A stretch of 64,000 nt of DNA from Brachyhypopomus gauderio (taxonomy: Eukaryota > Chordata > Actinopteri > Gymnotiformes > Hypopomidae). Location: contig NW_027506902.1 of NCBI RefSeq assembly GCF_052324685.1, positions 500,771-564,770 on the forward strand, in the 5' to 3' direction. Position 1 is the stretch's first letter, and each line of letters opens with the position of its first letter. The notes beneath the pieces are model-generated. The model saw only the letters and a list, made by a program, of their open reading frames with translations, was not told the DNA's origin and did no database searches. Below, one piece after another: positions 1-64,000 of the stretch. The translations under genes and the position numbers were made by a program.

Positions 1-47
1 TATATACTGTATATATACTGTGTGTGTGTATATATACACACACACAG

Positions 48-925
48 TAGAACCCCGGAACTCGACCGCCTCAGTACTCGACATATTCGGAGTTTGACGC
101 AAAATTTCAAGAAAATTTTGTCTCGGAGCTTTGGGAATTCAACCCATCTCATGTGACTTTTGTAAACAAAATACAGTTCGTGCCTCGGTCACATGCTGCT
201 AGTTGGCATTGTTGTTCAATGGGGTTTAAGCCATTTTGAGGCTGTGCTCCAAGCTTTTGCTGTATTTTTGTTGTTTTTTGTACTGTTTTAGGCAAAAAAC
301 ATGGCTCCCAAGAAAGACATAGCAGAAAAGCAGAAGAGGAAAATGAAAACAGTAAGAATAACAATAGAGTTGAAAAGGGCAATCATAGAAAACATGAAAG
401 TACGAAAAAGGCATTCGTGTGACAGACTTATCATTGGAATTCAACTTGGTGGTTGAGAACAGATTAATCTGTTTTCAGTTATTTTTTATGGGGGAAATTG
501 ATTCGGAACTCAATGCATCAGGTCAGCGTATTCCTCAGAAATACAACTTGAATTGATTACAGGGCTTTCAATAGATGTTGACCGAACAGACATCACTGGG
601 CCTTTTAGTAAGTTGTTAAATCAATAGGCAGACAAGTAGGCTATACTATGTCTTGTGTGGACATTGGAATGTGGGGATTATGAGTCTGGAGCCAAGGCAT
701 GCTCAAAATCACTAAGTAGTCAGTGGAATCTCCAACACAAAATGACAGGAGCTGTGATTGAAGCATGCTAGCCTCAACTCGGAGGGGTTTGGTAATCACG
801 GTGACTATACCCTCCCCAACTGGTTTACCATCCAAAGCAGATATCCTAATTGGAACCCTGAGTTTCTCTAGCAGTATGCCGATTTGCTCCGCTAATTCAG
901 CATGAATAAAATTTCCCTTTTCATT
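48..925 (+). mobile_element. Tigger-like (Tc1/mariner, pogo) DNA transposon, interrupted copy 1
   Basis: The terminal sequence CAGTAGAACCCCGGAACTCG begins directly after a TA/TG repeat, as expected of a Tc1/mariner-superfamily insertion. From 301 a frame starts MAPKKDIAEKQKRK, matching the basic, CENP-B-like N-terminal helix-turn-helix region of Tigger/pogo transposases. The frame is disrupted soon after compared with the third copy at 2983. A fragment of an LTR retroelement sits inside, at about 550-835. The 3' end at about 925 is truncated directly against host sequence. The element is inactive. Confidence 0.65.
560..840 (-). mobile_element. LTR retroelement fossil fragment (Gypsy-like), copy 1
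   Basis: On the minus strand the translation carries a stretch reading VILSMPWLQTHNPHI, which resembles the end of the protease region of Ty3/Gypsy pol (the usual form is LGxPWLxxHNPxI). Only a few hundred bases remain, with no LTRs, nested in the Tigger-like element. It is a broken fossil. Confidence 0.5.
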
Positions 926-958
926 AGCCTTTTCATAATGTTCCTCACTTCCTGTTAG

Positions 959-1054
959 GAATTAAACCATGAAGAGGACAGACGTTCGAATAATCAGGCC
1001 TTGGGGAATATGGATGGAGCCAATATGGAGGGACAGCATAGAACTCGTGACATG
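959..1054 (+). pseudogene. CEACAM-like receptor cytoplasmic-tail exon, isolated copy 1
   Basis: A 96-base open exon lies between a pyrimidine-rich acceptor (CTTCCTGTTAG) and a GTAAGG donor. It starts ELNHEEDRRSNNQ and continues GNMDGANMEGQH. It is clearly homologous to the exon at 8979-9083, which reads EITYANIDIEK then GNMGGTNMERQH, and the flanking intron sequence also matches. The ITIM tyrosine is absent here. No terminal exon follows before the repeat boundary at 1330. It could be a paralogue's exon or a stranded relic; I call it a fragment because no neighbouring exons are visible. Confidence 0.5.
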
Positions 1055-1383
1055 GTAAGGGCATACACATGCAGTTACAGATCTCAGCATAATCAGGTAT
1101 GCAGCTCTGTTTCAATCAATTTGGAAGTGTGGACTATTTTATTTGTGTATGAGTGCTGAGCTGCAGTGGCTACTGAACATATAGTGCAATTGTAATAATT
1201 AACTAATGTCTAGATTAAACAATTAAAAAGAATATTTAAGAAAATTTAACATTGTAGATGGGATAAAAAAAAACTTCCTGTAATTTCTATTTAGCTTCAT
1301 CTTGTAGATGCTGGTCTTAATGCACATCAAATTTTTATAAAACAGCTCAGATACTAAATGGATCTTTAAGATGTACAGTACTA

Positions 1384-1386
<3 letters not shown>

Positions 1387-1462
<76 letters not shown>

Positions 1463-1486
1463 TGTATATATATATATACTGTATAT
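1387..1486. repeat. (TA)n microsatellite
   Basis: About 75 bases of pure TA followed by interrupted TA/TG. It separates the two 1,472-bp units and is the likely TA-rich target into which the transposon jumped. Short open frames called here are artefacts of the repeat. Confidence 0.95.
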
Positions 1487-1519
1487 ATACTGTGTGTGTG
1501 TATATATACACACACACAG

Positions 1520-2397
1520 TAGAACCCCGGAACTCGACCGCCTCAGTACTCGACATATTCGGAGTTTGACGCAAAATTTCAAGAAAATTTTGTCTCGGAG
1601 CTTTGGGAATTCAAGCCATCTCATGTGACTTTTGTAAACAAAATACAGTTCGTGCCTCGGTCACATGCTGCTAGTTGGCATTGTTGTTCAATGGGGTTTA
1701 AGCCATTTTGAGGCTGTGCTCCAAGCTTTTGCTGTATTTTTGTTGTTTTTTGTACTGTTTTAGGCAAAAAACATGGCTCCCAAGAAAGACATAGCAGAAA
1801 AGCAGAAGAGGAAAATGAAAACAGTAAGAATAACAATAGAGTTGAAAAGGGCAATCATAGAAAACATGAAAGTACGAAAAAGGCATTCGTGTGACAGACT
1901 TATCATTGGAATTCAACTTGGTGGTTGAGAACAGATTAATCTGTTTTCAGTTATTTTTTATGGGGGAAATTGATTCGGAACTCAATGCATCAGGTCAGCG
2001 TATTCCTCAGAAATACAACTTGAATTGATTACAGGGCTTTCAATAGATGTTGACCGAACAGACATCACTGGGCCTTTTAGTAAGTTGTTAAATCAATAGG
2101 CAGACAAGTAGGCTATACTATGTCTTGTGTGGACATTGAAATGTGGGGATTATGAGTCTGGAGCCAAGGCATGCTCAAAATCACTAAGTAGTCAGTGGAA
2201 TCTCCAACACAAAATGACAGGAGCTGTGATTGAAGCATGCTAGCCTCAACTCGGAGGGGTTTGGTAATCACGGTGACTATACCCTCCCCAACTGGTTTAC
2301 CATCCAAAGCAGATATCCTAATTGGAACCCTGAGTTTCTCTAGCAGTATGCCGATTTGCTCCGCTAATTCAGCATGAATAAAATTTCCCTTTTCATT
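1520..2397 (+). mobile_element. Tigger-like DNA transposon, interrupted copy 2 (duplicate)
   Basis: This is the copy of the 48-925 element carried in the second 1,472-bp unit. It has the same terminal sequence, the same MAPKKD start at 1773 and the same internal retroelement fragment, so it arose by segmental duplication rather than by a separate insertion. Confidence 0.65.
2032..2312 (-). mobile_element. LTR retroelement fossil fragment (Gypsy-like), copy 2
   Basis: The tandem-duplicated copy of the fragment at 560-840, offset by 1,472 bases and almost identical. It is a broken fossil. Confidence 0.5.
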
Positions 2398-2430
2398 AGC
2401 CTTTTCATAATGTTCCTCACTTCCTGTTAG

Positions 2431-2526
2431 GAATTAAACCATGAAGAGGACAGACGTTCGAATAATCAGGCCTTGGGGAATATGGATGGAGCCAATATGG
2501 AGGGACAGCATGGAACTCGTGACATG
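2431..2526 (+). pseudogene. CEACAM-like receptor cytoplasmic-tail exon, isolated copy 2
   Basis: The tandem-duplicated copy of the 959-1054 exon, open and with the same splice sites. It lies upstream of a 3'-UTR-like segment at 6225-6435, which suggests the two once belonged to one gene copy now split by LTR-element and transposon insertions. Confidence 0.5.
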
Positions 2527-2803
2527 GTAAGGGCATACACATGCAGTTACAGATCTCAGCATAATCAGGTATGCAGCTCTGTTTCAATCAATTTGGAAGT
2601 GTGGACTATTTTATTTGTGTATGAGTGCTGAGCTGCAGTGGCTACTGAACATATAGTGCAATTGTAATAATTAACTAATGTCTAGATTAAACAATTAAAA
2701 AGAATATTTAAGAAAATTTAACATTGTAGATGGGATAAAAAAAAACTTCCTGTAATTTCTATTTAGCTTCATCTTGTAGATGCTGGTCTTAATGCACATC
2801 AAA

Positions 2804-3248
2804 TTCGGAGCTTTGGGAATTCAACCCATCTCATGTGACTTTTGTAAACAAAATACAGTTCGTGCCTCGGTCACATGCTGCTAGTTGGCATTGTTGTTCA
2901 ATGGGGTTTAAGCCATTTTGAGGCTGTGCTCCAAGCTTTTGCTGTATTTTTGTTGTTTTTTGTACTGTTTTAGGCAAAAAACATGGCTCCCAAGAAAGAC
3001 ATAGCAGAAAAGCAGAAGAGGAAAACGGTAAGAATAACAATAGAGTTGAAAAGGGCAATCATAGAGAAGTACGAAAAAGGCATTTGTGTGACAGACTTAG
3101 CATTGGAATTCAACTTGGTGGTTGAGAACGGATTAATCCGTTTTCAGTTATTTTTAATGGGGAAAATTGATTTGGAACTCAACTGCATCAATTCTCGACG
3201 CTCCTTGTGGAACAAATTAGCATCGGGTTCGGGGCTTCTACTGTATAG

Positions 3249-3318
<70 letters not shown>

Positions 3319-3436
3319 TTTACTGCTTTACCATCTAAAGCAGAAATCCTAATTGGAACCCTGCGGTTCTCTAGCAGTATGCCGAGTTGGTCCGCTAATT
3401 CAGCATGAATAAAATTTCCCTCGGAACTCGAGTCAA
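2804..3436 (+). mobile_element. Tigger-like DNA transposon, less damaged copy 3
   Basis: It joins the array at about 2804 and runs to CGGAACTCGAG at 3421-3431, which resembles the terminal sequence in inverted form, so this copy keeps its 3' end. From 2983 an open frame gives MAPKKDIAEKQKRKTVRITI followed by KYEKGICVTDLALEF, a typical Tigger/pogo N-terminal DNA-binding helix-turn-helix. The frame then runs into non-homologous sequence and a GT microsatellite at 3250-3317, so most of the DDE catalytic domain is missing and the element is dead. It is more intact at the 5' coding end than the two tandem copies. Confidence 0.65.
3250..3317. repeat. (GT)n microsatellite
   Basis: About 34 uninterrupted GT repeats inside the third Tigger-like copy. 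Confidence 0.97.
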
Positions 3437-3868
3437 GTAGAGGTGGTACAGATATGGCCTGGGGACTGTATAAAGTAATTGTTAGAACAAAAAAATTTGA
3501 AACTAGCCTGTTAGTGCTGACACTGACTAAGTTGGTCTGCCAAACTGGGGCTGTAATAGGGCGGGGTCTTGCCTTGTGTTGACAGTTGTGGCAGGTTTTG
3601 CAATAGTACAGAATCGTAAACCAGGGGACAAAACAGAATAGTAACCGGGAGAGCTAGATAGTAGAATCATCGGTACGCTGGATAAAACCATGGCAATACT
3701 TCACAATGGCTAGGTGGGCGTAGCCTGCTAATATAGACAGATAGGTGCTGATGATTAGAAATCAGGGGAGGATAATCGGGCAAGAATGTGGTGGTTCAAT
3801 GGGACTTTGGCAGGAGGCTTGCTCCTTATTAAATACAGATATTATTTCAAAATTTAAGCTTTCATATA
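3437..3868. other. Unassigned sequence, no gene seen
   Basis: A moderately GC-rich stretch with no splice-bounded open frame. Its edges abut transposon ends on both sides, so it may itself be repeat-derived. Confidence 0.5.
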
Positions 3869-3869
3869 A

Positions 3870-4070
3870 TCAGTGGCGGATGCAGCTGGCAGTTTTGGAA
3901 CGGGCCAAAGTGTAACTGGGGTGGGCAAGCACGAACGAAAGTTGTTGGGGGGGGGGGGGGGGGGGGGGGCACGTGGCGAACGAAAGTTGTTCAGGGTGGG
4001 CGGGGTGTATGACTCGTGCGCTAGGTCCGGATCCGGACCGCGGTCCGCCAGTTGAGTACCCCTGCTTTAA
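3870..4070. mobile_element. hAT-type MITE ends with poly-G tract
   Basis: CAGTGGCGGATGCAG at about 3871 resembles the CAGTGGCG terminal repeat of hAT elements, compare 60331. A poly-G run lies at 3947-3969. At 4022-4066 the minus strand reads CAGGGGTACTCAACTGGCGG followed by ACCGCGGTCCGGATCCGG, a second hAT terminal sequence related to 12757. These are fragments of two hAT families side by side. Confidence 0.45.
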
Positions 4071-6225
4071 GCCATGCTGGTGCCTTCACCTCCCTCCTCA
4101 GATGAGCCCTTTCCACCTGCTCTCCCTCTCTCTCTTCTGGTCCTGCTGTTTGTTCTGTCTCCTCTGCAGTCTGTGCAGGGGTTTGTATTTCTGGTAAGGG
4201 TCTGAGATGTGCCTTGTTTCTTCTCACCTCTTCCGAATCGGGTTCCACGACAAAGGAACGGGGAGTGTCAGCTTCTCTCAGCACCGTAGCAGGCTCGTGG
4301 GTGTTTGTAATCCAGACCCGCTGACCTGCTTTTAGCTCTGGCCTGACCCCAGCTCTATGCCTTTTATTTTAGGCCAGTGTCTGTGCCTGTTTTAACTCCT
4401 GGTCCTTGTCTGCAAATTTCTTTTGGTTTGGCCATTGTGGTTTCAGTCCACCTGGACATATCGTTGCTCTGTTTCAGAAAGGCTCAGAGAAATGTAGGCA
4501 ACTGGACGCCACTGCATGTTTTCCTCTCTCTGCATTAAGACTGCCCCAAGGCCAAAGGACAATGCATCCACAGACACCTTTGTCTTGGCTTGTGGTCTGT
4601 ATTGAGCTAAGACTGTTGGTGATGTCAGCTCATTCTTGAGCTTGTCAAAGGCTGTCTGCTGTATATGACTCCAGGTCCAATCATTGTCTTTTACCAGCAG
4701 ATCTCTGAGCGGTTTTGTTGAATCTGCAAAGTGAGGAATGAATTTTGCAACACGTCACCATCCCCAAAAACCGCCTAATGTCTGCTGTGTTCTGTGGGAC
4801 AGGCATGTCTGTAATGACTCTGATTTTGTCAGGGTCAGGTTCAATGCCTGCTGCACTGACTTTATGTCCTACAAACACAACTTCCGACTGTGCAAAGGTG
4901 CATTTCTCATTTAGTGTTAGTCCTGCCTTTTGAAGTCGTGTCAGGACAGCTGTGAGCCGCTCATCATGCTCCGCTGTATTTTCTCCAGATACAAGGACAT
5001 CATCTGCATGGCATATAACCCCTTTAAGACCCGCAAAGAGCTGGGACATGCGTCTTTGAAAATGTTCTGGCCCAGAATTTATCCCAAAAGGGAGTACATT
5101 GAAACAGAAACGGCCAAAGGGAGTAATAAATGTTGTTAATTCCATACATTCTTGTGCTAATGGTATTTGCCAAAAGCCACTACGTGCATCCAATTTTGTG
5201 AAAAATCGTGCGCCATTCAGCTGTGCTAATGACTGGTCCACTGAAGGCAAGATATGTCTTTCTCTGCACACTTTCATTGAGCTTGGTGAGGTCAACACAA
5301 AGTCTGATTTTGCCATTGGGTTTTGGGACTACTACAGTCCCCGCACACCACTTTTTGGGTTTCTCTATCCTGGAGATGACCCCCATTTCCTCCATCCTTT
5401 TCAGTTCCTCTTTGACTTTTTCAGTTAGCGGTATTGGCACACGGCGAGGGGTTGTAAGGGCATAGGGCATAGGGGACCGCATCTTCTCTCAGGCGGATAC
5501 GGTAGTCACCTTCCAGTCTCCCTAATCCCATGAACACCTTTGGGAATTTCTTTTTGAATGTTTTCTCTGGTTCCCCATTCACTTCCGGTGTGTCAGTTTC
5601 CTCCATTCGCTCAACAAGATGTAGTGCTGTAAGTGCTGGTAAGCCCAGCAGTGGCCTGGCTAAATTATCAATGACAAACACTGGCTGAGTCGAATCTCTG
5701 TTCTTGCTTTCAAGGCTGCACTGAATCTTCCCTACCACCGCCAGCCTGGCAGAATTTGGGCCAAACAGTTTTTGGGGGGTGTGCAGTAGGGGGCCGTCTC
5801 TTTTATAGCTATACAGTCTGGTAGAAATGGCGGTCACCGCTGCCCCTGTATCTAGTTTAAAGGAAGCTACTGTGCCATTCAGTTTGACGTTTGAATACCA
5901 GCCAGTGCTGTCTGATTTCACCTCACCTAGGAACAGGCTGTCCTGGCAGAGTTCCTCTTCATCTGCCACCTCGTGTACAGGCTGCTTAGACTTGCAGATG
6001 GCTGCAAAGTGTCCTAGTTTGTGACATTTCCTGCATGTAGCCTCTTTGGCAGGACAGTCTTTCCAATTGTGTGACTGAGCCCTCCCACTTCTATAACAGA
6101 CAGATGATGTAGCATACTTGTTCTGTTTAGTTCTCTGTTGTGCACTCCCCTCTTTCTTCTGGGCAAGTGAAAGCACGTGCATCTCTTCACTAGGCTCTTT
6201 AATGGGTGCCTGGCCACTCGCACCG
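4070..6225 (-). mobile_element. Ty3/Gypsy retrotransposon fossil, partial gag-pol
   Basis: The minus strand carries, in order, a gag zinc-knuckle region (two CCHC-type knuckles, one with CRKCHKLGHFAAIC), a retroviral-type aspartic protease with an FKLDTGAAV active-site motif, a reverse transcriptase region with the YxDD-like motif written HADDVLVSG, and an RNase H-like segment. These parts and their order identify a metavirus/Gypsy element. No flanking LTR pair is seen, and most of the integrase end is missing. The copy is broken in several places and looks moderately old. Its 5' edge at about 6225 cuts into a copy of the 3'-UTR-like host segment seen at 9501. Confidence 0.85.
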
Positions 6226-6436
6226 CAAACCATGATGGGAAAGACCATAATTTTCTGAACATCCCTGATGCATATTAAAAACCCCAATAAACTACACATA
6301 TTCTGTGACTGACAACTGTGGATACAACAAAGCTACAAATTATGTGGAAGCGCACAAGCACATAACATCTTCCTAGACCATGAAATGCCCACATTTGTCA
6401 TCCTGTCATCCAGTGGCATGTACTATAACGTGTATA
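6225..6436 (+). repeat. Duplicated 3'-UTR-like host segment
   Basis: This stretch, from CAAACCATGATGGGAAA to TATAACGTGTATA, matches 9501-9742 closely apart from a roughly 25-base gap near 6411. At 9501 the same sequence lies directly after the stop codon of the CEACAM1-like tail, so this is probably the 3' end of a second gene copy whose last exon was replaced by the Gypsy insertion. Confidence 0.75.
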
Positions 6437-6439
6437 TAT

Positions 6440-6500
6440 GTACACTCATTAAAAAAAAATTAATATCATGGAAAAGTTGATTAATTTCCATAATTCTATT
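6440..6500. mobile_element. Tc1-like terminal inverted repeat, remnant
   Basis: TATCATGGAAAAGTTGATTA followed by ATTTCCATAA matches the left edge of the Tc1-like element at 9738 and, in reverse, its right edge at about 11055-11113. It sits at the same place relative to the duplicated UTR segment, so both gene copies inherited one insertion. Confidence 0.6.
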
Positions 6501-6617
6501 CCACAGTTAGTCATCGTTTTTTTTCTTTTAATTACCATTATTATTTATTTTAGTTAACTAAAATGTTTTTTCAATATAAGTTTTCGTTTTTCGTTTGTTT
6601 TCATTAATGATTATAAC

Positions 6618-6965
6618 TGTAACGCTGTCGTGCTGGAGGAAGGAGGAGACACGACGAGCGTCTAGCGGTGAACATGCAACTTTATTGCAACAAAAAGACG
6701 TGAGCTCCGTGCGTTGGATGAGCGCTAGAACTCAAACACTCACACAGACACGAAACTAGACAAAGACGAGCACAAGACATTGCGTGAACGCACATTAAAT
6801 AGGTGATTAACACAGACCCTCGTGATCTCGACACAAGGCACAGTTGCGACTACGAACACGCTCACGAACAACCCACACCCACGGAAGTACAAACATGGAC
6901 ATAACGACACGCAGACAACGTAGCGGCACACCCACAGGGAAGGGTCCGGGACTGTCACCGTAACA
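6618..6965 (-). repeat. LTR (downstream copy of the minus-strand element)
   Basis: A 348-base terminal repeat, paired with 8522-8867. Confidence 0.85.
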
Positions 6966-8521
6966 GAACCCCCCACCAGGGGCTCGCTACTCCCGGAGCG
7001 TCCCGCACAGCTGGAAAGCCCCGAACCTACACTGACGGTCAGGTCCGGAGCCGCCGGGATCACGAGCCTCCGAGAGCCGTCTCCCCCGATGGTGGGAACC
7101 GCCACGAGCAGCCCTAGTACACCCTCCCTGGGAAGACAGGGGAAAATACATTAAACACGGGCACAAGCACGAACACGCACACAGGAACATTAATCACAAA
7201 GGGCACAAGAGGGAACAGGGGGTTCCCGCCAGGCCTCCCGCCTTGAACAAAGCCTGCAGCGGCGAGAAAGCTCCGGAGGCTGGAGACGCTGCAAAAGGCG
7301 GTTCTCCCCCCGCCTGTGCCGCACCCTCCCCGCTAGGTGCAGCGCGACTGGCGGACGCGCTAGGTGCAGCACGTCTCGCAGACCGCTTGGGGGCAGCACG
7401 ACTGGCGGACGCGCTAGGTGCAGCGCGGCTTGTAGATCTCTTAGAGGTAGCGCGACCGGCGGGTTTCCCGGCAGTCTTCCTCCCAGGTCCGTAACTCCCA
7501 CCTCCGAGAGTGCCGTAGGGGCTTGCCGCACTGTAAGCTCCTCCTCCTCTGCCACGCTCCAGTCCATGGACCCGGCGGGGGTCTCACACCGAGAGAACTC
7601 CATAGACTCCTCCCCAAAGGAGTCCCCACTCTCCGACGTGGGCGGACTGTCCGGTCCGCTCCCTCCCCCCTAATACACGGTTGGGACCGAACTCACCGAC
7701 GGAGGGGGGCTGTCCTCCTCGCTCTCCTCACCGTAACGTGCGGTGGGGACAGGACCCTCTGACGGAGGGGGACCGACGTCACCGTCCTCCTCGCCCTGTT
7801 CGTCGTCTCCCGACGGGGCAGAGCACACCGAAGGAGTGGGGCTGACTTCTCCCTCGTCTTCCCCATAGCACTCAGTGGGGGCTGAGTATAACGATGGAGG
7901 GGGGCTGACCTCTCCTCCCTCCTCTCCGTAATACACCGTCGGCGCAGAGTACATGGAAGGAGAGTAGCTGGCTCCTCCATCCTTCTCCTCCTCCCCCGAG
8001 TCCTCACTCCCGAACTCCTCTTCGGGAGGGCTGGCACTCGCCATCCCCGCATAAACCACTAGCGGGTCCTCTGTGCCTTCCTCAGTTTCAGCCAGGGGGG
8101 AGGTATCGCGCTTTAATGCGCAGAGTCCTTCTCTCCACGCCGCCTGGAAAAACACCTCCTCTCTCCTCTCCTCTGCACTCTCAGGCACACGCACGGGAGA
8201 AGACGCGCGCTGGGGCTTGGTTTTCCCCTCCCTCAACACATAGCTGCCCACCGCAATGGGTGGCAGCTCTAGGTGGGGTGTTTTTCCTCCCATACGCGCA
8301 CCACGGATTGGTGGAAGTGTTCTGCCATCTCTGCGTCCTCCGTCTCTCGGGCCGTGCAGAGCATATACGCACAGACGGGGTCCTGCTTCATCTCCTGCTC
8401 GGTGAGGGGGGCTTCGCGGCGCCGGACTGGGGAAGAGCCGTGGCGATGCCAGCTCTTTCTCTTCCCCTTTGGTGCACGGGTGGCGTATCCTGGCATACTT
8501 TTCTTTTGCGGCTCGTCTTTC

Positions 8522-8867
8522 TGTAACGCTGTCGTGCTGGAGGAAGGAGGAGACACGACGAGCGTCTAGCGGTGAACATGCAACTTTATTGCAACAAAAA
8601 GACGTGAGCTCCGTGCGTTGGATGAGCGCTAGAACTCACTCACACAGACACGAAACAGTAGACAAAGACAAGCACAAGACATTGCGCGAACGCACATTAA
8701 ATAGGTGATTAACACAGACCCTCGTGATCTCGAGACAAGGCACAGTTGCGACTACGAACACGCTCACGAACAACCCACACCCACGGAAGTACAAACATGG
8801 ACATAACGACACGCAGACAACGTAGCGGCACGCCCACAGGGAAGGGTCCGGGACTGTCACCGTAACA
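8522..8867 (-). repeat. LTR (upstream copy of the minus-strand element)
   Basis: A 346-base terminal repeat, paired with 6618-6965. ATAAC follows it, matching the five bases before 6618. Confidence 0.85.
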
Positions 8868-8978
8868 ATAACCTTGATGCTGACTACCAGTCACCTGTTA
8901 AAAATAAATATGTAATTGCTATTTAGTATGAATTTAATATCATTAGCCTTTTCATAATTTTCCTCTTCTTCCTGTTAG

Positions 8979-9479
8979 GAAATAACGTACGCAAACATAG
9001 ACATAGAAAAGCTTAAAAAAAATCAGACCTCAGGGAATATGGGTGGAACCAATATGGAGAGACAGCATGGAAGTCCTGACATGGTAAGAGCATACACATG
9101 CAGTTACAGATCTCAGCATAATCAGGTATGCAGCTCTGTTTTATTTAATTACATGTGGCTAATGAACATGTAATAATGCAATTGGAATAAGTAACTAATG
9201 TCTAAATTAAACACTTAATAAAATATTTAAGAATACTTAACATTGCCGGTATTATATATATATATATATATACATTATATATATATATATATATTAGGGG
9301 TGGGCATATAATAATTTTTTTTTGTTTAGATTAATCTCACTGAAATCTTGAAATTAATCTAGATTCATTGATGGTATGTTTACCTTTTACTCTGTTTGTG
9401 ACTTTGGCTTCAACTTTTGTAGGGACCAACACATGCCCCCAATACAGAAATTGTATATTCTAATGTCAAGAAGCAATAG
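8979..9479 (+). CDS. CEACAM1-like inhibitory receptor, cytoplasmic tail exons (3' end of gene)
   Basis: Two exons are visible. Exon 8979-9083 (35 codons) follows the acceptor TCTTCCTGTTAG and ends at GTAAGA. It encodes EITYANIDIEK, whose ITYANI fits the ITIM pattern [IVLS]xYxx[ILV]. Exon 9423-9479 follows CTTTTGTAG and encodes GPTHAPNTEIVYSNVKKQ then TAG, with a second ITIM, IVYSNV. Human CEACAM1-L ends TEIIYSEVKKQ, so both the motif and the terminal VKKQ match. In CEACAM1 these tyrosines recruit SHP-1/SHP-2 to inhibit immune signalling at the plasma membrane. Both exons are in the same phase. Transmembrane and Ig exons are not found upstream in the window, where transposons fill the space. 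The gene could therefore be split by large introns, begin outside the window, or be a 3' relic. Family call fairly sure, integrity unknown. Confidence 0.7.
9254..9375. repeat. TA repeat and MITE-like segment in the tail intron
   Basis: A TA microsatellite at 9254-9294 is followed by a segment with ATTAATCT motifs (GATTAATCTCACTG then AAATTAATCTAGATTCATTG), typical of a short fish DNA-transposon relic. It lies between the two tail exons. Confidence 0.45.
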
Positions 9480-9742
9480 TGCTATGCTTACATCAATCAA
9501 AGCAAACCATGATGGGAAATACCATAATTTTCTGAACATTCCTGATACATATTAAAAACCCCAATAAACTACACATATTCTGTGACTGACAACTGTGGAT
9601 ACAACAAAGCTACAAATTATGTGGAAGCGCACAAGCACATAACATCTTCCTAGACCATGAAATGCCCACATTTGTCATCCTGTCATCCAGAGGTGTCCTT
9701 GCACATGATATCAAACTGTGGCATGTACTATAACGTGTATAT
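9480..9742 (+). other. Probable 3' UTR of the CEACAM1-like tail gene
   Basis: Non-coding sequence directly after the TAG at 9477-9479. It contains AATAAA at about 9562, a possible polyadenylation signal. It is duplicated at 6225-6436, and its far end is interrupted by a Tc1-like element. Confidence 0.5.
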
Positions 9743-11113
9743 TGTGGAAAAGTTGATTAATTTCCATAACATTTGGGCTTCCAGCTTATAAAACCCATGG
9801 AGAAAATTATAATACTGTGGAGAAATAAGCCCAAATTACTTTTGCAAAAAAAAAAAGAAATTGGTATCCTATCAAATCAATCAAAATATGGTACTCTCAA
9901 AATGATCAATCTTCAATACTTGCTTGGGAATCTCTTTAATCACTGACTCAATGTGACGTGGCATTGAAGCAATCAGCCTGTGGCATTGCCTGGGAGTTAT
10001 GGAAGCCTAGATTTCCTTTATGCTTGCTGTCAGCTATTATTTTTTTGTTGGGTCTGGTGGCCCTCATTTTCCTCTTGAGATTACCCCATAGATTCTCAAT
10101 GGGGTTCACATCCGGCAAGTTGGCCGGCCAGTCAAGCACGGTGATCGCATGGGCAGCACACCAGGCTTTGGTGCTTCTGGCGGCATGGGCATGGGCCAGG
10201 TCCTGCTGGAAGATGAAATCTGTGTTAACACTAGAACTACCAGCATTTTCATACCACTGATTTTCCTACCATGAGCCTGCCAAATAGCAGGCCATCATTT
10301 GTTATCTACATGCAGCCACTTCCAGGTAGAAGCAGAAGGAATCATGAAGTCCTCTAAAATATTCTGGTAGAATGTTGTTTGATTTAAGAAAGCAGAGTTG
10401 ACCAACACCTGCACCAGCCATTGCAACACAAGTCATGATTTACTGTAGATATTTCACACTGGACCTCAATCAGTTTGGGTTCTGTTCCTCACCCGTCTTC
10501 CTCCAAACCTTTGGACCTTGATTCCCAAATGAAAACCACACTTTACTTTAATCTGAAAAGAGGACCTTGCATCACTGGCCAACAGTCCAGCCCTTTTTCT
10601 CCTTGGCCCAGTTGAGACACTTCCTACGTTGGCTCAGGTTCAGAAGTGGCTTGACTCAAGGAATCTTGAATTGAGTTGGGACAGTTGTAGCCCATATCCC
10701 AGATGCATCTGAATGTGAATTATTTTTGATAATCCGCTGAAGCTCACAGTCATCTCTTTTGCTGGTGTATCTTCTCCTGCCACACTTTTGTGGCTTACCC
10801 ATCCTATGGAGGGTATCAGTGACGATCTTCTGGCCAGCTCTCTGCAGTCTTCCCCATATTGAACCGAACAGAGACAATTGAACCAACCTGAAGCAGTTTA
10901 AAGACACTTGGGGAGATCTGTGCAGGTGCTTTGAGTTTAGTGGATGGTTAGTGTGTCACATTCAGTTTAAAACATTCGTGACCTGCAAAATTTGGGCTGA
11001 TTTCTCCACAGTATGGAATTTTAATACTTGAAATATGAAAGTTTTTAATTGAATTATGGAAATTATGGAAAAAACTTTTCCATGATATTCAATTTTTTTG
11101 GAATGGGTCTGTA
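9738..11113 (-). mobile_element. Tc1-like DNA transposon, decayed
   Basis: On the minus strand a piece at 9948-10139 reads DWPANLPDVNPIENLWG, the conserved catalytic end of Tc1-family DDE transposases. A second piece at 10656-10907 matches the N-terminal helix-turn-helix part. The pieces are in different frames with non-coding sequence between them, so the gene is dead. Inverted ends are recognisable: GGAAAAGTTGATTAATTTCC near 9742, and at the right end near 11055-11095 the reverse complement of TATCATGGAAAAGTTTTTTC. Confidence 0.8.
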
Positions 11114-11887
11114 TTATATTGTAGAGGTAATGGAGACATTTATAAAACTAAACGAAGGCCCAATAATAATATTGTTTTAATTCTTTGGATTTTCACTTTA
11201 ATTAAAAAGTTAATTTCAGAAGGTTATAAAATCATCTCCAGTAACACAGAACAGAAAAGGTTTGCATGGCTATGCGATAACATAAAATAAAACATCCATT
11301 AGATATTACTACTGTGATAAGAAGGGGCCTTTTACATGAATGTGGTGTACATATGCATGCTTATCTGGTTGAGACAGACAGTGTGTGTGAAACAGTGGAT
11401 GTGTTTGTCATTTTACCTTTGGACTTCCTCAAGTCCATGGACCTTTGCCCCAAGATCTCTCCGGAAACCAAAATCAAGAGGTTGCTTCAGTTAATGTGTA
11501 ATGTTCAGTCTAACAAATGTCTATGCAAGTAAATAATAAATAAGAATTATAACGAAGTGAAGTGACTAAATTATCATATTATACTGTTTTGATTTTCTAT
11601 TTTTGTAAGACTGTGTTATAGTCAAAGTAATTTATCAAAAAATCCATTTATATATTGTAAATATTTGTTTACTTTGTTTTAATTATTTAAATCTAAAAGC
11701 TCATGTATTTTGTTTACAGACAAAATATCACCCTTCAGAGAGTATTGCTATAGATTCACATGGAATTCCATTGGGGTGTTTGCCCAACTTGTAAATGAGG
11801 TTGTACAAAAAGTCCAAGGGGTCAATGTTTTGAAATGAAAATTAAATGAAATGAAATGTGCTATATTTGTCAATTATGATTTTTTTT

Positions 11888-12148
11888 CACCACAATCGAA
11901 ATTTGTCCTCCGCATTTACCCATCTGTGCAATTAGAACACACACACAAACACACACACTAGTGATTACTAGGGGGCTGTTGTGCACACATGCCCAGAGCG
12001 GTGGGCAGCCCTAGCCCGGCGCCCGGGGAGCAGTTGGGGTTAGGTGCCTTGCTTAAGGGCACCTCAGTCATGGCCTCAGGCCTGGGAATCAAACCCACGA
12101 CCCTCCGGTCACAAGACCAGTTCCCTACCACCAGGCCATGACTGCCCC
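11888..12148 (-). mobile_element. tRNA-derived SINE
   Basis: Read on the minus strand, it starts GGGGCAGTCATGGCCTGGTG. Box A (TGGCCTGGTGG) is at 12128-12138 and box B (GGTTTGATTCC) at 12085-12095, the split RNA polymerase III promoter of a tRNA head. The rest is a GC-rich body of a type common in fish genomes, with an ACAC tract at about 11939-11958. The promoter boxes look close to consensus. Transcription cannot be judged. Confidence 0.8.
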
Positions 12149-12756
12149 AAAAAGGTATGTGTCAGAAGTGGGATTTTCTTAGTAATTTATTTATTTTTAA
12201 TGCAAAAAAATCACCATACCTTACATCTACCTTAAGATCAGATTATACATCCTGTCAAAGTTTTTTTTTTATTATATGAATCAATAGCCTTCTTAAATGT
12301 TGTTTAAATAAAATAAAGCTAATAAAAGGTTTAAATTTAAACAAACTTGCACTCATTTACAGTTCGCACCAATAGAAAATATTACACATATTTATTTCTC
12401 TTTTTTCCTATTCTCATTGGTGAGTGTGTCACTATGGATTGGATTATAAATGAAATACAAGCTGGTTTCATCACTTTTCTCTAACTTACAGGCATAGTTG
12501 CTCTTTTGTCTTCTTTACTCCCAGAATGTTATAAGTTATTCACCACTATGCTCAAAACAAAACAAATTAACATAAAATCTCATGGTCATTCTGCATTTTT
12601 TGTTTGAAGAAGTTTGTTGTATTATTTTCCAACTGCAAACCTCATAAATTAAAGTCAAAGAGGACCACGGTCCCATGAGAAACAACACACAGAGGAGGCT
12701 GTAAAACCAAGCTGTAAAAAGCAGTAAAACTGTTGCTTAGTTACCCACACAATAGA

Positions 12757-13100
12757 GCAGAGGTCACTAACAGGCGGACCGCGGTCTGGATCCGGACCTG
12801 AACGCAGTCCTTTCCGGACCCAATCTCATTCCTGATTAACTCAGCAAATTTCTATTTCCGTGGTCCACAACCAACGGACCTCGGTCCGGATACGGACCCA
12901 AATGCCATCCCATCCAGACCCAGAATAAAAGCAAGAAGCATAGAGAACAAGTGCAGTGCAGTCACTGTCATTGTGTTTGTCCATATCTTTAAATGGACAA
13001 TTGCGATCACATCTTCCATTACCTTTTTCACCCGCAAAATATTCACAAAAATGTTTCACATTTTTATTGAAATCAGAACTTTTGGCCTTAATTGGACATG
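12757..13100. mobile_element. hAT-type transposon relic
   Basis: CAGAGGTCACTAACAGGCGG followed by ACCGCGGTCTGGATCCGGAC resembles a hAT terminal sequence, and a second similar block lies at 12867-12900. The same signature appears reversed at 4022-4066. No transposase domain can be read and the far boundary is not clear. Confidence 0.45.
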
Positions 13101-13559
13101 TTTATCAGAAAAATGACAGAAGTTTATTTCATCTAGTGGAAAGAGGGAAGGCAGTGTTTATTTCTCATGAATCAAATGCACTCTGTTGATTGGCAGGGTC
13201 AAAGGGCATATTTAGTGCTGGGAACACGATGTTCTCTATCAGAGCGTTCTGATTCAGGCCACAGGCTTGAATGTGTTGCTGCCTTTTATTGTGTTGTAAC
13301 TTGTGTGACTGTTGAATTTGGTAATTGTAGACTCAGGAAGTCTGAATCAAAGATAAAGAGAGCTTTTGCAACTCTTATATTGTGTTACATCCTCATCTGA
13401 ACCTTACTTCCTTGGACCAACTGTTAATGAGACAAAGTCTGAACATTGACAGAGAGGTTATTCCATTGCCCCCTGTGATGGTTTTCCTTATTCTAGACAC
13501 TAATAAAGAGTCTGCACCTTTTGATGTGAGCAGACATGGCAGGTCATAGTGCACTTGGA

Positions 13560-14130
13560 GTTCACTAAGGTATCATGGAGTAACACCATTCCTGGCTTTG
13601 TAGGTCATTAGAAGTATTTTATAATCAATATGAAATTTTACTGGGAGCCAATGCAAGGTATCTAAGTCAGTGCTGCTACATTTTGGTCTAGCTGGAGCTT
13701 GTTTAAGCATCTAGTAGTACAGCCAGAGAGAAAGTCATTACAGTAGTCCAATCTGTAAGTGATAAATGCTTTTCTACATCCTAGGAAGACAATATGTTCC
13801 TAAGGTGGAAGAAGGCAGTTCTAGAGATATTATATAAATGAGCTTCAAACGAGAAACTGAGATCCACAGTGACACCAATATTTTTTAATGGTTAAAGAAG
13901 GTGTGATTGGGAGTCCATAATGGTTTATTATATAGTTGGAGCTCATACTCCTGGCTGCCTGTGGGCATAACAGAAGCACTTCTATCTTGTCAGGATTAAG
14001 TGACAGAAAATTTCTCATGATCCAGTGTATGATGTCCTTCACACATTCCGCAGCAATATTAAGCTGAGATCTGTCCTCTGGTTTAGCTTGGACAAAATAC
14101 TGAGTGTTATCTGCATAGCAGTGGAACCCA
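13560..14130 (-). mobile_element. L2-like LINE fragment
   Basis: The minus strand reads NFLSLNPDKIEVLLL, a conserved part of the reverse transcriptase of L2/CR1-type LINEs (form WMxxNFLxLNxDKTEVL). The segment AAATTTTACTGGGAGCCAATGC at about 13640 also occurs in the related copy at about 24430. It is truncated and interrupted. Confidence 0.65.
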
Positions 14131-14583
14131 GCACAATGTCACCTAGAGGCAGTATATATAAAGAGAAAAGCAGCAATAACAAATCAACACCTCCTAAATG
14201 TGATCATTTCTATAATTAATCTAAAGCTAGTGTTAAACGTGTACTGAATCCACTAGCTGAGCTTGTGTCACATACAAAAAAATAAATAAATCAGATCAGA
14301 TCTGTACTTAAGCACAAACTCTGAGTTTGTTGCTTTTTGCGTCTTGAATTTACTGGTGCATCGGTGAACATCACAAAATCACCCCTTTAAAACAATTATC
14401 AAAGCAAGAAAACAAGCAAACGACAAAGATTTACTGTTTTAGCAGGCCAACTGTCATTTAATATGATGTCAGAATTTATGTTGCAATTTTGGAAACTACT
14501 GACCTTCCCATCAATTTATATACACAGAGCTCTATAGGTACATTTACTACAATTTTAAGATCTAGAGAAAGAGAGATTTGAAT

Positions 14584-17500
14584 ATGCAGCTCAAGATGAA
14601 TTTAATATACACAAACCTGCTACTGGCACTTACAGGTAAAATGACTCCTATTTTAATTTATCATGTGTTTTCATAATTGCCTCATAAAATACTTGTGTAG
14701 CTCCCATGTGTAAGGCAAGGTAGCCGTGTGCATGTGTGAAAATCCTTTATTTAAATTGTTGTCCGAGCATGGGAAAGTGGGGCAAAAGAACAAGGACATA
14801 AGGAAGTGCTAAATCAAAAAGAAAAAGGCCAAATTTATAGGCACTACGCACAAAGGTGGATCTCTTTATCTATTAGTGCTTTCTCTATCCTTCCTCATAC
14901 AGCAACCCCGACTGTGTTAGAAAGAACCTACTAAATACTTGTGAATGCAGTATGTTGCAAAAATATAAGATACATTTTGGATTAGGAACAGACATTGCCT
15001 CACATCTCCTCATCTGTGTACCTCACGGCACTGTGAAAATGTAGTTTACACTATGCTGAGTTGTAAGTTGCTGCTGTTTTTCACGGTGTTCCTCTAACAA
15101 CACGAATACACTGGACAAATTTAATCACAGATGCCTTTCTGATGTGCAAAATGGTGCTTGTATATCTGTCCAGCTATTCTGTTTAAAACATTATGAAAAC
15201 TATGCTATCCCTTTACCACTTATTAAATAACAGGTTTATCTAGATTATCTGCATCGTTTATCAACCAGATGGGAGAAGAACAAGGAGACCATCAGTTACA
15301 TAGACATTGAAGTATTTCTATGAAATGTAGGTGTCTAATAGTGCCTGCAGGTGGCCACCAGAGGGAGCCAGCAAACAATCAGGGGCTTTTAGCTTTAAGT
15401 CTTGGTATATGCCACATGCACACAGGCTTTGGGGGTAAAATGGTAAACTGGTAACATTGCTTCCTGGTTCGTTTTGAGTTTTGCTTTCCTGTTCTGTGAA
15501 GGACTGTGTTACTTCTGTATGTCTAGAGTGCTTTCTGAGGGATGTTTTCTTGTCAGCCACCGTAGCCTTTGGTTTAGTGTGGACCTGGATTTGTGCCGGT
15601 TTGTCCCAGATCTGGTTAAAACAAGAAGGTCTCCCTTTTTAGTTAGACCCTTTGTTTTCTGTGTATGACTGGATGCTTGGTCCACATGTAAAGCCATGTG
15701 ATCTGGTTGGGTGAACCACCAGCCCTCTGGTATCTCCATCAAGCACTCCCTTCATTTCAGGGCCTTGGCCATTGTCAGGTTACGTTTGTAAAAATACCTC
15801 TGTACATGTTGACATGGTTTTAAAGTACCAAAATGTTCATGGACCAGATAATATCATGAATGCAATAAAGAAGGCAATAACTTACCTTACAACCGAGATA
15901 GGCAAATCCACACAGCAACTCCAACAAAATCCCCCAACGTTTCTTCCTCAAAATCCCTCTCTTTTGAAAAATGGCAGGTATCTTGTCTTGTCCAAATCCA
16001 CACACAGATTCAAACATGAGACATACCATAAGATTAACAATGACTTGTATTTTTAGCTTTATGTACAAGTATTTTAGATTTATGTGCAATTACAATAAAA
16101 CATTTAAATATTATGAGTAAATTTAATAATAAAGTGTACTCTTTCCAGAGTTCATTTATTACATGATTAAATTGTGTATATATTTTTTTAATCAATTCTA
16201 GTTCTCATTGAATCTTTCAATATTTCAATGTAGATTACGACCGTAATCATTTTACTCTAAAAGAGTACATTTTAGAGTACATTTTACTTTAAAACAAAGT
16301 TTATTTTTTCAGTGTACTAGACATTTGTCATTTCAGTGTACTTGTTATTTGTCACTTCTTTCACACATGTACACATTGTCTTTTCAGGTGCTGTACCTTT
16401 GGTTATGGCTGGTGAGTTAGTCTGTTCCCCTGTTTTTAGTCTGATCCTATTCATTTAAAAATGAAAAATAAAACCCTCAGAAGTACAGAATTTACCTTTT
16501 TTGATATTTGAAATTGTATCAATAGTGCAAGCATTAGCATAACATCAGTAGTGATTGTTTTTTTTTTGTTTTTTTTGAGGAATGTTAAGACACTATCAAC
16601 AAATTTTGGATGATTGCAGAGAAATCAGAATACAGCAGGGCTGGATTGCACATATATAGTTAATGAGATTGCAGGTGCCCATGATAGACTGTGCATGTTT
16701 TCTAGATCATTCCCACATGGTGGAGATCTCTGGGCCAGATGAGGTGGTGGCTGGAGTGAGTGCCCTCTACCAATGTTCTGCAGTCTGCAGACCTTCTTGC
16801 ATTTACACCTGGACAGTGGAAGGCCAGTCTATCGCAGGCAGCACTTTCACACTGACTGCCAACGGCATGAGTACGTTCGTGTCACTGTCCTGCACCGTGA
16901 CAGATAAAGACCAGAAGAGTCGCGTCAGCACGTTGGTTAGATTGGTGACGGTGATAAGTAAGACGCTCCTGCAGCATATTTAATGCAACTACACTTAAAC
17001 TAACAGGCTAGACATTACTGGTGAGCAGGTGACGTCAGAAAAACAGTGACCTTTCCTCTGTCTTCTTGCAGATCCCATTGCTGTGATGCCGTCAACTGAC
17101 CAACCTTTACTGAACCAGACACCTAAAGTGGGCCGGTCATTCCACCTCACATGTAATGGTGCTGTTCCACCAGTCACTATAGTCTGGTTTAAGGATGGTG
17201 GAGTCCTTTCATTGGACAACAGGATGACTCTCTCCTCTGACAATGCAACACTGACATTTAGTGCTCTGGAAAAGGGTGATGGTGGCCAGTATGAGTGCAG
17301 AGTCATTAATGGAAGCGTGAGTGTCATAAGTAGGGACTACTGGATTAACTGTAAGTATGACTGTAAGCCCATTGCACCAAATTCACAGTTTTTCAATGAC
17401 TACTATCATTCTAATATCCAAGTTCAGTATATGTGCATATATTGTAATGGGCATGGTGTTGAAGATAATCAAGAAAAAAACATCTGATATAAAAGGTGCA

Positions 17501-18165
17501 ATCAAATCTGCCAGGCACAGAAACTGATGATGCATTGTTGTAGTACAAGACGATGAACAGTGTCTTGGATTGTTCTAAATATGTAACTGAAAGTATTCAT
17601 CATAATCTTTACTTTATCATTTTCATAAATGGTTGGAGTGCCTGGTATTCTCCTGTAGTGTTCCAGACTACACCAGACCACAGACATCAAAATGACTTTC
17701 ATCTGCAGTGATAGGTTATTCAGTCAGCTAAACACTTCCTGTGAAGTGAAAGTGAGAAGCATAACTGGGGCTTTACAGGATATGAATAGATAAGGTTGAC
17801 CACCACCAGTGTACGCCATGCTAATCATAAACTCCTCCTGCAGTTGACTATGTGATTGTGACCCTGACTGGACCAGACAGGGCTGAAGTGGGTGTGGTGA
17901 ACAATTTTAGCTGTAATGCCAAGTGTGGGGTGGACTGCACCGTGCAGTGGGGCCTGCATGCTGGCTTTCCAAAGGGAAAGTTCATCGCTGAGGGAACAAG
18001 GATCCACTGGACCCCATCTGAGGTGGGACAGACCCAGGTGTTCACCTGCATCGCCATGAACCCAGGAGCAGGCAAGCTTGGGCATATGTCCAAACCTGTC
18101 ACTGTTATAGGTGGGTACAAGCAAGGGTTAAAAGGGCAATTGGCCAGAGATCTGCTGCCACCTAG

Positions 18166-18255
<90 letters not shown>

Positions 18256-18620
18256 CCTCAGAATAGTTGTATACCTCAGAGGTATACTGCGAGGTATAAC
18301 CTTCAGAAGAACAATGTTAGATTAATACACACATTTTAAAATGAATTAAAAAACTAACCAATAAAAGCTGATTCATTAATTAATGTTGAAACTACATCTA
18401 AATGACTTGGAAGAATATTGTGTGGCAAAAGGAGTCTGTTAATGTACAATACAAGTGATTTTCTTTCTTTATTTTTATTTATTATTATTATTTTTTTGCA
18501 GAGGGACAGCCACGCCTCCTTGCCAGTAACAGCATGACAGCCAAGTCTAGCGTTACCGTGACGATCAGTGCAACCTTGCTGATGCAGATTTCTGCCTTTG
18601 GCCTGAAGGGGGAGCTGTAG
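14584..18620 (+). CDS. CEACAM-like GPI-anchored Ig protein, gene A (330 aa, six exons)
   Basis: Exons are 14584-14635, 16388-16411, 16706-16957, 17072-17350, 17844-18110 and 18502-18620. All join in phase 1 and total 993 bases with one stop. Exon 1 gives a signal peptide (MQLKMNLIYTNLLLALTG) and exon 2 is an eight-residue microexon. Exons 3, 4 and 5 each encode one Ig domain; exon 4 has the classic DGGQYEC motif. Exon 6 gives a short hydrophobic tail after a small-residue stretch and no cytoplasmic domain, which suggests a GPI anchor. Domains 1 and 3 share an extra-cysteine pattern, CX3CX3CX3W (CSAVCRPSCIYTW, CNAKCGVDCTVQW). The expected role is cell-surface adhesion or recognition on epithelial or immune cells; the ligand is unknown. 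Family assignment rests on domain style and neighbourhood. An N-terminal V domain was not found. Confidence 0.75.
18167..18253. repeat. (GA)n microsatellite in gene A intron 5
   Basis: About 43 uninterrupted GA repeats 55 bases after the donor of exon 5. Confidence 0.97.
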
Positions 18621-19559
18621 ATGCAACACACACTATACTGGAACAGCTCTCTACTGCTGGACTACAAAACTGCATGACTTCTGTCCAGTTCAGCCCAGTC
18701 CTCTCAGCATATTAATGTCATTTTATACACTGTGCTCAGGATGTCAAAGTTAAACTTGCAATTGAAACACACCATTGTCCACTTCTTAAACATTTGAGTG
18801 TGTTCTCAGAGTGAAGCTGAACTGGCAGTTCTGTTGTAGTGAAAACAAACAAACAAACAAAAAACTAGCCTGTAAACTTGACCGTAAGAGGGAGTAACAT
18901 TGACCACAGAGATGTTTTCAAATAACCTGAAATAACTCTTCTAAAAGGTTTCTCTAACATTTAACATACCACTGACTCAAGTTCTAGACGGCCATCTGTA
19001 TATGAACTATGGGACAATATAAGAGCTTTGGGATGATTTCATGCTATGTCTTTTTTGAAAGAACAAATGATTCAAAGTAAGCCTGTCCTATCCCAGTGGG
19101 CAGATCTTTTTGGGAGTGAGGGAGGGAGGGAGGGAGGGTGGGGGGGTGGGTGAGGCAGTGGGGGCAGTGACGCTGTTTGCTTTCTGTTCCTTTTGATGAT
19201 AGCATTGTGTTGCTTCAGGCCCCCTTTATTCATCGAAACCCTTTGTTCCACACACTCTCACATATGTCACAATATGTCTTGCCTCTTACTAAATGTTCAT
19301 TGGTTAGGGGCAAATGCTTGTTGGCTATTGGATAAAAAGGTTGATATTGTACACTTGAGTAACCATTGTAGCATGTTTTTATGGTGTTTTCAGTGTTTAC
19401 ATGGGTTCAGTTCTGTGCATTACTATAATAAGTTTAATAAAGCAGTAGCAATTATGTACCCTTGGTACAAATAGCAGTTGTTATGTTGTTACACAGGAAG
19501 GTGTTGTACACAATTTTAGCTAAATTTGACTATCAAAAGGAACCGCAAGCAACATGTAA

Positions 19560-19691
19560 AATTGCTCCTCACATAACTATCAGTGCTTTGCCTTTTCACT
19601 GTCTGTACCCATACGATTGTAAAGCTGCTTTGTGACAACATGTGTTGTAAAAAGTGCTACATAATTAAATTTGACTTTGACTTTGACTTTG
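19560..19691 (-). repeat. Dispersed fish repeat, copy 1
   Basis: Reverse complement of a family whose start reads CAAAGTCAAATTTATTTATA TAGC..TTTTTACAACACATG and then GTCACAAAGCAGCTTTA. Related copies lie at 58045-58200 and, more distantly, at 23635-23720. The duplicated ACTTTG triplet run is at its end. Confidence 0.6.
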
Positions 19692-22062
19692 TATGAAATG
19701 TCTTACACTGTGATGCTGAGGTCTTCACTGTAATCCAACCCATCTACATCAGTGCTTTACTGTCAGCCTTTGTTACATTGTCTCAGACGTTTCACAAAGA
19801 TGTAGCTCATTTCCCATAGAGCACAATGAATCTGTGTCAGTCATGTTTGCCCTTTAGAGGCATGAATGGACATTACGAGAGGTCCAAAGAGGAGAGATAG
19901 ATAGGAAGACCATAAAACAGACAAAGGGAGACAGTGGATAGTCAGACAGTGAGAGAGACATGATAATATTCAAACATATTTAACATGTTCCCTTGTAACA
20001 AAGCATGCCTATAAACTGCTTAACAAAAATTGCTCATGCTAGTCTGAATGGTCTGGTTTTATTTTTAACTTTTTTTAATTGAAAGCTAAATCCATATTGA
20101 GTATGTGACACGTTTATTGCCTGGGTGAATATTAACCAATCGTTTCATACACTGGCAACAGGAATCCCATTTTGTGTGGTTGAAAACAGGAAGATTCCAA
20201 AATTGTTACAGGATGTTGACCCTCCAGATGCGTTGAAATGTTTGTTAAAGGTGGTCAGAATAGGCAGTGTGTTGATGACTTTATTGTTCATGAGCTTCAT
20301 TCTACATGAAAATATGAGAACATATGAAAATATGTGTCACTTTGTTCACCCGTTGTGAAGATTCTTTTCTTATGGTGCTGGATAAGGTGGGACATCATTT
20401 ATAAATGATCTTCTCTTCTGACCCTTGTCCTTGTGGACACCCCTTTCCTCTCACCCTCAGGTCAGATCTTCAGGTTTATGTTAGGGGGATGTCTTGACCA
20501 ATTCTACATATATTCTGTGAGAATTTGGACTTTGGTCTTGCTCAAAGAACCAACAATGAGCTAATCAGTTCCTGTCTTTCTTTTGTGTGTGTACTTCACC
20601 CATCTCACATGTTTGATGCCAAAAAATATTTAAAAAATGAATTAAAATAAAGTAAAACTAAACTTTTTACATTTAATCCATCAATGAATGCCATTGCTGC
20701 TCAGGTGTGTGCCACTGAGCCTTGCCCTCCTTCTAAAGCCTTCAGCAGCTGTTCAAAAGGAAGCAACACTTATATGTTATAATTATAGGTAAATTATGAC
20801 TGGTAATACACACTTACCAGATACTTTATTTAAAAGATCTACCTTTTACAAACACTTGCTGGTTACTTTATTATGTATAGCAATCTTGTAGGTAAATTTT
20901 ATTTCATTACAGTTTGTTATCCTAGTGTTACCCTAGTTACCCCGGTGTTGCTAAGTACAAGTTGTAAGCCAGAGGTGTGCACTAAAATAATTGTATAGGG
21001 CTTTGTTCTTCCTTGAGATTACAGTACTTTTCATGTGTTCATTGATCAGCAATTATACATAGTTTGTTTTCCATCTTTTCCAGGGGTTCCAGAAATTATG
21101 GAGGGTATTCTATCTTACTTTGTAGATATTACTGCATCCAGAGCTATAAATGAGTTGGTTGTGGAGTTCAAGGGAGGTGAAATAACTGACTTCTTAAAGC
21201 TTATCTGGTTCAAATATTAGTAACCGAGCAGCACCTTATTGTGAAATCATTGCTTCAGGTAGAGGGGTCTTTTATTCATACTCACTCATTGTAATTCATA
21301 TCCATGTATGTGCTCACCTGGACATGGAGATCTATACATAGGACACAGAGGGTATTGTGCAAAAGTACCGTTGATTAGACCATGGAGCACCAGCCTTGTT
21401 AGCTACACGGACAGTCTGTCATCATAAATCATAGAAGTAGAAAAACACCTAAATACCACATAAATACCACACGTAAGACATCAATACTCAGAACTGATTT
21501 CTCTGCATCAAACAGAAATCTTTTGAGAGTGAGGGATAATGTAGACCAAATTGTATAACATGAATATATGTCATGGGATAAACATAAATAAAACAACCTA
21601 AAATCTTTAATATGAAAATTGAGTCAGTTATTTTAAAAATTGGAAAAAGATCAAACATGCTTCTCTGAGTGAAATTTTAAAAAAGGATGTGTTTGAAACA
21701 ACCCATATTTAGGAAAAGAGCAATGCAGGCAGTAATGACCTTGGATCAGCACTAATCAGCATAACTGAACATTTCCATGCAGGCAGACAGATGAAACCTA
21801 GTTGGACTTCTAGTTGGACTGGGAATTCTAAAGAAACAAGTTTCTAAACAGCTGTAAGAATGTTCAAGAAGATCATTTTTAAGATTTGGAATAATACCAT
21901 TATGAACAACTTTACATACTGTACATATGTAATGTATAAAGTATTAATATCATATACTGTTTGCTGTATTTCCATTTTGAATATTTTATGAGGCATTGAG
22001 CATTGTCTTTACTGATTATATCTTAGTGACATTGTTGTATTGAGACAGGTATAGTTAATTAT

Positions 22063-22063
22063 A

Positions 22064-22107
<44 letters not shown>
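22063..22107. repeat. (TTA)n microsatellite
   Basis: About 15 TTA repeats. The poly-asparagine frame on the minus strand here is an artefact. Confidence 0.97.
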
Positions 22108-22111
<4 letters not shown>

Positions 22112-22695
22112 TAGGTAGAATGTTCTTATTGCTGCAATTGTATATAATATAATAAATGTATATATGCTGACTGAATCTTCAAGCAAACTAGACTGAATTG
22201 TAACAACCATTTTCAAATGGCAAGTGAAAAGCAGTAGCATGTCCTCAGCATGGATGTACTGTGTCCTCAGACTGCCTTTCTGTACCAGTATCATTAATCA
22301 GATTAGTTTACCAAACACAAATGTGGACTGCCATTAAAATAAACCCAAAGGTCTGAACTCTGATTGGTACAGACCCTCTTTAATGACAATGTTAAAAAAA
22401 ACAAGCTAGAAAACCGGAGTGGTGCCACTTTACACCATGACACAGCCAAACCAACCTGTAATGCCAAGCGTCTGTGTGCATGTGTGTCTGCGAGCATGGG
22501 TTAGGGTGGAGATTTAGGAGAGGTTGGGTCACACATGACACATGTATCAGTGCTAATGCAATAGCTATGCAAATATTTGGACACACAGTCCCTGGTGGCT
22601 GTACCACTCTTTCATTCCCTTTTAACTCTACAGAAGTGTCCAGGCTCATGTCCATCTGGTGTATTGTGAAGTAGGACAAAAATAGGAGTGACAAA

Positions 22696-25600
22696 ATGGA
22701 GTATAAATTCTACTGCTTCACCTTGATCCTCATCATCTACATAACTGGTATTTATACTTACTATTTTAATTGTTTATAAATGAGTGATTTTGATACTTCA
22801 GTATTTTGAAATGTGTATATAATTCATTGGGTATACTTCAGCATATTAAGCACAGAATACAGTGGAATAGTGGTGTTTCCTCATTGAGAGAACGTCTGGT
22901 TAGACAGTGTTTAAAGTAGATCTTAAGTATTCTGGTAGGCTATATTAAATTAAGCTGGGTATGATTGTTATTTATCAAGTGTAAATAATTGTCTTGAAAT
23001 GTGTAAATTAATTTAATAAAATTTTATAAAATATGTATTTATGTATATTTGCCTGAGAAAAACACATCTTTGAAATTGAGCAAAGTTTCCAAATGAGATA
23101 AACTAACATATTTTCTCTGTCGTAGGTGTGTCTCCTTTGATTGTGGTTCCATCCTCAAATCCTGTTGCAGCGGGTAGAAATGTCACTCTGACGCTGAACC
23201 CTGCAACGACAATTATAGCTGGCAACTGGCTGTTTGAAGGCAATGTCATGGTGTTTTGGTACAAGGAAATGTTCATACTGGAAGGCAGTTATGGAGACAG
23301 AGCATCTTTCAACTCTTCCAGTCTCCAGCTCTCTCTGGGTTTTGTGAATGTGAATGATTCTGGTGTCTACGCACTCCAAGGTGCAAGCCCACCTTTACGA
23401 GCACAAGTTGTACTGTCTGTTCAGGGTGAGTTTCCAAACATGTAATGTGACACTAAATCAGCCAAACACAAGAATACTAACACATTCTCTCTACATAATT
23501 ATCTTAACACATACCCTTAAATGATTCTGACCCTAATTAGAAACCTACTTACAAATTACAATTTGATTGACAAAACTTTCACAACGAGATGATTATTTAC
23601 AAATACCAAATCAATTAACATATATATCCAAATTTCCAAATTTATTTATATAGCGCTTTTTATAACAGTTGAGGAGGAACCTTGAGAGGAACCAAGACTC
23701 AGTGGGGGAACTCTTCCTCCTCTGGCCGACGCCGGTCACCATGACAATAGTAATTAAAGAGACACATAAACAAAGAAGTGATGGGAATGATGAAGAGTTC
23801 TCATCTTTGTGTATATTTATATGCAGGTGTTTCTTGGGTAGGAAGGCAGCCTTTTGGAAATAAGAAAAGTGGGACAATTAGCTCTGTATGGAATTATATG
23901 TGGGACAGAGGAAATATAAACATTTATGGAGTGTGGCATTAAATTATTACAGCCTAACTAAAAGAGCAGAACCAGAAGGTAACACAGACTTGGATCCTGA
24001 GATATTGGCATCCACCCACTACTGTCAACAAATTTGAGTGGCCACATGAAGTGACAGGATGACAGAACCAGTGCCCCAGTTTACCATAAAACCCTTCGCC
24101 ATCCTGTATCTGTACCTTTATCTAAGGGGGCACATTAATTACCAAAGGTCAAACTAAATAAGTATGTTTTCAACCTAGACTTAAAGGTTGAGACTGTGTC
24201 AGAGTCCTGGACACATTTTGGAAGGTTATTCCATAGTTTGGGGGCATTATAAGAAAAGTCTCTTCCCCTGCTGTTACCTTATTAATTGTTGAATCTAATA
24301 AGATGCCAGCACCCTGTGATCTTAGTGGATGTGAGGGTTCATAATAGGAAATAAGTTCTTGGAGGTAATCAGGAGCAAGCCTGTGCAGTGCTTTATAGGT
24401 GAATAGAAGAATTTTAAAATCAATACAGAATTTAACTGGGAGCCAATGCAGGGCTGATAGGACTCGGCTGATATGATTGAGTTTCCTAGTTCTAGTTAGA
24501 ACTCTGATTGCAGCATTTTTAACTACTTGAAGTTTGTTTAGATTCCTGTTTGAGCATCCTGACTGTAATGAGTTACAGTAGTCTACTACTACTGTAATGG
24601 AGCTAACAAAGGCATGTACTAATTTTTCTGCATCTTGCTGGGATAATGCATTTCTTAGCTTGGTTACGGAGATGTAGAAAAGCTATTCTAGTAGTATTAT
24701 CAATGTATTTATCAAATGATAGGTCAGAGTCGAGTATGACGCCAAGATTTTTGGCTACTGAACCAGAAGTAATGGGGTAGTCTGTGAGATTTAGCATTAG
24801 ATCTGGTATTTTCTGTCTTGTGGCCTTTGGGCCCAGAAGGAGAACCTCTGTTTTGTCATCATTAAGGTCGAGGAAGTTTAGCGACATCCAGCATTTACCA
24901 TCTCTTATGCAGGCCTCAATTATTCCTAATCTGGATTTGTCATCAATACACTGAATGTTAAATTTATGTTGTTTTTGTTGTTGAATTTAAGTTGTTCTTC
25001 TTTATGAAGGCATGTTTGGTGTATATAAGCCTGCTCTGAGCTGTTTAGTACTGCATATTATTTTGTTTCTTTCTTTGTATCGTTGTTTTTTTGCTGACTG
25101 GTTCTCTCTGGTTCTTGGTTCTCTCTGATGCCTTTGTCTGCCTACTATCCTTCTCTACCTGGTTTTTACCATTGTTTTCATGATTTTGTTTTTTCATTGC
25201 CCTCCTGTTTGGTCAGCCTTATTAACCTTTTGGTTTTACCTAACGTACACTCAGCTGTCTACCCAACCTACACCATATTACAGCTTGAAAAAGTTTTTTA
25301 TACTTTTTAGGTATTGAAAGGGTTAGTGTGAATAAAAATTTTAATTTGTAAAGGTTTTTGAAAGTTAGTGTAAATTTACATAAACAAGCCCATGTCAACA
25401 GTTATGAATGATTAGGTGTCATGAAGTAGCTTCGGACCCCTCGGGCGTGTGTATGTTTGTGTGGTCTGTGTCTGGTTATTGCCCATATATGTATTTCCTT
25501 TGGGTGTGGTCCAATGTGGGTGTGGTCCAATGTGTGTGAGATGCATCCATCTCACCTGTGTCTCGTCTCGCCAGTGTCATGCCGTACACTTGTTACTGTT

Positions 25601-28600
25601 ACATTGGGTACATAGTTAAGATGTATGTTGTGTTAGTTCCATAGCCAGGTTCATTTGAAATCATTTAAATTTTCTACATATTCTTTCTGAGATCCAGTGA
25701 TAATAACAATGGTGAGAGAGAGAAAAAAAAGTAATCATTAAATTTTGCATTGTACTGACACCAAATTTAGCAAAGCTGCAGTTTGAAACTAATGGTCTCC
25801 TTGTGTTTTATTATTTGCAGAGCCAGTCACGAATGTATCTTTTACTGTGAGTCAGACAAATCTAGTGGAGTTTAATGACAGTGTTACACTCACCTGTTCC
25901 GCCCATGGTACACAGTTGAATTTCTCATGGCAAAACAGCAGTTCTGCGGTCACCAGCGGGGACAGAGTTCAGCTCAGTAGTGGTGGAAGTGTCCTCACTA
26001 TAACCAACGTGACAAGATATGACCAGGGGCCTTTCACCTGCGTCGTGGTAAATGGCGTCAGTAATGGAACGAGTGGGAACATTTACTTCAACATCAGCTG
26101 TGAGTATGGTGTTACACTCACGCTGGAGTATTCCAACATCTTGTCTACAGCAGTTCATCTTTTACACTGTAAATGAAGATTATATAAATTATGCTTCTTG
26201 TATAAGGTCTAACACTTCATACACTTCAAGGTCATACACTTTATCAAAGCAGTCATCTTGAATAAAGATAAAAACATTTTATATTATTTTACATATTTGT
26301 AGTTAAATAAATAAATGCTTGTACTCAAACATTCAATTTGTATAGTTTAGAAAGGACACATTTTTTTCACTATGACTGAACTCGGGCAAACGTAACTTGA
26401 TATTTTCCCCTTAGATGGTCCTAGTAACTTGACAATGATAGCCACACCACAGAAAACTGGGTACATTTCTGGATCAGACATTACTCTGACCTGCTCTGCT
26501 GATTCCAGTCCTTCAGCTTGGTTCTTCTGGTCCTACAACAACATTTCTCTTAGTACATCTGGACAAAACTTACAGCTTACAAATGCAACCCAGAACCAGA
26601 CAGGAACCTACACCTGCACTGCCCACAATACAGTCACTCTCAGATACACTACAGCCAGCAAAACCATCTTCATTCTTGGTGAGATTGCAATTTAAAACAA
26701 TTGTCTTTTGAATATCAAGTGGTATAGCTTCAGGAATTCAGGAATATTTGTGCTAATGGTGACTAATGAAAAATCTCTCCAATTAGACCCAGTATCATCT
26801 GCTATAGTGACGCCTTCTGTGAACAAGCCAATTTTCAACATGTCCTTTACTCTGAGTTGTGACATCATGGGTCCAGTGGACTCCACTTACTGGGAGAAGA
26901 ATGGCATGTACTTGCATTCTGACAGCAGGATCTTAATATCCAACCAAAACAAGACACTCCTGTTCACCCAGCTCACTCTCGCTGATGACGGAGATTACCA
27001 GTGTGTCGCCAGCAACCCTGTGAGCAACATGACCAGTGTGCCCTACAGGCTGATGGTCAACTGTGAGTCGTAAACACATTACCAGTCTCCATTGATCAGC
27101 TTGTGAAAAATGAAACAAAACAAGTGTGAAACAAATTCCATGTGAAAGTTACATTGTAGCTAATAAAAATAATACCAAATAATACCAAAAAATGTATTTC
27201 TATGTCTCCAAGATGGACCATGGAACATCTCAGTGTATGGTCCAGCCATTGCAGCAGCAAGTTCTTCACTGGCACTGAATTGCTCTGCCTCCTCTCAACC
27301 TCCCAGTAAATACACCTGGAACTTCAATGGCTCAGAGGTGGCAGCAGGCAGCACATATAGGATTGGAGCTCTCTCGTTGAATGACAGTGGAGAATACACC
27401 TGTGTAGCCTACAATAACATCACAGGCAGAAGTAGCAATGCCACATGGGAGCTAACTGTTATTGGTAAGAAAAAATGCTTGATATGACCAAAACTGAAGA
27501 TGATCACTCTTTTTCTTCCATAAAAATATGTTTCATCTACCTTGTATTCGCTGTACAGTATAACCACCTTTTCTCTCCAACCACGATTCTATAAATATTT
27601 TAAGACTATATCATATGATAGATGTTATAATTGTTTCTGTTGTAAGACATGAGGGACAGACAGTGAAGAGAGCAGAATACAGTTAAATGTTTTAACACAT
27701 GCAGAACAAATACATGTGACCGAAAAAAATCAAACAGACACTTATCACTATTATAACTACTGGTTATGGTTAAAATCTCTTTTCTCCAGACATCATATCA
27801 TCTGCTACAGTGGTGCCTTCTGGGAACCAGATCATTTTCAACATGTCCTTTACTCTGAGTTGTGACATCATGGGTCCAGTGGACTCCACTTACTGGGAGA
27901 AAAATGGCATGTACTTGCATTCTGACAGCAGGATCTTACTATCCAACCAAAACAAGACACTCCTGTTCACCCAGCTCACTCTCGCTGATGACGGAGATTA
28001 CCAGTGTGTCGCCAGCAACCCTGTGAGCAACATGACCAGTGTGCCCTACAGGCTGATGGTCAACTGTGAGTCATGAAGGCATCATTAGTTCCTTTATAAC
28101 CAAATATAATGAACTATAATCATTGTTTACTCTGAACTGTTACAGTAAATGAGAAATGATTTACATTTTTGCATAAACATGGGATTAAGTTTATATAAAA
28201 CTTCTACTTCTACTGTCTTGCTTCTGTTTCATAATATTAACAACACATTTACAGTTGCAATAAAAATTATTTAGGTCAAATATGGATTTCAGCAGGCATA
28301 GCAAAGTGGCCTCTTTTTGGCTTTTGTGTCCTAGATGGTCCTTGGTCCTCTACAATCTCTGGTCCAGCTATAGCAGAGGCAGGATCTAATGTGACACTGA
28401 AGTGCTCTGCCCGCTCTCGACCTCCCAGTGAATACAGCTGGTACTTCCGTGGCTCGAATGTTGCAAAGGGCCCTGTGTTTGAGACTGGACTTCTGTCCTT
28501 AAGCAGCAGTGGACAGTACACCTGTGTGGCCCACAATAACATCACAGCCGGCAGCACCAGTGCAACATGGAACTTAACTGTCATCAGTAGGTTTATATCC

Positions 28601-29729
28601 AATCACGCCTAATATTTGATCGCATCAAGAACTCAAGTCAGCACTCAACAGGCCTAAAAAAATAATAAGCGATCGTAAAGAATCATATTCAACTGAATGG
28701 TTTCATCTTTTGCACACTTCATCTTTCTCTTGGCCTTCATGTCAGATGTATCCCTTTGGTGAAATACCGCACTGTGCTTGTTTTTCAGAGGCCGTCTTCT
28801 CTGTGGTGGTGACCCCAAGCATGCTCGTTCCTCTTGTCTCCAAACATCTACAGCTGTTCTGTAACATAACAGGTGTTTACAGCAGCATTCAGTGGCTTAA
28901 AGATGGCCAGGCATTCAGTCCAACACCCACAGCCACCATTTCTTTGGACAACACCACTCTGGCCTTCCAACCTCTGCAGATTGTTGATGATGGGATATAC
29001 CAGTGTGCTGCAGAGAATGCCATAGGAAATCACATTAGCAAACCTTACAAGCTAAATGCAAACTGTAAGCAATTTTCCTGCTAATTTTGATCTTTTTTAC
29101 AATTCCCTTTATAATTTTGAATCTTGTAGTATTGCAGAACATTTATTCACTATTATTGTGTGTTAGTAATCTGGATTATTAACACACCCCATTGAGACAT
29201 GGCTTTCCCAATGATGCATGACATGTGATCTTTATACCAATCTGATACTGATTCCTGACTTGGCCTGTCCTCTCTGTGAACAGATGGGCCTGTGAGCCTG
29301 ACAATCACTGCTGAGGTGAGGCTTGCCATTGTACTAACCTGTGACGCAAAGTCTCATCCGCTGAGTGTTTATCACTGGATCTTCAACAATACCAACATTG
29401 GAGAGGGTGCCACAATATTCATCTCCATAATGTCGGCCTTGGGCAGCAACTACACCTGTGTGGCCAGAAACCCACTGACCAATGTTGCACTCTCTGGTTC
29501 CTACATCATCCCAGGTAGTGTAGCAACCCTTCATAGAACTGAAGATTAAAAATGATGGATGGACAGTTTTTGCATGCGGTATTTAGTTTAGGAAAATGTA
29601 GTACTAATTTTGGATTCAGCATTCTTTTCCTGAATCTCCTCCCCAGATCCCAGTGATGTGGCTCCTCTTCAGGCTAGTGCCCTGCTGACCTCCAGCCTCG
29701 CACTCATTCTTGCTGTGTCAGTGTTGTAG
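22696..29729 (+). CDS. CEACAM-like GPI-anchored Ig protein, gene B (846 aa, eleven exons)
   Basis: Exons are 22696-22747, 23126-23425, 25821-26099, 26415-26678, 26787-27062, 27213-27464, 27790-28065, 28335-28586, 28789-29064, 29284-29514 and 29647-29729. All introns are phase 1, and the 2,541 bases end in a single TAG. Exon 1 is a signal peptide. Exon 2 is a V-like domain with no cysteine, keeping the VNDSGVYALQG motif, which resembles the disulfide-free N domain of mammalian CEACAMs. Eight Ig exons follow, alternating a longer A type (264-279 bases at exon 4, otherwise 276-279; DDGDYQCVA) and a shorter B type (231-252 bases; SGEYTCVA). The last exon ends in TSSLALILAVSVL with no cytoplasmic tail, a typical GPI signal. 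The protein is rich in N-glycosylation sites. The predicted role is homophilic or heterophilic adhesion at apical or leukocyte surfaces. The layout N-(A-B)n parallels human CEACAM5. Confidence 0.85.
23635..24960 (-). mobile_element. L2-like LINE fragment with dispersed repeat, in gene B intron 2
   Basis: At 24603-24887 the minus strand reads MSLNFLDLNDDKTEVLLLGP then KNLGVILDSDLSF, conserved reverse-transcriptase C-terminal motifs of L2/CR1-type LINEs. Sequence to about 24000 matches the LINE fragment at 13560-14130 (TTTAACTGGGAGCCAATGCA). The plus-strand segment at 23640-23720 with TTATTTATATAGCGC is a dispersed repeat found in related form at 58045. The 5' part of the LINE is missing. Confidence 0.7.
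24961..25660. other. Unclassified intronic sequence, likely repeat-derived
   Basis: T-rich sequence with short repeated phrases such as GGTTCTCTCTG and GGGTGTGGTCCAATGTG (twice at 25501-25532). No reading frame or element ends can be assigned. Confidence 0.4.
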
Positions 29730-30105
29730 CTGGAATACTGGTCTCTCTTTTTCGCTTGTTTACTTGTTTGTTTGTTTATATTTAGCCTCCTCTTTGGGTT
29801 TCAGGATGCACTCAATTTTAGTTTCTCATTTCTCAGGTACATGATGATATCAAATGATTATATATATATATGCTTTATGTTGGAGTTTCAGTATACTGAA
29901 ATCTGGTTTTTCAGGTTTATCAGGGTGTCCTCTAAAATAACTGTTTCCAGAGAAATCTCACTGATGTTACATGCTTGAACAGTGATGCCTGCCAGACGTA
30001 TTTGGCAAAAGAGACGAGCAATCACAATAAGCTGTTGGTACTGCTGGTACTGCTGGTACATACTAGTGCTGGGGCCAACCAGGTGCCAAATGTAGGGTGG
30101 GGTAA

Positions 30106-30233
30106 TACATAGCCACGGTGATTAAACCAGCTATGTTCCATAACCACGGTGATTAAACCAGCTATGTTCCATAACCATGGTGATTAAACCAGCTATGTTC
30201 CATAACCACAGTGATTACACTAGCTATGTTCCT
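30106..30233. repeat. 31-bp minisatellite, four copies
   Basis: Four copies of a unit reading CACGGTGATTAAACCAGCTA then TGTTCCATAAC, the last one more diverged. It lies in the region expected to be the 3' UTR of gene B. Confidence 0.9.
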
Positions 30234-30816
30234 CCTACTTTACTGGCTGCAGTGACATTTATTGAGATATCAAATGAATTTCTTCAAGCCTTGAAATTGT
30301 AAGCTACCACATGAATTTAGTACACCACTTCTTAATGCTAATCTGTCCTTCCTGCTGTATTTTGCCTTTACTTACTGTATTTATAGTGACAAGTTTGATG
30401 TTCCGAATATTCACATATATATGAATATTGTGCACTTTTATTGTTTGTGAATGTATACATAACAGAAACAATACAGATAGAAGGCTTTTTGATATAGTTT
30501 ATATTACATTTTACAATAGATAGAGCAAATGTTTGTGAAAACTGTATAAATTATATATCTCAATCGCATATGTGTTTTAGGCCAAGCGGTAGAAATATAC
30601 TATTTCAGTGATTTAAAGTGTCAGTACTTAAAAAAGTTATATTTTACAGAAAATAAAATATTTAGATGTGATCAACATCTACCCTTTCAAAATGACAGGC
30701 TTTGTCATGGAATGTGTCTAAGATTAGTTCCATGCACAGTACAATTTTGGCTACAAAAATACACAATAATGTAAGCAGTAGAAATATCAGTTTAAATATT
30801 ATCATTAAGGTGACTT

Positions 30817-31035
30817 TTAAACTGGGGTACTGATGCTTGCTGAGTGCTGTTTCCTGCATTTTCTCCTTTGTGAAATTCCAATCTTTTTGCAACGAGTCAT
30901 CTGTGCCTTAGTGAGTAACTCTGAGAGTAGATAAAAAACATTAGAAACAACACAAACAGCAAGATTTTAGTTGAGAAGGTTGTAACTCACAGGAAGAAGA
31001 CGATTGTGATGCCCTGTGTGTGTGTGTGTGTGTGT

Positions 31036-31066
<31 letters not shown>

Positions 31067-32388
31067 GCTTACTTGGAGATTTGCAGACACACTTTTTTCG
31101 TTTTATTTCTTTTTTCCCTAAGGATAAAAAGGTGACAGTGTCGTTATAAATAGTAAATAGGAATGGCGAAAGGGCATCACACAAGGGCCATCTATCATAA
31201 ATGAAAACCATAGCAGATTCTGAAAAACAAGTTCAAAGCACTGACAACAAAGGAGCTCAGTAACAAAATACAACACCACACCACACTGCTGTCCTGTGTG
31301 CTGCTAGTAATATCAGTGTGCTTGGGTATACAAAATAAACCCCTGATGCTCTCTCTCTGTGTTTTTGTAAGGCCTGGTGTGTCCTAGCATCCTGATTTCT
31401 ATGTGATTCCATCTTTATTGCAGTACCATGCACTCTAGTCTAAGATGCCTCACCAGCGCAAACACATGATCTCTCCCGCTGCTTGGGGCTGTGTCTGATA
31501 ACATCAGCAGGCTTCACTGCATCTCCACGTGGTGGTGCTGTATTATGTTCACAGAAAGAGAGTGGTCAGAAAAGTCTATTATTTTGCACCCACTTTTCTC
31601 TAAATGCCCTCTTAATATATCTCAGATAAATAGGTAAGGCATTATGTATCTAGGCACTATTCAGTTTATCTAAAAGCTCTCTTAATATAGCTCAAATAAA
31701 AAGGTAAGGCATTGCGTATGTAGGCACTATTCTGTATCTCTAAAAGGTCTCTTAGTATAGCTCAGATAAATAGATATGGCATTATCTGGCACTATTCTGT
31801 TGCTATGGTATTAAACAATCCATCATGTTCAGTTTTTCCATTAAGGAGAAAAATATTGAGTAAGAAGGAAAAAGCTCCCCCTGTAAAAGTGTTGTGAAAA
31901 ACTCAGACTCTGAGCTACTGTTACTTACCAACACCATCAGCCACTGTTTGCCTCAATTTCACTAAAATACATTTATATTCATGGTTAGCGTACATAGTGA
32001 TATTTTAACACAACCTAACCACTGATGAAATTCTAAACAAATAGTAGCCAACTTACAATCCGTGTGTGACTGTTGTGAGTCTGTATGTTCTGTAAGGACA
32101 AATACACCAGTGTACAAACATGAACATGGAAACCTTTTTAAAGCTTTCATACATTTGACACTGATATTCATTTTTCATCATGACTTTTGTTTTTGTGTTT
32201 ATCACACTATTTTTTTTTACCTGCTGCAGAAACTAAAAACTTGATGAACAAATAATACAAAAATTATAAATGTAATATGAAATGTAATAATACAAAAAAA
32301 ATTATAAAGAATACAATACAGTACCTTGACAAAAAGCACTGAAGCCCACCATGATAATAAAGACCAACAGGAACACCAGGAATTTCAT
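30817..32388 (-). CDS. cxcl17: Candidate CXCL17 orthologue: small basic secreted peptide (104 aa, three exons)
   Basis: Minus-strand exons are 32325-32388, 31073-31219 and 30817-30920 (64+147+104 bases = 105 codons with stop, phases 1 and 1, good GT-AG sites). Exon 1 is a clean signal peptide (MKFLVFLLVFIIMVGF). The mature part has a KKCVCKSPSK motif, two further cysteines in a very basic stretch, and ends in ISTPV. Human CXCL17 is also a basic secreted peptide of about 119 aa, with KKQCPCDHFK, late cysteines and a terminal ALPL, and an X-Pro-X C-terminus is reported as important for its receptor GPR25. Human CXCL17 sits beside CEACAM1 and close to CNFN, PAFAH1B3 and PRR19, all matched here. 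Sequence similarity is weak, so synteny, gene size, charge and C-terminus carry the case. The alternative is another short basic secreted peptide, perhaps antimicrobial. Gene B is convergent, 1.1 kb away. Confidence 0.55.
31014..31066. repeat. (TG)n microsatellite
   Basis: TG/TGAG repeat starting seven bases past the donor of exon 2 of the minus-strand secreted-peptide gene, within intron 2. Confidence 0.95.
31598..31800. repeat. About 70-bp tandem repeat, three copies, in cxcl17-like intron 1
   Basis: Three copies of a unit containing CTCTTAATATAGCTCAGATA and GGTAAGGCATT..GTAGGCACTATTCTG, diverged by a few percent each. Confidence 0.85.
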
Positions 32389-32508
32389 ATTCTCTCAAAA
32401 TATTAAACCACGGTTTAATTACTTTTGTTTTTCTTCTAATTTCTGGATGGAATTTGGGATACAGAGACCCAGCAAGCCACTATGTGTTGAGATGAAGCAG
32501 GCGCTGCA

Positions 32509-32514
32509 TTTATA
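32509..32514 (-). promoter_or_regulatory. TATA box of the cxcl17-like gene
   Basis: The minus strand reads CTCCTTATAAATGCAG 121 bases upstream of the ATG at 32388. It predicts a start near 32480 and a 5' UTR of about 90 bases, consistent with a regulated, tissue-restricted small secreted-protein gene. Confidence 0.5.
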
Positions 32515-32519
32515 AGGAG

Positions 32520-35187
32520 CTCTCGGTGTCTGGTTTCATACATTGTGCCTGAGCTTGTTGTAACACAAGCAGAATCACAGTTGACATGTTGACAGCATTT
32601 CTTCCATGCACGGAGCTGCCAACTTTTCTGATTAGGGTTTTTATGCAGGTTGGACATGAAAGTAGTCATTCTTTTACTTAAGTCCTTTATCGTGCCAAAG
32701 ATCTTATTTGACACTCAATGCCGTTAAAATGGAACGCACACTACAGCTCATCCTGTGTCTCACCATATATTATAAATTATCTGAAATATTATGAGACCAA
32801 CAGAACCCTCTAACTTCACCGTTATGTTATTGCCTCTGCGTATAAACAAAACATAATACTTCTGTGGTCTACCACAGTCATTCATGTCAAAAATGAAAAA
32901 TAGGTGTTTTTACATGGGGGGGATAAGCTAGGTTAGTTTTAACACCATATTCAGCATCACTGCACATGAATGCTCGCCAGTAGGTGAATAATATGAAAAA
33001 CGATAGACCATCCTTGTTCAGCTCTTGTTGCCGATTATCAGGCAAAAACATAAATTTTTCCACAGTACTTGCAGACAGGATCAGCTCTTTGAAGTTTGAC
33101 AAGCTTCTGTAGGCCAAATGTGAAGTCCACAGTTCTCCGATTGCTCCACTTTATATAGTCACCAATCCTGAGATGTAAGAAGTACTAATGTTAGTCAGGG
33201 ACTCCATGTAAGACCTAGACTGCAGGCATAGCCTGCGTCAAACTCAAAGGTTAATGGGAATGCTACTACCTGGCATTTTAAATTTGCTCTTGCCAATATC
33301 AGATCTTGAGAATGACTAAAAAAATTATTAACACACATGTAAATAAACAAAGAGACATTTACATCTTTATCTTTAATTTCAAGCAAATACCAAAGGGAGT
33401 ACATAACCAAGAAACTGATCTATTATGGTTTCATCTTTTTCACCGAAAAAGCCACTCATGTGCATCAAGTCATGAGTGTACCTACCTTTGAGGATGTTTT
33501 GTCATGGTTCTGGTAACAATAACATAAACTTTAGCATTCAGCTCTTCACCATCAATTTGACACTCCCTTATGTCATAATTCCTTGCACGTTTTATTGACC
33601 CAAGGCCCCCTTACAGTTTACAGGGTTCACACACTCAGTCTTGGCTATTTGTGGGAATAACTTAAAACGTGCAAATGAAGATTGTTCAACATTAATAGAA
33701 CAATGTAGCCAAAGGGCATAATCATTACAGACATGGTCATCCTATACTCTCATAAACTTTACTATAAACATGCCAACAGGGAATTCTAGCGCAAAGCCTA
33801 AAAATTCAATATAAAGATGTTAGCTTGCATGGTTCTGTGGTTTTAATCCAGCGCTTTAACATGCAAGATATTTAAATATATCGGTTCTAAACTAGTTACA
33901 GACTTGTAATTTCATTGTACTTTATGCAGATACAGTCCCCAAACCGAACATGTGCAGTGCCCAGGACTATCATGAAAGATTTTACATGCAAAAAGACTTT
34001 AATAGTAACCAAAGGCATTAGACAGAGTAGCATTAGCACATAACATATGCCACTACACAGAAGCAGGTTACCAGAACACTGCATTTGGGGGAATGACTCT
34101 TAAAATTTGAACCATTTACAAGACCAACAAATGTCCTGCAATTAAGAATTCTCCAAGTAAAGCCCTGGAGCGCCTCAGTACAACTTTTTACTATCTTCAC
34201 TATTCTAAACATACTTTATATTCATCAATAACATTTTTATGTGGCTGAAGCAGGTTTATTGGAGCATGGAAACCCCAAATAAGGTAAAGCTGTTGCTCTC
34301 CTGTGCTTGCACAGTCGTAGAACTGTGTTTGTTTGGTCCAAAAGGGTTCTTGCCAATTCACTGAAACCAAAACACATGGTGTAATTCTCCCATACTTTCG
34401 CTTTGAAGAAAAGACAAAATAAGAATTTATAACAGACACATAAAAAGCACATTAAAATATATTGGCAATTGTGGAAGGCAAAAAAGGCACAGAACCCATT
34501 GTAGACAATGACAACGGCTGTATAACGTCTCCTGGCCGGCTCACTCATTCCTGTAACGCTTCACTCTGGCTGCCTCCTTACTAACCCAAGTAACATGAGT
34601 AGAGGCTTAGTGTCAGCTTCTAAAGCAAAAAGGTATTCATATTCGTATTCAACATATTCTTGGTTCTTTTATTCATCTTTGTAAGTAAAAGAACCGCAAC
34701 CCAGCAATCATCGTTACTTGAGCAGACTCCAGCATGGACTTGCACTAGTCTACTGACGGTAAAAGAAAAAAAAAAAAAAAAGGTATTTTCCTCTGAGATA
34801 ATGGTGGACAAAAATGGCACAATGTACCAATCTAACATACTCGCAAAGCAACAGATTGTGTCATCGTAGTTGAACAAGCTAATAAATGTAAATGTAATCA
34901 TCACTTTAGATGTTTAATGTATTAAAGATACATTGTTTAAAGCAGATAAATGAAGATGAAATGCCGTGCAGTGGCACTTTGTGAGAACATGTATGGTACA
35001 GTATACTTGGTGGGAATCAGGAAGGTTTTGTCAGTGTTGGACAAAAGTCCTGGGTATGTTTATGTATGTTTTAATGTTGACCTTAATCATTTCTACGTGA
35101 AGGATATTAGTCTCTAATAGTGCTTTAATACCAGTGTGAGGCAGACTTCCTGGCAGTCTGGGAACCAGCATGTTTTCAGGGTGGTGG
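32520..35187. other. Intergenic region and pafah1b3 3' flank
   Basis: No gene is supported. A minus-strand TATATAA at 33151-33157 stands before a short frame at about 32887-33060 of unknown meaning. Poly-A at 34767-34783 and scattered AT-rich sequence follow. The part near 34600-35187 is probably the pafah1b3 3' UTR. Confidence 0.5.
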
Positions 35188-37235
35188 TCAGGGTGCATGC
35201 ATCTCTAGAAGGGCTTTTACGCTCTTGTACAGTGGCTCACACACTTTCTGATAGGCATGTGGTGTGAGGTGGAGATAGTCATAAAGGTCCTGATGGGAGA
35301 TGGAGCCATCAGAGTGGATGAACCCTGGATCCACATCCAGAAAGGAGGAGTAAGACACAGATGCCAACTCGTCCTGCACCAGAGCATTCACCCTCGCATT
35401 TCGGTCCCGCAGCGGGTTTGGAGTTTTACCCCTTGGCAGAATGCCCTGTCAGGAAAGAGGGAAGAGAGAGAAAAATCTGTTAGAAGAAAAAAAAAAAAAA
35501 AAAAACACATGACCGACACACAAACCTGCCCAGGTCAGAAAGAAGCAGAGGAATACAGAAAGCAGGAGCAGTTTCTGAGCAGGAGAATGAACTAACCAGC
35601 ACAAGAATATGCGCTTGAGGTAGGTGCTGGTTGATCAGATGAACAATGGCCATGATACCCCCACAGATCTGCTCAGGGGTATGGCCATGGTTGTTGGTGC
35701 CCACCCACAACACCACCACCTAAACACAGAGGGTGAAAAAGGCCACGTTTTCAAATCAATAAATCACATATATATATAACACCATATCTGTATATTTCTG
35801 AAATGTGCTTCAATATTTAGTAATAGTTGGCAATCTCAATCAAGTACCAATCAGATTGTACCTTGGGGGAGATGTGGTCCAGCTCTCCATTACTAAGTCT
35901 CCACAGAACATGCTGTGTAGCATCACCACCAATTCCAAAGTTCAAAGTATGAAGTGGGGAGAATAGCTTTCTCCATACCTGTCAACAACATAGACAGATA
36001 AAAAATGTAATCATGTGTAGAAGATTTTGACCACCAAGATTGTATTATAATTTCTAAAGTTGAAGGATTTCACTGGGATTCATCATAGCATCTAATTTTA
36101 AAAAGAAAAAGGTGCCATGTTATTTTATTCCTTGTTACTAGACTTCTCTAGTTTTATCCTGCCACTGAATGTCCTGAAGTTACCTACAGTTCCCTCCTGA
36201 TCCCTACTGAAGGGAAGACTGCTTCAAGTCTTCCTTACATACCTGCTTCATCTTGATAACGAGGCTGGAGCAAGAATGCTATATTAGGAACTGGGCAGTA
36301 CAGTGGGGCCTCAGGAATGTAGCTGAAAACATATGGCCTAGAGGAGTTTTTGTATTGAGCCAGCTCTGTCAGAACAAATACATTTTCTTCTTAGTTATTT
36401 TATGGCTTTCTGGAGGAATTTTGTCTACCATGAAAGGGAATGCACTCCCGCATTCCCAATTACAGCCTGACTTTAATGAATATTAAAGAGATGTTGCCAT
36501 AGGACAGCAACATCAGCTGTTACCTTTGATAGTACTGTATACTCACACAGGGTGCCCTTAGAGCCTTTTACTTTGGAAGTGTAAATATATGTGCATTAAT
36601 GAGATCTGGTGATGTCAATTAATGATGGTTTCCTTCGTTACATGCATTAAAGCTGCTTTATTGCTGATAGTGCCTTCTTGTGAAGGATCAACCTACTAAA
36701 ATGTGACTCACTGAGTGAATCCCCATTCACAAGGACCCATGTATCCAAAACCAACTACCAAAAGTAATTTTTAATTGATCTTATCTGCTTGTGTGTCAGG
36801 ACATGTCGCTAAAAAACCCAAACAAGATATGCAGTTGCCCGAGTCATCTACATACTGAGATCACCTCAAAACTGATTAATAACTAAATGCACACTGAATT
36901 CTTGCTCATAATTGCCAGTAGTTTATATATGTATGGGAATCTAAAGACAAATGTAGCATACCTCAAACTCATGGAGCAGCTGGACAAGAGAGTCTCCAAC
37001 AAAAAGAACATCAGGTTCCTTCCCTTTGCTGTCAGAGACAAAACGATTATGCTGTAGAGAGGGAAAATAATAAACCGGTCACATTACAAAGCTACACATT
37101 ATGACAAACAAAACAGTACACTCAAGCACATTTGTATTAACATGCAAAATTCACCATTGACATCCACCGTCCATCGCCTTGCACATCCTCACAAGGCATG
37201 GGTGTGGCCGCGGGGTTAGCATCTCCGCTGCTCAT
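35188..37235 (-). CDS. pafah1b3: Platelet-activating factor acetylhydrolase 1b catalytic subunit (alpha1 type), 222 aa
   Basis: Minus-strand exons are 37155-37235, 36962-37051, 35862-35978, 35597-35719 and 35188-35445, all phase 0, giving 222 codons plus TGA. The protein has EDVQGDGRWMSM at its N-terminus, then VLFVGDSLVQLLHEFE with the catalytic serine of the GDS motif, GIGGDATQHVLWRL, WVGTNNHGHTPEQ, and DLYDYLHLT near the end supplying the catalytic Asp and His. These are the hallmarks of the SGNH-fold alpha subunits of cytosolic type I PAF-acetylhydrolase, which removes the acetyl group of PAF and binds LIS1 (PAFAH1B1). PAFAH1B2 and PAFAH1B3 are close paralogues; I chose B3 because prr19 lies head to head, as in mammals. 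Lengths match the family (about 230 aa). Confidence 0.9.
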
Positions 37236-37816
37236 TGTTGTTACTCTTAATAAAAACAAACAAACAAAGGGTTTTAACAGTACGAGTGAAAGCATCTTCG
37301 TTACATAGACCCATGTAGCGTTTTACATTATTCGGTCGACTGAACTGTAAGCTGTTATTTAAAAAAATATGGTATTATTTAAACTGAAGCTTGTGTGGGA
37401 AAACAAAATATCAAAATTACAGCATAAAGTACAGGATCGTTATGATGTGAACGAAACAGGCGCAATTCTGCCATAACCACTAAATTTTGTTAACAGCTTA
37501 AAAGTCACAGCAAATTTTCGGAGGTGGGTTTGTGCACTCAAATTTGCCCTTTGCGTGGTTATATGCAAAGACAATACATGCAGTGTTTTAACGTGCAGGG
37601 GCCTTTTAAGCTCAATGACTAACGTCTAAGTACAATGTTTTGTAGCTAACGTTAGCTAGCTAGCTAGCTGTCCAAGTCGTTGCTGTGTATTCTATTTAGA
37701 TAATTCTAAAGCAAATTTAGCCTGATAACGAAATTAGAGACGCAATGTGAAATACATTTTTTAACACTGTAGAATGACTGAATACAATATAATACACAAA
37801 ATGCAATTATGCTTAC

Positions 37817-37895
37817 CTGTAGCTAGAGCTACAGCTAATTACCAAACCCTCTTGAGTCTGTTCTTAACCCCGGAAGTTAACATCAGCGCAGGGGT
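37817..37895 (-). promoter_or_regulatory. pafah1b3 5' non-coding exon and promoter region
   Basis: The minus strand has CTACAG|GTAAGC with the donor at 37811-37816, so an untranslated first exon ends at 37817. The plus strand carries CCCCGGAAGTTAACATC near 37866, an ETS-family GGAAGT core and a typical element of TATA-less housekeeping promoters. The upstream edge of the exon is a guess. Confidence 0.45.
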
Positions 37896-38429
37896 TCATT
37901 AAGGCGTGTTAAGCAGAGCCCAGAGAGTCTATCTTTATTTTCAAAATTTATATATTTTTTAATCGATTAAAGACTTTTCGACGTTTTCTTTTCTGTACAT
38001 ATCAATTCGACGTTTTTGTAATTGGTACTTATTTGAAAAATCTTCAGTAGACGAACATTAATCGATGTGTTTGGACTCCACAACTGACTAAGACAGAGCT
38101 TGGATTCGCCAAGGATATATTGAATTACAAAAATCTATGTACTCGTTAAAAATGATATATTTACTGGTTCTGTGCATTGCTGATTTTTTAAAATTTATTT
38201 TTTAAGAATAAAATTTTAATTTGAAATGTGGACTTAAAAGTTTTGCTCTCAGATCAGACGCAAATATGTCACGTTACCAGGCAACGGCACGTTCAAATTA
38301 ACGGCGTGAGGATGTTCATCTTTACTAACTAGATAGGTAAAATAGGTCCTAGATTACATAATTACCTATATTTAAAGTATGTAATTGTCTAGCGAATTCT
38401 ACTTGAATGTTTTGAACAATTGGACAAGA

Positions 38430-38444
38430 AAGCCCTTCACCTGA
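38430..38444 (+). promoter_or_regulatory. Likely prr19 5' non-coding exon end
   Basis: CCTTCACCTGAG|GTATGA is a good splice donor, and an acceptor CTTAATCAG lies at 38818-38826, three bases before the prr19 start codon. The 5' UTR is therefore probably split by an intron of about 380 bases. Confidence 0.35.
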
Positions 38445-38647
38445 GGTATGAAAACCATACAAACCATATAATTCCATAACAATAGCACTAGTTAGCAAAC
38501 TAACTAATTGATGCCAGCTGTTAATCTCTATTGTCGACCAGTACCAGCGAACTAGCTAACCCAGGTTAGCTAGCTAATGTCTTTTCTTTCCTTAGACACA
38601 AGTTAAATAAACATTTCTCCGTATTTTTAACATTGTACAGCACATTT

Positions 38648-38696
38648 AGTAATTGGGCTAGGTAAATTGTCAGCCGATTTACCTAGCCCAATTACT
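38648..38696. repeat. Perfect 20-bp inverted repeat in prr19 5' intron
   Basis: Arms AGTAATTGGGCTAGGTAAAT (38648-38667) and ATTTACCTAGCCCAATTACT (38677-38696) are exact reverse complements with a 9-base spacer. Pairing continues after one mismatch into TTT/AAA. Confidence 0.95.
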
Positions 38697-38828
38697 GAAA
38701 GCTAAGAAATTATCTATTTTTTTGTAATTCGAATTGACAAATGTTGGTCAAAGCACAGGCTGGTTTGGTTTGTAGCCTCACGTCAGAAATCCAAACACTT
38801 TCTCTTTGTTGTGTGTACTTAATCAGCT

Positions 38829-41164
38829 ATGAGCCACCGTGACAGAAGACCTCTGTCAGAAAAACAGAATGCCCTCAACACCTTCAGCAACAAGGCCAAG
38901 GTCAAATCTTGCAGTAAAGATGTTCTTGTCTCCTGCTGCAAATCAGTTTGCATTACCAACAGGACAGAAGATTGCAGTGTTTCTCAAAAGGTAAAACGTC
39001 TCAAAACAAGAAAAGAAAGGAACCAAATTCGAGGACATGACACCAACAATTCTTACCAGAAACATCAACAAAAACAAGGAAGCAAAGAGAAAGCACAGAA
39101 TTACAATTTCCAGGATTACCCCTCTGGTCATTTAGTGAAACATTTCCAAAAAGAAAGGGCAGCTCTTAAGCCAATACCTCCACAGCAGCTAAGTCTCATT
39201 ACTGAAGGTCGTCTTACATCTATCAGAGGCCTCTTTAGCCATCAGGTCAGGTCTGTGGACATTGAGCGACTTGTGAAAAATCAGAAAAAAAGGCACAGGT
39301 CCAAAGAACATAAGTCAGGACAAGATACTTTAAATGATTCCCCTTCACTTCCGTCACATTCTCCATTGATCTTTAAGTCTAAATCAAGTGAATGTGGCAG
39401 ATGTATAGAGGAACAACAGAAATCAAAGAGGTCTAGAAATATATTGTCTCAGCAAACAGACACTGTTACTTTGTATAAAACAGATAGAAAATACATTTCT
39501 GCACAAAGTCTTCACGAAGCTGTAGATAATACTATCGGATCTAGTAGCCCATGTAGTCAGAGAGGGATGGAGCCTGTAGTTTTGTCTTCATTAGAGAGTG
39601 AATGTGATCATAATACTTCCTCAACTATTGCTAAAGCCAACTGCAACAAACCCCATGTCACTCCAAAAATGAAAGACACCTTAAAATCACTTGATCAAGA
39701 ACAAACAACGAAAACAACTACTGCCATTGACAAGAGACATGGTTTTGTAAATACCCAAAGTAGTCCTACAAAGTCTGTACTCTTAGGTATGTGTGCTCCA
39801 CATTCTGACTCTGGTAATCCATCCTTCATAACCTCTTCACCTGCACTGGACAGAGAGCATGTTGCATTGGCTGATGAATGTCATGGCCAAAATCAAGGAG
39901 TAGTGGGCAGGTTGGCCGCTCGTCTCTGTCAGACTCTGAATATCCTTCCTCAACGACGACGCTGCCCCCTGCTGACAGAGAGCAGAGAGGTATTGCTGCA
40001 GACCCTGCAGGAGAGGCACAGCTCCCAGCTCCAGCACAGCTTGTGCAGGCTACGCTCGTACATCAGTGCAGAGAGGCCACGCTCATCACACAACACTGAA
40101 CAAGCATGCAATGACTCGGGGCAAAGATGTGAGGACAACACACTCATGGGTTTCAGCCATGCATGGAAAAATGAAGATAGCCAACAAAATGCAAATATTG
40201 ATAGTTGGACAGGTGAGTCACCTTGTAATAAGTGATAATTATTACAGCACATTGTATACTTATGATAACTGCTCTGAGTAATATTTATTGAATCTGTGCT
40301 GTAGATGATGGATCACAAAGAAAATATATGGGAGCAAAGTGGAATACGATGAGGCAAGCTTGGGGAACATACTCCCCTCATGATTTAGGCTTGAATCAAC
40401 AACTTCCATTCCAAGATATGGTAAGTGGATTAGTAGACTTAAAATACTTGGATATGTGGACAAGTTTCATTTTATAGCAAACACCAAGTTAATGAAAGGT
40501 CACTTATATGGTAAAACTGGTTTGAAAAGTAAGTTTTTTGTGCAGTAAATGGTATGTGGATGAAGATTGATGCTTAGTAAATGTTTACTGTCTACAGCTG
40601 GATCAGGGGACTATAAGAGCACAGTCTCAGGAGTCCCTTAGAGGAGAGCAGCACTTCGACTCACAGAGATTTCCCATGCATCAGGATTTTACTGTTCCTG
40701 AAATTCTCACATCAAGTTATCAAAACTGGGAGCAGCTGACCTCTAATCCCCTCTCCCTGCTGTCACGAAAGCAAGTAAAATTGGGTAGCAGTGAAATGAG
40801 GTCAGAAAATTGCAATGAACTGTTTGAACAGTGGAGAAGTAAGCCGGATTTAGGTTTCTTGTTTTATGGTAAAAATATGAATAGAACCCATGCACCGTTA
40901 GATCATTTGACAGAGTTGAAGAACTGGTCTCCTCAGCATAAACTGGAATGTTTCAATGAGAGATCACCATTTGGTGCTTCCTCCACTGTTTCAGGATTCT
41001 TTCCTCCTGAAGGGTTCCGTTACGAGCCTTATTATCGCTTTCCGCATCCCTTGAATTCCATCAACTCATCAGAAAGGTCTGCTATGACTCTTTATATACA
41101 GTCAGACACAGAGAGGGGTCTTTCTTCATTTTTGCCCCAGAGCACTTCTTATACTCAGTATTAG
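38829..41164 (+). CDS. prr19: PRR19 homologue, meiotic crossover factor (688 aa, three coding exons)
   Basis: Coding exons are 38829-40212, 40305-40420 and 40598-41164 (1384+116+567 = 689 codons with stop). Residues 122-150 read LITEGRLTSIRGLFSHQVRS then VDIERLV, closely matching the conserved block of mammalian PRR19 (ITQGRLxxxxRGLFNHEVKS then LDVARL). A second conserved part, LAARLCQTLNILPQRRRCPL, lies at about 358-377 and matches the PRR19 block before the QARDAIVHTLQ-like helix. The N-terminus has a basic RKERN segment like PRR19. In mice PRR19 works with CNTD1 in meiotic crossover maturation. The fish protein is about twice the mammalian length (356 aa) and is Ser/Lys-rich rather than Pro-rich. 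It is divergent from pafah1b3, with about 1.6 kb between start codons. The acceptor at 38826 fixes the start. Confidence 0.85.
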
Positions 41165-42425
41165 CCATTGGCTTTGCTACATACAGAGCTACATATTTCT
41201 GCAATGATGGTATGCCTCAGTAGATCTTGGAGGACATAAGATAGCATACCCACTGTTAAATGTTGTAATTTTGTTTGGACCATTAATTGGATGCAAATAA
41301 TAATAATAAAAATGTCATCCACTTCACACTGAGTTATACTTTAATTCAAGTCTGAACCAAACTCAGTTCTAAAACACAAAACTCTAGAAAACTCAGTTTA
41401 AACTCCCAAGCTCTAAAATTCCATAACTGTAACTAAACAGCTTACTGTTTAATTTCTTTATGCTAAAATTTATTACTGGTCTCGTAAGAAACGTGTGGAG
41501 ATATAACAGATGATGGTGGTTATTTGGTTCTATTTAAAGATCATTTTTTTGTTTCATGTCAAGTTTGCCATAGCATGATGTTTGTTTTTAAGTAATTGAT
41601 TGATCTAGATAGGTCAGTTCTTGCTAAATAACAAAGACTTCATGTATCAAAAGTATCAAAAACATCATTGCAAGCAAATAACTATTTGCTAAATATTCAA
41701 GCATACCTGTGTCTTTGAATCCAGTAAACATACCACAAAAAAGGAAAAAAAGTTTGGTGTTTTTAATATTGCTTTGTTATTTTATTGGTGTCAGGTGGTG
41801 TCTTACCCTAATAATGGGAGATGACGTACCCCATATGTTACTTGGGGTTTTAATTCAATATGTTAGACACAATTATATATTATTTGGATTTGGACAGCTT
41901 AACATGAAAGCCCTGGTGATAAGAATGCATAAACATGCATTAAACTGAACTGGGTTGCTTTAAAATAAGGAACTCCAGATAATTTTTCTGTGGGTTTTCA
42001 GTGCGTGGAGTAACATTTTATAGTGAAACTCTGATGTAGATACAGACATCTTAACTTAGACATAGATTGAAGTCAGTTTTAAATCAGCTTTAAGCAAGAA
42101 TGCCGATAGAGCTTTCATATCTTGTAATAAAGCATTGCATTCTGCTACAGCATGATGCGATTTCTTAAAATATATTTAAAATACATTTATATGTCTTTTA
42201 GCAAGACCTAGTTAAATCCAAAATACCTGTCAAAATACCACCATACAAAATACCATCACACAAACTTTAAAATGAGTAAGAAATGTTGCATTATTAAATT
42301 TGACCTGTGAACATTTCAGATACATTCAAGATATACTTGTGTATTTTATGTAGTCTTTTTTTAAATGTTAATGGTCCCGTGACAAAGACTTGGGCGTAAG
42401 ACATGAATATATAGGCTTATTCTTG
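41165..42425. other. Intergenic, tail-to-tail between prr19 and tlr21
   Basis: Both 3' UTRs. AATAATAATAATAAAAATG at 41297 is a likely polyadenylation region for prr19. Nothing else is recognisable. Confidence 0.6.
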
Positions 42426-45404
42426 TTAAGGCATTAGGTAATAGGACTCATCGTTAATTTGGGGATGGTTACCAAAATTGTCACTTTCTTCCATACTTTC
42501 ACCATTAGTCTGCTGCACGATATGCATATCTTCCTCCATCTGTTCTTCTTGGCTTCTACTATTATTGCTTCGTATTGCCCTCTTGAGCTGCTTCCAGAAG
42601 AGTTCTTGCGCCTTGATGGGGTCTGTGCAGTCTGGCTGTGGCCACTGTAGATAGGTCTTACTCAGCATAACTTTCCTCATACGGTGATACATGGACAGCT
42701 GTCGCTCATGTATAGAGTCCAAGAAGACAAGTAAGAGCACATCTTGCATTTCATGAAATAGACGGTAGCTAGCCATTTGAATCTCAAGGGAGCACCACTC
42801 ACTACGGAGGAAGCTTTGACTGATCACACACACTGTCTTGCGGCTGTTGTAAACAGCCGAAACAATGTTGTCAACTATGTTGCGACCTGGCTCAAAATCG
42901 CGATGGTGTAGACAGAGTTTGAATGAAGACCCATTGCTTTCCAGATTTGGCAGCAGTTTATCCATCACCCATTTCTCATCTGCTGAATTGTAAGAAATGA
43001 AAGCATCATACATGCATTTTTCTTCCTCTTCCCTGAGACGACGCCACTGTTCCCCAAACCATGAACGGAAAACATAGTAGCCATATTTAAATTTCCAGTA
43101 AAGTTTTACATGAAGCAGTGGTATTAGAATTAATACAATTGTTACAAGATATGTGGAGGCAAACAAGTAGACTCCAAGATCCAAATAACACACATTGGTT
43201 TCAAAATTGTAAAAGTTTGACCCTTGTCGATCCTGGCAAGACAAATTGTAAAGATATACAAGCTGGACTTTCTGGTTGTTTTTAGTCCAATTCTGTAGTT
43301 CACTATTGAGACAGCTGCAGCTCAGTGGAGAATTTCGCAGGTCTAAGTACTGTAGATTAGTTAAATTTTCCAGCAATTTTATGTCCATGGTCTGCATAGC
43401 ATTGCGATTAAGATAGAGCATTTTCAATGCTGTGAGATTACCAAATACCTCTTTTGAAAATGACTCCACACCCATGTTCTCAATATGTAATGTCTCCAGC
43501 TTCCGCAGGTTTTTGAAAATACCTGGCTTGAGCTGAGTCACACCAGCACCAGAGTCCGCTAATGATAAATGAGTTAAGCTTTTCAGGTCATCGAATATGT
43601 CAGCATTGAAATAAGAGAGATGATTATTGCTGAGGTAAAGACTCTTCAGGGAAGTAAGGCCATGGAAAAATGCACTAGGTAATATGGAGATGCCGTATGG
43701 CAATTGTCCATCTAATTTCAGGTCGATGAGTTTTATTAAATTTACGAATGGAGAGTACGGTTGTTTTGAGTAATAGCAGATAGAATTACAACATAAATCA
43801 AGCACTTGTAATGTGCCATGAAGCCTTCCAAGCTGTTGACCATCAATATATTTAAGATGATTTCGGTCTAAATAAAGATTGGACAAGCTGTCAAGTCCAT
43901 TTAAAGCTTGAGGCATTAACTGAGTTATCTTGTTTCCCCCTAAATCTAGAATGGTCAGTTTACTGAGGGAAAGGAAAGTATTGTTGAAGATGACAGAAAT
44001 TCGGTTGTTGCGCAAGTTCAGTGTCTTAAGACTGTGAAGATCTTCAAAGCTCTCAGCATAGAGATCACTCAGAAGATTGTTGTCTAGGCGGAGTGTAACA
44101 AGGTCTCTAAGTCCCCTCAAAGCTTTTTTGTCCAGATAGGCAATTATGTTAATGTTAAGTTTAAGTATTGTTATTTTGGGTGCATAAATAAAAGCAAAGG
44201 CACTTATGTCTAAAATGCGATTGTAGCGGTAGCTCAGTTCTCTAAGGTTAGGTAGATACAGGTTGGTTCTTCTGTTGCAAGATAATAGTCTGGTTATGTG
44301 GTTATGCTCAATTTTGAGGCTTGTCACTTGATTTTGTGCTTTAAGGAACTCCAAACAGTTTATATTCTTCAGTGCGTTGGATGAGAGGTCCAAGACCCCA
44401 GATATATGGGGGCAATTAGACAATATGTTTTTGTTCAGAGTCCTAATACCATTATTTTGAAGGATCATTTTATTTATATGTATCTTTGGATAGTGGGACA
44501 GCTGTTTACACAGTGAAGACAGAAAGTGGGGATCATTTGCTCCCAAACCAGAGAAGTCTATGTGTTGAGGTGGCACATTGGTGTAATTATCCTTTAGGAG
44601 TGTTATTATAGAAACATTGGTGGAACGCAGTCGCAGGTACTTTAGACTGTTGAGATTCAGATGATAAAATGCCATAGATGATAGAAGTTTGTTATAGGAG
44701 ACATCCAACACTTTGACACTACTTAGAAAATCCCTTCTGCATCCCAGAGTGCTTAGTTTATTATTACCAAGATAAAGGGAGGCAAGTGATGGTGGAAGAC
44801 TAGATGAATGATCCAAGGAGTGTAGATTGTTGAATGAAAGGTCCAGTGTTATCAGAGCTGAGAGGTGTGTTATGGAATGCACCACTGCTGAAAAGTTGAA
44901 TAACTGGTTCCTACGTAGGTCCAAAATCTTTAAGTTGGTCAAACTAGAAAACAGGTCCAAAGAAAAACTTTTCAGTTGATTGTTGGCCAAGAGTAAGCTG
45001 GTGAGATTTTTGAGGCCACTGAAGGAATAATGACTGAGATTGGATATAGCATTGGTGGACAGGTTCAGGGTTTGAAGACATGTTAGATTAAAGAAGGCAT
45101 CCTTGTTAATTTTCCTTATATTGTTAAAGTCAAGTCTGAGAAATTTTAGTTTTGGCAGGTGACTAAAGCTTCTTGGAGAAATGTCTGAGAGGTTATGTTG
45201 ATGGATTGAAATGTTCGTTGCAGAAGGTGGTACATCATCCAGTATGGCAGAAACTGTCTGTGCTTGCGATTTCATACAATAAAATATTGTTCCTTTTGAA
45301 TCAACAATTTCATTGCAGTTCCTGAAACTGTAGTTTAGGGTGGACTGAAGAAATGAGGAGAATATTGCCACTGAGATAATAAGCAGATGGAACCAGTGTG
45401 CCAT
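42426..45404 (-). CDS. tlr21: Toll-like receptor, TLR21 type (992 aa, single coding exon)
   Basis: I start at MAHWFHLLIISVAIF (45404), a good signal peptide, rather than 12 codons upstream, because the minus strand has the splice acceptor TTTTCTTTCAG|AAGT directly before this ATG. About 25 leucine-rich repeats follow, with a CSC-type LRR C-terminal cap at about residue 700, a transmembrane helix at about 735-762 and a TIR domain from about 795 (YDAFISYNSADEKWV, RDFEPGRNI box 2, LRSEWC, final FW in ELFWKQL). The protein ends DESYYLMP. The TIR and the whole LRR layout fit the TLR11 family (TLR13/21/22/23), and the N- and C-termini fit TLR21 best. TLR21 is an endosomal sensor of CpG DNA in birds and fish, signalling through MyD88. 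TLR22 or TLR25/26 are the alternatives; a tree would decide. Confidence 0.8.
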   Translation of the reverse strand: MAHWFHLLIISVAIFSSFLQSTLNYSFRNCNEIVDSKGTIFYCMKSQAQTVSAILDDVPPSATNISIHQHNLSDISPRSFSHLPKLKFLRLDFNNIRKINKDAFFNLTCLQTLNLSTNAISNLSHYSFSGLKNLTSLLLANNQLKSFSLDLFSSLTNLKILDLRRNQLFNFSAVVHSITHLSALITLDLSFNNLHSLDHSSSLPPSLASLYLGNNKLSTLGCRRDFLSSVKVLDVSYNKLLSSMAFYHLNLNSLKYLRLRSTNVSIITLLKDNYTNVPPQHIDFSGLGANDPHFLSSLCKQLSHYPKIHINKMILQNNGIRTLNKNILSNCPHISGVLDLSSNALKNINCLEFLKAQNQVTSLKIEHNHITRLLSCNRRTNLYLPNLRELSYRYNRILDISAFAFIYAPKITILKLNINIIAYLDKKALRGLRDLVTLRLDNNLLSDLYAESFEDLHSLKTLNLRNNRISVIFNNTFLSLSKLTILDLGGNKITQLMPQALNGLDSLSNLYLDRNHLKYIDGQQLGRLHGTLQVLDLCCNSICYYSKQPYSPFVNLIKLIDLKLDGQLPYGISILPSAFFHGLTSLKSLYLSNNHLSYFNADIFDDLKSLTHLSLADSGAGVTQLKPGIFKNLRKLETLHIENMGVESFSKEVFGNLTALKMLYLNRNAMQTMDIKLLENLTNLQYLDLRNSPLSCSCLNSELQNWTKNNQKVQLVYLYNLSCQDRQGSNFYNFETNVCYLDLGVYLFASTYLVTIVLILIPLLHVKLYWKFKYGYYVFRSWFGEQWRRLREEEEKCMYDAFISYNSADEKWVMDKLLPNLESNGSSFKLCLHHRDFEPGRNIVDNIVSAVYNSRKTVCVISQSFLRSEWCSLEIQMASYRLFHEMQDVLLLVFLDSIHERQLSMYHRMRKVMLSKTYLQWPQPDCTDPIKAQELFWKQLKRAIRSNNSRSQEEQMEEDMHIVQQTNGESMEESDNFGNHPQINDESYYLMP

Positions 45405-45409
45405 ACTTC

Positions 45410-47597
45410 TGAAAGAAAATGTGTCTCTGCAGTGTCCCACTGATTAAGCTATAAAAAAAAAGATCATCTTCATGCGAGGTGCGACATTCTATATTTAAGG
45501 ATAGATGGATTTTTGATCTTTACTCTGGGTTTTTTATGTTCATACACAGCTGTCTGGAAAAGAAGAAAGACAAATGGGTTGTTAATCAGTTTTAATGACT
45601 TACACATTCTGATCTATGGAGGGTCTGAAGATGTGGTAGATTTAAAATGACATTTTCTGTTATAACAAAGGTATCTTTGACAGTGTTCCTTATTTTGTTG
45701 CTTCTGCTCTGATAGGATGGTAGAAGCAAGTTCTCATTTACAGCCATTTGTTAAAGCACTATTTTAATAGATGTTCCCTAATGTTAAAAACAAATAAGCA
45801 ATGACTCAAGGGTGGAGTAAGGACAATGCAGCTGTGGAACTAACAATGATCAAATAAGGAATGCCCCTTATGCAAACAAAACCAAAGGGTTTTGAGAAGA
45901 ATAGGACTGGCTTGCATTTGAACCTTGCTCCCTTTTCCCTAAATGGAACAACTAACAAATACATTTTTCCTGGTAGTATTGCTGAATGGAAATTTAACTT
46001 TGTCACCTTGATAAAGGCTTATTTGCCATACCTCATACATAGATTAAGCAAAATTACAATCTGATAAATATGCTTTGGATTTATTTACATTGACTGCCTG
46101 AAATATGTGTACTGGAATCAAGTGCACAATAAAATACATATTTTATTCTGACTGCTGTTTTTAAACAATAGTCAACTCACTTATACTTATAGTGACTATG
46201 ATTGTCCACTTGTGCTTGGCTGTGATTATTGTTTTTTGTGTTAATTTATTTATTAGTAAATGAAAGTTACAGATATTATATGTAATTTAATAATTTTACA
46301 TTCTATTACATGAATGTAGTAACAATTAAAGAACTCTCCTGATTTCATCTGCAATGTAAAAAAGTGGGTGGGCCCTCTTGCTTGTATCAAATTTTACAAT
46401 GCCTCACAGATTTTATTTAGCAGAAAACAATAGTTAATGCAAGAATATGTATTTACCTGATGTTTTTTTTTCAAGTGTTAATTGCTTTATGTAATTTTCT
46501 GCAAACATGGAATTAAATACTCATGATTGCTCATATGTCATGGAATAAGAATTTCTCTTAGCTCTGATAGTCTTTAGATATGGTTGTAGAATATCAAATT
46601 GATCACTAAGTTTACACAATACTACATTTTATCCAGGGCCGGCGCCACGGGGGGGGGGGGGGGGGGGGGATGGGGCAAGGTTGCCCCCTCAGGCAAGGTG
46701 TCCCGCCCCCTCAATGTAAATAATAAGACCCATTTATTTTACAGCAATTGTTACATGACGCCCCCTCACCCACTCAACAATCGTTACACGCCACCCCCCA
46801 CCACCCCACTCAACAATTTACGTTCGCCAACCCCCCCCCAGATAAAAGGCCGGTCAGTACAGTAATAAAGGGTCTTAATGATCACTTAATAGTCAGGCTA
46901 CTCCATTATGCTTAATTATATTTTTGTTTGCATACAGAAATCTTTATAAAAAAAAATATGAAGCATATAATTAAGTTAAATCACCATGTGAATTGCTATT
47001 AGAAAGTGAGGTTTTGCTGAATTATGCTGAAATGAATGCAGTAAGAAATTAAAAATCCTTTTAAAATTTGACTGTCTAACATGAATGGTAAGGATAGTGT
47101 TTACATTAATTATAAGTCTTACCTTAGGAAAATCCTATTTGGTAATTACTTGGTTAGCCAAAAAGCAGTTTGTCTCTCTGTCTTGACATGGCTGTCTCTC
47201 TCCCAACCTTCTCTTAACACTGTTCTAGTTCAACAAAATTCTTTTCACCAGAACAGAAAGAGGAAACACCCGTGATAACAACGTGCCCAACATTTTGCCC
47301 CCCCCCCCCCCCCCGTTCCCTAAACTGACACTCAAAGAGCGCTTAAAAGCAATGTTTTATTGAAACTACTAGGGATATACATCCTTTGATATCCAATACA
47401 TATATATATATATATATATACGTATATATTGTCCTAAACAACACTGTTGGAATAGAGAAACAAGCAGTAAGATCCTGCCAATGCAAAATCCCAATTGTCT
47501 TAATTGTAATAAAATACTAACTGTGACCAGTTATCCTATAGATATGTGTATCAGTCAGTATATTCTTCATCCTTCAGATACCTATCCTTCTGACACA
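45410..47597. other. Intergenic, upstream of tlr21 and downstream of the cornifelin-like gene
   Basis: Holds the tlr21 5' intron and promoter, a MITE at about 46637-46860, a poly-C run at 47300-47314 and a short TA repeat at 47400-47420. No supported gene. Confidence 0.6.
46637..46862. mobile_element. hAT-like MITE, copy 1 (with poly-G)
   Basis: It starts CAGGGCCGGCGCCACGGGG with a run of about 20 G. The segment at 46703-46810 (CCCCTCAATGTAAATAATAA then GACCCATTTATTTTACAGCA) matches, in reverse, 59305-59395 near the other end of the window. Neighbouring pieces repeat GCCCCCTCACCCACTCAACA-type phrases. Confidence 0.6.
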
Positions 47598-48699
47598 TCA
47601 GCCTCTCGTCTTCTGTTCTCGAGCCATCTGGCAGATACCGCAATAAGGACAGCAGCTCATAGCGACCCAGTCATCACAGATAGAGCCCTAAGGAAAGAGA
47701 GATGCTTTCCAATGCTGGCTATATATGCATGTTGGGTTAACTAAGTGATACTGTAGGGCTCTGATGATCCTACTGCAGTTATAGGGAACAAAGATATGCT
47801 TGAGATATTAGTTTACCTTAAAATACATACTACAATATTAAATAGATTGTCTATGTATGCTGTGATGTTTTGGTATTTGACTTGTAATAGTGTTAAATAT
47901 AACTTATAGTAATTGTCATCTACCACAATGGCAGATTTATTAATAAATGTATAATTGAAGAAATCTGTAAATAATAAAATTAACACAGAATACAACTTAC
48001 ACTGATGTGATATTTGCCACGAATGCTGGTTCGTAGAGCAATCATAGCACCCGGCAGGAAGGGCAGACAGCATGATTCTCCATGGTCCTGTGCAATCTTA
48101 CAGCTCAGTATGCAAGGAATAAATGTCCCGCAGAGGCCTGTGGAGAGCAAGGTCAGACCAACTTCATAGTCATTCTCCAGTCTGAATTAAACTTGGACTG
48201 AGTACATACTAAACACTGATTACTGGTCATATCATAGTTGCAGGACTCTATTGCTTTTGCCCTCAATCTTAGTTTCATTTAACAGCAAAATTAGCTTGTT
48301 TATTATTCTCACTCAGCCAAAAACAAATTAAACTATTCTAGTTCTATTCTAGCCTCCCAGATCATTTGAAAAGATCCATATACCGGTAATTGCTCATTTC
48401 GCAGTGTAGAAAGAGCATGTGTGCTCAGTGGCTGTTAGCCAGTCCCACAGACCTTAAGCCATGCTAACAATACCATATTGGGCATGTAGTTTTAAATGTA
48501 GTAGTAGTCAAAATAATAATGATAAGGTCACAATCAGCAGAAAATCACTTTGTTTCCCATCTAACACACACTTACAGATGCCGCAGTCATCACAACAATC
48601 ACAGAGGTTGGAGCTCCAGTCAGAAGACACGGTGGTGACGGTGTAATTGGTAATGGTCACCTGGGGCTGTGTGCTGATCACCTCGGCCTGATATGCCAT
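47598..48699 (-). CDS. cnfn: Cornifelin-like PLAC8-family protein (116 aa, three exons)
   Basis: Minus-strand exons are 48576-48699, 48001-48137 and 47598-47687 (124+137+90 bases = 117 codons with stop). The protein starts MAYQAEVISTQPQVTI and has the cysteine-rich PLAC8 pattern: DWSSNLCDCCDDCGICLCGT, CILSCKIAQDHGESCCLPFL, PGAMIALRTSIRGKYHISGS, ICDDWVAMSCCPYCGICQMA and RE. Human cornifelin has the same blocks (SDWxTGLxDCC, CLCGTFAPxCLACRIS, DFGECCCxPxLPG, LRTGMRERYHIQGS, CALCQMAREL) and 112 aa. Cornifelin is a component of the epidermal cornified envelope in mammals; fish members are epithelial PLAC8 proteins of uncertain function. CNFN is close to CEACAM1, CXCL17, PRR19 and PAFAH1B3 on human 19q13.2, which supports the symbol. 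Other PLAC8 paralogues (plac8, ponzr) are possible. Confidence 0.8.
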
Positions 48700-49357
48700 C
48701 ACTACTCCAAACATGCACATCGAAGAGACAGAAGGTAAAAAGAACTGGGTGTGCTTTAAGCTATACTTACCTGTGCCTCTACATATTCTCTGTGTAAACC
48801 TCAACTTCAAATGTTATTTATTTTTTGGAATTGTCATACTTGTGAAATATCCTGCATAGACTGTCCCCATTACCTACTATTCCTGCAAATTAGTTTAATT
48901 CCAATGTGAGAAACCAAATTACTTGCAGTGAAACCTTGCAGTGAATGACATGTTCCTTCAAAAGTAATCATACTAATCATACACGATAACAATCATCATG
49001 ACAGACTGAGTTATATTTTCTTTTAAAATAATTAAGACTTCTCATACCTGACTCACTTATTGCAGCTTTTGATCAGTCTCGTGTAGTAAATCTCAGGGGA
49101 TTACATCCACTCATCCAGTGAAATGGGAAAAGAGTCCCTTACTGTTTATACCTTTGGTGATGTCACAGTTCTGTCGATAGTGTTAAGGAAACCTGTTGCC
49201 ATAACGAGCTGTAGTGGGTGGCTCTTCTGGCATACTAACAACAACAGGAAAAGAGGTGTTTGGTTTTGGGGCGAGCTAGCTTTCGTCTCTCAACACACCT
49301 TTATCTACAATTTATGAGATGGATTTTTTTTTCATTTGCGCCAGTGCTGTTCGAATT

Positions 49358-49360
49358 GTG

Positions 49361-49400
<40 letters not shown>
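49358..49400. repeat. (TG)n microsatellite
   Basis: About 20 TG repeats with one TGCG interruption. Confidence 0.95.
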
Positions 49401-49401
<1 letters not shown>

Positions 49402-49720
49402 GTGGGTGTGTCCATCTCATATCACAATGGTAAAAGGGCTGAGGTACTTTGTTTCAGGATTTTTTTACTGATGCAGTATCTGTATCTCAAGCCACACCTT
49501 CAAAAAAAAAATCTGTATCTATTACACTTAGTCATATTCTGTATATAAACATATAATAATTCACTATATAAAACCAGCTAACTGTATGGCTACTGTACTA
49601 ATCAATATTGGTTGATATTGGTTTACAAAATTGATTTAAACAAAGCATTTAATTCAGGATTGTTTTAAAATTTATTGATCTTACCAGGATAGAAGTATAG
49701 AGCTTATGTAGTACTGTGCC

Positions 49721-50090
49721 TCACCTTACCTGGACTACAAACACTCAAGTGTGCCTCAGCTTACCTGGACTACAACCACAAACACTCAAGTGTGCCTCGT
49801 CTTACCTGGACTACAACCACAAACACTCAAGTGTGCCTCGTCTTACCTGGACTACAACCACAAACACTCAAGTGTGCCTCACCTTACCTGAACCATACCC
49901 ACAACCACAAACTCTGAAGTGTGCCTCACCTTACCTTGAACATAACCACAAACACTCAAGTCTGCCTCACCTTACCTGGATCATACCCACAACCACAAAC
50001 ACTCAAGTGTGCCTCACCTTACCTTGAACTTACCCACAACCACAAACACTCAAGTGTGCCTCACCTTACCTGGATCATACAAACAACCAC
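49721..50090. repeat. Minisatellite, about nine units of 30-48 bp
   Basis: Units begin TGTGCCTCACCTTACCTGGA and end CACAAACACTCAAG, with variable middle parts (CTACAAC or TCATACCCACAAC). The open frames on the plus strand are repeat artefacts. Read on the minus strand, most units carry CAGGTAAG, a consensus splice-donor sequence. Confidence 0.95.
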
Positions 50091-52764
50091 AATGCACAGT
50101 GTGTAGTGGAAAATGAAATGCACATAGCGCATCTGGGATAATGAGAGACAATATTCAATTAATCTTATAAATTATATTATTATATAATTTTTTACATATA
50201 TATTTATACATTTTCTAGGAGATTGGCCCTTCATATACAAGGTACAAATGAGTTACATAAAGATGCCCCCACCACAGGTTCCAGCTGGGAATAGAGTTGT
50301 GAGTGAATGTTATCAGTAGTCGGTCTGTTGAAGTGTTTGACTTCTCTGTTTGCTCACCAGGGCAGGTCTACCTTACATTCCCACTGAAGCTCACTGTATA
50401 CCATTCAGTATAACAGGTACTAATGGATTTCTTTCAGTAGAAAACCATTTAAATCAGTAATGGCCCTCCAACCCCTAAAGCAAAGACTTAAAGAATACAG
50501 TTACTCATGTGTCAACAGGGATCAAATGTTCTGATTCTCACGAAAGAGCTTGTGAAGATACTTATGCTACCTTTGCATTGTTGAAAATTATCTAGATTCT
50601 CAGGACAAAATATTAGGACCAAAATAAGCATAAATTAAGCATAAAGTTACAAATAAGCATAGATTTCGTCAAAAAAATATCTATGGTAAAAAGTCATAAC
50701 CGCAATACTAGTTTCCATGCAGAACAGCTATACACTAGTAAAAGAATCTGTTCTCACATCCTACGTGTCACATTCCCACAGGCTGCAAAGCATTTTCAGT
50801 AGCGATGTTACGAAAGCCAAAATACGGTGCTGTTTTCATGCAGTAGAACAGTTAGAACAGTAGGTGATGGCTACATTACGTATTTTAAAACATATTGCTT
50901 TTTAAATAAGTGTATGAAACTGTCACCGGTTCAAAAGTGTTGGTCAAAATGAGGCAGCTATCATCATGACAAGAAGTACATCTTCCTCATATCATAATTT
51001 GCCATATATTGTTGGGGAAAACCAGCAAGAAATTCACCTATCAATTTAAAGACATTCATATAGTTTTATTTTAACTAAATAGAAATACAGCACACTGTAT
51101 ATGAGACTGAGGTCTGGACTGTGCTGCTGTTGTCTCTTGATATGAGGCCAGTTCCTCATGTAAAAACTGAATTAATGCAAGGACAACTGGTGAAACATGG
51201 AACAGTTCCTGTAACTGTCCATATATAGGCCACATCTCCATACATACAGTATGAGACATAAGTAGGGACACCTAAAGTCTAAGCTTAAGCTTAGGACTTT
51301 CATCTTAAAATATCTCTTTGGGCCTTCAGAAGAGTACACATTGGCTCTAACCTTTCCAATCACGTAATCCTATCATATGATGAATGAGCGACTCCCAATA
51401 ATGAAAAGTGGTTTTGTGGGAAAAATACATATTCTTAAAATTAGTGAATTTTTTAAATACTAGCTCTTTTCACACACAAACTGGTTTTATGTGCATTTTG
51501 TCTCTTCTTCCTTGTTGCCATAGGCTGTTTCTTTATCGTTATATAGCATGTGACTTACGAGACATCATCAGCATTAAATTAGCCACAGTTTCCTGAAAAT
51601 TTCAATGTTGTAAAGATCATCTTGCATGTGGGACAGAACACTGAGACAGAAGGTGACACTTAAATATCTTACAGGTTTGTTCATGCTGCAGTGTTTACAG
51701 ATAGCAAATGCTTAAAAATATCAAAATTGACAATTCACACTTTATAATATGTGCACTTTGCAGCATATTTACTCTGGTATGTGTTGCAAATGTGCTGTTA
51801 ATTTAGTTATTTAAATTTATGTTTGTATACTAAATTTGAAAACAAGGTTCAATGTTGTAATATAAAATTTTCCTTTTGTTGAAAGTGAGATTATGTGTAG
51901 CATGTATGTAGTCTTTATGTAGGTATGTAGTATTTTTGTATGCGCTTAGAATGTGTGTAGAATGTATGTATATATGTATGTTACTTGCCCTCCAGGTCAG
52001 ACATGTGCAGTTTATCTTAATATAGATTCCAGAATAGGTTACACTGTCGTAGCTGGTGGACCTATTGTTATCAAATATCAGAATTTAGAATACCATTTAA
52101 AATAGTAACAGTTCAACACATCTATAATCCTAAGTTTAACTAAAAAAAACAAAAAAAAAAAAACTTTTTTTTTTGTTTTAGCCCACACATATAAGTGTAT
52201 TCTACTGAAGTCTGTATCTCAAATAGACTCTCTAAATTCACAAAAAAAGAGTGTGTTACCACCCCTTATGGACTAGATGAAAGACAGTGTAAGATATTCT
52301 TCCAGCCCTGTAGAGTTTCTTGGATTTCACACATCATAAATCCACAGGTCTGAAAGATATATGAAGATCAGAGATTTTGATGGGCCGTTAAGTCGAGCCT
52401 GTGCCTTGTGAGCCTGTGTGCATTAATGCCCCTCTGTGTCGCCACACCTTTGTGAATTCTTCTTGTGCTTTATGAGACCCCCCCCCCCCCCCCCCATTGT
52501 ATGTCCGCTGTGTTTTGACCTCTGCCTTACTTCACATATTTACTTTTTTGGACCCTTTTGTGTTGTTGCCCTCTTTGTTCTGATTTTGTTGTCTTTTTAC
52601 TGTTTTTTTTTTGGATTTGCCTCTGGATTGTGTGCTGGGTTGACTTCCTCATTACAGGCTTTTCAATATGTGAATGCAGTGGTCACACCTGTACAGGTAG
52701 CACAAAATCAACTTGTGGCTGTAAAGACAGCTGTAACAAATCCCCCAACCTACTGTCAGACAAA

Positions 52765-52805
52765 TGTGATTCAGATTCAGACAACTTTATTTATCACTTT
52801 AATTA
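52765..52805. mobile_element. LINE-tail-like fragment
   Basis: GATTCAGATTCAGACAACTT followed by TATTTATCAC resembles the 3' tail shared by many fish non-LTR elements. Only the tail remains. Confidence 0.35.
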
Positions 52806-53373
52806 TTTATCTTCCACACATTAAGACATTCTATAGTCAATATACCTTATACCCAATATGTGCAACATTTCAAAAACTCCATGAAGTGCAGGTAAGCACA
52901 GAATAGTGCAATTTGATAGTAACTACATTGATAAGAAATTACTCCTTATGATAATTCGTGACTGAGGTTCAGCCACCCAATGGCCGAAAGAATAAACGAA
53001 TGAGAATGTCTTTTCATTCTCCTAAATGAAAAACAGCCTGAGTGGATCAAGGTGAATTCGGAGGACATAATATGTCCCTTTTGGGACACTATTTCCCTGG
53101 ATTTCCAAACCACCTGTCTTTCTTATAAAATACACAGGTCCCTTTGCCGGATGGCAGTTATTTTGGAACAGACCTGGGCAATACTGAGAAGGCTGTTCCT
53201 ATTATTTAAGGACAACCCCCAAACCAACAAATAAAAGAGAAAGTTAAAATGCTTCCAGTAAGAGGCTGAAAAAAAGATAAAATATTATGGTTTTTATCAT
53301 GATGTGAATGTTTCCTCATGTTCACTTCATCTTATAAAGTTCTACTTTTCCTCATGTAGTGTTTTCAACCTAC

Positions 53374-53408
53374 CTTGTTAGATCTCGGTCAGGAATGTCC
53401 TCCATCAG
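53374..53408 (-). other. Isolated exon-like segment, uncertain
   Basis: The minus strand has a good acceptor (TTTTTTGCAG), 35 bases open as LMEDIPDRDLTR, and a GTAGGT donor. No matching neighbouring exons were identified, so it may be chance or part of an unrecognised minus-strand transcript. Confidence 0.25.
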
Positions 53409-55106
53409 CTGCAAAAAACCCTAAAGAAAATCAAGTACTAAACATGACAAGTTGATTTACAGCTGACTGAATGATACACCATTTTTGAGTTCATGTATGA
53501 TCTGTTTTAACATATATGGTGAGCTCAATTTGCACTTTGAGGTCACAGGAATTGTTTTATTTTAAATTGTTAAACAAAACATGATCCTGTCCAGTTATTT
53601 GTGGGATGCATTATAGAGATTACACCCACGTCAACATTTTTTTCAGGCTGTAACTTGGCACAGATCAGAAAAAGAAACCCCTGGGTGTTAGAATACTGAT
53701 AAAACATTCACTGCATACTAAAATGCTGACTACATAGGAACGACAAGTCTGTTGGTTCAGAAAGAAGCAAATTATTTCATTTCCTGATGCCTCTCCAAAC
53801 ACGTCAGCCCACCATCTCAGTGAGACAAGCATCTCTTTCAGAGTGGATTAGCAGGTAATAGACATTATTCCTCTGATTCATGTTTTACTTCTTAAGAAGA
53901 AGAATTTTCATATTATTTGTAAAGTTATTCTTTTCACTGATTATAGTTCTGTTAATCTGGAAATGTGCAGTTCCCTCTGGTAAGCAGTTCACTGCATTAA
54001 TAGTCTTTGTAGGTTTTCTTTTAAGAATTTGATTGCTTGCATAATTTACTACATTAGCACGTTTTAAAAAAACAGCTATGGTGTGCATGTTAAACATGGG
54101 AACAAAGTTCCTTATTTGTCATTTTGGTGGAAATCAGAATTTTCCAACTTGGGTAAATGCTTTATTATGGAATAAAGGGTCTTTATATTATTTTTATATT
54201 TATATAATGTTGTCTATATAATTTTGGAAAAATAAACAAGAAGACACTTGAATTCTGTTTTTCTGGTTTTAATGTTTATATGTATATGTTAATTTCATAT
54301 ACTACTCATGACATTTATCACAAATTCCAAATAATATTGTGCTTTACAGCATTTATGTGCAGAAAATGACAACTGGTGAAAAAACACATGTAGTGTTTGT
54401 GCAAATAAAGCAATTTAATTTTCACTTGTAAAAAATGCAATACTAATGTGACTTAGAAGTTCAGAAATCAATCTTCAGTGGAATAACCCTAATTTTTCAT
54501 TTTTCTTTAATGTCTTGGCATCCTCTCTACAAGTCCTTCACATTCCACATTAAATAAGATTTGGTTAATCTAACCAGTACCTCATTAAGTAGAACTTGGT
54601 GTGCCTGTGCTGGAATTCAACAGACAGTGATGGCAGAAGTTTCAGTTAGGAAATCCTCTGTGCTTTCATTTCCTCTGTCAGTATCTGTTCTTCATAGATT
54701 GTCCACAGACTGCTACAACAGCTTTCACCACTCTGACCATTCCACCTTCATTTAACTGTTCAACACAAGAGTAAAGATATTTAAAAGAATGCTGGTGTGG
54801 ATCCTTTAAATGTTGCACTCTTTGTGTCTCAGTCTGTCTACGTTCTGTCTCAGTTCATCTACGCATGTCTCAGTTCACCTTTGTGTCTATTTACAGCTGC
54901 TGTTTTGCTTTGCTTCTTTATACTTTTGGTTTTTATTTCCTCAAATGTGTTCCATCAAATTTCCATCTTAACCGCTGAACCACAGTGTTTATGTATTTGG
55001 TGCAGATTTCATCTGTTCCTCACTTCTCATTTCCATTCCCTCTCTTAGAAAGACAGATAACGGAGGGAATAGAGTGACCAGTTCTTAATTGCTCTTCTCT
55101 GTTGCA

Positions 55107-56615
55107 ATGAACTCACAGGCAGTCACTACAGACTATGTAAGTATAACTCATTTTTCAAGAAGGAAAATTCTTATCACATCTAGTTTTTATATCATATCAT
55201 GTTCAAAAGGAAATTGCTGTGTGGTGTGACATATCAAAGTCACAGTAAACCACTTACTTGTGCACTATAAAACGATTACATCTCATGACTCACAAATACA
55301 TCTAGGACAAATATTGCAAATACACACAAGTGAATATATTTCAGACTTTTTTACATTTCCAAGTGTATACCTCTAAAAACCATCTCACTATGAATGTAAC
55401 TATTCATTATTCATAAGGAAACTATTACCATAGCTCCTTGGAGTTGCTGTAACTATAAATCCACTAAAGAGACTCTGTATTACCCTCTAATATAAGATTA
55501 ACATTTTTCAGAATTATACATATTATAGTGACTACCCATACTCCGTAGACGATGACAGCGAGGTGACTGTCTGCAGTCTGAAGGCGACATGGCAGTTCAC
55601 CCAGCGCTTCATCCCTGTGGCCTACACTGTGGTCTTCGTACTGGCCCTGGTGGGAAACGTGCTGGTGCTCTGCGTGGTTCAGCGCTACCGGCACAACCGC
55701 CACAACCCATGCTCCTTCTCCTTGACCGACACCTTCCTGCTGCACCTGGCCGTCTCCGACCTCCTCCTGGCACTGACGCTGCCGTTCTTCGCCATCCAGT
55801 GGATCCACGGGTGGGTGTTTGGCCTCGCGCTCTGCAAGCTGGCGGGGGCGCTCTTCTGGCTGAACATCTACTGCGGCGTGCTCTTCCTGGCCTGCATCAG
55901 CTTCGACCGCTACCTGGCCATCGTGCACGCCGTTCACACCAGCTGGCGCCGCGACACCTGCTTCGCTCAGCTGACGTGCGCCCTGATCTGGATCTGCTGC
56001 CTGGCCCTGGCCGGCGTGGAAATCCACTTCCGCAGTGTGCAAGAGCTGGACGGCAGCGGCGTCCACCTGGTGTGCCGCGTGGATTTTTCCAGCGGCAACG
56101 CTGAGCGCTGGCACTTCGCCATGCAGCTGCTGAACCTGCTGTTGGGCTTCGGGCTCCCCCTGCTGGTGATGCTCTACTGCTACGTGCGTATCTTCAGGGA
56201 GCTCTGCCATGCCAGCACGCGCAGGCAGAAGCGGCGCTCGCTCAGGCTTATCGTCTCCCTCGTGGTGGTGTTTGTGGCCTGCTGGGCGCCGTACAATGCC
56301 CTGAAGATGCTGGACAGTCTGCAGATGGTGGGGCTGATTAAGAACAGCTGTGGCCTCAACCGCGTGCTGGACATAGGTATCCTGGTGACGGAGAGCATGG
56401 GCCTCTCCCACTGTGCCCTCAACCCACTGCTCTACGGCCTCGTGGGGGTCAAGTTCCGTCACGAGCTCGGCCTGATGTGCAAGGCAGCACTGGGACGGCA
56501 AGGCAGTCTCATGCTGGGAGGATGGTTGCGGGGTCAGGGGTCAAATCGCAGGCAAACAGGGTCCTTCAGCTCTGCGGACAGCGACAACAACACCTACTTC
56601 TCTGTTATAGCCTGA
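55107..56615 (+). CDS. cxcr3: CXCR3-type chemokine receptor (377 aa, two exons)
   Basis: Exon 1 (55107-55136, MNSQAVTTDY) ends at GTAAGT. Exon 2 (55512-56615) follows CATTTTTCAG and continues NYTYYSDYPYSVDDDSEVTV, giving the acidic, tyrosine-rich N-terminus expected for sulfation and chemokine binding. Seven membrane segments follow, with GNVLVL (TM1), LHLAVSDLLLALTLPF (TM2), the DRYLAIV G-protein motif after TM3, CWAPYN (TM6) and NPLLYGLVGVKFR (TM7/helix 8). The last motif and the TM6-TM7 loop resemble CXCR3. The tail is Ser-rich for phosphorylation. CXCR3 guides T cells and macrophages to CXCL9/10/11-type ligands. Teleosts have several cxcr3 paralogues (cxcr3.1-3.3); with an intact DRY this is a signalling-type copy. 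Exon 2 is strikingly GC-rich against its AT-rich surroundings. Confidence 0.85.
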
Positions 56616-57540
56616 GATGAAGGAAGTGGTTGAGGAGTGTGAAGTCAGCAAGGCACATTAGACAAGTGGGGTGTGTGAAGATGGGAGGTAGAGGTAGATT
56701 GAGGAAGACTGAATACAAGTTACACATTGTAAGTACAGGTGGGCAGAACATTGTGTGGGATTATAAATATTATGCTTTGTTACAAATTGTTCAAATTATC
56801 ATTTAAGATACAAATGTTCATTTTCTTCAAGAAGGAAATAATGTACATATCAGTATTAATGTGATATTTTCATAGCCCCAATTTGTTGTTAGCAAATTGG
56901 GACAAGTGATATTTTTATCAACAGATGTGCCTTTTCAGTATTTATTTTTGTTTATCTTATGCAGCTAAAGTTACTGATAGTTCTGCTCCTCCAAACAGGC
57001 AATAGTCCATTGCTAACTATATACTCAATTATCAAAACAGAAGTGATGAGGGCTCCTTGATGAAGGAAGTGAAACTGTTCTCTGGCTCTGGGTTTTGTTT
57101 TTCTCATCTCTTCTCATATCATCTTGAAAGATGCAGCTTAGTCATCAGTTTAGTTCCCCAATGACTACAGAGCAGAAATGTGAATGCATTACACAAACTT
57201 TTAATTCTGCTTCTCTCTTTTTTTGGTTAACTTTAGTGATATAAACAACTGAAATGTGAGTACAGTGCTGACACCATTTTGTAATTTCACAAAGTCAAAA
57301 TTATGCACCAAAAGTCAGTATAGTCTGTATACTTATATACTTGTATTGCATCGTTATCACTTCACAGCTGCACAGGAAATTCTCTGCTCAGATATGTCAG
57401 TTTTGGTAGAATGAAGTTCAGATGGTGGTTAAGGTTTTATCTGCTCCACAGAGAGCCAGTATGTATATGTATGCTTATTAGTAATGTTGCACAGAAACAA
57501 ACTGTGTGTGTTGCTTTATATTTTTCAGAAATAAAAGTCC
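56616..57540 (+). other. 3' UTR of the CXCR3-type gene
   Basis: AT-rich non-coding sequence ending at AATAAA at 57530-57535, the first strong polyadenylation signal downstream. Confidence 0.5.
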
Positions 57541-58044
57541 AGTTGGTTAAAATCATGGCACGTATATTAGTCACATAGTGTTTTGTGCTTTATTTGGAAT
57601 CATGAAAGAGTCTGTAACATGATTCATGCATTACAGATTTTCTTAACTGCTAGAACTGCATTTCAAAAATAACTCTAAAATTGTATTGCTTTATTCATCT
57701 TATGTGCTGAGAAAACTTGAAACTCACTTTGTGAAAATTTAAGAACAAAATGAAACAAAAAAACCCACTGGAACAATTGGGTATATGGAATACTTTAAAA
57801 TGTTCGAGTCATCCCAGTTCCAGCTACCCAGGCAGCCCCGGGTGAGCATTGCAGAGTGAGAGGTTGAGGTTTGATCTACTCGTCGAGTATAAAAGTCCAC
57901 TAGTGGGTTTTCATTAAGTTGGAGAGTTGGTGGCGTCTCTGACTCCAGATTGCTCCAGTACCACTGCAGTTCCACACATGCCAATGGGGCATAATGAAAT
58001 TGCACCATACATTAAAAAATATATTAGAATTATTTTCATGTAGA

Positions 58045-58200
58045 GTCAAAGTCAGATTTATTTATATAGCCCTTTTTACAACACATGTCACAAAGTAGCT
58101 TTATAAGTGCACAGGACCAGATCCCTAATGAGCAAGCCAACCTTGGGAGGACCAAGACTCAAAAGGGAACCCTTTGGATGGCCCAGCCCAAGGAGTGATT
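58045..58200 (+). repeat. Dispersed fish repeat, copy 2
   Basis: GTCAAAGTCAGATTTATTTA then TATAGCCCTTTTTACAACAC, continuing CCAACCTTGGGAGGACCAAG. It belongs to the same family as 19560-19691 (reverse), and the AGGACCAAGACTC part also occurs at about 23688. Confidence 0.65.
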
Positions 58201-58237
58201 TTAGTTTATAAAAGCTACATTTCAAAAGTGTGCTATT

Positions 58238-58357
58238 GCTTATGGCCATACCACCCAGAGAACGCCCGATTTCATCTGATCTTGGAAGCTAAGCAGGGTC
58301 GGACCTGGTTAGTACTTGGATGGGAGACAGCCTAGGAATACCAGGAGATGTAAGCTT
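58238..58357 (+). rRNA. 5S rRNA-like sequence, probably a pseudogene or 5S-derived SINE head
   Basis: About 120 bases from GCTTATGGCCATACCACCC to GTAAGCTT align along the whole vertebrate 5S rRNA. The internal control region AGCTAAGCAGGGTCGGACCT then GGTTAGTACTTGGATGGGAG is nearly intact. Differences include AGAGAACGCC for TGAGCACGCC, GAGACAGCCTAGG for GAGACCGCCTGGG and CCAGGAGATG for CCAGGTGCTG. No T-run terminator follows directly (CTTTATC). A single diverged copy outside a 5S array and next to a repeat points to a retroposed copy. Confidence 0.7.
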
Positions 58358-58836
58358 TATCTTCTTAGCAACATAGTGAGAAATACATCTGGAGTTTGCA
58401 AACACATGATCTCTGCCTTGTTCTTGTTCATTCAAGCTGAATAATTACTGATATATCTTGCTTACAACAAACCTTTAGTCTGGCAGTGTGATGTCAGGAT
58501 AAATATAATCGAATCCGTATTTCTGTTGGTTATGCCTTAATCTCAGAATATCTGAATATGCCATGTGGATCTTAAATATCAAGTATACCATGTTCTCTTT
58601 TTTTGTGTTTTTTAAGTGAACATGATTTTGTCAGGATTTTTGAAGAAAAAAACATCAGCAAGATTTCTGTAGGAAGCCAACTACATTCAAACAGAAGGTT
58701 AATCACCAGTGCAAGAGTCTTCACATGACCCAGGACCTTTAGGACCTTCAGGAGCTGTCTGATTGCTGCAGAACTGCCTATGAATGAAGCTGAAAGAGAT
58801 TAAACAGGCTAAATTTATAGAACTCTTGCAGGAAAG

Positions 58837-58863
58837 TGTGTGTGTGTGTGTGTGTGTGTGTGT
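58837..58863. repeat. (GT)n microsatellite
   Basis: About 13 GT repeats. Confidence 0.95.
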
Positions 58864-59139
58864 CTGTTCATTTAAAAAACAAGTTGTTGTCTGAGTGTGT
58901 GTGCCCAGTGGTGGATGGTGCTTTGCCACTAGGGTCTGTCCTCTCTCCCCTTCATGCACCCCATTCAGTCCCCCAGGGGGCTGTGGATCCCGGTAGAGAG
59001 TACGCTGTGCACAATTGGCTGCTGGTGTGTGACTGGTTGTCTGTGATGTAGCTGTGTTAACAATTGTAAAGTGTATTGGGCATCCTGATAAGGTGCTAAT
59101 CTATCTCATACAAGCACCCAAACACAGGTCAACAGTCAC

Positions 59140-59272
59140 AGCTCTCCAGTGTCACATCTAGTCCCATATATATATAGTGGGCCAGTCTGTCAGGAACACC
59201 CAGGCCACTTTTTCTCCCCAGTCCACCCCTACTGACAGGTGGCAGTGGGACTAGATGTGACACTGGAGAGCT
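59140..59272. repeat. Perfect 27-bp inverted repeat with 79-bp loop
   Basis: The left arm 59140-59166 (starts AGCTCTCCAGTGTCACATCT) and the right arm 59246-59272 (ends AGATGTGACACTGGAGAGCT) are exact reverse complements. Both are followed on the plus strand by ATATATAGTGGG, and the right arm abuts a MITE copy. Confidence 0.95.
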
Positions 59273-59400
59273 ATATATAGTGGGGGGGTGTTGAGCGGGG
59301 GGTGGTGTGTAACAATTGTTGAGCGGGCGAGGGGGCACCATGTAGCGATTGCTGTAAAACTGATGGGTCTTATTATTTACATTGAGGGGGCGACATTAGT
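59273..59400. mobile_element. hAT-like MITE, copy 2 (inverted relative to 46637)
   Basis: GGTCTTATTATTTACATTGA then GGGGGCGACA, and TGTAACAATTGTTGAGCGGG upstream, match the reverse complement of 46703-46810 with scattered changes. Confidence 0.65.
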
Positions 59401-60309
59401 GAAACCATGTGTTGCTTGTTTATGTTGGTTTATGACAAACTTTGTTATGCCGTCTTTGGCGGTTCAGGTTGTGGGTTATTTTGGATGTTCTGATTGTAAA
59501 TGGAATAGGTTTTCGTATGGTTAATGTATTTCATGTGTTCATCTGTCAGGTAACATTTGTCCTGTGTAGTTTGTGATACGTCTGTTAGGTCTTTACATGG
59601 TGGTTTCAGTTCTCTGTTGGACTGCTGACCTGATATGTCCGTGGACCGTTTCTACAAATAAAATGTTGGATTTGCCAATAATAAATCTCACTCCTCTTAG
59701 TGTTTGTGCCCACCCCCCCTTCTCTCTACGCCTCCAACGAGTACAGCCAGTAAGTTATTCGTCACAAGCAGCCCTCCCCGGAGTCCATCCCCAGAAAGTA
59801 TTTGAAGTATGTGATTGCAGCACACTGTCTGATCCCATGATTCAACTGGAGCATTTAACTATGATTGTGTGACATGTGATATGTCAAATACTTCAAAATG
59901 GCAAGCGTAGTATGTCTGAAGTTGTATGCATACTGCCTAGTCGCCTACTGAAGGAACACAATTAACGGTTGAGCAGAACATACTGCATTGAAATCTAGTG
60001 CGTACTGCTTAAGTATGCCACTTGGGATTGAGCCATAATAATGTAATTATTTTTATCATGAGTGATACACAGATCCTTTTTTTGATTCCCAATCAATGAG
60101 GATAGTTTCTTTAGCGATGCACAAGGTAGTACGAGCTATGTATAATATATGTGCCTCCATAACTAATTCACTTACGTCTCATGAAATGCACAGTCTGGGG
60201 CAAGTTGGCAGAAAACATTTAAACTATGTGGACATGTCTACACATATCCTCTGCCAGAACTTCTGAACAGGCCTACAATCCCATAGCATATGAGGCTCAC
60301 CTCAAATGC

Positions 60310-61500
60310 TTACAAACTTTTACCGTTGCACAGTGGCGTGCACAGACATTTTGGGGGGCAAGTGGTCGGAGGGGGGGGGGGTGAAGGGCACTTTTTAGCG
60401 CACGTGGAACACTTCATTATAAAACAAATTACAAGCACATGTTGAATGAAATTTGACTTTTATTTGTCACATTCTCTAAACGTGAGTTTTCAATGGAGAA
60501 AAAGTCACGCATCCAACTGATATAATTCATATCCAATATACAGTCATGTCCTTCAGGTAACTTCTGTTTACCCTCCACTGTCTGCAGGCCTTGTTGCATA
60601 TATTTTGCATTTAGTAAATCAATATAGGCCTACAATTAAGACAGTAAAAGACCGTAAAGTAGGAGAAGGAGTTTATCAGGTGACCAGTCGGCTAAAAATG
60701 CTTAGTAGTTTAGTGCTGTATGAGACATTTTACAACACAAGAAAATGATTTCACGTTGGGCTTAGAGGGCAAACGGTACGATTTGACTTGATGTGTATGT
60801 GACCTGGCTGGTGGGGACGGGAGAAGAAGTCTATCTGTGAGCGTGTGTGCTGGGCTGAAGACGCTTCCTTCCACTCGCTGAACTGAACTGAACTGCTGCA
60901 GCGCATCTGGTGTTAAAGGAAGAGAGAGGTCGGGTGTGTGTGAGGTGGTGGCTCATTTCAGGGCATTGTTTTTAATAGCTCAGGTTTTCAAAAGATCATT
61001 TCAAACCGACCTCAGTAAAATGATAATAAAAAAAAATAAATAAAAAAAACGAAGTTTCAAAAGGGCACTTTCGTTGATAAAGGGCAGAGTTGGTGGTGCT
61101 TTAGCACCACCTGATGTCTATGTGTGCACGCCACTGCCGTTGCACCATCGAGAGCGTACTGACCAACTGCGTGACAGTTTGGTACAGCAGCGCCACCATG
61201 GCTGAAAGAAAGGCCCTGCACAGGGTGGTGAAGACTGATCAGCGCATCAATGGTGGACAACTCCTGGCCATCTGAGATCTTCACCAGCAGCGCTGTGTGC
61301 GCAGAACACGCAGCATCTTCAGGGATCCCTCCCATCCCAGCCACACACTGTACAACCTCCTTCCATCTGGGAGGAGATGCAGGAGTATCTGTGCCAGGAC
61401 CAGTTGGCTCAGGAACAGTTTCTTTTCCACTTCAGTCACTTTTCTGAACTTTCTACCACACTGCTGATTCTCGCGAATACACACTGGACTTGTTCCTTAT
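60310..61500 (+). mobile_element. LINE 3' fragment (L2/CR1-like), split by a hAT insertion
   Basis: Plus-strand sequence around the hAT reads FYRCTIESVLTNC across the junction, then VWYSSATMAERKALHRVVK, and after a small frame problem RSIFRDPSHPSHTLYNLLPS with GRRCRS. These are the conserved last motifs of L2/CR1-type LINE ORF2. The 5' part is absent and the frame is damaged. Confidence 0.75.
60331..61136. mobile_element. hAT-superfamily non-autonomous transposon, 806 bp, inserted in a LINE
   Basis: The ends CAGTGGCGTGCAC and GTGCACGCCACTG are perfect 13-base inverted repeats. They are flanked by the 8-base target duplication CCGTTGCA at 60323-60330 and 61137-61144, which is diagnostic of hAT elements. 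The interior has no transposase. A G-run lies at 60370-60380. Removing the element restores a continuous LINE reading frame (see 61145). Confidence 0.95.
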
Positions 61501-61889
61501 TATGCCTTGCATTTGCACTATAAACGTATTTATATACGTCATACTTGCACATTGCACATATAAAAAGTTATATTTCAAACTTCAACTACTGCATCCACCT
61601 GGTCAACAACCACAACATGTGTAGACACTCTCACCAATTTCTGCATGTGTTTTCTCCTGAAGTGTCAGGAAAATGTTGATAATACAGTTAACCAGTAAAT
61701 AACTCAGCAGTCACTGCACACATCATCTGGAAATTCTGTATATTCACCTGTGTGGTGAATCATCAATATTTAAGATGTAAGATGCAACAATGAAAGCAAC
61801 AATCTTTCACCTAAAACCATTTTAGGTGAAAGATATGAGTGCACAAATAGTTTTACAAGTAAAACAAAAAGTTTGAATACTGTAACTAT

Positions 61890-62575
61890 TCTGTCTCAAC
61901 TTCGGCCCGAAGTCCAGTTTTCATTTGCCCGCAGGAAATTCTGAAAATATAATTGAATATGGCCCGCACAAGAAGCTTGAGCTCAACTCTGTTGCACTTC
62001 TCAGTTTTAACACTAGATGGAGCCAGTTATGGAAACTGTGCTTCTCCACTAAAGTAAATTAAGGAAAGATTTTTTTATTGCGAGTCACCATAAATAGCAG
62101 CGCCGAAAAAACTCTAAATTGGAAGTGAATTTCAATATTTCAAACACGATGGGAAAAACACGGTGGGAAAATGAATATCCCCTCGAAATCAACGAAAGTG
62201 TATCTGTTTGATTTGCAATGAAGCTGTCGCTGTGATGAAATATGAAAGATGAAAGAGTATAATGTCCGTCCGCATTATGAGACATCCAGAGCTACACATG
62301 TGCCGAAAGAACACAGAAAGTCAAGCAAATGGCAGCTAGCCTGCAAGTTCAACAATAGTTTATTACTTACTAACAAAATACAGGAGAACGCCACATCAGC
62401 GAACCGTTCTCAGACAGTAATTTCATAAAGCAGTGCCTCATCAGTGCACTTATCAGTTTATAACACCAGAAGATGGCAGTGTATACAGGCTACTATACTA
62501 TAGCGGCAGATGGCTGAATGAATGGCCCCCACACATGTTCACCTCACCAAATATGGGCTTGACACCCTTGATGTA
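61890..62575 (+). mobile_element. hAT transposase relic (ZBED/DUF4371 type)
   Basis: Around 62163-62300 the plus strand gives, in broken frames, WENEYPLEINESVSV followed by pieces resembling LICNEAVAVMK..NVRRHYE, the zinc-finger-like N-terminal part of hAT transposases of the DUF4371 group. The edges GGCCCGAAGTCC at about 61905 and GGGCTTGACACCCTTGATGT at about 62551 look like terminal sequence of such elements. It is heavily decayed. Confidence 0.5.
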
Positions 62576-64000
62576 AAAAAAAATACTTAAACGTATATTT
62601 CTTCTGAACTAAAGAGGACAAATAACACATAACTACTAAATTAACAGTATATGCAACTTTTCCTGTTACATACCCTGTACTTACACTTATCGTGCAATTC
62701 ACAGTATAATTGCAATACAAAATAAAACTAGATGTAAACTAGTTGTGTAGTCAAAGTTGACTACTTATACACCTAAAGTACACTTAAAGTATACTTCTAT
62801 AAACTAAAAAGTTGACCAATTTAGACCCAAGAACAGTACATTGATATTTTTGGTAAGGAAATGCATAACACGTCATATCATTGTGTTATAATTCCCTCCC
62901 CTGCTGTCTCTAATGACATCCTCACCCTGCTAGTCCTGCCCACTGCAGGACTAGAGCCAGGCTCGATTTAGAAACGTAGGCAATGTTCCAGAGCTCACCC
63001 ATATATCACTAGGAACCTGGGTCACCCATGAGAAGACATATGAGACTTTGTGTTGACTGGTCTGGTACAACATTTATCCTGACATACCACAAAATGAGCA
63101 TGAACCATTTAATGTTTAAAGTTACTCTACATGTAACCTATGTTGAAAAAGCCAGCAAATACCCATCTTTGTTAAAAAATGCAAGAAAATAATTTTCAAA
63201 TGTTTCATGATATGTTTAATATTGAATCTCTATACCTGTCTGCAGAAGGTCATATATGACCCTGACTGTGTTCCTATGAAAATTCTAGGTCATTTCTTAC
63301 ATTACATCATAGCCTATATGTTATACCTAATGCACTTGGCTTTGGACACATGTAGATCTTGTGCTGTGTAACTTAATGTAAACTACTCAAAATCATCTCA
63401 TGTAAAACCTTTGGACATTAGCCTTCTTCCTGTAATATACAGAGTAAAGCTCATCTGTAAGACAACTTCTAAGCAGACTACTAATTAAATAAAGGTGCTG
63501 CACTTTAAAACATTTAAGGTTTGTTAAACGCATTTAATTATTTATTTATTTATTTGGAGTATGCCATAGAACTACCACTTGTTTTTTTTTTATCCATGAG
63601 ACCAGTTGCCACTCCTAAATAGTATGTTCCTATTAAAATATTTTCCCTATTCAGTGTCTAATGTGGTTATGAGGACCTGTGCATTTGTTTATAAAACTTA
63701 GTGTGTGTAAAATGGAGATTATGCTTCATGAAGGTACTTGCTGGATGACCTCTGTTCATTCGTGATTTAGGTTAAGATAAAACTTTATTGTTCCCCTCAA
63801 GGAACCTACTATTAATGCTATTTGCTATGGGAGTAAACCCCTGCAAGATACATGATCCTTGCCTCTGGTAAATATTAACAGAGTTACCACCTCCTCAGTA
63901 AGAAAAGTAACTACCGGCTGTCCGAAAAGTCGCTAGAATCTCTAAATGACGTTATTGCCTACTTTGCATAATACTCCATTCACATGTACTTGGCGCGGTA
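62576..64000. other. Intergenic, no gene seen
   Basis: AT-rich sequence with a TTTA repeat at 63537-63555. No splice-bounded open frame or RNA gene was recognised. The last 60 bases rise in GC and could begin another element. Confidence 0.55.

Follow-up and report, generated by a model that had tools for sequence, protein, structure and literature searches.

A gene on the minus strand of the 64,000-nucleotide stretch of Brachyhypopomus gauderio DNA analysed here (hereafter the window) is very probably the orthologue of zebrafish cxcl17 (zgc:158701), and would encode a secreted basic chemoattractant directed at GPR25. This identity is based, at the sequence level, on a predicted gene structure, a signal-like N-terminus, charge, a cysteine pattern and the gene neighbourhood. 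The gene is probably real, and it belongs to a kind that entered the literature in January 2026 rather than to a new kind.

CXCL17 was called mammal-specific in 2024, clustering apart from canonical chemokines (PMC10792014). A Biochem J paper of January 2026 (PMC12905490) then described what is, by its own statement, the first CXCL17 outside mammals, a zebrafish protein that acts as a GPR25 agonist and nearly loses its activity without its last three residues. An earlier note on the present DNA had warned that orthologues outside mammals are easily missed, in agreement with PMC12905490. The Gymnotiformes gene would be a second, independently reached non-mammalian case, recognised in the raw sequence by where it lies, by the phase of its exons and by how its cysteines are spaced, and it suggests that annotation can miss CXCL17.

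Gene model

The earlier note had joined three minus-strand exons into a product of 104 aa. Part of this structure was kept: the frame is real and ends in STPV, exons 32388-32325 and 30920-30817 are present, and so is the donor at 31073. The 5' part of its middle exon (31219-31073) was dropped, and a separate exon 2 was added at 31537-31454, which joins exons 1 and 3 in phase and restores six mature cysteines in the order CXC-CXC-C-C. The corrected model predicts four exons, three introns that are all in phase 1 with GT-AG ends, and a product of 98 aa. Its features, with neighbouring motifs and two further possible exons, are the following.

32325..32388, minus strand: exon 1; carries the start codon, encodes the signal-like peptide MKFLVFLLVFIIMVGFSAFCQ and closes in phase 1
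31454..31537, minus strand: exon 2; APPRGDAVKPADVIRHSPKQRERSCVCA(G); carries the first CXC; absent from the three-exon model
31073..31117, minus strand: exon 3; KKEIKRKKCVCKSP; carries the second CXC
30817..30920, minus strand: exon 4; encodes the final pair of cysteines (C-X10-C) and the Thr-Pro-Val end, followed by the stop
32057..32089, minus strand: A, a possible cassette exon of 33 nt in phase 1-1; acceptor at the 97.0 percentile, donor at 93.9
31929..31961, minus strand: B, a possible cassette exon of 33 nt in phase 1-1; donor at the 98.4 percentile, acceptor at 33.3
32508..32515, minus strand: TATA-like box TTATAAAT, with the start codon 127 bases further downstream; a consensus match only
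30437..30442, minus strand: AATAAA, which may serve the gene as poly(A) signal; a motif match only, with another at 30263

Exons 1, 3 (by its donor) and 4 were proposed in the earlier note, independently of the zebrafish pattern; exon 2 was sought with that pattern already known. Splice sites were scored with a position table of approximate vertebrate frequencies and ranked among all GT or AG sites of the window (8028 AG sites for the acceptors). On this scale exon 3 (acceptor 31117 at the 99.2 percentile, donor at 98.2) and the acceptor of exon 4 (99.3) rank high, as does the donor of exon 2 (99.6). The acceptor of exon 2 (80.3) and the donor of exon 1 (87.6) are weak. Exon 1 nevertheless has the top donor score (-0.2 versus -3.2 or lower) of the six first-exon candidates found with a simple rule. 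The full chain is possible in 18 forms in the real interval, combining six first exons with three exon-2 acceptors, and the choice of exon 1 and of the exon 2 acceptor thus rests on splice scores. The alternative exon 2 acceptors, at 31522 and 31516, keep the frame but have lower splice scores. Cassette exons A and B were set aside, as they make the peptide longer than the zebrafish spacing allows; B, which also has a poor acceptor, is probably a chance occurrence.

Could the main product be the three-exon isoform of 104 aa with five mature cysteines, or an isoform with mini-exon A or B? Its acceptor at 31219 lies at the 96.5 percentile with an open frame, and splice variants are mentioned in some fish (PMC12905490). 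Moreover, the mature part of the 104-aa model aligns with human CXCL17 slightly above shuffled sequences, its score being reached by 75 of 2000 shuffles against 949 of 2000 for the 98-aa model, which shows no similarity to the human protein (E 2.4). We take this slight fit to be due to chance; the zebrafish protein is likewise described as having no detectable similarity to human CXCL17. The 104-aa product, however, has an odd number of mature cysteines, loses the first CXC, contains seven aromatic residues in its mature part (1 W, 2 Y and 4 F) and departs from the published zebrafish pattern. Exon 31219-31073 was rejected as the main exon on account of this odd count, and of the better acceptor lying inside it at 31117 (99.2 versus 96.5 percentile). 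We therefore consider it very unlikely that one of these isoforms is the main product, an alternative that overlaps with the orthologue carrying four exons, so that the probabilities of the different readings do not sum to one.

Two repeats lie in the introns of the model: a 70-base tandem repeat of 2.7 copies at 31595-31785, within intron 1, and a TG array at 31015-31066, directly past the donor of exon 3.

Predicted peptide and comparison with known CXCL17 proteins

The N-terminus of the 98-aa product, MKFLVFLLVFIIMVGFSAFCQ, is signal-like by inspection and by a simple hydrophobicity rule, as the earlier note had claimed, and the total length is below 200 aa. The mature cysteines are at positions 46, 48, 59, 61, 75 and 86 (CXC-CXC-C-C), one more, Cys 20, falling in the signal part. 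A CxC motif and two further cysteines had been announced for the 104-aa model, which has five mature cysteines; the corrected model has six. The basic character also stood, with a mature pI of 10.7 and a net charge of about +18.5. Trp, Tyr and Phe are absent from the mature part. The announced C-terminal Thr-Pro-Val is indeed found at the end of exon 4: its Pro and Val fit the Xaa-Pro-Yaa end with large aliphatic Xaa and Yaa, and its Thr departs from the "typically" aliphatic Xaa, as these are given in PMC12905490.

That paper describes zebrafish CXCL17 (zgc:158701, B0S594) as a protein of 109 aa encoded by four exons, its gene being flanked by pafah1b3 and ceacam1 with cnfn close by. Its cysteines are at positions 47, 49, 60, 62, 80 and 91 (CXC-CXC-C-C), with disulfides C47-C62, C49-C60 and C80-C91 as a low-confidence prediction. 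The protein has a pI of 10.5, an L-P-I end and no absorbance at 280 nm, from which it follows that it lacks Trp and Tyr. Compared on these published features (exons, cysteine positions, locus) rather than by sequence alignment, the two genes share the locus, four exons, a signal peptide, the CXC-CXC-C-C order, a basic product (mature pI of 10.7 here versus 10.5), the lack of Trp and Tyr, and an X-Pro-aliphatic end. They also share two gaps of 10 residues, between the two CXC (48-59 here, 49-60 in zebrafish) and between the last two cysteines (75-86 and 80-91). The B. gauderio product differs by its length (98 versus 109 aa), by its T-P-V rather than L-P-I end, by a distance from the second CXC to the fifth cysteine that is four residues shorter, and by a tail of 12 rather than 18 residues past the last cysteine. 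Once exon 2 is corrected, the zebrafish-like locus, exon number and cysteine order support the orthology with CXCL17 that the earlier note had put forward.

Mammalian CXCL17 (PF15211) has in common with the predicted product the CXC-CXC-C-C order, the basic secreted nature (secretion being predicted here) and the penultimate Pro, as well as a similar gene neighbourhood, taking the human order from PMC12905490. In the human protein the CXC pairs are 22 residues apart, versus 10 here. Zebrafish CXCL17-like (si:dkey-112a7.5), for which GPR25 agonism was reported, is also a small secreted six-cysteine protein with an X-Pro-Y end, but its cysteines follow the order CXC-C-CXC-C and its gene is at another locus, ponzr5/ugt5g1 (PMC12905490). 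As for canonical CXC chemokines, they share a CXC motif, a basic character and possibly chemotaxis through a GPCR, whereas the present product has six cysteines and a second CXC in place of their four-cysteine CXC-C-C pattern, and CXCL17 is reported to cluster apart from them (PMC10792014).

Gene neighbourhood

The order of genes in the window is CEACAM-type (plus), candidate (minus), PAFAH1B3 (minus), PRR19-like (plus), Toll-like receptor (minus), CNFN (minus) and cxcr3 (plus). Neighbours were identified as follows.

25793..29729, plus strand: Ig-domain exons of a CEACAM-type gene, 3' part; Pfam Ig families in 4 of the 4 frames given
35206..37229, minus strand: PAFAH1B3 in five coding pieces; the limits are those of the tblastn matches, with the human protein as query
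38823..41164, plus strand: PRR19-like gene, in head-to-head orientation to PAFAH1B3; Pfam PF15455 at 24.5 bits, below the cut-off of 27
47604..48678, minus strand: CNFN (cornifelin) homologue, three pieces; human CNFN as query, E 5e-16, 1.5e-6 and 2.7e-6

The tblastn, PDB and Pfam matches to these neighbours confirm the place given in the earlier note, beside CEACAM and near CNFN and PAFAH1B3. Among PDB sequences, one CEACAM-type exon has carcinoembryonic antigen as best match (100.7 bits); another is ambiguous, contactin-5 (64.9 bits) coming before CEACAM1 (40.6 bits). The stop codon of this gene is a TAG at 29727, its last exon having been read by eye. PAFAH1B3 matches PAF acetylhydrolase Ib gamma at 345 bits and beta at 324 in the PDB. 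The proximity of PRR19, also put forward in that note, is less firm: a PRR19-like frame exists, with the sub-threshold score listed above, and joining to it a second frame (40571-41164), for which Pfam gave no match, is a guess. The CNFN homologue lies 15 kb from the candidate gene.

Ig-like frames are numerous over 17050-29729 on the plus strand, and may belong to more than one CEACAM-type gene in tandem. A 31-base tandem repeat in four copies (30108-30232) lies between the CEACAM stop and that of the candidate gene. Between PRR19 and CNFN, a long uninterrupted Toll-like receptor frame (42426-45443, minus strand; 1005 aa from stop to stop) contains LRRs and a TIR; of the solved structures, TLR13 matches it best. 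The gene of a canonical chemokine receptor, cxcr3 (type 3-2), is found at 55491-56615 on the plus strand, about 23 kb away from the candidate gene. Its frame 55491-56612 matches B. gauderio C-X-C chemokine receptor type 3-2 with 100% identity over 98% of the frame, the next among the matches listed being from Electrophorus electricus (79%); on this match the window was assigned to B. gauderio, a gymnotiform electric fish.

Chance tests

We next asked how often such a structure arises by chance. The last-exon pattern, namely C-X10-C followed by 8-22 residues and Pro-[VILM]-stop, is found once in the 64-kb window, both strands included. It is also present in 33 of 100 simulated windows, and thus constitutes weak evidence when taken by itself. 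Similarly, 42 of 1000 shuffled introns contain an exon 2 with CXC-X10-CXC, and 344 of 1000 any CXC exon. These frequencies favour the idea that chance open pieces, and no gene, are at play.

The combination of exons is much rarer. We simulated 5.5-kb CEACAM-PAFAH1B3 intervals as first-order Markov sequences, with a pattern fixed from the zebrafish paper (PMC12905490). Both strands considered, exon 4 was found in 26 of 1500 intervals, exons 3 and 4 in 14 and exons 2 to 4 together in 3, the exon-2 part of this test not being independent, because the zebrafish pattern had also guided the finding of exon 2. With a signal-like first exon added and one strand scanned, none of 1500 intervals had the full set; the difference between this and the 3 of 1500 obtained on both strands with no exon-1 condition was judged too small to shift the odds. 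Of the two strands of the real interval, only the minus strand carries the exons 2-4 pattern. Given the rarity of the joint pattern and a place that is the predicted one, a chance assembly of open pieces appears extremely unlikely.

Similarity searches

Profile searching with CXCL17 had been named in the earlier note as a check, and its outcome was negative: no match of the 98-aa model to PF15211 was found in Pfam up to E 10, nor to a chemokine profile, the human CXCL17 used as positive control scoring 177.8 bits on PF15211. The sole Pfam match was at chance level (DUF7730, E 0.23). Neither NCBIfam, which is built for prokaryotes, nor the PDB sequences gave a match above cut-off. This lack of above-cut-off matches would suit an unrelated small secreted basic peptide, antimicrobial or another cytokine, that happens to be at this locus. 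Synteny, exon count and cysteine positions nonetheless agree with those published for zebrafish CXCL17, and we hold such a coincidence to be highly unlikely.

Among 5.8 billion proteins, the 98-aa model had no match at E <= 10 in a search covering proteins that are 0.55-1.75 times as long and have five-residue words in common with it; 2 candidates shared words. Since B. gauderio CXCR3 and many fish proteins are present in this collection, the gene apparently lacks an annotation in it. Among the papers listed in literature searches, titles and the beginnings of abstracts contained no report of CXCL17 in B. gauderio or Gymnotiformes; the supplementary homologue tables of PMC12905490 may include B. 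gauderio.

The locus might also be orthologous but decayed, a non-coding cxcl17 remnant left after B. gauderio lost a functional GPR25 ligand. The weak donor of exon 1 and weak acceptor of exon 2, a C-terminal Xaa that is Thr instead of aliphatic, the lack of an annotated protein in the collection and the two intronic arrays are all compatible with decay. Yet all four exons of the model have open frames that join in phase and run to a stop at the expected place, and both the penultimate Pro and six cysteines of the mature part are retained; such a loss is therefore very unlikely.

Proposed function

For a functional orthologue of zebrafish cxcl17, work on the zebrafish and human proteins offers a plausible mode of action. 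The four exons would produce a peptide of about 77 residues, secreted and strongly basic, with three disulfides and a flexible tail. Epithelial cells would most likely secrete it, secretion and disulfides being extrapolated from both proteins. Human CXCL17 binds glycosaminoglycans (PMC10628517); by analogy, the basic core may do so as well, and thereby form a local gradient. The C-terminal Thr-Pro-Val may then enter the GPR25 pocket on leukocytes and attract them, as extrapolated from the zebrafish work (PMC12905490). The Thr at the third-last position provides a natural test of the end rule published there for GPR25.

More speculatively, a cryptic cxcl17 could be widespread at this locus in teleosts, the ligand of electric fishes, with its Thr-Pro-Val end, having co-evolved with the GPR25 pocket, away from aliphatic-Pro-aliphatic, a scenario that we put forward as tentative and somewhat doubtful. 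To trace the gene in other vertebrates, the features to be combined are the CEACAM-PAFAH1B3 interval, phase-1 exons, CXC-X10-CXC, C-X10-C and the X-P-Y end.

Other features of the window

Repeats and frames resembling mobile elements are found at the start of the window. Over 1-2982, a 300-nt direct repeat is 100% identical at 1 and 1473 and 72% identical at 2683, and a frame beginning MAPKKDIAEKQKRK resembles, by eye, the start of a transposase. Retrotransposon-like frames at 4681-6332 (minus strand) look, also by eye, like a gypsy reverse transcriptase and a CCHC-type gag region. At 6736-8867, two copies of a 230-base direct repeat, with 94% identity and a spacing of 1902 bases, surround a proline/serine-rich frame, and by their appearance are perhaps the terminal repeats of a mobile element.
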